A DNA stretch of 32,203 bases, taken from the NCBI GenBank assembly GCA_030065735.1, contig JASJDD010000024.1:1-32203 (forward strand), read 5' to 3'. Within the stretch, counting starts at the first letter, position 1. The number at the start of each line of letters is the position of its first letter. Both the position numbers and the translations under genes were made by a program. The stretch is from Crocosphaera sp. GTDB lineage: Bacteria; Cyanobacteriota; Cyanobacteriia; Cyanobacteriales; Microcystaceae. This document shows positions 1-32,203 of this stretch, piece by piece. The notes beneath the pieces are model-generated. The model saw only the letters and a list, made by a program, of their open reading frames with translations, had not been told where the DNA came from and ran no database searches.

Positions 1-1
1 T

Positions 2-181
2 TTTAAATGCCTTATTATCGATAATTTTACTCTTCTGCTATATATTAAACCTCCTGCCTACTGCCTTTCCACTCCTGCCTCAGACAAAATTAGGATTGAG
101 TTTGAAGGTGCAAGATGTCAGTTAGAGCTTCCCTATTTGATTCCTAACCAAACAATTATTAGACCGAACTTTTTAATTTAA
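2..181 (+). CDS. possible C-terminal end of an unknown gene (partial at window edge)
   Basis: A reading frame is open from the window edge to a TAA at 179-181. Its last 30 or so codons read like protein (KIRIEFEGARCQLELPYL, then a short hydrophobic/polar tail). It would end convergently with the histidine kinase gene, overlapping its 3' end by 9 bases. Against it, the middle of the frame (about 50-85) is a CCTGCCT/CTGCC-rich low-complexity stretch of the kind found between cyanobacterial genes. I recognise no family. It may be a real gene end or only an open stretch; the sequence left of the window would decide. Confidence 0.3.
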   Translation, partial: FKCLIIDNFTLLLYIKPPAYCLSTPASDKIRIEFEGARCQLELPYLIPNQTIIRPNFLI

Positions 182-1627
182 CGGTAAGAAAATAGTAAAA
201 ATCTCCCCTTGTTGCGATCGCTGACGGACAATTAATTTACCCCCTAAGCGATTAAACAAGTTTTTCGTCACATCCAAGTTTAAACTAACACTGCCGGTTT
301 CGGGTTGCAATAATAACAGTTGTCCCAAGGCTTTAAAGGGGTTATGTTGTCGATAAGATGCTGTATGAAATTGTAATTTTAATTGGTGGCCGGCGGTACT
401 AACTTGTACTTTAATTTGTCCTCCACCCGCCAGACTACGGGTACATTTTTCGATTAATCCGGTTAAGACTTGATCTAACATTCCTGGATCACTGACCACT
501 TGAGGTAATTTTTTGGGCATTCCGATCTCTAAATCAACATTCCGTCTTTGCGCTTGCCGCTTCCATCGAGGAATGGATTGATGAAATAGACTATCTAAAG
601 AAGTTTTAACTAATTCTACGGAACAATCTTGATAACCTTTACTTTTTAATTCTGTGGCACGGAAAATTAATTCCATACGGTTAATTTGTTCACTACATTC
701 TTGATCGATATTTTCCAATAAGCGAATCATTTTTGGCTCTAACTCTTGATTTCTCAACAGCAATCGAGTCATGGTACGAATACTGGTTAATGGGGTCCGA
801 ATCTCATGACTTAAAGCTTGCAGTAAAGCAATATCTGTCGCTTCTTCAAACGTAGAAGCCGTTAAAGGTTTCTGTTGAGCTAACGGGGATTGATGATGGG
901 TTTCTTCTAAGTCTTGAAGAGCGGAATTTTTTCGAGCAGTAATAGGAGAAATTTGGGGAAAATAATGAAGTAATAAACGGGTAAACTCCGTAACCACTTG
1001 ATAACTAGGAGTCGGGGGTGTAAATTGTTGAACTAATTGGTCTAAGTAAGGGAGTTGGGGATGGTGGACTAAATTAAGACGCGATCGCAACCCTAACCAC
1101 CCTTGAGTCACCACATCAGGAGCAAAGGAAAATTGAAAGGCGGGAAGTCCTAAGCTATCTTCCCCCAATACCATCAATAAGGAAAATTTTTGGGTTAAAA
1201 CTAAGCAAAATTGTTCAGTGGCCAGAGGGTCTTGCGGAAATAGAGGAAATTCTGTCAGATGAGGCCTGTTATTGTCATCAGCGCATTCACATACTCCAGG
1301 AAGTTGAAATTGTTGCCAACTCTGTTGAGGACGTTGCAGGGTAAAAATCCCTGTGTGCAGTGTCTTAGTCAGGCTAGGATGGCAGAGAATAGGGGTTGGG
1401 GCTGATAAAATTAATCCTTGAGGAGTCTTGTTTAGGGTTCCTTCTAAGGAGGAGAGGAGTAAGGTTTCTAGGGAAGCGATGGCACTCACCCATTGTCCTT
1501 GAGCTTTGAGTCGTCGTTCCTCAATTTCTGTCGGGGTAGGTTGAGAGGGAGAGGGGACAAGGTTGACCCCTGGATCACGGTTAATAATCTCGCTTAATTT
1601 TTCTAATAACGCCTCGGAAACCATCAT
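173..1627 (-). CDS. sensor histidine kinase-like protein with degenerate ATP-binding domain
   Basis: This 484-residue soluble protein has no membrane segment. Residues 1-250 are an unrecognised, partly Pro/Gln-rich input region. A HisKA dimerisation/phosphoacceptor segment follows, with a good H-box, LSHEIRTPLTSIRT, placing the phosphorylatable His at 274. The C-terminal part (about 370-484) is laid out like an HATPase_c domain and ends in the usual GGKLIV..GEIFTIFLPL strand pattern, but the N-box Asn-Ala is replaced (TGLIEKCTRS), no DxGxG box is visible, and the second Gly box reads GSVSLNLD. ATP binding is therefore doubtful; the protein may be a pseudokinase, a phosphotransfer partner or a dimerising sensor. 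No response regulator gene is adjacent. The start chosen is the first of two successive ATGs, with GAGAAAAG just upstream. Family call firm; catalytic activity uncertain. Confidence 0.8.
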   Translation of the reverse strand: MMVSEALLEKLSEIINRDPGVNLVPSPSQPTPTEIEERRLKAQGQWVSAIASLETLLLSSLEGTLNKTPQGLILSAPTPILCHPSLTKTLHTGIFTLQRPQQSWQQFQLPGVCECADDNNRPHLTEFPLFPQDPLATEQFCLVLTQKFSLLMVLGEDSLGLPAFQFSFAPDVVTQGWLGLRSRLNLVHHPQLPYLDQLVQQFTPPTPSYQVVTEFTRLLLHYFPQISPITARKNSALQDLEETHHQSPLAQQKPLTASTFEEATDIALLQALSHEIRTPLTSIRTMTRLLLRNQELEPKMIRLLENIDQECSEQINRMELIFRATELKSKGYQDCSVELVKTSLDSLFHQSIPRWKRQAQRRNVDLEIGMPKKLPQVVSDPGMLDQVLTGLIEKCTRSLAGGGQIKVQVSTAGHQLKLQFHTASYRQHNPFKALGQLLLLQPETGSVSLNLDVTKNLFNRLGGKLIVRQRSQQGEIFTIFLPLN

Positions 1628-1977
1628 AAACTTTTCTCAGTCCAAACCACTTACCTGTGACTCCTTCGATGATAAACGGATTAACAAATTTCCAACAGTC
1701 GTAGAACCGAACCGAGAAAGTGGCAATTTCCTCTCCACTTTTTTTATTGAAACCCCGCCGTTAACGGTAGGGTCTTATTGCCTCTTCAACCCGAGAATTA
1801 CTGTTATTTGAAAACTATAATGATTCAGAAGATCGTATAATTCACTAATTAGCCTCAATTTAATTTTAACAAATATTAAGGTGATGTACTTTTTAGCTTG
1901 AGTTGGGGAATTCTAAGGTTAATTCAGAGGAAGTTAAAAGTCCTCTTTGATCTCGTCATCATTACTAAGAAATTCCT
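1628..1977. promoter_or_regulatory. 350-bp divergent intergenic region, likely holding the sigC promoter
   Basis: This separates the histidine kinase (leftward) from sigC (rightward). It holds two TATAAT hexamers, at 1816-1821 and 1836-1841, either of which could be a -10 box for sigC, giving a leader of about 130-150 bases; I see no convincing -35 at the right distance. At 1752-1773 there is a palindrome, ACCC-cg-CCGTTAACGG-ta-GGGT, that could be an operator or a small hairpin. No reading frame here looks coding. Confidence 0.3.
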
Positions 1978-3234
1978 ATGCTAGCCACATCTTCCTATCA
2001 CCATATTGATAACCATGATTCTCCCGAAGTCAAACCTATCACAGAGTCAGATAAAGAAGGTAACGAGATCGCTTCTGAGTTAGGGGATGGTTTGCTTGAA
2101 TTAGAATTACAAAATATAGACTTTACAGAAACAGATACCTCAACTCATCGGTTTACCACGGATTTAGTCCGCTTATATCTTCAAGATATTGGTCGGGTTC
2201 CTTTACTCAACAAAGAAGAAGAAGTTAGTAAATCTAGACAAGTTCAACGTTATGTTGAATTGCTAGACATCAGAAACCAAGCAGCAGAAACAGACGATCA
2301 AATCATGAGCCCATTTGTTAATGTTCATCGCATTCACGATCAGTTAATGGTATATTTAGGTCATCGTCCATCCTGGGAAAAATGGGCAAAAGCCAGTGAA
2401 GTTTCAGTGTTTGAATTAAAAGAAATTTTAGCTCAAGGTAAACGAAAATGGGCTGCTTTAGCAAATATTGATGTCAGTGAATTAGAGGAAATTCAAAAAT
2501 CAGGAACCCAGGCCAAAGACGAAATGATTAAAGCTAATTTACGTCTCGTGGTTTCTGTGGCGAAAAAATATCAACATCGAGGGTTAGAATTACTAGATTT
2601 AATCCAAGAAGGAACCCTGGGATTAGAAAAAGCGGTCGAAAAATTTGATCCCATCAAAGGATATCGTTTTTCTACCTATGCTTATTGGTGGATTCGTCAA
2701 GGAATTACTAGGGCCATCGCCACCCAAAGTCGTATTATTCGTCTTCCTGTTCATGTGACAGAAAAACTCAATAAAATTAGACAAGTTCAACGGAAAATTT
2801 CCCAAACCGAAGGCCGTAGTGCTACCCTCGAAGAAATTGGCAAAGAACTGGATATGAGTGCGACACAGGTTCGAGAAATATTGATGAAAATTCCCCGTTC
2901 TGTTTCTTTAGAAATTAAAGTAGGCAAAGAAAAAGATACGGAATTAGTGGATTTATTAGAATCAGAAGATATTTCCCCCGAAGACAATTTAGCCATCGAA
3001 TCTTTACGTCGAGATATTGAGGTTTTATTAGAAGATTTGACGCAAAGAGAACAGGAAGTCATTAAACTACGTTATGGGTTTGAAGATGGGGTTTCTTATT
3101 CTTTGGCTGATATTGGACGCACTTTAGATTTATCGCGGGAACGAGTTCGTCAAATTGAGGCCAAAGCATTACAAAAACTGCGTCAACCTCGACGACGTAA
3201 TCAAATTCGAGATTATTTTGAAAGTTTGACTTAA
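1978..3234 (+). CDS. sigC: group 2 RNA polymerase sigma-70 factor, SigC type
   Basis: This is an alternative (non-essential, group 2) sigma factor that directs RNA polymerase to a subset of promoters. In the 418 residues, region 1.2 is at about 60-92 (TDLVRLYLQDIGRVPLLNKE), followed by a long linker; region 2 with core-binding NLRLVVSVAKKY and the -10-recognising FSTYAYWWIRQGITRAIA is at about 187-248; region 3 at about 255-330; region 4.2 with the -35 helix-turn-helix LSRERVRQIEAKALQKLR at about 385-402. The acidic N-terminal 55 residues and the 100-180 linker resemble cyanobacterial SigC rather than SigB/D, which are shorter. SigC in Synechocystis is linked to stationary phase and heat/carbon responses (family knowledge). 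The gene stands alone behind a 350-bp upstream region and ends at a likely bidirectional terminator. The exact paralogue letter is inferred from memory of homologues. Confidence 0.78.
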   Translation: MLATSSYHHIDNHDSPEVKPITESDKEGNEIASELGDGLLELELQNIDFTETDTSTHRFTTDLVRLYLQDIGRVPLLNKEEEVSKSRQVQRYVELLDIRNQAAETDDQIMSPFVNVHRIHDQLMVYLGHRPSWEKWAKASEVSVFELKEILAQGKRKWAALANIDVSELEEIQKSGTQAKDEMIKANLRLVVSVAKKYQHRGLELLDLIQEGTLGLEKAVEKFDPIKGYRFSTYAYWWIRQGITRAIATQSRIIRLPVHVTEKLNKIRQVQRKISQTEGRSATLEEIGKELDMSATQVREILMKIPRSVSLEIKVGKEKDTELVDLLESEDISPEDNLAIESLRRDIEVLLEDLTQREQEVIKLRYGFEDGVSYSLADIGRTLDLSRERVRQIEAKALQKLRQPRRRNQIRDYFESLT

Positions 3235-3319
3235 TCTTAACCTCATTAGCTTCAATACTCAGTCCCATTACCCAAGCAATTCATCAAGATATCTTATCTC
3301 AAATTTATCAAAAAAATAG

Positions 3320-3380
3320 ACCCCATTATTAATTGAGTTAATTGCTTGTTTCTTATTTTTTGCTCAATTTTTAATGGGGT
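3320..3380. terminator. bidirectional terminator-like hairpin between sigC and the PEP-CTERM gene
   Basis: The arms 3320-3337 (ACCCCATTATTAATTGAG) and 3363-3380 are reverse complements at 16 of 18 positions, with a 25-base loop. On the + strand the hairpin is followed by TAATGC and T-rich sequence; on the - strand it is followed by CTA and seven Ts. It sits between two convergent genes, so it probably ends both transcripts. Confidence 0.6.
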
Positions 3381-3412
3381 TAATGCTTTTAATTTTATTT
3401 TGAGAATAGGTT

Positions 3413-3958
3413 TTAACGCTTCTTTAGAAAAGTTTTAACTAAGCTGGAAAATCCTAAGCCAACCAATGTTAAAGTCAGAGAAGGTTCAGGTACAGAAGGT
3501 GGAGATACAATTGATTTTTCCTCTATATTCCAATTCCCTGCATTAAACTCCTCAAAATCATCTCCAAAATCAACAGATGTACTAAACTGAGCTGGGAAAG
3601 GAGTTCCTAAATTACCAATAAAAATTCCACTCAAACAATCACTATCAGCACAAGCACCTAAGTCCATTGTTGTCCCATTTAAACTAACAATTCCCGTCGA
3701 ACCTAACACACCTTCACTACTACGAATAATCGGGGTTTCCGGAAGATCACTCCCATTTAATTGACTCATAAAAACAGATGTCACATTAATGGTATTACCA
3801 TCTCCTTGAACATCTCCTTCCAGCATTCCGGTATAAATATTTCCTCCTGCGGTTTCATAAGACCAGTTGAAAGAAGCAGCTAAAGCAGAGTTTTCTCCTA
3901 CGAGTAAGGATAGGCTGGTTCCTGTGAGAATAGCTAAGGATGTTACGATCTTGTTCAT
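3413..3958 (-). CDS. PEP-CTERM sorting-signal exported protein
   Basis: A secreted or surface protein of 181 residues. From the chosen ATG it opens with a signal peptide (MNKIVTSLAIL..., hydrophobic core, AxA-like cut near ALAA). A Gly/Asn/Thr-rich, beta-type body with few charges follows, containing a Cys pair (GACADSDC). The tail is typical PEP-CTERM: VPEP, then a hydrophobic helix and a basic end (FLKKR). Such tails are processed by exosortase; no exosortase gene is in this window. An in-frame GTG nine codons upstream is possible, but the ATG at 3958 has GGGG upstream and starts directly at the signal peptide, so I prefer it. The body matches no enzyme family that I recognise. Confidence 0.8.
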   Translation of the reverse strand: MNKIVTSLAILTGTSLSLLVGENSALAASFNWSYETAGGNIYTGMLEGDVQGDGNTINVTSVFMSQLNGSDLPETPIIRSSEGVLGSTGIVSLNGTTMDLGACADSDCLSGIFIGNLGTPFPAQFSTSVDFGDDFEEFNAGNWNIEEKSIVSPPSVPEPSLTLTLVGLGFSSLVKTFLKKR

Positions 3959-4011
3959 AACGTTATTACCCCAAAGAATAATCACGGGCTATTGTAGAGA
4001 AAAAATATAAA

Positions 4012-4482
4012 TTATGCAACAATTTTGATCTTTTCTGCTTCAAATTGTTGATTTTCTTGGAGTTTCCAGCTTTTTATTTCAGTCACTTTACCTTTTGTTA
4101 AGGAAGCAATGATATAAGAATAGTTTGACCAAGCAATGGCACGATCAAAAGGAGATGGGATGGGAGGATGATCAGGGTGAGAATGATAAATACCGATAAT
4201 TTTTAAGCTGCGATCGCGGATTTCTTTTTGGACTTGTAATAAAACATAAGGATCAATACTAAAACGATTTTTTTTACTTAAGGGTTGATGGTGAGAACTC
4301 GGTAGGTTAGGGAGACTTTCCATGATATCAGGGGTCCAATGATTGTCCGTTTCTCTCACTTCAATGACCCGTTGATGATCCTTTTCAATGGTTCCTAATA
4401 GTAAACCACAACATTCTTCGGGATAAGTTTTTTCAGCGTGATTTTCAATTTGTTGTAGTTGAGGGCTAGAAAAATAAATCAT
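4012..4482 (-). CDS. JAMM/MPN (Mov34, M67 family) zinc metalloprotease-like protein
   Basis: A single-domain JAMM protein of 156 residues. The catalytic Glu lies in EECCGLLLG (Glu22/23), and the zinc motif HSHPDHPPIPSPFD (His100, His102, Asp113) fits H-x-H-P-x6-P-S-x2-D exactly, so the active site looks complete. Prokaryotic JAMM enzymes of this size remove C-terminal extensions from ubiquitin-like sulfur carriers such as ThiS/MoaD relatives or act as isopeptidases (family knowledge). No ThiS, MoeB/E1-like or cysteine synthase gene is beside it, so its partner cannot be read from context. It follows a repeat-rich gap and has no clear ribosome-binding site. The enzyme class is secure; the substrate is unknown. 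Confidence 0.85.
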   Translation of the reverse strand: MIYFSSPQLQQIENHAEKTYPEECCGLLLGTIEKDHQRVIEVRETDNHWTPDIMESLPNLPSSHHQPLSKKNRFSIDPYVLLQVQKEIRDRSLKIIGIYHSHPDHPPIPSPFDRAIAWSNYSYIIASLTKGKVTEIKSWKLQENQQFEAEKIKIVA

Positions 4483-4512
4483 AATAGATGCAAAACATTC
4501 TAGAAATGGTGA

Positions 4513-4548
4513 GTGTGGGATGTGTCGGATGTGTGGGATGTGTGGGGA
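4513..4548. repeat. tandem repeat, four 9-bp units (GTGTGGGAT type)
   Basis: The four consecutive units are GTGTGGGAT, GTGTCGGAT, GTGTGGGAT and GTGTGGGGA. The tract lies immediately upstream of the JAMM gene start, between it and the HtrA gene. It is a short non-coding microsatellite-like tract; unit length differs from the heptamer repeats common in filamentous cyanobacteria. Confidence 0.9.
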
Positions 4549-4572
4549 GAATCAAGAAAAACACATGGTTTT

Positions 4573-4608
4573 TCTTCCCTCTCTTCCCTCTCTTCCCTCT
4601 CTTCCCTA
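4573..4608. repeat. tandem repeat, four 9-bp units (TCTTCCCTC type)
   Basis: Three exact TCTTCCCTC units are followed by TCTTCCCTA. It begins 24 bases after the first 9-bp tract and has the same unit length and copy number but a different, pyrimidine-only sequence. Length changes by slippage are likely. It is non-coding. Confidence 0.9.
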
Positions 4609-4672
4609 TCCCACCTCAACAACAGAAAATCTTTTTAACCGAGCAGTATTGAACAAAATCGTTTCGCGCAGT

Positions 4673-4712
4673 CCCCATCTAAAATCTGTGATTTAGATGG
4701 GGTGTGTTCAAG
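4673..4712 (+). repeat. solo IS605-like right-end hairpin
   Basis: A perfect 11-bp stem (CCCCATCTAAA at 4673-4683, TTTAGATGGGG at 4692-4702) has an 8-base loop and is followed by TGTGTTCAA. The hairpin-plus-GTGTxCAA layout matches the ends behind both tnpB genes in this window, so this is probably a remnant of an IS200/IS605-type right end. No T-run follows, which argues against a simple terminator. The rest of the 345-bp gap (4483-4827) holds the two 9-bp tracts and presumably the HtrA promoter, which I cannot place. Confidence 0.45.
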
Positions 4713-4827
4713 TTGGGGGACTTCATAACCAAAGCTAAAATAAACACAGAGGGGTTAACTGTTTTTCAGGAAACTTTGTCATAATTTTGAATAGGGAACC
4801 CTGTGATTATCAAATAATAAAAGTATC

Positions 4828-6015
4828 ATGCGTATTAAACAGTTAGTTGTCTATGTCGGACTATTGATCTTAGGTGGGAGTGTCGGAGTGTGGGGAAGCC
4901 GTTATCTAATGGAAACGCCCCAAGAGTTGACTCGTGAAACTCCAGCAGTGGTTCCCACCACCCTCAAACCGTTTCCTTTCCCTAGCCAATCTTCCTCACA
5001 AACGAATTTAAACTTTATTGCTAAAGCTGCCCAAAAAGTCGGTCCGGCGGTGGTTCGCATTGACGCAACCCGACAGGTTTCTGAGCAAATGGGAGAAACC
5101 TTTGAACATCCTTTCTTTCGTCGTTTCTTTGGTAACGATCTTCCCATTCCTCGAGAACAGATTGAACGGGGAACCGGTTCAGGGTTTATTCTGACTCCAG
5201 ATGGACAGTTATTAACCAATGCTCATGTGGTGGATGGCACCAAGGAGGTTAAAGTTACCCTCAAAGATGGTCAAGTCTATCAAGGAACAGTGATCGGAAC
5301 TGATCCCATGACGGATGTGGCAGTGGTGAAAATTAATGGGACAGATTTGCCAACGGTGGATATTGGCAGCGCAGAACAACTCAACCCAGGAGAATGGGCG
5401 ATCGCCATTGGCAACCCTCTGGGACTGGATAATACGGTGACAGTGGGCATTATTAGTGCTTTAGGCCGTTCTAGTTCTGAAGTTGGAGTGCCGGATAAAC
5501 GAGTCAGGTTTATCCAAACGGACGCAGCCATTAACCCTGGAAATTCTGGGGGGCCGTTGCTCAATGCCCAAGGACAGGTCATCGGTATTAATACGGCAAT
5601 TCGAGCGGATGCTCAAGGGCTAGGCTTTGCTATTCCTATTGAAACGGCACAACGGGTAGCTAACCAGCTATTAACCACCGGCAAAGCAGCCCATCCTTAT
5701 TTGGGTATCCACATGATCACCCTTAACCCAGAATTACGGAAAGAACTCAATGAGGATCAACAATTAGGGTTTAACGTCGTTGACAATGAAGGAGTTTTAG
5801 TGGTGCGGGTTGTCAATGACTCTCCAGCCGAAAAAGCAGGGTTTAAGCCAGGAGATATTATTGTTCAAGTTGGGGCGCAACCGGTGAGTAAAGCGGTAGA
5901 AGTGCAAGAACAAGTCGAGCTTAGCACCATCGGGGAAATCTTGGCCGTTGAAGTTGTTCGTAATGGTCAACCTTTAACGTTAAAGGTGTTACCCGCTTCT
6001 TTTCCCACGGATTAG
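4828..6015 (+). CDS. HtrA/Deg-family serine endoprotease with one PDZ domain
   Basis: An envelope protease of 395 residues that degrades or chaperones damaged proteins. It has an N-terminal signal anchor (about 5-25), a Pro/Ser-rich linker to residue 60 and a trypsin-like domain (about 65-285) with an intact triad: His133 in TNAHVVDG, Asp163 in DPMTDVAVV, Ser240 in NPGNSGGPL. A single PDZ domain (about 290-390) contains GVLVVRVVNDSPAEKAGFKPGD. This matches cyanobacterial HhoA/HhoB/HtrA, which act in the periplasm or thylakoid lumen in stress and photoprotection; I cannot tell which of the three it is. It follows a repeat-rich gap, and its stop codon overlaps the end of the convergent dipeptidase gene by four bases. 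Confidence 0.93.
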   Translation: MRIKQLVVYVGLLILGGSVGVWGSRYLMETPQELTRETPAVVPTTLKPFPFPSQSSSQTNLNFIAKAAQKVGPAVVRIDATRQVSEQMGETFEHPFFRRFFGNDLPIPREQIERGTGSGFILTPDGQLLTNAHVVDGTKEVKVTLKDGQVYQGTVIGTDPMTDVAVVKINGTDLPTVDIGSAEQLNPGEWAIAIGNPLGLDNTVTVGIISALGRSSSEVGVPDKRVRFIQTDAAINPGNSGGPLLNAQGQVIGINTAIRADAQGLGFAIPIETAQRVANQLLTTGKAAHPYLGIHMITLNPELRKELNEDQQLGFNVVDNEGVLVVRVVNDSPAEKAGFKPGDIIVQVGAQPVSKAVEVQEQVELSTIGEILAVEVVRNGQPLTLKVLPASFPTD

Positions 6016-6701
6016 ATAATCCTGCCATAATAGGCGATCGCCTTTTGACTTTGCCAAGCCCACATTTGATCCCCCAAAGAAAAATGCCACCATTCTCCAG
6101 GATGGCGTAAAAATCCTGCGTCGGTCATAATTGTGTTGAGCAGTTCTCGTCTTTGATGATAACTGTTTCCCATGCTATCTGTACTGTTAGCATAATAGTT
6201 GGGCTGCGATCGCTCGGATAATTCATCAATCATCCCCCCCATATCTAACAATTGACCCTGATCATCGATTAAAGTAATATCGATCGCTGCACCGGTGCTA
6301 TGAGGGGGTGGAGTGGCTAAATCATCACTGGGTACAGCCCAAATCTGATAAACTTGCTGCCAAAGGTGTTCTTGTTGGAGTGGGGATAATTGTTCTAAGG
6401 TGAATCCCTTTTCTTGTAGTAGGGACGTAAAGGTATAATCCACCATGAACTGTTGTACAGCAACGGGACGATAAGCATCAAAAATATGAATTTTCCACCC
6501 TGGATATTGTTGTTGTAAATTGCTTTGTGCTTGTAGGAGTGCTTCGATAACTTGGAAACGTAAATAATAAGGAGATTTTTGCCCATAACAAGCTCCTAAC
6601 TTTTGGTAGGGGTGCGGTTTTTCTAGGGAAAACTGTTCTAAAGGGATAGCAATAAGGGGTTCACCACAGTCTTGAATGGGTATGATTTGATAGGGTTTCA
6701 T
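6012..6701 (-). CDS. D-alanyl-D-alanine dipeptidase, VanX/DdpX type (peptidase M15D)
   Basis: A zinc dipeptidase that hydrolyses D-Ala-D-Ala. The 229 residues carry the family signature in order: DAYRP with transition-state Arg78; HSTGAAIDI with zinc ligands His134 and Asp141; and GEWWHF with catalytic Glu203 and zinc ligand His206. No signal peptide is visible, so it is probably cytoplasmic. In non-pathogens such enzymes recycle peptidoglycan D-Ala-D-Ala (family knowledge); no vanA/vanH or vanR/vanS-like genes are near, so a role in glycopeptide resistance is unlikely. It converges on the HtrA gene with a four-base overlap. The exact dipeptide specificity is inferred. Confidence 0.88.
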   Translation of the reverse strand: MKPYQIIPIQDCGEPLIAIPLEQFSLEKPHPYQKLGACYGQKSPYYLRFQVIEALLQAQSNLQQQYPGWKIHIFDAYRPVAVQQFMVDYTFTSLLQEKGFTLEQLSPLQQEHLWQQVYQIWAVPSDDLATPPPHSTGAAIDITLIDDQGQLLDMGGMIDELSERSQPNYYANSTDSMGNSYHQRRELLNTIMTDAGFLRHPGEWWHFSLGDQMWAWQSQKAIAYYGRII

Positions 6702-6844
6702 GCAGTTATTACGTAATTAGACTTAAGGTTAAAGTATATTGCTCTTAAAGAAAATTTGCATAACATTGATAATAAATCCGTAACTTTACCATTCCTTTAT
6801 ATTAGGAAGCTTCTTATACTGATATTTATTAGAGACGTGAAATA

Positions 6845-7846
6845 ATGGAATTGAGAGCAATGACTGTTAACATAATTCCTTCTGGAAATTTACAAGACAA
6901 TGCTGAGAAAAAAGCCTATTTATCTTCTTTGTCGTTAAAAGAGAGACTGAGTAACTTCTTTGACAAGGAAATCATTAATCCTGATATCATTTTAAAACAT
7001 AATCAGGCATTAGATAAAGCCAATACCCTACAAATTATGGCTCAAGCTTTAGAGCATAAGAAATTCAGAGAAAAAGATTTTATTTTGTTGTTGGAAATCA
7101 AACAGAAATTTTCAGAAGGCCTAGATAAATATCAAGGACTTAATTCTTATTTAAAACTTTTTCAAGTTGCGATCAAAGCAAAAAATAGTTTTCTATCCAT
7201 CGAAAAAATAGAATTACTTTATCGTAGTTATCAACAAGAAAAGTTTTATCAATTAGTCTTTCATTTACTGAAAAAAAATGTCTCAAATGAAAGATTTTAT
7301 CAATTTATTCATCAAAAATTTACTGAAGTATCACCTAAAATGAAAACTGAAAAAGAAAAAAAAGCCTTAGAGTGTTATCTCAATACTCTTGACAGTTTAA
7401 CCCATAAAGATGAGTTAGGACTCAAGTTACTCTATCTCTTCAAAAAATACCAATTAACCAATTACTCCATTTTAGAAAAGGTATCTAATCTCGTTAATAT
7501 TTTACAATCTCAAAACATTAAAAATATCAATAAGCTAGTAAAAATTGTCAAAAAACAAAACCAAATTTTTGATAAACTAGGAAAAATTTTAGAAATACCA
7601 GAAGAAAAAAAAGATCCTTTAACCTATGCTACCATGTTGCAATATATCCTATTACAAACCAAATATGCTAAGGTATATTGTCAATTTGAAAAGCTAATGG
7701 AAGTTTTAGGTAATTGGAATAAATCCTATAAAACCGTAAAATCTATTCGCCAACAATATAGTTGGAATCAATATCGACAACCTCAAGATTTTAAGAAAAA
7801 ATTAGTAATACTTGATTTATACAAAAAGTATCATCATTATTGTTGA
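6845..7846 (+). CDS. lysine-rich, all-helical hypothetical protein
   Basis: A 333-residue protein that I do not recognise. It is rich in Lys, Gln, Tyr, Leu and Phe, lacks signal peptide and membrane segments, and is almost free of Gly and Pro after residue 60, as in a helical solenoid or coiled-coil bundle. Several short segments have a repeat-like rhythm (LFQVAIKAK, LYRSYQQEKFYQL, LFKKYQLTN). The strong basic charge would suit RNA, DNA or membrane binding, but no motif proves it. It is more AT-rich than the flanking genes and lacks HIP1 sites, so recent acquisition or fast evolution is possible. The start could be the ATG at 6845 or the one at 6860; the ribosome-binding site is weak for both. 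Confidence 0.65.
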   Translation: MELRAMTVNIIPSGNLQDNAEKKAYLSSLSLKERLSNFFDKEIINPDIILKHNQALDKANTLQIMAQALEHKKFREKDFILLLEIKQKFSEGLDKYQGLNSYLKLFQVAIKAKNSFLSIEKIELLYRSYQQEKFYQLVFHLLKKNVSNERFYQFIHQKFTEVSPKMKTEKEKKALECYLNTLDSLTHKDELGLKLLYLFKKYQLTNYSILEKVSNLVNILQSQNIKNINKLVKIVKKQNQIFDKLGKILEIPEEKKDPLTYATMLQYILLQTKYAKVYCQFEKLMEVLGNWNKSYKTVKSIRQQYSWNQYRQPQDFKKKLVILDLYKKYHHYC

Positions 7847-8003
7847 TTTTTGAGCTTTTGAAACATTCAAATCTATCATAGTATTTATATCTGAATCATG
7901 AACAATGTAACACAACCATCCTACTTGCAGTAGCCTAGAAGGCTATGTTACTATTGATAAGTCAAATTCAACCCATTAGTTGATAAGTTCGCTTTTAAAT
8001 ATC

Positions 8004-8633
8004 ATGATTTATCTTGACTCTGCCATTATTAGTGACGCAAAAATAGCGATAAAATACGGATGGGTAAAAGGCATCACCACTAACCCAACTTTACTAGCAA
8101 AAAGTGACTTATCCCCAGAAGAAAGTTTACAAAAATTAGCTAATTTAAGTCCAGGTGAACTCTATTATCAGTTAACAGCAACTAAAGCTGAAACCATGAT
8201 AGCTGAAGGGAAAAAAGCCTATCAATTAATTGGAGAAAAAACAGTCTTAAAAATTCCCGCCACAACTATCGGTTTTCACGTAACAGCAACCCTATCTCCC
8301 CATATTCCTTGCGCTGTTACTGCTATTTATAGTAGCGCGCAAGCTGCCATTGCCAAAGAAGCAGGAGCCAAATATGCCATTGCCTATGTTAACCGTGCTA
8401 CCAGATTACTAGGAGATGGTTTAGCTTTAGTTAAAGAGATGGCTAAAGTATTAGAAGGAAGTGACACTGAAATTTTAGCCGCTAGTTTAAAATCACCCCA
8501 AGAAGCAGCCGAAGCTTTACAAGCAGGAGCGCATCATTTAACAGTTCCCTTAGATATTTTAACTGCTATGACCACTCACGAATTATCAGAAAAAACAGTA
8601 ATCGAATTTAACGAAAAAGGTCAAGGAATTTAA
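8004..8633 (+). CDS. transaldolase / fructose-6-phosphate aldolase-like protein (short type)
   Basis: A Schiff-base aldolase of the small transaldolase group, 209 residues from the chosen ATG. Signatures seen: IYLDSAI at the N-terminus (first-strand Asp), GITTNPTLLAKS (the phosphate-side TTNP motif), and VLKIPAT, where Lys83 is the expected Schiff-base residue. The AAS and T-V-P-LDIL elements of the final barrel strands are also present. Members interconvert sugar phosphates in the non-oxidative pentose phosphate pathway or cleave fructose 6-phosphate; which reaction applies is not visible. A TTG eight codons upstream is in frame, but the ATG begins exactly at the family N-terminus. The next gene starts within 50 bases, so the two may be co-transcribed. 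Confidence 0.88.
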   Translation: MIYLDSAIISDAKIAIKYGWVKGITTNPTLLAKSDLSPEESLQKLANLSPGELYYQLTATKAETMIAEGKKAYQLIGEKTVLKIPATTIGFHVTATLSPHIPCAVTAIYSSAQAAIAKEAGAKYAIAYVNRATRLLGDGLALVKEMAKVLEGSDTEILAASLKSPQEAAEALQAGAHHLTVPLDILTAMTTHELSEKTVIEFNEKGQGI

Positions 8634-8678
8634 TGACCATTGACTAATTATTTAAGTATCATCAATAATAGTAAAAAA

Positions 8679-10196
8679 ATGCAACAGGAAAAGCAGATAA
8701 TTCTGATTATTACTGTCTTATTTACCACAGTTTTTATCAGTTCTCTTTGTCTATTAATAGGAGGAACTCAGGCAGCTATTCTCGGCGGATTATTAGTTCC
8801 TTGTGCAGTATTATCTTACTTATTTCCTCGATGGGGTCTGTTAGCTTTTTTGATTTATTTACCTCTAGGTGGAACCATTACCTATGCTGTGGCAGGTGTT
8901 TTTCAAGCCTTTGGCAGAGGGGTTCGTTATACAGGCTCTTATTCCTTATTTCATTTAGCTAAAGATGCCTTTTATCTACCTGCTTTGCTAGGGATTTTTA
9001 TTAGTTATAAAGTATGGCAAAAGAAAACCTTAAAATTCAAACCATTACTCATTTTTATTGCTTTTTTTGTCTTCGCTTGTCTCTTAACTTTTTTTTTAGT
9101 AAATCTTCCTCAAGATGTTACTAATACTAAGGATAAAGTTGCTTTAATGGGCCTGGTGGGTTTAAAAGTTTGGTTAGGTTATATTCCGCTAGTTTTTTGC
9201 GCTTACTATTGTTTCAATAATCAAAACAAATTACTTTTATTTAACAGAGTTTTATTAGTTCTAATTCTCGTTGCTTGTATCTTATGTTTGATTCAATACT
9301 TATTCTTAGTTAATGGTATTTGTCCAGGAAGTAATGAATTACCTGCACCTTCCGATACTTCTGCTAGTTTACGCGCTCAATGTTTTGTGGGAGGTTCTTT
9401 GTTATATAATCCTGGAAAAAACTTAATTCGACTACCAGGAACCTTTGTTGCACCTTGGCAATGGGCCTGGTTTCTGATTGCCAGTAGTTTTATCAGTTAT
9501 GGTGTTAGTTTGAGTGATCCTTCTCGTCTGTGGAAATGGGTCAGTTTTGCTGCTATAATCGCTGTCTTAGTTGCCACCTTGATTTCGGGACAAAGAACAG
9601 CTTTATTATTAGTTCCTATTATTTATTTAATTCTCTTTTTTTTAACAGAGAAAAAAAATAAAATTTTATTCATTAAATTAGTAATTCTCTTTATTCTCAC
9701 TGTAATAATCACTACCCAAATTGGGTTAGTTGATCAAAGAATTGCCAATTTAATTCAACGTTGGCAATATGCACCCCCTCAAGAATTTATTACTCAACAA
9801 ATTCAATGGTTGATAGATAATCGTATTACTCTATTAGGTAATGGACTAGGAAAAACAGCAAGTGCTGCTCGTCGTTTGGGTTCAATTAGACTTGTTGAAA
9901 CCTTTCCCGTTCAAATAATCTATGAAATTGGAATTTTAGGATATTTGGGATTTTTAAGTGTTGTAACAACTTTAACGATTCTCACCTTTAAAGCTTATTG
10001 TTCATTAAAAACTCCTGGATTGCGTGGACTGGGATTATGCTTATGGGTTTTTATTCTATTGATTAGTTATAATCCTTATTATTACCCTCTAGCTGTCGAT
10101 CCGGTTGCTGTGTATTACTGGTTTGTTGCAGGAATGTTATTAAAATTACCAGTCTTAGAACAAGAAATGATATCTATACGTCCAGAAAAAAGTTAA
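8679..10196 (+). CDS. O-antigen ligase/polymerase-like polytopic membrane protein (Wzy_C/WaaL type)
   Basis: An integral membrane protein of about 505 residues with roughly ten to twelve hydrophobic helices from the N-terminus on. A longer polar loop at about 215-265 contains Cys and Pro (NGICPGSNELPAPSD), and a second loop lies before the last helices (about 360-420, with NRITLLGNGLGKTAS). This topology, a large late periplasmic loop and the conserved SGQRTALLL helix fit the Wzy_C ligase/polymerase group that transfers or polymerises lipid-linked polysaccharide in the envelope. No other polysaccharide gene is adjacent. The ATG at 8679 is chosen; an in-frame TTG at 8640, with AAGGAA upstream, would add 13 polar residues and is a real alternative. 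The specific glycan is unknown. Confidence 0.75.
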   Translation: MQQEKQIILIITVLFTTVFISSLCLLIGGTQAAILGGLLVPCAVLSYLFPRWGLLAFLIYLPLGGTITYAVAGVFQAFGRGVRYTGSYSLFHLAKDAFYLPALLGIFISYKVWQKKTLKFKPLLIFIAFFVFACLLTFFLVNLPQDVTNTKDKVALMGLVGLKVWLGYIPLVFCAYYCFNNQNKLLLFNRVLLVLILVACILCLIQYLFLVNGICPGSNELPAPSDTSASLRAQCFVGGSLLYNPGKNLIRLPGTFVAPWQWAWFLIASSFISYGVSLSDPSRLWKWVSFAAIIAVLVATLISGQRTALLLVPIIYLILFFLTEKKNKILFIKLVILFILTVIITTQIGLVDQRIANLIQRWQYAPPQEFITQQIQWLIDNRITLLGNGLGKTASAARRLGSIRLVETFPVQIIYEIGILGYLGFLSVVTTLTILTFKAYCSLKTPGLRGLGLCLWVFILLISYNPYYYPLAVDPVAVYYWFVAGMLLKLPVLEQEMISIRPEKS

Positions 10197-10220
10197 AGCT
10201 AATCTCTTGCATCTATCAAA

Positions 10221-10943
10221 TTAAATTAGAGAATTAATTTTTTGATAAATACTTTCTAATTGACTTCTTTGCCAAATTCTTTCTAAGGATGATAAATTAT
10301 CAAGATAACTAGAATTTAAAGCAATTTTTTGTTGTAAACTATTGACTAAATCCTCAACCTTAAGCAAAGAAGTGTAGCACAGGAATTTTTGGTTAATAAC
10401 TGTTTCATCTTTACTCTGCTCCAGAATATGAGACTTATGAGCATAAAATATACTTCCTGTTAAGTCTGCTTCACTCAAGTTTGCTTCTTGTAAATTTGTC
10501 CCGATTAAAATTGCTCCTGTTAAATAACTTCTTCTGAAATCACATCCTTTTACATTAGCTTGACCTAAATGTGTATCCACTAAATAGCTATCAAGAATAT
10601 AAGCTTGACTTAAGTTGGCTTTTTCAAGATTGGCTTTGCTTAAATCTGAATTAATTAAAATTGCATGACTTAAATTAGCTTCAGATAACCTAGTTTTAAA
10701 ACAAATAACATCGGCTAAATTAGCATAACTTAAATTAGCCTTTTTTAAAGACCCATGGCTTAAATTGGTATTCACTAAAATAGCTTGTTCAAGGTTAGCA
10801 TAATCAAGATTAGCACCCTGTAAATTTAATTGACTTAAATTGGCTTTTTTCAGCTCAGGAATAATCTCTGGGTTCTCATTTCGCCATTGGTTCCAAGTAT
10901 CTACACTCTTGATTAAACGATTTAAGTGCTGTTGATTGACCAT
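10221..10943 (-). CDS. pentapeptide-repeat protein
   Basis: A 240-residue protein. An N-terminal helical cap (about 1-35, with WNQWRNENPEI) is followed by about 27 tandem A(N/D)Lxx pentapeptides (about 36-170, such as ANLSYANLAD and ANLEKANLS), which should fold into a right-handed quadrilateral beta helix. Residues 175-240 are a helical, charged tail. Such proteins are abundant in cyanobacteria and usually of unknown function; a few mimic DNA and bind gyrase. Nothing here selects a role. A good ribosome-binding site (GAGGGAAAA) precedes the ATG. The gene converges on the O-antigen ligase-like gene with only 24 bases between. Confidence 0.9.
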   Translation of the reverse strand: MVNQQHLNRLIKSVDTWNQWRNENPEIIPELKKANLSQLNLQGANLDYANLEQAILVNTNLSHGSLKKANLSYANLADVICFKTRLSEANLSHAILINSDLSKANLEKANLSQAYILDSYLVDTHLGQANVKGCDFRRSYLTGAILIGTNLQEANLSEADLTGSIFYAHKSHILEQSKDETVINQKFLCYTSLLKVEDLVNSLQQKIALNSSYLDNLSSLERIWQRSQLESIYQKINSLI

Positions 10944-11110
10944 TCTGATTTTCCCTCAATTTACAAAAATTTATTATCTTTAGTTTCAGTATAGTCACGG
11001 AATATTGGAACTTGTGTGATGATTATCTCTCTATCTTGGTGAGATTATATCTCGACAAAATGAAAACTGCTGTTAATGACTTGAAGATTGGGACAGTAAA
11101 AAACTGATAA

Positions 11111-12166
11111 CTAATAACTGACTAATGGTTGTATTCTCTGGGGTGGCCATCCAATTTTATAAGCTTGACCAACAATAACCTTTCTGGGTAACAGTCCCCA
11201 AATATGGGAGTCAAAACTATCATTACGGTTATCTCCCAAAACAAGATAATGTTCAGCCGGAATTATCAGAGATTGCAACTGATATTGAGGTGATTCCGCA
11301 ATATAAGGTTCTTTAATTGCTGTGTGATTAAGGTAAACTTGGCCTTGTTTGATTTCAATCTCGTTTCCTGGTGTAGCAATGATACGTTTTATATAGTATT
11401 CTGATACGTCAGGATCAACCTTTTTGATATTTTCTGAGGGAGTAAAAACCACGATATTTCCCATTTTTGGTACATAATTAGGTGATTTTTTGACAAAAAC
11501 AATATCATTAACTTGTAAGGTAGGCTGCATCGAGTCACTCGGAATTATGAATTTATCAAAGTGTTTTTCTAACCATTGTGGATAATAATTGATACTGATC
11601 CCTAAGATAAAAATAATACCTGTCATTATGACAATTAATAACCTTATTTTAGCATTACGGCTATCAGGAAAAATAAGGTAAGTATAATAGATTGTCAAAG
11701 AACTTATTAAAGGAATAACGAAGAAAAAATTAGCATAAAAATCATCAAAAATCATGAAAATTGAACTGATGGTTAATAATAGTAAGCCAATGATTGGTTT
11801 TTGTAGATAAAGATGACCTAAACCTGGTAAAATACGACTAATAAAAATGGCAAACCAGAGATTTTTATGGTGACGGGGAATTTTTTCTAGGTTAGGATCA
11901 TTTATAGCTTTATAAACACTAAAATAAGCTTCTATTAAATTACTCAGGTAGAAAATAATTGTCATACCTAAGCAAATAAATCCGGTGACAGTATTTCCTT
12001 GGGAAGCGAAAATATGCCAAACTGTCAGAACTAACCAGAGTATTTGACCATTTAAGAATAAAACTCCTTGTAAATAATTGCCAGCATAAAATTGACCCAT
12101 TCCAGGAAAAAACATGGATAAATTAACAGCTAACCAAGGATCTTTACAATAATTTTTGTCCACCAA
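11111..12166 (-). CDS. lepB: signal peptidase I fused to an N-terminal multi-helix membrane module
   Basis: A membrane serine protease (S26) that removes signal peptides from exported proteins. The C-terminal half has catalytic Ser212 in IPSDSMQPTL, general-base Lys260 in YYIKRIIATPGNEIEI, and the GDNRNDSFDSHIWG box at about 311-324, so it should be active. The first 200 residues form a six- to seven-helix module in which one motif occurs twice: FPGMGQFYAGNYLQG (about 20-34) and LPGLGHLYLQKPIIG (about 113-127), resembling TM2/DUF5683-type domains. Ordinary bacterial LepB has only one or two membrane helices. No ATG lies near the true N-terminus; TTG at 12166 or GTG at 12163 is the likely start. 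Transcribed leftward with the Rieske gene behind it. Confidence 0.9.
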   Translation of the reverse strand: MVDKNYCKDPWLAVNLSMFFPGMGQFYAGNYLQGVLFLNGQILWLVLTVWHIFASQGNTVTGFICLGMTIIFYLSNLIEAYFSVYKAINDPNLEKIPRHHKNLWFAIFISRILPGLGHLYLQKPIIGLLLLTISSIFMIFDDFYANFFFVIPLISSLTIYYTYLIFPDSRNAKIRLLIVIMTGIIFILGISINYYPQWLEKHFDKFIIPSDSMQPTLQVNDIVFVKKSPNYVPKMGNIVVFTPSENIKKVDPDVSEYYIKRIIATPGNEIEIKQGQVYLNHTAIKEPYIAESPQYQLQSLIIPAEHYLVLGDNRNDSFDSHIWGLLPRKVIVGQAYKIGWPPQRIQPLVSY

Positions 12167-12241
12167 TTTTGAGAAGAATTATATCATATCGACCTCAAAA
12201 GATAATTACTTTATGAGTAAACAACTATCTTTTTGGAGCGA

Positions 12242-13639
12242 TTAATTATCAGGTAAGTTTCTTGGGGGAATTTCTCGGCCGTGATAAAATTGTTTTTCTA
12301 AACGACTCAAAGCCAAGCAAATAATCACACCCAAGGGAACAGTTATACTTAATGCTATCATACTCCACAGAGAAGGATGGTCAAAAATTAATAATAAGAT
12401 AACAATAACTGACCAAATAATTGAAGTGGCGATCGCTAGTCCTATTTTTATGCGTTGTAAGTTCTTTAAAGCAGTGCGACAACTACTACAATGTTTCGTA
12501 TGGGAATGGTAGCGATCTAGTAATGTTTCGGAGGAAAGGGCGGAATCTAAGGACTGTTCTGGAAATAACTGCGCTTGATATTGATTAATCCAACTGTGTA
12601 ATTGAAACACAAACAAATCCGCTTTTGTTGGTAAATAAAAGGCTTTTGAAACGTTAGGATTACCGCCTTTTTGTTCTAGATATCGTTCTTGATAGTGTAA
12701 GAAAATTTGATCATCTTCTAAAACCCCATTTTGTCCGATATGGGAATACCAACGGGGTGTTAATTTAATAAAAAATTTTGGTATTTTGGAAGAAAACTTA
12801 AAGGGAAAACGAGCAAATAAGCGACATTTTCCTTTGCTGATGGGAGTCGCATAAACCACGGTTAACGTTCTACCAAATTGCTTAGAAGTTAGATCATGGT
12901 ACATCATTGCAGGGGCAAAAAAGGTGGTTTCTTGTCTTCCTAAAGTGCCTTTTCTTGGGCCTTCTTCCCATACCCCTTTAAACCCCCATTTTCCTGATTC
13001 AACAATTTCTAATTCGACGGGGGAAACATTGGCGCGGTTGCCGACACTTTTATGATGGGTGTAAGGAATATGGCTAGAATCTAACACATTTTCCATTAGG
13101 GTTAAAGCATCATAAGGTAAGTCCCGAAAGGTATTTAAACATACCCATTCATCGGAGTTGTCTTCTAAAGCATCCACTAAAGGAATGGGGGTTTTTTCAG
13201 CATTTTCTACTTTTCCAGCATAGACAAATAATAGGCCTTGCCTGACCTTAGCTGGTAAGGTTTTAACGGATGCTCTAGGAGATGTTTCGGCTGTTCCTTC
13301 TGGGGGTTGTTGAGGAATAATCTCACAGTTTCCTTGTCCTGAAAATGCCCATCCATGATAGGGACATTCTAAACAACCTGACTCATTAATTCTTCCTTGG
13401 GATAAAGGGGCTAAACGATGGGGACATTGATCTTCAAACACAGACCATTGATTATTTTTTGGCTCCCACCAAATTACAATATTTCTCTCTAATAAAGTAA
13501 ACGATGTGGGTCTGGTTTTGTCCAAATCTTCAACATAATGAACCGGATACCAGACCTCTTGCCAGTCAAAATACTCAGGATCGTTTCCTCCTCTCATTAA
13601 AGGAGTTTCTTGTTCAATTATCATTTTGTTAATTGTCAT
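12242..13639 (-). CDS. membrane-anchored Rieske non-heme iron oxygenase, PaO/Tic55/PTC52 family
   Basis: An oxygenase of 465 residues. The N-terminal Rieske domain binds a 2Fe-2S cluster through CPHRLAPLSQGRI (Cys72, His74) and CLECPYHGW (Cys92, His95). A mononuclear iron site follows in NVLDSSHIPYTHH (Asn184, Asp187, His190, His195). The C-terminal part has the CxxC motif (HCSSC) typical of the chloroplast PaO/Tic55/PTC52/CAO group and two hydrophobic helices near the end, anchoring it to a membrane. Family members oxidise pheophorbide, chlorophyllide or related substrates (family knowledge); this one's substrate is not evident and no tetrapyrrole gene is adjacent. The ATG at 13639 is preferred over a TTG ten codons upstream because GGAGG lies 13 bases before it. 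Confidence 0.9.
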   Translation of the reverse strand: MTINKMIIEQETPLMRGGNDPEYFDWQEVWYPVHYVEDLDKTRPTSFTLLERNIVIWWEPKNNQWSVFEDQCPHRLAPLSQGRINESGCLECPYHGWAFSGQGNCEIIPQQPPEGTAETSPRASVKTLPAKVRQGLLFVYAGKVENAEKTPIPLVDALEDNSDEWVCLNTFRDLPYDALTLMENVLDSSHIPYTHHKSVGNRANVSPVELEIVESGKWGFKGVWEEGPRKGTLGRQETTFFAPAMMYHDLTSKQFGRTLTVVYATPISKGKCRLFARFPFKFSSKIPKFFIKLTPRWYSHIGQNGVLEDDQIFLHYQERYLEQKGGNPNVSKAFYLPTKADLFVFQLHSWINQYQAQLFPEQSLDSALSSETLLDRYHSHTKHCSSCRTALKNLQRIKIGLAIATSIIWSVIVILLLIFDHPSLWSMIALSITVPLGVIICLALSRLEKQFYHGREIPPRNLPDN

Positions 13640-13799
13640 CACAATATCGGAGCCTCCTGCCTTCTTCAATAATGCTCTTCTGGGACTCTCAGAGAGATAA
13701 AAACTTTTTCGATCAAATTGCAGATATTTGCTACATTAAACAACAAATTCAGTTCTACTACACACACAGCCCAACTTTTTCAGTGGGTATTGTTGACAT

Positions 13800-14234
13800 A
13801 TGAAATATATGACCTGTCTCTTATTCAGTGGCCTTATAGTAAGCAGTTTGACAGAGGGGGCATCAGCAGTCCAACCCTTTGCTGTCTTAGATATAGCAGA
13901 GGACGCAGTAACGATTCCTCAAGTTCCCTATGAACAGACAAGGAATATTCCTCCGTCTCATTCTGTTGAAGAAACTAAGAGAAGATTAGCTCAAGAAGTA
14001 TCCATTCAAATTGCTAATGATATCGCTTATGGGTTAGTTGTGGCACATGATAAAAAACAGATTCGCTACGGAACAAGAATGTACCGTAAGGTACAAACTG
14101 CTATTAACTTATTGCGACGGGGAGCAGGACTCGATGGAGCGTCTCGTCGTTCTGGGGTTCCTCGCTCTGTGTTAGATCAACTGATGACATGGGGACAGCA
14201 ACGGCCAGGAGCATCTCTTTATCATGTTGAATAA
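13800..14234 (+). CDS. small exported hypothetical protein
   Basis: A 144-residue protein with an N-terminal signal peptide (MKYMTCLLFSGLIVSSLTEG, cut probably after ASA). The mature part is soluble, helical and basic in its second half, with RRGAGLDGASRRSGVPRSVLDQL reading like a compact helix-turn-helix-like repeat (a string too short to prove it). I recognise no family by name. It is divergent from the Rieske gene and overlaps the end of the convergent gamma-glutamyltransferase gene by 13 bases. A TTGACA hexamer lies only a few bases before the ATG, so it is unlikely to be this gene's -35 box. Overlapping frames here are less protein-like. Confidence 0.72.
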   Translation: MKYMTCLLFSGLIVSSLTEGASAVQPFAVLDIAEDAVTIPQVPYEQTRNIPPSHSVEETKRRLAQEVSIQIANDIAYGLVVAHDKKQIRYGTRMYRKVQTAINLLRRGAGLDGASRRSGVPRSVLDQLMTWGQQRPGASLYHVE

Positions 14235-15781
14235 ACAATGCCAACTCCTGCTCTTCGAGGATCTCCTATGGCTTCTAAGGAATGATCCTCCTTACGTCTA
14301 ACACCATGAACCCCACCAAAAAACATACTCAGTTCTTGCCAGAGAATAATCTCTGTGTCTGGAGCCAGTTGTAAACTGTCAAGAGTCTCTAACTTTTCTG
14401 TGGGTTCTAGGTTAAAAATATTCTTCTCCCAATGAACTCTGGGTTGATTAATGGCTTCTTCGAGGGAAAAACCAAAATCTAATAAGTTAGAAATTACTTG
14501 TAAAAGAGCAGTTCTAATACGATTTGAGCCTCCTGAGCCTAAAACAATTTCGGGTTTTCCTTCCTTGAGAATCATGGTAGGAGACATCATAGAAGAAATA
14601 CGGCAATCACAGGGCCAACAATGAAATCCTAAGGGGTTTAAATCGGCTTCTCCTAACATATTATTGAGCATAATTCCCGTATTAGGAATAACATAGGATG
14701 AGCCTTCCCCATTAGAATTGGTCACACTCGCTGCATTACCGTGTTCATCGATAACACTAATATGAGTGGTACTGCCATATTTATTAATGGTTTGTTGTAA
14801 CTTATTTTGAGATTTAAGAAGGTTTTTTTGACTTAGAAATTGACTAATAATATTATCTTGATAAATATAATTATCATAGTTTATTTTTCTCGCATCATTA
14901 GTCAAGGCCATGACTGTTGCTAATAATTTTAGATGGGTTTGACTGCCAAAATCAAAACAGCTTAAATCAACAGTTTCTAGGAGTTTTAAGGCATAATTAA
15001 TCAAAATTCCTCCGGAACTGGGAGGAGGATTGGTTAATAATTGATAGCCTCTATAGTTAAGATTCAGGGGTTTTCTTTTAAGGACACGATAGTGATGCAA
15101 ATCTTCTTGAGTTAAATAACCGCCTTCTTTCATATCTTCGAGCATTTGATGAGCAATATCCCCTTGATAAAATTCTTGGATGCCTTTTTTAGCCAATTCT
15201 TCTAAAACATTAGCAAAATCTTTCAGGTAAGCTGTGTCTCCTACATTTAATAGCTCATTGTTCAATAAATAGATTTTTTTTGATTCATGAGAAGCTCTTA
15301 AAATTGGTTCGAGGATTTCAAAAGTAACTCGATTGTAAGGAGTGATTTGATAACCATTTCTAGCATAATCAATCGCTGGTTCTACCACCAAAGAAAAAGG
15401 TAACTTACCTAGTTGCTGATGAATCTCAAATAATCCCATGAGACTACCAGGAATAGCAACAGAACCACGACCAATATGAAATACTTGGGTGGCTCCACCA
15501 AAGTTAATATTAACGGGATAAAACTCAATCTCGGAGAGGGATTTTTTTACCCGAGGCGTTTGACAAAAAAAATCAAATAAAAGACTTTCTTTTTCTTGCG
15601 TATAGGCCAATAAAAATCCTCCTCCGGCCGACGATGTTAAGGTAGACTCCACCACAAAAGAGGCTAACATGGCAGCGATCGCGGCATCAAAAGCATTGCC
15701 TCCCAATTCAAACATAATTTGACCGGCTTGTGCCGTTTTGGGATGTCCAGCGGCGATCGCCCCGTGGGTTGTTCGATTCAT
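14222..15781 (-). CDS. ggt: gamma-glutamyltransferase (glutathione hydrolase), leaderless
   Basis: An N-terminal nucleophile hydrolase that cleaves or transfers the gamma-glutamyl group of glutathione; the precursor splits itself into two chains. In about 519 residues I see the GGNAFDAAIAAM and SSAGGGFLL elements of the large subunit, the autocatalytic nucleophile Thr in GSTTHISVID (about residue 338), and downstream NNMLGEADLNP and GSGGSNRI motifs of the small subunit, which bind substrate. There is no signal peptide: MNRTTHGAIAAGHP begins at the enzyme core, unlike periplasmic enterobacterial Ggt, so the protein is probably cytosolic. An in-frame TTG six codons upstream (15799) is a weaker start. 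It overlaps the convergent exported-protein gene by 13 bases; the HTH gene is 27 bases upstream on the same strand. Confidence 0.92.
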   Translation of the reverse strand: MNRTTHGAIAAGHPKTAQAGQIMFELGGNAFDAAIAAMLASFVVESTLTSSAGGGFLLAYTQEKESLLFDFFCQTPRVKKSLSEIEFYPVNINFGGATQVFHIGRGSVAIPGSLMGLFEIHQQLGKLPFSLVVEPAIDYARNGYQITPYNRVTFEILEPILRASHESKKIYLLNNELLNVGDTAYLKDFANVLEELAKKGIQEFYQGDIAHQMLEDMKEGGYLTQEDLHHYRVLKRKPLNLNYRGYQLLTNPPPSSGGILINYALKLLETVDLSCFDFGSQTHLKLLATVMALTNDARKINYDNYIYQDNIISQFLSQKNLLKSQNKLQQTINKYGSTTHISVIDEHGNAASVTNSNGEGSSYVIPNTGIMLNNMLGEADLNPLGFHCWPCDCRISSMMSPTMILKEGKPEIVLGSGGSNRIRTALLQVISNLLDFGFSLEEAINQPRVHWEKNIFNLEPTEKLETLDSLQLAPDTEIILWQELSMFFGGVHGVRRKEDHSLEAIGDPRRAGVGIVYST

Positions 15782-15808
15782 CAATTTTGGCTTGCTCAAA
15801 CGTAAAGG

Positions 15809-16285
15809 TTACTTATTCTTATTAACCTGCTTTTTAACGATTATTGTTTCGGATTTCATCAAAATTTCAGTCTCAGAATCCACTTCTATCCAAACTTGGG
15901 CTTTACCATGCAGAGTTTCATTATCCGGTCGATAAATAATCTTACACTGTCCATCAAAGGAAACTTCTGAACAATAAGTTGTTTTCGAGCCTTTTCTGAC
16001 AATAATAACCGGCTTTTTCACCTCCCTTTTATTATTACTCCCAATAAGACCTTTATTCACATGAATGACGGTAGGTTTTGTAGAACGTCGCACTAGCCAC
16101 GTACCTTTCCTCCCCCGCTTCCCTCGAATAATCTTGGGCATTTTAGTTTTGCCATAGAGAGGGATTTTCCAACCTTGTTGGGTTTTATAAGCTCCTTTGA
16201 CTCGTTGAGAATAAATTAGTTGTAATATCCGTTGACGACTTATTTCTAGTAAATGAGACGCTTCAGTAATAGTGACAGCTTTCAT
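15809..16285 (-). CDS. small DNA-binding protein with N-terminal helix-turn-helix (MerR/excisionase-like)
   Basis: A 158-residue protein. Residues 3-45 (ITEASHLLEISRQRILQLIY, then KGAYKTQQGWKIPL) match the winged helix-turn-helix of excisionase/MerR-like helix-turn-helix-17 domains. A very basic segment follows (PKIIRGKRGRKGTWLVRR), suited to DNA binding, then a beta-rich C-terminal half with DGQCKIIYRPDN. The gene is 27 bases upstream of ggt on the same strand, so the two may form a transcription unit, but a regulatory link is only inferred. ATG at 16285 is the only good start. Confidence 0.72.
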   Translation of the reverse strand: MKAVTITEASHLLEISRQRILQLIYSQRVKGAYKTQQGWKIPLYGKTKMPKIIRGKRGRKGTWLVRRSTKPTVIHVNKGLIGSNNKREVKKPVIIVRKGSKTTYCSEVSFDGQCKIIYRPDNETLHGKAQVWIEVDSETEILMKSETIIVKKQVNKNK

Positions 16286-16377
16286 AGTACAAAAATATCT
16301 TAGATAAGGTTTTTTTGTACTATAGCAGAAAAATTAACTTCCCCTCTATCCTTTCTGAGTCAAAATCATCAGAAAAA

Positions 16378-16538
16378 TGGGTTTGAAACCCTGTGCTTTT
16401 AGCACGGCTTTACAGTAGAATGTTATAGGGCGAAAGAGTAGGGGCAATTGGCATCGCCCAGGGAGCAGTAGTAGTGTACTGGTTCGTGTTTTCACCTTCC
16501 TAAAGAATACTCGCCGTTTTACGGCGTGGGAGTGTCAA
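16378..16538 (+). mobile_element. tnpB-less IS605-type remnant or MITE upstream of glgA
   Basis: This non-coding block carries successive palindromes: GGGTTTGAAACCC (16379-16391), GTGC-ttttA-GCAC (about 16393-16405), GGGCGA/TCGCCC (16428-16433 with 16454-16459) and CGCCGT/ACGGCG (16512-16517 with 16521-16526). The last is followed by GGGAGTGTCAA, ending at 16538. That last hairpin and ending match the right ends behind the two tnpB genes in this window. No tnpA or tnpB is inside, so it can move only with help from elsewhere. Its right edge lies 32 bases before the glgA start codon, so it may contain or displace the glgA promoter. The left boundary is approximate. Confidence 0.55.
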
Positions 16539-16570
16539 AAAGTGGCAAATAAGGGAACACAGAGTTAAGA

Positions 16571-18457
16571 ATGCGAATTTTATTTGTAGGGGCAGAAGTC
16601 GCTCCTTTAGCCAAAGCAGGCGGAATGGGAGATGTGATCGGAGCTTTACCGAAAGTTTTACATCAATTAGGGTATGATGTCCGTATTATCATGCCTTATT
16701 ACGGATTTCTCGACGATAAAATCGAAATTCCCTCAGAACCGATATGGAACTCTAATGCCATGTCCCAAGATTTTTGGGTCTATCAAACTACCCTTCCCAA
16801 CAGTCATGTTCCCCTGTACCTGTTGAAACATCATAGCTTTGCCCCCCGCCGTATTTATGGAGATGACGAATATTGGCGGTTTACCTTCTTTTCTAATGCA
16901 GCAGCAGAATTTGCTTGGAATTGCTGGAAACCAGATGTAATCCATTGTCATGACTGGCATACAGGCATGATTCCGGTTTGGATGCACGAAACCCCTGATA
17001 TCACGACTGTCTTCACTATTCATAATTTAGCTTATCAAGGGCCCGGTCGTGGCTTCCTAGAACATACCACCTGGTGTCCTTGGTATATGGACGGGGATAA
17101 CTCTATGGCTGCAGGGATAAAATTTGCTGGACGGATTACCACCGTTTCTCCCACCTATGCTCAACAAATCCAAACCCCAGCATACGGGGAACGACTCGAT
17201 GGCTTATTATCTCACTTTAATCATAACTTGGTAGGGATTCTCAATGGCATCGATATGGAATTGTACAACCCCGCCAAGGATCAGTTCATTTATCAAAGCT
17301 TTACCCCTTATACCCTCGAAAAACGGAAGGCCAATAAGGTTGGCCTTCAGGAAGAAACGGGACTAGAGATTAATAAAGATGCCTTTTTAATGGGGATGGT
17401 CACTCGTTTAGTAGAACAGAAAGGGATCGATTTAATCCTTCAGGTTTTGGACCGTTTTCTGGCTCATACGGATGCCCAATTGGTGGTTTTGGGCAGTGGG
17501 GATCATTATTATGAAAATCAGCTATGGCAATTATCAGCCCGTTATCCTGGCCGGGTATCGGTGCAAATTCTTTATAATGATGTCCTATCTCGGCGTATTT
17601 TTGCTGGCTCAGATGTATTTTTAATGCCTTCCCGTTTTGAACCTTGTGGTATTAGTCAACTCTTTGCTATGCGTTATGGTTGTGTTCCTATTGTTCGACG
17701 GACAGGAGGATTAGGGGATACGGTGACTTTTTATAGTCCCATTAAGGAACAGGGAACCGGTTATTGTTTTGATCATTATGACCCCTTGGAGTTATTAGTC
17801 TGCATGATTCGCGCTTGGGAAGGATTCCGCTTTAAAGCAGATTGGACTAAACTTCAACAACGATGTATGACCCAGGATTTTAGTTGGTATAAGTCGGCTG
17901 CTGAATATATTAAAATTTATAAGGAATTAATAGGAGAACCTGGAGAATTAACCTCTGAAGAAGAAGACAAAATAACCGTTTTAATTAAAAAAAATATTTC
18001 ATGGGATATTAATAGCAAGGGAAATCTGAATAAAAACGTTAGAGAAGATAAGAGTGAAAAGAACCATGAAGTATCTGAAAACGAATCGACTGAAACACAA
18101 CCAGTTATGAAAGAAGAAACCATGACGGTTGCAGATGTCAAGCCCAAACAATCTTCATCTTCAATGGTTTCCCCAACCATCACAACCTCAGAAGTAGAGG
18201 TTAAAAAAGAAGCAGAAAATACGAATATAGCTGATGAAGTATCTACCGAAAAATCTTCATCTCAAATAGTTTCTTCACCAACCAATACTTCAGAAACAGT
18301 GATAACAGAATACTCAATACCCACAGAAAACATCAGCACTGAAGACTCTTTATCTAAACCAACTTCTAGCCATATTCTAAAAACAGAAACAGAATCAGAG
18401 CCACCAAACATTGAAAAGGAATATGTTAAAGTAAATTTATCCAAGGTCAACGATTAA
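16571..18457 (+). CDS. glgA: glycogen synthase (GlgA, GT5) with a long disordered C-terminal tail
   Basis: Transfers glucose from ADP-glucose to growing glycogen. Residues 1-454 are a complete GT5 enzyme: KAGGMGDVIGALP with ADP-glucose-binding Lys15, IHCHDWHTGMIP (about 124-135), PSRFEPCGISQL with catalytic Glu357, and RRTGGLGDTV (about 376-385). The core most resembles cyanobacterial GlgA2-type enzymes. Residues about 455-628 form an unusual tail rich in Ser, Thr, Glu and Lys with no fold visible and an imprecise repeat (VSPTITTSE, VSSPTNTSE); ordinary bacterial GlgA ends near residue 480-490. The last ten codons lie in a 42-bp sequence that recurs upstream of the next tnpB, suggesting the end was reshaped by a mobile element. 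IS605-type debris also borders the start. Confidence 0.93.
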   Translation: MRILFVGAEVAPLAKAGGMGDVIGALPKVLHQLGYDVRIIMPYYGFLDDKIEIPSEPIWNSNAMSQDFWVYQTTLPNSHVPLYLLKHHSFAPRRIYGDDEYWRFTFFSNAAAEFAWNCWKPDVIHCHDWHTGMIPVWMHETPDITTVFTIHNLAYQGPGRGFLEHTTWCPWYMDGDNSMAAGIKFAGRITTVSPTYAQQIQTPAYGERLDGLLSHFNHNLVGILNGIDMELYNPAKDQFIYQSFTPYTLEKRKANKVGLQEETGLEINKDAFLMGMVTRLVEQKGIDLILQVLDRFLAHTDAQLVVLGSGDHYYENQLWQLSARYPGRVSVQILYNDVLSRRIFAGSDVFLMPSRFEPCGISQLFAMRYGCVPIVRRTGGLGDTVTFYSPIKEQGTGYCFDHYDPLELLVCMIRAWEGFRFKADWTKLQQRCMTQDFSWYKSAAEYIKIYKELIGEPGELTSEEEDKITVLIKKNISWDINSKGNLNKNVREDKSEKNHEVSENESTETQPVMKEETMTVADVKPKQSSSSMVSPTITTSEVEVKKEAENTNIADEVSTEKSSSQIVSSPTNTSETVITEYSIPTENISTEDSLSKPTSSHILKTETESEPPNIEKEYVKVNLSKVND

Positions 18458-18466
18458 TCAATGCTA
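18425..18466 (+). repeat. direct repeat copy A: tnpB-leader-like sequence forming the end of glgA
   Basis: It matches 18815-18856 at 38 of 42 positions, exactly 390 bases apart. It contains the last ten glgA codons and its TAA. In the second copy the same sequence is the leader and start codon of tnpB; here the AGGA-like ribosome site is altered to ACGA and no tnpB follows. Confidence 0.9.
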
Positions 18467-18467
18467 T

Positions 18468-18579
18468 CCCTCTTCTGTCAGACTCCGAAAAATGGGGATC
18501 AAACCCTGATTCTCTCGTTAAGTGTCGTTGGCTGTAATGACGGAAATTCGTCAGAATTTCGGAAAGTGACAGAAGAGGG
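18468..18579. mobile_element. 112-bp palindromic MITE-like element with 13-bp terminal inverted repeats
   Basis: The ends CCCTCTTCTGTCA (18468-18480) and TGACAGAAGAGGG (18567-18579) are perfect inverted repeats. Inside them CCGAAA (18485-18490) pairs with TTTCGG (18557-18562), and a small hairpin TGACG/CGTCA lies at 18538-18553. No protein is encoded. Its right edge stops three bases short of the last recognisable codon of an antisense tnpB fragment, so it appears to have inserted into that pseudogene. A target-site duplication is not clear. It could also act as a glgA 3' stem-loop. Confidence 0.6.
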
Positions 18580-18581
18580 TT

Positions 18582-18671
18582 ATGTAGAAAGTCTTGACGG
18601 GCATTGCTAATACGTTCGTGAACTCTAGCTACTAGCTTTCGTGCTTTTTCTCTAGATTTACCTAAAATATT
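18582..18671 (-). pseudogene. tnpB fragment (antisense to the surrounding genes)
   Basis: Reading leftward from 18671, thirty codons give NILGKSREKARKLVARVHER then ISNARQDFLH. This is the helical segment seen in TnpB/OrfB proteins before the central RuvC motif (typically KxxVARxHxxIxNxRxDFLHKL). After DFLH the match stops and the sequence runs into the 112-bp palindromic element; before NILG it runs into another hairpin. No other parts of a transposase accompany it, so it is a dead remnant. It is not part of the nearby intact tnpB, which is on the other strand and has a different sequence there. Confidence 0.65.
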
Positions 18672-18759
18672 GCGAGAATGCCCCCGCTATAGGTAAGGGG
18701 GAAACATCGAAGGCGTAGCCAAGTACCCCCGAACCCTTAGCGGTGGGATGAATCGCAAT
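18669..18759. repeat. 91-bp imperfect palindrome upstream of tnpB
   Basis: ATTGCGA (18669-18675) pairs with TCGCAAT (18753-18759); CCCCCGCTA (18681-18689) pairs with TAGCGGTGGG (18738-18747); within it CCCCC and GGGGG (18681-18701) can form an alternative stem. It borders the antisense tnpB fragment and precedes the leader of the intact tnpB. It may be an IS605-type end or a small palindromic insertion. No T-run marks it as a terminator. Confidence 0.5.
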
Positions 18760-18814
18760 CAGAAAATAAACTGCGAAGCAACGATTTTAATTCTAGCAAA
18801 TTTGGGTAAACTGT

Positions 18815-18856
18815 GTTAAAGTATATTTATCCAAGGTCGAGGATAAATCAATGCTA
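18815..18856 (+). repeat. direct repeat copy B: leader, ribosome site and start codon of tnpB
   Basis: The partner of the repeat at 18425-18466 (38 of 42 identical). It includes TGTTAAAGTATATT, which may serve as the -10 region, the ribosome-binding sequence GAGGA eight bases before the ATG, and the first two tnpB codons. Confidence 0.88.
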
Positions 18857-20134
18857 GTGGTAGAAGCCAAATTAAAAAACGGAACACCAGAGCAATACCA
18901 AAAACTAGATGAAGCCATTAGGACATCTCAGTTTGTGCGTAATTCCTGCGTCCGTTATTGGATGGATAATAAGGGGACAACTCGTAATGATCTCCAAAAA
19001 CTTTGCTCTACATTAGCTAAAAATAAAGACACACCTTGGGTAACTTTATTAAACTCTCAAGCCCGTCAATCCTCGGCTGATAGGGCATGGCAGTCAATTA
19101 ATAGATTTTATCAAAATTGTCGTGCTAAGATACCAGGGAAGAAAGGCTTTCCTAAGTTTAAAAAGTATAGTCGTTCTGTGGAGTATAAACTAACAGGATA
19201 CAAGCTATCTGATGACAGACGTAAAATTAAATTCACCGATGGATTTAAAGCAGGAGAATTTGATTTATGGTGTAGTCAAAGAACGTTAGTTTATTATTCA
19301 GAGCAACAAATTAGACGGGTAAGAGTTGTGAAACGTTGTGATGGTTATTATTGCCAGTTTCTTGTTGATGTAGAAAGGCAGGAACACCATGAACCGACGG
19401 GACAAGTAACAGGAATTGATCTGGGGTTAAAAGAGTTCTATACCGATGCTCAGGGCAATACTGTTGATAATCCACGGTATTTGAGAAAGTCAGAAAAGCG
19501 TCTTAAAAAAGCGCAAAGACGATTATCAAAACGCTTTCGCCAAGGGAAGAAACAGTCCAATAACTATCACAAGCAACGGGTCAAAGTAGCCAAGCTTCAC
19601 CTAAAAGTATCAAGACAACGTAAGGACAAAGCAATTAAAGATGCTTTGGCGTTAGTCCAGTCTAACGACTGCATCGTCTATGAGGCTTTAAAGGTTAGAA
19701 ACTTGGTTAAAAATCGTAACCTGTCCAAGTCAATTAGTGATGCCTCTTGGTATCAATTCACCCAATGGTTGAATTATTTTGCTAAGATTTATCGCATCGT
19801 TTGTGTTGCTGTGCCTCCTCATTTCACCACTCAAAACTGTTCAGTTTGTGGCACAAGAGTTCAAAAATCATTAAGTACCAGAACTCATCAATGTCCTAAC
19901 TGTAAAACAGTCTTAGATAGGGATCATAACGCAGCAATAAATGTGCTTAAGAAAGGGTTGCAATATTTGGGAGAACATCTCAACGGTACTGTAGGGCATA
20001 TAGGAACCGACCCAAACGCCTTGGGAGAGTCCGATCTCTGGGTTCTTAATGGCAACATTGAGAATTTAAGCCGTCTCGTTGAGCAAGGAATTTCTAGTAG
20101 TGATACGGAAAGAATCCCCCACTATATTGCGTAG
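18851..20134 (+). CDS. tnpB: TnpB-type RNA-guided nuclease of an IS200/IS605-family element (intact)
   Basis: TnpB proteins cut DNA using a guide RNA made from the end of their own element and help the element persist; they are relatives of Cas12. This copy of 427 residues has a Lys/Arg-rich N-terminal part (with KKGFPKFKKY), then a split RuvC domain with Asp190 in TGIDLGLKEF, Glu278 in IVYEALKV and Asp358 in LDRDHNAAINVL. Between the last two lies a zinc ribbon, CSVCG (Cys330, Cys333) and CPNC (Cys348, Cys351). All key residues are present, so it should be functional. No tnpA is beside it, so it belongs to the tnpB-only (IS1341-like) type. A good GAGGA ribosome site precedes the ATG. The C-terminal 50 residues are variable, as usual, and run into the right-end hairpin. 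Confidence 0.93.
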   Translation: MLVVEAKLKNGTPEQYQKLDEAIRTSQFVRNSCVRYWMDNKGTTRNDLQKLCSTLAKNKDTPWVTLLNSQARQSSADRAWQSINRFYQNCRAKIPGKKGFPKFKKYSRSVEYKLTGYKLSDDRRKIKFTDGFKAGEFDLWCSQRTLVYYSEQQIRRVRVVKRCDGYYCQFLVDVERQEHHEPTGQVTGIDLGLKEFYTDAQGNTVDNPRYLRKSEKRLKKAQRRLSKRFRQGKKQSNNYHKQRVKVAKLHLKVSRQRKDKAIKDALALVQSNDCIVYEALKVRNLVKNRNLSKSISDASWYQFTQWLNYFAKIYRIVCVAVPPHFTTQNCSVCGTRVQKSLSTRTHQCPNCKTVLDRDHNAAINVLKKGLQYLGEHLNGTVGHIGTDPNALGESDLWVLNGNIENLSRLVEQGISSSDTERIPHYIA

Positions 20135-20169
20135 CAAGTGCGAAGCAATTAGTGGCGGGAGTATGTCAA
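20116..20169 (+). ncRNA. predicted right-end hairpin / omega-RNA 3' end of the first tnpB element
   Basis: Overlapping the tnpB stop, CCC + CCACTA (20116-20124) pairs with TAGTGG + GGG (20150-20159, one bulged C), with inner pairing ATTGC/GCAAT (20126-20130 with 20145-20149). GGGAGTATGTCAA closes it at 20169. In IS605-type elements the guide RNA runs from the 3' part of tnpB through such a hairpin, and the bases beyond the terminal TCAA act as guide; by that model the guide begins at 20170. The 5' limit of the RNA is unknown. The call rests on family analogy plus the repeated ending in this window. Confidence 0.5.
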
Positions 20170-20212
20170 GAGCTAATGTAAGGAAAATGGTATTAACGGG
20201 GGAGTATGTCAA
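20157..20212 (+). repeat. duplicated right-end motif GGGAGTATGTCAA
   Basis: The 13-base motif occurs at 20157-20169, directly after the right-end hairpin, and again at 20200-20212, 43 bases on. The second copy lacks a hairpin of its own. Its final TCA is, on the other strand, the TGA stop of the dehydrogenase gene. Two nested insertions or a tandem duplication of the end would explain it. Confidence 0.85.
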
Positions 20213-21201
20213 TTAACAAAGTGAGGCATCACTTCAGCAGCAGTAAATAAACCATGAATACCACGACGATGTAAGGATAACCCTGCTTTGAGATAACCAA
20301 ATGCTGGTCCGCAAACATTGGCTGCCATACTGGTTTCATCCCCTAAAGTAAAAGTATGAGTCGATATTTTTCCCTCAAACGTACGGCCTGTAATCTGGAC
20401 ATTTGTACTTAATGGCTTTTTCGGGTTGCGGGTATCCACCACACCGCCAACGGTAACGCGATCGCGAGAACAAATACCAGCTAACTCTAACATGATATCG
20501 TCAGCGTGTTCCATATTTTCTAGGGTCAGGATACCATTGGTTTGATCCAGAAAGGCTTCCACTTCAGCATCACTCATAGCTTTTGCTTTATCCACATCAA
20601 ACCCTGGTAAATGAGCAATATCCTCTCTTATGGTAGCGCGATAAGCCTCCCAGTTAGCAATACCAACCCCAAAGGTAATTTTAACACGATGAATCTCATG
20701 ATAACTTTGAGCAGCAACGGCCGCAGAAGCGGTCAAAAGGCCAGGGGTTGCACCACAACCCGTCATATAAGTAATGCCGGCAGTTTGTAAGTCCCCTTGT
20801 AATGGTAGCAGTTGTTCGACGGCACTGGTGCGTTTGAGGGCATCCACTAACACCCCTTTCCACCCCGAAGCGATAAACTGTCTAGCGACATCTGCCATAA
20901 AGGTGTTAGGAAGGTTAGGAAGGGCCAAAAAATAGCCATCTACCTTGGCTGTTGCTAGGAGGTCTTTGATACTATGATTGCTAAGGGTTCCGTAGGGGTC
21001 TAAATAACCGATTGATCCCTGTTGACCATAAGTAGCGATCGCTGTTTGGGCATCTAATCCCTTTTTGCAATAAGCATAACCTTTGAGGTCGGCTGCTGCA
21101 ACCCAGAGCATTTCTTGTTTTGGGGCGAGAACTTTGGTAGCTGCTTGTCCGAGTCCCCCGAAGCCTAATATACCAACTTTCATGGTCTGATGACTACTCA
21201 T
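20209..21201 (-). CDS. saccharopine dehydrogenase-like NAD(P)-binding oxidoreductase
   Basis: A 330-residue protein with an N-terminal Rossmann fold: [18 protein letters not shown] supplies the GxGGxG dinucleotide-binding loop. The middle has [21 protein letters not shown], a conserved Gly-rich stretch of saccharopine-dehydrogenase/homoserine-dehydrogenase-like proteins, and a C-terminal substrate-binding half follows ([21 protein letters not shown]). Cyanobacterial genomes carry this protein under the name saccharopine dehydrogenase-like; its real substrate is unknown to me and lysine degradation is not implied. The ATG at 21201 is used; a second ATG six codons in ([10 protein letters not shown]) is equally possible. 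The stop codon lies inside a mobile-element end, so the last few residues may not be original. Confidence 0.8.
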
Positions 21202-21662
21202 TCTTGAATATCTCTTGTAACTGGTTCTGCTTCATGAAACCTACGCAAACCTAGACAGGTTCACCGTTCAATTCCTGCTTCAGCCAAGGGAGACGGCTCT
21301 TTCTTGTCCACAGGCCTTTACCGATAAGCCATCGGCATTTTCCAACAAATTTTTGTTGTTTTTGGAGAAATATAAAGGGTGTCTAGAACTTACTTATAGA
21401 TTTTTCCTTTATACTTTCTCTAGCTTGGTTTTCGCTTCTTTGAGAAAAGATGAATCGACTAAGTCTCCTTTACGATCTTCGCCATTCTAGCACTTAATTT
21501 TAAGGTAAGTCAATGATTGAGTGATGAAGATGTAAACATAATTTCTAGGCATTATGTCAAGATTTGTCAATGTTTGTACAGGTTTTTGTCTTCTAGAAAA
21601 AGCTCTTTTCCTATTATGGGAGGTTGTGGTCACAAAAAATATGAATTTTCATCAATCAATCA
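21202..21662. other. 460-bp non-coding region with a hairpin-rich, GC-richer block (candidate structured RNA)
   Basis: No protein-like frame is visible. The part next to the dehydrogenase (about 21230-21360) is GC-richer than its surroundings and carries a run of short stems: AACCT/AGGTT (21248-21252 with 21257-21261), AGCC/GGCT (21282-21285 with 21295-21298), CCGAT/ATCGG (21321-21325 with 21331-21335) and CAACAAA/TTTGTTG (21343-21349 with 21352-21358). On the - strand this would be the 5' leader of the dehydrogenase mRNA, so a riboswitch, attenuator or small RNA is possible. I could not match it to a riboswitch class I know. The AT-rich remainder (21400-21662) shows nothing distinct. Confidence 0.35.
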
Positions 21663-22952
21663 TTAATCACCACCATGATAATATAACCAATCTTGAATTT
21701 CTTTAGCTAACCAAGCACATTCTTCTTCTTTGAGATTTTCCCCGATAATGTAACTTCTGTTTTTAATTCTAAGTTTCACTTGATGGTTATTAGAACTACC
21801 ATACAGGAAAACCCCAATAATTTCATCATTTGAAGCATTGATAGACTGATAAGTTAATCCAAAAATAGTTCGTTTAATTCTAAAAGATTTTTCTAAAAAC
21901 ACAACCCTCATATCCTGAAAATATTGATAAACAAAGAGTAAAATTAAAAGAGAAAATGGAAAAAATGCCAAGGTTATAACAGCCAGAATAAAGATTGTTA
22001 TAAATAAGCTAGTATTTCCCATTTTGTAAGTCATCTTAGGGGGTAAATCTAAAGATAGTTTACTATCTGTTTTATTCACCAGAAACCGACTATAATCAGG
22101 TTGAATCAGTTTATTAGTGGAATAATTTGAACTAATTATTAAACGTTTCTTTTGTAAAATTTCTAAAGCTTCTTTTGCCGTTGAAAAGCGCTTTTCTATA
22201 GAAATATTAGTGGCTTTCTCTAACCAAAATATAAAATATTTAGCAATATTAACTTTATCGGAAAACTGAATTTGAGAGTCTTGATGAGGCAAGTCAACTG
22301 GCGATATTCCTGTCAATAAATGAATCAAAGTTGCCCCTAATGCGTAAATATCTGAAGCAGGGACTGCCCTTCCCCAAAATTGTTCTAAGGGAGCGTAGCC
22401 ACTACTACCGACTACTGTAAATGTTACACCAGTAACAGCCCCTTGTGCTTGTACTGCACCAAAATCAATTAAATAAATATGATTATCTTCTCCTAAAATT
22501 AAGTTACTAGGTTTAATATCTCGATGAATAACTAAAGGGTTTAGTTCATGTAAATAAATCAAAATTTCTAAAATTTCTACGGCAATATTATAGGTTTCTT
22601 CTTCGGTAAAAATCTTTCCTCTATCTAGTAATTCTTGTAAGGATGAGCCAGGTATATAATCTTGTACTAAACCAAACCAAGCAATTCCTCCTCCTAAGTC
22701 TTTATCTAAGTCAAAATAGTCCCGATAGTTAGGAATTCTATTATGTTTAAGAGACTGCAAAACTTCCGCTTCTCTTTCAAATAATTTTAACTCTTCCCAT
22801 TGCATTTGGGGACTAAATGCTAAGAGTTTTAGGGTAACAGTTTCCTCGGTTAGCTTATCTATGGCTAACCAGGTTTGATGCCCAGTTGCTGTCTGTCCTA
22901 ATCTTTCTTTGAGTTGGTATTTATCAGCAAGAATATCATCAGTATTAAACAT
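21663..22952 (-). CDS. membrane-anchored Hanks-type Ser/Thr protein kinase (downstream paralogue)
   Basis: A protein of 429 residues. The kinase domain (about 12-275) has Lys42 in VTLKLL, the paired helix-C Glu59, catalytic HRDIKPSN (Asp145, Asn150), DFG at 163-165 and an activation segment ending in SGYAPLEQFWG. The Gly-rich loop is degenerate (LGQTATG), as in many cyanobacterial kinases of this group. Two adjacent hydrophobic stretches at about 315-350 anchor it in the membrane. A short conserved C-terminal domain follows (about 355-429), ending EEECAWLAKEIQDWL, possibly a bacterial PH-like fold. It starts 13 bases after its upstream paralogue, so the pair is likely one operon and a tandem duplication. 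Targets are unknown. Confidence 0.9.
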   Translation of the reverse strand: MFNTDDILADKYQLKERLGQTATGHQTWLAIDKLTEETVTLKLLAFSPQMQWEELKLFEREAEVLQSLKHNRIPNYRDYFDLDKDLGGGIAWFGLVQDYIPGSSLQELLDRGKIFTEEETYNIAVEILEILIYLHELNPLVIHRDIKPSNLILGEDNHIYLIDFGAVQAQGAVTGVTFTVVGSSGYAPLEQFWGRAVPASDIYALGATLIHLLTGISPVDLPHQDSQIQFSDKVNIAKYFIFWLEKATNISIEKRFSTAKEALEILQKKRLIISSNYSTNKLIQPDYSRFLVNKTDSKLSLDLPPKMTYKMGNTSLFITIFILAVITLAFFPFSLLILLFVYQYFQDMRVVFLEKSFRIKRTIFGLTYQSINASNDEIIGVFLYGSSNNHQVKLRIKNRSYIIGENLKEEECAWLAKEIQDWLYYHGGD

Positions 22953-22965
22953 AATATCTTTAATC

Positions 22966-24468
22966 TTAATTTAACCAATCTTCAATTTCTTTTGCTAACC
23001 AAAGGGCTTCTTGTTCCGTTAGTTTATTGCCTAATTGATAAATCATTTTTCTAGTATTAATAGTAACATTATATCTATGGAGTAATTTATGAATAAAAAT
23101 ACCAAGAATGTTATTTTTTGATTCTTGTTCTTCATTATACTCAAATCCTAAGATTTTTTCTTGTATTTTTAATGTTTCTTTATCTAACACTAAACAAGTT
23201 TTTGAACCCGTGATACTAATTATATACAGAAATAATACTAGAAAAATAATCATAAAACTTATACCTCCCATAATTTCCAGAGATGCCATAATAAATGAAG
23301 GATCTTGCAACATAATTCCAGTAACAATCAAAGAAAATGGAATAAAGAATAGTCCAGAAACTGTCATTAGAGGAATAACGTTGCTAAGGTTTAAGTTTTG
23401 ATTAATTAAATGAGTTTCAAGTTTTAATATTTTTTTGATTAATCTCAATTGAGATGATGGAATAACAACTTGTAGAGATTTATCTGTTTTATTTAATTTT
23501 ATTTTTGTTTTCAATTGATTTTTTTGATTCGATTTAACTAGACTATTTTTTTTTCTATTTTTCTGGGCTATTTCTCCTGTTTTCAAAGCTTTTAATGCGT
23601 CTCTTGCTGTTTGATAACGCTGAGATATATAAATTTCAGTTAAGGTTGTTAACCAAGACTTAAAAGCAGGATTAATCTTCCCTTCATCTTCAAACTCAAT
23701 TTGATAATCTTGATTATGTAAATCCGTTGGAGAAATACCTGTTAAAAGATGAATTAATGTTGCTCCCAAGGCATATAAATCAGAGGAAAAAACCGCTTTA
23801 CCCCAAAATTGTTCTAAGGGAGTATAACCACTGGTTCCTACCACAGTAAAACTAATATTAGTCACCGAATTTTGATCTTGAACTGCACCAAAATCAACCA
23901 AGTAGATGTTGTTATCTTCCCCCAAAATTAAATTACTGGGTTTAATATCTCGATGTAATACGGGAGGATTTAATTCATGTAAATAAATTAAAATCTTGAG
24001 AACTTTTATGGCAATTTTACGAATTTCACCCTCAGAAAATCTTTTCCCTTGTTCTAATAAATCCTCTAAGGATTCCCCTGGAATATAATCTTCTACTAAA
24101 CCAAACCAAGAAACGCCATTTCTCACCTTTTCAGATATTTCAAAATAGTTTCGGTAACAGGGAATAAAAGGATGATCTAACCCTTGTAAAACTTTAGCTT
24201 CTCGTTCAAATAGTTTAAATTGTTCCCAAGATAGTTGAGGATTAAATGCTAATAATTTAACTGTTACTTTTTCGTAAACTTTAGGCCGAAATAACTGCTC
24301 AAAGTTGTAAAACCATTTTAACCAAGGTAATTGTTTTTTTGAGTCAGCATATAAATCAATGGGAGAAAATAAATCATCGGCTAACCAAGTTTGATGACCA
24401 ATAGCCGTTTTTCCCAAAGATTTTAGGAGTTGATAACGTTGAAAGAGAATATCTCCAACCTGAAACAT
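22966..24468 (-). CDS. membrane-anchored Hanks-type Ser/Thr protein kinase (upstream paralogue, with insert)
   Basis: A 500-residue paralogue of the following kinase, with the same opening (VGDILFQRYQLLKSLGKTAIGHQTWLADD) and the same C-terminal domain ending EQEALWLAKEIEDWL. Catalytic residues are intact: Lys71 in VTVKLL, HRDIKPSN with Asp174, DFG at 192-194 and SGYTPLEQFWG. It differs by an insert of about 30 residues (about 36-66, Trp/Lys/Phe-rich) between the nucleotide loop and the beta-3 lysine, and by a Lys-rich linker (about 305-350) before two hydrophobic segments at about 368-425. It is first in the two-gene unit, and a good promoter lies 24 bases upstream of its ATG. Substrates and signals are not visible. 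Confidence 0.9.
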   Translation of the reverse strand: MFQVGDILFQRYQLLKSLGKTAIGHQTWLADDLFSPIDLYADSKKQLPWLKWFYNFEQLFRPKVYEKVTVKLLAFNPQLSWEQFKLFEREAKVLQGLDHPFIPCYRNYFEISEKVRNGVSWFGLVEDYIPGESLEDLLEQGKRFSEGEIRKIAIKVLKILIYLHELNPPVLHRDIKPSNLILGEDNNIYLVDFGAVQDQNSVTNISFTVVGTSGYTPLEQFWGKAVFSSDLYALGATLIHLLTGISPTDLHNQDYQIEFEDEGKINPAFKSWLTTLTEIYISQRYQTARDALKALKTGEIAQKNRKKNSLVKSNQKNQLKTKIKLNKTDKSLQVVIPSSQLRLIKKILKLETHLINQNLNLSNVIPLMTVSGLFFIPFSLIVTGIMLQDPSFIMASLEIMGGISFMIIFLVLFLYIISITGSKTCLVLDKETLKIQEKILGFEYNEEQESKNNILGIFIHKLLHRYNVTINTRKMIYQLGNKLTEQEALWLAKEIEDWLN

Positions 24469-24491
24469 GACATTGATAATTATTTGATATG

Positions 24492-24521
24492 ATTATAGTA
24501 GCATGGTGAAAGTAGAATCAA
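24492..24521 (-). promoter_or_regulatory. sigma-70-type promoter of the kinase pair
   Basis: Reading leftward, TTGATT (24521-24516) is followed 18 bases later by a consensus TATAAT (24497-24492). Transcription would start near 24485, giving a leader of under 20 bases before the kinase ATG at 24468. Hexamers and spacing are close to consensus; activity is inferred. Confidence 0.6.
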
Positions 24522-24588
24522 AGTTTACAGAATAGCACGGGCATCGCAAAGCTCCCATCTTTCAAGTGGGAGATGTAGCGCAACACTA

Positions 24589-24633
24589 GGTGCGCTTTCC
24601 AATGGCGAGGGAACCTCGCCTTGGGTTGCACCT
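24589..24633 (+). repeat. 45-bp palindromic repeat, copy 1 (tnpB leader)
   Basis: The sequence folds on itself: GGTGCG pairs with TGCACC (one wobble) and GGCGAGG with CCTCGCC around a GAA loop. It matches 25902-25946, inside the tnpB gene, at 40 of 45 positions, with three of the five differences in the loop. Confidence 0.9.
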
Positions 24634-24667
24634 CTAATTTATTGCCTGTGACTATTCTTAATAAGTG

Positions 24668-24695
24668 TTGCTATGTTTATTAAGTGTGCTATAAT
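24668..24695 (+). promoter_or_regulatory. promoter of the second tnpB, possibly giving a leaderless mRNA
   Basis: TTGCTA (24668-24673), a 16-base spacer and a perfect TATAAT (24690-24695) with an upstream TG form an extended -10 promoter. The expected start of transcription falls at or within a base or two of the ATG at 24702, so the message may have almost no leader. Confidence 0.6.
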
Positions 24696-24701
24696 GGGGA
24701 A

Positions 24702-26009
24702 ATGATAACGATGACCTACGACTATAAACTCAAGCCTAAAAAGTCTCAAGTCCAGATGATTGAGATGTATCTTGAGACGTGCAGAAAAGTTTATAATTAC
24801 GCACTTCGAGAGAGAAAAGATTGGGTTAATAGCAGAAAATCGCCTATCAATGCTTGTTCAATTCATTCTGAGTATATAATCAATCCAGATACCCCTAGAC
24901 CTACCTATAACTCTCAGTGTAAGACTTTAACAGAAGCGAAAAAGACCTATCCTGAATTAAAAAAACCTCATTCTCAAGTCCTACAACAGACATTGAGAAT
25001 TTTAGAGGCTGCATTCGTAAATATGTGGCAAAGAGGCTTCGGTTTTCCACGCTTTAAAAAAAAGATGCGGAGTTTTCTTTACCCATCAGTTAAACAAGAA
25101 TGGGTAGGAAATGGATGGGTTTTTCTTCCTAAAATTGGGAAAGTTAATATGAGGATGTCTCGCCCTATTCCTGATGGGTTTCTCTTAAAACAAATCAGAG
25201 TAGTTAAAAGAGCGTCAGGGTATTTTGTCCAGTTAATTTATCAGTTAGCTGTCAATGTTCCTGAGACTCCCATACAAGGATATCCATTAGGGGTAGATAT
25301 CGGACTTGATTCTTATCTAGCTACTAGCGAGGGAGAATTAGTCAAAAGACCTCGGTTTTTTAAGCAACTTCATGGCCAGTTGAAATCACTGCAAAGAAGG
25401 TTAAGAAACAAGAAAAAGGGGTCTAATAATTGGCAGAAACTTCAAACTAAAATAGCTAGAATCTATCAAAAAATCCACGACACTAGAAAAGATTGGCATT
25501 TTAAATTAGCTCATCATTTATGTGACCAAGCTGGTATGATATTTGTTGAAGATATTAACTTCAAAGCTTGGGCTAAAGGAATGTTTGGCCAACATACTTT
25601 AGATGCCGGTTTTGCTCAGTTTTTTAACATCTTGGCTTATATTTGCTGGAAGAGAGATGTCTATTTTCTTAAAGTAGATAAAGATTATACCAGTCAAATT
25701 TGCCCTAATTGTAATACTCAAACAGGCAAAAAGAATCTATCTGATAGAGTTCATAATTGTCCTCATTGTGGGTATCAAACAAATCGTGATGTGGCAGCCA
25801 GTCAGGTGATTAGAAATCGAGGTCTGATCCACCTGGAATCTCATTCCAGGTGGAAAGCAGACCTCAAAGGATTAGTAGCGGTCGGACAGCCCGTGAATCA
25901 AGGTGCGCTTTCCAATGGCGAGGTTTCCTCGCCTTGGATCGCACCTCAAAATGCTTTCGGAGACGTTCTATCGGGGTCAATTTCTGATTGGCTAGATAAG
26001 TGTCTATGA
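24702..26009 (+). CDS. tnpB: TnpB-type RNA-guided nuclease (intact, C-terminus built from palindromic DNA)
   Basis: A TnpB of 435 residues, unrelated in detail to the other tnpB here. N-terminal helix-turn-helix-like part (YKLKPKKSQVQMIEMYLETC); RuvC Asp199 in LGVDIGLDSY; Glu283 in IFVEDINFKAW; zinc ribbon CPNC (Cys334, Cys337) and CPHC (Cys353, Cys356); final Asp363 in TNRDVAASQVI. All catalytic residues are kept. After about residue 373 the sequence leaves the family and is encoded by two large palindromes (25821-25863 and 25902-25946). Starts: ATG at 24702 (used) or 24711; an upstream in-frame GTG at 24684 lies before the promoter's start site and is unlikely. RNA-guided cutting at sites with the element's target motif is family knowledge. 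Confidence 0.92.
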   Translation: MITMTYDYKLKPKKSQVQMIEMYLETCRKVYNYALRERKDWVNSRKSPINACSIHSEYIINPDTPRPTYNSQCKTLTEAKKTYPELKKPHSQVLQQTLRILEAAFVNMWQRGFGFPRFKKKMRSFLYPSVKQEWVGNGWVFLPKIGKVNMRMSRPIPDGFLLKQIRVVKRASGYFVQLIYQLAVNVPETPIQGYPLGVDIGLDSYLATSEGELVKRPRFFKQLHGQLKSLQRRLRNKKKGSNNWQKLQTKIARIYQKIHDTRKDWHFKLAHHLCDQAGMIFVEDINFKAWAKGMFGQHTLDAGFAQFFNILAYICWKRDVYFLKVDKDYTSQICPNCNTQTGKKNLSDRVHNCPHCGYQTNRDVAASQVIRNRGLIHLESHSRWKADLKGLVAVGQPVNQGALSNGEVSSPWIAPQNAFGDVLSGSISDWLDKCL

Positions 26010-26056
26010 GGAAAGAATCTCCTGATTTTAGCGTAGCGGAATCAGGAGAGTGTCAA
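25821..26056 (+). ncRNA. predicted omega-RNA scaffold overlapping the tnpB 3' end
   Basis: Three strong hairpins lie in a row: GGTCTG-CCACCTGGAA/TTCCAGGTGG-CAGACC (25821-25863), the 45-bp palindrome (25902-25946) and the right-end hairpin CTCCTGATT/AATCAGGAG (26019-26027 with 26040-26048), then AGTGTCAA to 26056. Guide RNAs of TnpB elements are known to overlap the tnpB 3' end and continue into the flank; by that model the guide starts at 26057. The 5' boundary is a guess. Confidence 0.45.
25902..25946 (+). repeat. 45-bp palindromic repeat, copy 2 (inside tnpB)
   Basis: A perfect version of the leader palindrome: GGTGCG/CGCACC and GGCGAGG/CCTCGCC around TTT. It is translated as part of the TnpB tail (GALSNGEVSSPWIAP), so the repeat inserted, or evolved, without breaking the frame. 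Confidence 0.9.
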
Positions 26057-26290
26057 ATCGAGTTAGAGTGAATGCTTGGCCGAAATCGGCATAATATTGA
26101 GTAAAGGCAACTGCTACGAAGCAGAAACCTAAATCGTGAGGTTTGGGAATCACTGCCGTAAAAACGAAAAAAGCCTCAATTAAGAGGCTTTACTCTATGA
26201 TTTTTTCAGTACATTCCCTTATCATAGATATTAACTAATTGGCCTTCTCCCGTTTACAAAACGGGAGATTTATAACCCATCCCCATGGGG
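26057..26290. repeat. hairpin-rich IS605-type debris downstream of the second tnpB
   Basis: No protein is visible. It contains CTGCT/AGCAG (about 26113-26127), AACCT/AGGTT (about 26128-26145) followed by TTTGGGAATCAC, which looks like another element end, a perfect 10-bp stem TCTCCCGTTT/AAACGGGAGA (26246-26255 with 26259-26268), and the palindrome CCCCATGGGG (26281-26290). The stem followed by GGGAGAT resembles the left-end hairpin of the adjacent element, so parts of one or two more IS605-type elements may be here. The terminator at 26161-26191 interrupts it. Confidence 0.4.
26161..26191 (-). terminator. Rho-independent terminator (leftward)
   Basis: AAAGCCTC (26170-26177) and GAGGCTTT (26184-26191) form an 8-bp stem with a 6-base loop. 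Reading leftward it is followed by TTTTTTCGTTTT, a good T-run; rightward the run is only three Ts. It would end transcripts of the small gene at 26324-26743, about 130 bases beyond its stop. Confidence 0.7.
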
Positions 26291-26323
26291 ATAGTTATTT
26301 TATTGAATAAGGGAAATGAAGAA

Positions 26324-26743
26324 TTAGGATTTGTCGAGTTTAGAGGTACTGCGGAAGCCTTCAACGGATCTCATCGAAACGACAAATTCAGGAAGAAGGT
26401 TAAGGTAAACGTCGCTAGTCTCAGTGCCAGTAGCACCGTCAATACGTTCTCGAACAGTCCACCAATAGGATTTTTGTGAGGAACTAGCTCCAGGTGCAAG
26501 GTCACCAAAAGAAAGAAGTACTTCACCACTATCAATAACCGTGCCACCAGAATTACAAAGCTCAGCATCAAACAGGATAGAAGTGTCATCAAGATCCACA
26601 TAAATCTTGACATCTTTTAAAGGAACATTTCCACCATTAGTTACTTTAACCTTAGAAACAATGTAAGTTCCGTTAGAACCAACAACAGTATGAGACCAAA
26701 AACTTTGTTCAATTCTCAGGTTAACGTTAAAAATTGCTATCAT
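26324..26743 (-). CDS. small beta-sandwich (CARDB/DUF11-like) hypothetical protein
   Basis: A 139-residue protein without signal peptide or membrane helix. The pattern GTYIVSKVKVTNGGNVPLKD, then VKIYVDLDDTSILFDAELCN and LLSFGDLAPGASSSQ resembles the immunoglobulin-like beta-sandwich of CARDB/DUF11 repeats (a conserved TNxGNxPLxDVxI core and a LAPGxSxS loop), which are usually part of larger surface proteins; here one stands alone. The final 20 residues are polar and basic. There is no Shine-Dalgarno sequence before the ATG. It sits between mobile-element debris and sigE; transcription probably ends at the leftward hairpin at 26161-26191. Function unknown. Confidence 0.65.
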   Translation of the reverse strand: MIAIFNVNLRIEQSFWSHTVVGSNGTYIVSKVKVTNGGNVPLKDVKIYVDLDDTSILFDAELCNSGGTVIDSGEVLLSFGDLAPGASSSQKSYWWTVRERIDGATGTETSDVYLNLLPEFVVSMRSVEGFRSTSKLDKS

Positions 26744-26900
26744 TCATTTTTTAAAAATAAGTTTAAAAAAGTTTAAAATTTGGTTAAAAAAATATAGATA
26801 ATTAAAATAAGTAATCGGACATAGATAAAGTCCTCAAGAAAAATGAGCAAAAATATGTTATTCTAAATTTAGAAAAAATGACAATTAAATGCGATAAATT

Positions 26901-26948
26901 AAAAAAATAGGTATGAGGGGTGAGTTTTCCTGTCTCACCTCATACCTA
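26901..26948 (-). terminator. Rho-independent terminator of sigE
   Basis: Reading leftward from 26948, TAGGTATGAGG-TGAG pairs with CTCA-CCTCATACCTA (11 + 4 bp, two bulged bases, 9-base loop), directly followed by TTTTTTTAATTT. It begins 12 bases past the sigE stop. Stem, spacing and T-run are all convincing. Confidence 0.88.
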
Positions 26949-26959
26949 AATCATTGCTT

Positions 26960-28081
26960 TCAATGAAGCCATCCTTTTAGACGACGGGCCACTTGAGGTC
27001 GACGTAACTTGCGCATCGCTTTACTTTGAATCTGACGAACTCTTTCACGGGAAAGGTTAAAAATGCCTCCTACTTCTTCTAAGGTATGAGGTTGAGAGGT
27101 ACATAACCCATAGCGTAAAGAAATGACATCCTTTTCTCTTTGGGTTAAAACATCACTTAACACCGCAGAAACTTCATAGCGCAACATTCCTTCGTTCATC
27201 AATTCTTCAGGGAGTTGTAAGTCTTGATCTTCCAGCAAATCAACTAACTCGGTGTCTTCTCCCTTCCCAACCCGATGATTTAAAGACAAGGACTGTCTCC
27301 GTAGTTGCAATAACTGACGCAGTTGAGAAGGCGTTACTTCTAATTCGTCAGCTAGTTCCTTTTCATTGGGATTGCGCTGTAATTTTTGTTTTAGAACCCG
27401 TTGAGCTTTTTTGAGTTTGTTTAATTTTTCCACAACGTGGATAGGTAAACGAATGGTTCTCGCATCATTGGCAATGGTACGAGTAATGGCTTGACGAATC
27501 CACCAATAAGCATAGGTTGAGAATTTATAGCCCTTATTGGGATCAAATTTTTCGGATGCGCGATTGAGGCCAATCGCCCCTTCTTGAATTAAATCCAGGA
27601 AAGGAACACCACGATTAAGATAACGTTTCGCAATGGATACGACTAAGCGTAAATTAGAACGAATCATTTTCCGTTTCGCTGTCCGTCCCCGATGCAAACG
27701 ATGTTCAAATTGTTTTTGATTGTTAAAGGCCATGGCTTTGGCCCATTCTGCTTTGGTAAGAGGACGTTGTAATTTTTCTTGTAGCTGTTGTCTGGTTTCT
27801 TCTGCTTCGACTAAAAATTGAACATGATGGGCTAATTGGACCTCCTCTTCTGCGTTTAAAAGGGGATAGCGAGACATTTCTTTAAAAAATGCCCCAACCG
27901 TATCATCAGAAACCGTTTTACGATATCCCTCTGGATATTGATTACCTAGATCATCAGACAAAGAGGAAAGCTCTACTTCAACAGATTGCAATTCGTTTTC
28001 TGTTTGTTCAAGGTCCACTGCTTCAAGAGAGGGATTAAATTCATTAGTTGATTCCGTTTGCATCATTTGTGTCGTGTTCAT
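26960..28081 (-). CDS. sigE: group 2 RNA polymerase sigma-70 factor, SigE type
   Basis: A group 2 sigma factor of 373 residues. The acidic N-terminus (1-50) precedes region 1.2 with TVSDDTVGAFFKEMSRYPLL (about 56-75), the SigE hallmark in place of the usual DLVRxYLxEIGR. Region 2 (SNLRLVVSIAKRYLNRGVPF to YAYWWIRQAITRTIANDAR) lies at about 142-208, region 3 at about 210-285, and region 4.2 with LSRERVRQIQSKAMRKLRRP at about 343-362. In Synechocystis, SigE activates sugar catabolism and glycogen breakdown and is induced under nitrogen limitation by NtcA (family knowledge); I looked upstream for GTA-N8-TAC and found none. A strong terminator ends the gene, which is transcribed alone. Confidence 0.85.
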   Translation of the reverse strand: MNTTQMMQTESTNEFNPSLEAVDLEQTENELQSVEVELSSLSDDLGNQYPEGYRKTVSDDTVGAFFKEMSRYPLLNAEEEVQLAHHVQFLVEAEETRQQLQEKLQRPLTKAEWAKAMAFNNQKQFEHRLHRGRTAKRKMIRSNLRLVVSIAKRYLNRGVPFLDLIQEGAIGLNRASEKFDPNKGYKFSTYAYWWIRQAITRTIANDARTIRLPIHVVEKLNKLKKAQRVLKQKLQRNPNEKELADELEVTPSQLRQLLQLRRQSLSLNHRVGKGEDTELVDLLEDQDLQLPEELMNEGMLRYEVSAVLSDVLTQREKDVISLRYGLCTSQPHTLEEVGGIFNLSRERVRQIQSKAMRKLRRPQVARRLKGWLH

Positions 28082-28882
28082 AAGCTGATAATTCCGAGGA
28101 GTAAAACCGGTTTAATAAGTTCGGGAACAATAGGAGAGGAGACGAGGTCAGCTATGTCAGAAATCAGGGATGATTTGGTGTCAGTTGAACTTAAAAATTT
28201 TTAAGATTATCTTAATAATTTTTCAAGGTCTTTATAGGATACCAATCAATAACCAAACAACGGAAAAAAGCTCAATAAAGGGCAAAACTTAACCTTGGTA
28301 TTTAATTAGCGCGACTATCGCCTCCAGCCTTAACCAATCAGGGTTTGAGAAGACTGGCTGTTTATCAGGCTACCAGAATTTTTGGGATGTTTTGTCTATC
28401 TAATTACAAAAAAACCAATTGATAAATCAAAAAAGGAGTTTCTGAGGCTAAACTATAGAATATTTTTAACATTTGATTGTCTCCTTCACACTAGGAATGA
28501 TTTTTTCTCTTGCTATTCACTAACTTATCTGATTTAGGGGGAATTTTTCATCCTTTTTAAGATAAAGTTTTGTTAAGAAATAATTTCAGATAACTTAATA
28601 AAGAAAATCAAAAAAAAACAACCGTTGCATATGCTTATACTGTAACCTATTTCAACACAATTTGTGTAGGGAATCGTCATGATTCTTGATTCTCAACATC
28701 AACATAGGGCCTAAATAAACACCTTATCCCTTATAGTTTTTTTATACTATAGCTAATATTTGTTATGATAGTAAGCTGTTTTAGGTTAACTCACTAACTA
28801 ATTCGTTCAAGAGTAACCTAACCCTGTAGCTGGCCACTTTCATTCTTACTAATTTAATGGAAGCACCATTAAACTTAAAATT
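28082..28882. promoter_or_regulatory. 800-bp AT-rich divergent gap between sigE and the glycoside hydrolase
   Basis: No coding frame longer than a few tens of codons is visible; one ATG at 28679 starts an 11-residue peptide without obvious meaning. For sigE, a weak promoter may be TTGAAA (28226-28221, leftward) with an A-rich -10. For the hydrolase, TATGAT at 28764-28769 could be a -10 box, about 115 bases before the start codon, without a clear -35. The size suggests regulation of one or both genes or a small RNA, but I see no known riboswitch, NtcA site or strong terminator. Confidence 0.3.
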
Positions 28883-30169
28883 ATGAAACAAAACTTGTTT
28901 GATAAAAGTGCTAATGCACTGGTTAGATTGAGTCGTCGTTGGGGTCGTCAAAGTTGGCTCATTTTTCTTGTTTTCTTTGGCATCTATTTAGCATTAATTC
29001 CCTTTACTCTTCCTTTTTCTGCACAGTCTCGTAATCAACCAGCAGAAATCAGAGGAGTCTGGTTAACCAATATTGATAGTGAAGTTTTATTTGATTCTAA
29101 AACTCTAACCGAAGGCATCAATACGCTTGCTCAACTCAACTTTAATACCTTATATCCTACGGTTTGGAATTGGGGTTATACCTTATATCCTTCTGCAATT
29201 GCTCAATCAGTCGTCGGTAAAAAGTTAGACCCGACAGAAGGTTTGCAAGGTCGAGATATTCTTAAAGAAATTGTTGACCAAGGTCATGATCAAGGAATGT
29301 CTGTAATTCCTTGGTTTGAATTTGGATTTATGGCACCGGCTGACTCGGAATTAGCGAAACGTCATCAAGACTGGTTAACTAAACGACAAGATAATAGTAC
29401 CGTTTGGTTAGAAGGAAATATTCATGAAAGAGTCTGGTTAAGTCCTTTTAATCCTGAAGTTCAAAAATTTTTAACTGATTTATTGGTTGAAATTGTTACT
29501 AATTACAACATTGATGGCATTCAAGTCGATGATCATTTCGGTATTCCCTTTGACTTTGGTTACGATGATTTTACCATTCAACTCTATCAACAAGAACATA
29601 ACGGAAAAATGCCTCCAAAAACCCCTAGTTATCTAAAAATGGGACGTAATAATTGTATAGCAAATAATGCGGCTTGGACAGAATGGACAGAATGGAGAGC
29701 AACAAAAATTACTGAATATATGGGAGAAGTTTTTGCAGCAGTTAAAGCCGTTAAACCTAACATTATTGTTTCTGTTTCTCCTAATCCTCAAACCTTCTCA
29801 AAAAATTGCTTTCTCTTAGATTGGCAAAGTTGGGAAAGAAAGGGATTGATAGAAGAATTGGTCTTACAAGTCTATCGCTCTAAGATGGTGGATTTTCAAC
29901 GAGAAATTAATCAACCTGAAGTCAAACAAGCTAAAGCACATATTCCTTTTGCTGTCGGGGTTTTGTCGGGTTTAAAAGGTCGACCTGTTCCTATGCAACG
30001 CATCAATGACCAAGTAAGAGAAACCCGTAATCAAAGGTTTGCTGGTGTTTCTTTCTTTTTCTATGAAAGTCTCTGGAACTTTGGACCGAAATCACCTAAA
30101 GAACGTCAATTTAGATTTAAGCAAATGTTTCCAACCACTGTTAGTCGTCCTTTGATGAATCCCCAGTAA
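28883..30169 (+). CDS. GHL10/DUF187-type family 10 glycoside hydrolase-like protein
   Basis: An exported or membrane-anchored hydrolase-like protein of 428 residues. A hydrophobic signal segment is at about 24-44, ending SAQS. The GHL10 (TIM-barrel) domain starts with EIRGVWLTNIDSEVLF and contains LNFNTLYPTVWNWG, GHDQGMSVIPWFEFGF, the long WLSPFNPEVQKFL loop and NIDGIQVDDHFGIP, whose Asp residues (211, 216, 217) are likely in the active site, and it closes with VSFFFYESLW. In bacteria such proteins are thought to cleave envelope or extracellular polysaccharide (e.g. peptidoglycan-like glycans); the substrate is not proven. It stands alone behind an 800-bp gap with sigE divergent. Family call firm, activity inferred. 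Confidence 0.87.
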   Translation: MKQNLFDKSANALVRLSRRWGRQSWLIFLVFFGIYLALIPFTLPFSAQSRNQPAEIRGVWLTNIDSEVLFDSKTLTEGINTLAQLNFNTLYPTVWNWGYTLYPSAIAQSVVGKKLDPTEGLQGRDILKEIVDQGHDQGMSVIPWFEFGFMAPADSELAKRHQDWLTKRQDNSTVWLEGNIHERVWLSPFNPEVQKFLTDLLVEIVTNYNIDGIQVDDHFGIPFDFGYDDFTIQLYQQEHNGKMPPKTPSYLKMGRNNCIANNAAWTEWTEWRATKITEYMGEVFAAVKAVKPNIIVSVSPNPQTFSKNCFLLDWQSWERKGLIEELVLQVYRSKMVDFQREINQPEVKQAKAHIPFAVGVLSGLKGRPVPMQRINDQVRETRNQRFAGVSFFFYESLWNFGPKSPKERQFRFKQMFPTTVSRPLMNPQ

Positions 30170-30178
30170 ACTCTTAAT

Positions 30179-30416
30179 ACTGAACTTACCCATAGAAAAA
30201 TCGCTGAAAGCCTTACCCAGAGGTAGTTATAGCAATTTTTTAACGACCCGTTACTGGGTACAATTCACTCTGAAGCTTAACTGGAGCGTGTTTTGAGCGA
30301 TCGCAGCCATAGAGCAACCCCTTACATGGACACAGAACCTAAGTACTACTTGCTTTATTCCCTTTAAAATAAGGCTTTCAGCGATTTTAAGATCAAACGT
30401 ACGGGGGAAGTTCAGT
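30179..30416. mobile_element. 238-bp MITE-like element with long terminal inverted repeats
   Basis: Outer ends ACTGAACTT (30179-30187) and AAGTTCAGT (30408-30416) are perfect inverted repeats. Inside them AAAATCGCTGAAAGCCTTA (30197-30215) and its exact complement (30370-30388) form a further 19-bp pair. Spacers between outer and inner repeats differ (9 and 19 bases). The core has a nested pair ACCCAG/CTGGGT and one HIP1-type GCGATCGC, but no protein frame. This is the form of a non-autonomous derivative of a DNA transposon; the family is unknown to me and a target duplication is not clear. It lies just after the glycoside hydrolase stop. Confidence 0.75.
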
Positions 30417-30539
30417 TATACTCGAATTGAAACCCCCAACGGGAGGAAAAACAATCCTATCTTACGGGAGCTTTATGACTGGATGAAACAAGACAAGTTT
30501 AATGGTACTCCCATTAAGTTACTGAGAAGGAAAGTAATT
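30417..30539. other. 123-bp spacer before the panC-cmk end, with a coding-like frame
   Basis: One + strand frame reads RIETPNGRKNNPILRELYDW then MKQDKFNGTPIKLLRRK without stops from the end of the MITE into the panC-cmk 3' region. It looks protein-like but has no start or recognised family; it may be a decayed gene end. Nothing else is visible. Confidence 0.25.
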
Positions 30540-32066
30540 CTAATTGTTCAACTTAACGAGATGGATAATTTTCTTCACTACTTCTTCAATAGTTAATCCA
30601 TCAGTATTGAGTTCGACCGCATCGCTGGCCTGACGCAGAGGGGCTAAGGTTCGATGACTATCAAGATAGTCTCTTTGTTCAATATCCTGTTCCAGCTGTT
30701 GAAGATTAATATTGTCCTCTCCTTGAGCCTGAAAATCCACCAACCGTCGTCTTGCTCGTTCTTGGACTGAGGCTGTCAAGAAAATTTTAACATCGGCATC
30801 GGGAAAAACGTTAGTGCCAATATCCCGCCCTTCAGCTACAATACCGCCTAATTTCCCTAATTCCTGTTGATAAGCGACTAATTTCTGGCGAACGGCACCA
30901 TAAGCAGAAATGGGAGAGACTAAAGCCGTCACTTGGGGGGTACGAATGGCTTGAGTCACATTTTCCCCGTTAATGATGATTTGAGGGGGTTGCTCATCAC
31001 GGGAGGGAAGGAATTCTAAGGTCGCTTGGGAGACTAATTCTGCGATCGCACTTTTGTCTTCTACAGGTATTCCTGAGTCTAATACTAACCAGGCGATGCC
31101 CCGATACATAGCCCCTGTGTCCAAATAGGTTAACTTTAAGGCTTTAGCCACTTCACGGGTAACGGTAGATTTCCCGGCACCGGCAGGTCCATCGATGGCA
31201 ATAATGGGTTTTCGTATTCTTAAGCTAATATTATCAATCAGTCGGGTTGACCCTACATAAGCAGCGATGGCTAATAACCCTGCTACTTCAATAGTATCTA
31301 AGGGTTGCAAGGTTTGAGCATGGACACATTCAATATATTGAACGGTTATGGCAGAATGAGGGGCTAATTGGTCTTTGACACAATTAATTAAGACTTGAGT
31401 TTGCCTTTCTCCAACGAGAAAAGCTTGTTTTGCTGCTTGTAACCCTTGATATAAAGCGATCGCTTCTTTTTTTTGCGCCTCTGTTAGATATTGATTGCGA
31501 GAGCTATAAGCTAGTCCTGAGGGTTCCCGAATAATGGGACAGCCTTTAATAACAACCGATAAGTGTAAATCTTTAACTAGCTGACGAATAATGGCCAGTT
31601 GTTGGGCATCTTTTTCCCCAAAATAAGCCATATGGGGGCTGACAATGTTAAACAGTTTCGTGACAATGGTGGCTACCCCTTGAAAATGACCTGGTCGAAA
31701 TGGGCCACATAGGTAGGAGAGCATCTGGGGAGGAGGAAAGACTTGAGTGGTTTTTTTAGAAGTGCTATTAATATCCATTTCTTCTGGGGTTGGGGCAAAT
31801 ATAGCAGCCACTCCCAGATTTTCGCACAGTTGAGCGTCTGTTTCTAGTTGACGAGGATACTTCGCTAAATCTTCCTCTGGGCCAAATTGGAGGGGGTTAA
31901 CAAAAATGCTCACCACCACCACATCAACCTCAGACATAGCACGACCTATTAGACTGATATGACCTTTATGTAAGGCTCCCATGGTGGGGACTAACCCGAT
32001 AGTTTGGTTGTCCCCCACAGAAGCTAAGTAGGTGCGTAACCCGGCCACCGTTTTAAACAGACGCAT
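30540..32066 (-). CDS. panC/cmk: bifunctional pantoate--beta-alanine ligase / cytidylate kinase (PanC-Cmk)
   Basis: A 508-residue fusion, the usual form in cyanobacteria. Residues 1-280 are PanC, which makes pantothenate from pantoate, beta-alanine and ATP: TMGALHKGHISLI holds the HxGH nucleotide site (His33, His36), VNPLQFGPEEDLAKYPR the pantoate site, and the SSRNQYL loop (about 188-194) the KMSKS-like motif. Residues about 288-508 are Cmk, which phosphorylates CMP and dCMP: Walker A GPAGAGKST (293-301), then LDTGAMYRGIAW and EGRDIGTNVFPDADVKIFL. Both halves look complete. GGAGA stands about nine bases before the ATG at 32066. It thus supplies CoA and pyrimidine nucleotides; no operon partner is visible in the window. 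Confidence 0.96.
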   Translation of the reverse strand: MRLFKTVAGLRTYLASVGDNQTIGLVPTMGALHKGHISLIGRAMSEVDVVVVSIFVNPLQFGPEEDLAKYPRQLETDAQLCENLGVAAIFAPTPEEMDINSTSKKTTQVFPPPQMLSYLCGPFRPGHFQGVATIVTKLFNIVSPHMAYFGEKDAQQLAIIRQLVKDLHLSVVIKGCPIIREPSGLAYSSRNQYLTEAQKKEAIALYQGLQAAKQAFLVGERQTQVLINCVKDQLAPHSAITVQYIECVHAQTLQPLDTIEVAGLLAIAAYVGSTRLIDNISLRIRKPIIAIDGPAGAGKSTVTREVAKALKLTYLDTGAMYRGIAWLVLDSGIPVEDKSAIAELVSQATLEFLPSRDEQPPQIIINGENVTQAIRTPQVTALVSPISAYGAVRQKLVAYQQELGKLGGIVAEGRDIGTNVFPDADVKIFLTASVQERARRRLVDFQAQGEDNINLQQLEQDIEQRDYLDSHRTLAPLRQASDAVELNTDGLTIEEVVKKIIHLVKLNN

Positions 32067-32203
32067 TTTGAAGTCTCCATGCTTTGAAAAACATGGATTC
32101 TAGCTGTTAAGCTACGACGGGATAAATCCACGTCTTCGCTCGTTAACTTATTAGATTTTCGTCTAACTTAATGCCCTTCAACAGACATCTACATCCCTCG
32201 ATT
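32067..32203. promoter_or_regulatory. upstream region of panC-cmk to the window end
   Basis: It holds two small stems near the start codon, CCATG/CATGG (about 32077-32096) and TAGCT/AGCTA (about 32100-32113), on the leader of panC-cmk. No gene or known regulatory motif is visible; the window ends here. Confidence 0.25.

What the first reader, a model, noticed from the sequence alone, without database searches (positions are those of the whole stretch)
25821..26056. tnpB whose C-terminal tail is encoded by strong palindromes that may be its own guide-RNA scaffold
After the last RuvC Asp, the 3' coding region of the second tnpB contains a 43-bp two-part hairpin and a 45-bp palindrome, then the right-end hairpin. 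The same DNA appears to encode protein and to fold as an omega-RNA. The hairpin-coded tail is foreign to ordinary TnpB and may be a recent palindrome insertion that kept the frame.
Basis: partly seen in the sequence, partly recalled or inferred. Interest (0 to 1): 0.6.

Follow-up and report, generated by a model that had tools for sequence, protein, structure and literature searches.

The report
Palindromes inserted into TnpB guide-RNA tail
In this cyanobacterial jumping gene, two small hairpin-forming DNA pieces of exactly 48 letters each sit, without breaking the reading frame, in a stretch that seems to encode both the end of a DNA-cutting protein and its guide RNA, and the same kind of insertion recurs in related elements.

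Summary
The palindromes are real and far beyond chance. They sit in a tnpB-only IS200/IS605-type element of a Crocosphaera-group genome (24529-26056; TTAC before the left end, TCAA at the right end). Palindrome-free relatives show that this TnpB's tail is not foreign: its DNA is a right-end guide-RNA scaffold, supported by compensatory changes in 16 palindrome-free relatives. The window carries two extra palindromes, each a net insertion of exactly 48 nt, in frame, outside the scaffold helices. One has a second copy in the left end, and a tnpB-less derivative elsewhere in the genome looks like a recombinant between the two. The pattern recurs: of 16 insertion groups found automatically in coding tnpB tails, 12 have a net length divisible by three (18 of 20 with hand-picked pairs). 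One family (P1) was found at a single tnpB site in two searches; another (P3) lies in seven tnpB lineages and in a pPIWI_RE-island protein, and its arms covary. Yet 6 of 17 P3 tail copies carry an in-frame stop, so frame keeping is not absolute and may be intrinsic. No RNA was measured.

The parts
24525..24528 (+). TTAC preceding the element's left end (insertion site; expected TAM)
   Evidence: TTAC stands at this position in 8 of 9 distinct left ends with the same hairpin; the ninth (L079/L070) lacks it
24552..24572 (+). left-end hairpin CTCCCA..TGGGAG
   Evidence: sequence; same hairpin in Crocosphaera copies
24589..24632 (+). left-end copy of palindrome P2 (44-bp core); net +45 nt against relatives, in non-coding DNA
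24702..26009 (+). tnpB (ATG 24702 likely; the ORF list gives GTG 24684); OrfB_IS605 and Cas12f1-like TNB domains; Asp 205, Glu 289, Asp 369 (numbering of P0001) and four Cys kept
25819..25865 (+). palindrome P1; net insertion 25823-25870 (48 nt, ends ambiguous by a few nt) at the RNRG codons
25878..25895 (+). scaffold stem-loop S1 (GCGGTCGGACAGCCCGTG), encodes AVGQPV
25902..25945 (+). palindrome P2; net insertion 25900-25947 (48 nt; ends ambiguous by a repeated TCAA)
25969..25998 (+). scaffold helix S2 (TATC 25969-25972 with GATA 25995-25998; relatives TGTC/GACA, TGGC/GCCA, TGAC/GTTA) enclosing helix S3
26019..26048 (+). right-end hairpin, after the stop codon
26053..26056 (+). TCAA, right end of the element; a guide would start at 26057
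   Evidence: flanks of the copies diverge after TCAA; the guide is an inference

Best explanation
A tnpB-only IS200/IS605-type element whose 3' tnpB tail doubles as the DNA of its right-end guide-RNA (omegaRNA/reRNA) scaffold carries two small palindromic insertions. Each adds exactly 48 nt, so it adds 16 residues to a tail that is mostly predicted disordered and, in ISDra2, is dispensable, and at the same time one self-contained hairpin outside the conserved RNA helices. In this copy both products stay usable on paper: the frame is open, and S1, S2 and S3 remain. The palindromes are therefore passengers on the scaffold, not the scaffold. The P2 copy in the left end and the one in the tail appear to have recombined elsewhere in the genome to give a tnpB-less derivative. 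Shown: the net insertions and their lengths, scaffold covariation, recurrence, the mosaic derivative. Inferred: that an RNA is made, that it guides TnpB, that the tail is dispensable here, and how the palindromes move.
For: Flank-matched palindrome-free relatives give net +48 and +48 (L141 for both, L082 for P2, L047 for P1); further palindrome-free tails are L062/L075, L089 and L080. Scaffold: 16 palindrome-free relatives, 89.6% of cells paired, covariation score 0.290 against shuffle mean 0.137, 0 of 500 shuffles as high, slid controls 25-42% paired. Across classes, 36 of the 65 sequences in which a crude pattern matched form all five S1 pairs round a GGGC(A/T) loop, with ten different stems. 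In S2 the window has TATC/GATA where several relatives have TGTC/GACA. The window's TnpB keeps RuvC and zinc residues. AlphaFold model: mean pLDDT 85.2, last 42 residues under 50. In ISDra2 the omegaRNA overlaps the tnpB 3' end, and residues 376-408 are disordered and not required for cleavage (PMC10097598 passages). Recurrence. Mosaic derivative.
Against: No RNA evidence and no Rfam match. S1 alone is not significantly stable in the window (z -0.4); its three counted pairs never vary in the 16 relatives; the window's class forms 4 of the 5 wider pairs, and in 12 of the 65 sequences the pattern found 3 pairs or fewer. S2' is poorly kept (79% of cells). The segment 25949-26013 holding S2 and S3 is not exceptional by energy (z -1.4). 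Frame keeping may be built in or weak: the non-coding left-end copy of P2 is also net +45; short indels in coding tails are not clearly biased (17 of 39 against 6 of 24 after the stop, Fisher p 0.18); 6 of 17 P3 copies in tnpB tails have an in-frame stop inside the palindrome (L307, L308, L309, L320, L325, L332); of 10 P1 copies in tnpB tails one has a stop inside (L164) and one is out of frame (L161); L015 and L297 are out of frame and L100 has a stop inside its insert.
Confidence: 0.83

Rival explanations
1. The palindromes are functional parts of this element's guide RNA: P1 and P2 form extra scaffold arms bound or needed by this TnpB.
For: Both are stable hairpins that fold apart from the conserved helices. 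P3-family arms covary over 16 copies (6 pairs with changes on both sides, 0 of 500 shuffles), so those hairpins are kept as hairpins. P1 was found only at one tnpB site in the two searches made.
Against: Palindrome-free relatives have similar TnpB (L062 92%, L089 77%, L080 72% identical to the window protein). P2 lies outside tnpB tails in all 8 copies read from other genomes. Covariation of P3 would also follow if a DNA hairpin is needed for its mobility. P1 and P2 themselves were too few for a covariation test.
Confidence: 0.12
2. The palindromes are spread by homologous recombination or gene conversion among tnpB tails rather than by transposition; each family entered tnpB once.
For: P1 sits at the same site in different TnpBs. 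The C179 derivative is a mosaic of the two P2 copies.
Against: Sequence just beyond P1 differs between hosts. P3 lies at different sites in different lineages and in a non-tnpB protein. P2 is at unrelated places in other genomes.
Confidence: 0.25
3. The whole thing is a decaying tnpB with neutral hairpin debris: neither tail nor RNA is under selection any more.
For: 1-nt indels are frequent in these tails (20 of 39 short coding-tail indels). Several relatives have in-frame stops in the tail.
Against: An intact 441-codon frame with catalytic and zinc residues, scaffold pairs kept in the window, and large insertions mostly divisible by three (12 of 16 automatic, 18 of 20 with hand-picked pairs).
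Confidence: 0.13

Closest known systems
IS200/IS605-family elements with TnpB and right-end guide RNA (ISDra2, IS608; OMEGA)
   Same: RuvC and zinc-ribbon TnpB, end hairpins, TTAC site as in IS608, RNA region overlapping the tnpB 3' end (PMC8612924 and PMC10097598, passages)
   Different: no tnpA in the element; two palindromes inside the overlap region and one in the left end
Rickettsia palindromic elements (RPE)
   Same: small palindromic elements inserted in frame in genes, several families (PMC10969869, passages)
   Different: about 45-57 nt net for most cases here against about 150 bp; here many lie in tnpB tails that are also RNA regions; no sequence comparison with RPEs was made
Small dispersed repeats of cyanobacteria; REP sequences with their RAYT transposases (both recalled)
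   Same: short, dispersed, hairpin-forming
   Different: comparison from memory only; the earlier work on cyanobacterial small repeats was not read here
MITE-like derivatives of IS200/IS605 (recalled)
   Same: the C179 copy (L028/L032) keeps both ends and no tnpB
   Different: it seems to have arisen by recombination between the two P2 copies

Membership tests
IS200/IS605-type element with TnpB | TnpB with RuvC acidic residues and zinc ribbon | tested here: met
   three Pfam families over cut-off; 8h1j and 8bf8 at E 3.3e-27 and 4.2e-27; first two acidic residues and four Cys invariant, third acidic residue nearly invariant in 47 proteins
IS200/IS605-type element with TnpB | sub-terminal hairpins and a fixed tetranucleotide before the left end | tested here: met
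   TTAC in 8 of 9 distinct left ends, flanks diverge after TCAA. That IS608 uses TTAC: PMC8612924 passage; that its right end is TCAA is recalled
IS200/IS605-type element with TnpB | own Y1 transposase TnpA | tested here: not met
   tnpB is the only ORF of 80 aa or more inside the element; 8 Y1_Tnp matches elsewhere in the genome, 4 near full length. Isolated tnpB is a known configuration (PMC8612924 passage)
OMEGA guide RNA | structured RNA from tnpB 3' end to the right end | tested here: inconclusive
   covariation supports a structured RNA; no transcript data; no Rfam match at E up to 1
OMEGA guide RNA | RNA bound by TnpB and guiding cleavage | not testable with these tools
   needs RNA-seq and nuclease assays
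RPE-like in-frame palindromic element | palindrome inserted in frame in coding sequence | tested here: inconclusive
   met for P1 and P2 in the window and for most net lengths, but 6 of 17 P3 tail copies and 1 of 10 P1 tail copies carry a stop inside the palindrome and 1 of 10 P1 copies is out of frame
RPE-like in-frame palindromic element | found in unrelated genes | tested here: inconclusive
   P3: seven tnpB lineages and one pPIWI_RE-island protein; P1: tnpB only in the searches made; P2: tnpB and non-tnpB sites
RPE-like in-frame palindromic element | sequence relation to Rickettsia RPE families | not tested
   no RPE sequence was fetched

The most novel reading that the evidence does not exclude
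Cyanobacteria hold families of palindromic elements whose preferred niche is the dual-purpose tnpB tail. Their net insertion is a multiple of three and lands between guide-RNA helices, so one insertion can add a peptide and an RNA arm without harm. P1 is site-specific for the border between the nuclease core and the guide-RNA scaffold and may be moved by a Y1 transposase acting on hairpins in single-stranded DNA.
Probability: 0.25. Interest if true: 0.72.

Novelty: new variant of a known kind. Interest (0 to 1): 0.5.

Why it matters
It suggests that a nuclease gene and its overlapping guide-RNA region can be lengthened together, repeatedly, by small palindromes. Nature has thereby run insertion tests on TnpB scaffolds that say where extra RNA arms and extra C-terminal residues are tolerated. 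It raises a testable question: why the frame of a tail that is dispensable for cutting in ISDra2 mostly stays open. It also gives an example of in-frame palindromic insertion outside Rickettsia.

Tried and rejected
Rejected: the palindromes as the scaffold (relatives lack them); the whole tail as foreign; a curated RNA family (no Rfam match at E up to 1 over 17500-31000). Tried without result: structure-aware alignment with mafft-qinsi (no output); a wide exact-pattern search for the window-class S1 (3 of 388 genomes), which showed only that this exact S1 is rare; a claim of selection from short indels, not significant; a plasmid search, which gave 15 records with TnpBs under 60% identical and was not used further. 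Paper searches for palindromes with TnpB or Crocosphaera (listings only) showed no title or abstract start that describes this.

Choices made before counts. From I collapsed the AGGTCTG-stem rows (window, L165/L057, L164, L181, L161, L269, L101, L270) to one group, although L161 (50) and L269 (62) are not multiples of three. I dropped the L101/L269 34-nt row as internal to that group and the L071/L077 27-nt row as an alignment artefact, treated the three L237 rows as one (24), and set aside L147 (49) and L171 (24), which lie after the stop. P2 of the window, L109, L138 and the 51-nt copies of P3a and P3b come from hand-picked pairs and the second insert of L325, so 18 of 20 is less strict than 12 of 16. 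The groups are not fully independent: L109 and L325's second insert share a palindrome, and the 45-nt insert of L093 and its sister copies shares its outer stem with L297. In one search, 76 of 148 genomes had a match; I fetched 100 of the listed places.

Full report
What is there. The ORF 24684-26009 (likely ATG 24702) is a TnpB: OrfB_IS605, Cas12f1-like TNB and HTH_OrfB domains, best natural solved relatives ISDra2-type TnpB 8h1j and 8bf8 at E 3.3e-27 and 4.2e-27, with the RuvC acidic residues and four cysteines kept in a 47-protein alignment. Copies fix the ends: TTAC precedes the left end in 8 of 9 distinct copies and the flanks diverge after TCAA at 26056. tnpB is the only ORF of 80 aa or more in the element; 8 Y1_Tnp matches, 4 of them near full length, lie elsewhere in the genome.

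The observation. P1 (25819-25865) and P2 (core 25902-25945) fold far better than shuffles (z -8.0 and -7.3, 0 of 200 each). P2 has a second copy in the left end (24589-24632). The right-end hairpin (26019-26048) lies after the stop codon.

What the tail is. Close relatives carry the same tail without palindromes. In 16 palindrome-free relatives the helices S1, S2', S2, S3 and one extra pair give 89.6% paired cells and a covariation score of 0.290 (shuffle mean 0.137, 0 of 500 as high; slid controls 25-42% paired); S1's three pairs never vary in that set and S2' is kept in 79% of cells. Over wider classes a crude pattern matched 65 sequences: 36 form all five S1 pairs round a GGGC(A/T) loop, with ten different stems; the window's class forms 4 of 5; 12 have 3 or fewer, mostly stray hits. 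For ISDra2 it is established that the omegaRNA overlaps the tnpB 3' end and that residues 376-408 are disordered and not required for cleavage (PMC10097598, passages). By alignment the core of the window protein ends at residue 382, and its last 42 residues are predicted disordered (pLDDT under 50). P1 therefore sits at the border between nuclease core and scaffold, P2 inside the scaffold between S1 and S2.

Insertion. Against L141 the window shows two large extra pieces before the stop, both 48 nt. RNA folding of 25866-26057 keeps P2, S1, S2/S3 and the right-end hairpin as separate hairpins; P1 too folds alone when the stretch starts at 25819, but with 30 nt more upstream the minimum-energy fold pairs other parts.

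Recurrence. 255 loci (some overlapping) gave a usable tail, 230 tails distinct. The automatic search for insertions of at least 18 nt with at least 78% identical flanks, collapsed as told under Tried and rejected, gives 16 groups in coding tails, 12 with a net length divisible by three (binomial p 8e-4 against one third). With the hand-picked pairs and the second insert of L325, P3 in other tnpB lineages left out, it is 18 of 20 (p 2e-7); with P3 as one event and L325 left out, 16 of 18; counting the other P3 lineages as separate events, 23 of 25. The exceptions are L015 (44) and L297/L181 (46). After-stop insertions were 49 and 24. Where I could place S1, insertions fall before it, just after it or further 3', not clearly within its stem; for L100 the placement is ambiguous. 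This is a reading of positions, not a test.

Families. P1: 5 places in 4 of 9 Crocosphaera-group genomes; with the same outer stem and a different inner hairpin, 6 places in 3 of 148 genomes of the order. In 10 of these 11 it directly follows the codons for Arg-Asn-Arg (Thr-Asn-Arg in L340) of a tnpB; the eleventh (L162) is cut on one side but is followed by a tnpB-tail scaffold. Its loop is inverted in L164 and L162. Of the 10, 8 read through in frame, L164 has a stop inside and L161 is out of frame. P2: 8 places in 3 of 9 Crocosphaera-group genomes, 3 of them in this genome, and 3 more in one genome of the order; none of the 8 copies read from other genomes is in a tnpB tail. P3: 32 places in 8 of 9 Crocosphaera-group genomes, 30 of them given as loci. 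I place 18 in tnpB tails of seven lineages (L316 only by its flanks), 2 P3-like ones inside the N-terminal part of a tnpB, 2 in frame in one protein family that for L311 carries pPIWI_RE_Y and REase domains, 4 in right-end-like sequence without a recognised tnpB, and 4 unplaced. Net length was 51 or 57 in the comparisons made, except 50 and 52 in L065 and L071 and a 45 for L335 against a second reference. Of 17 tail copies with a readable tnpB frame, 11 stay open through the palindrome and 6 meet a stop inside it. Over 16 distinct P3 copies 90.8% of cells pair, and 6 pairs change on both sides (0 of 500 shuffles).

Derivative. In L028/L032 (contig C179) the left end is fused to the right end through one P2. 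Its 5' half has the left-end copy's letters and its 3' half those of the tail copy, so it looks like a recombinant between the two.

Limits. Length in threes may be intrinsic: the non-coding left-end P2 is also net +45, and short indels show no significant frame bias. Stops inside several palindromes show that the frame is not always kept. No RNA was measured. How the palindromes move is unknown. Searches of the paper library (listings, with passages seen only of PMC10097598, PMC8612924, PMC10278001 and PMC10969869) showed no description of palindromes in TnpB tails; the library lacks most subscription papers, and earlier work on cyanobacterial small repeats is recalled, not read.

Verdict. 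The dual-coding idea is right and already known for TnpB. The palindromes are most likely in-frame passengers on the scaffold, part of a recurrent pattern that I did not find described.

Noticed in passing
L028/L032 (own genome, contig C179): A tnpB-less copy of the element, ends kept, joined through one P2; its palindrome is half left-end copy and half tail copy.
   Followed up: yes
L311, L327: Palindrome P3 sits in an open frame in a protein of a pPIWI_RE-type island (domains checked for L311), between the Y and REase domains, beside a CGHCGG motif.
   Followed up: partly
L324, L331: A P3-like palindrome lies in frame inside the N-terminal part of a tnpB, where no guide RNA is expected.
   Followed up: partly
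window 18851-20134: The first tnpB of the window has no P3, but its relatives L308, L312, L318, L320 and L325 carry P3 at the end of the RuvC region (near 19950); in three of these five the palindrome brings an in-frame stop.
   Followed up: partly
P3 loci: In 10 of the 11 open tail copies P3 is read in the same frame (QRGLGG(F/L)PHERL), across several tnpB lineages.
   Followed up: no
L071: Its P3 is a near-perfect inverted repeat, as if one arm had been rewritten from the other; net 52 nt and the frame is lost.
   Followed up: no
window 20155-20212: Two right-end-like ends (GGGAGTATGTCAA) follow one another after the first tnpB.
   Followed up: no
window 26118-26163: A stretch just past the element matches L042 and resembles the right end of another element, so the flank is itself probably mobile-element debris.
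   Followed up: no
genome G498: tnpB relatives with open frames of 482, 548, 562 and 947 codons, far beyond the usual 400-440.
   Followed up: no
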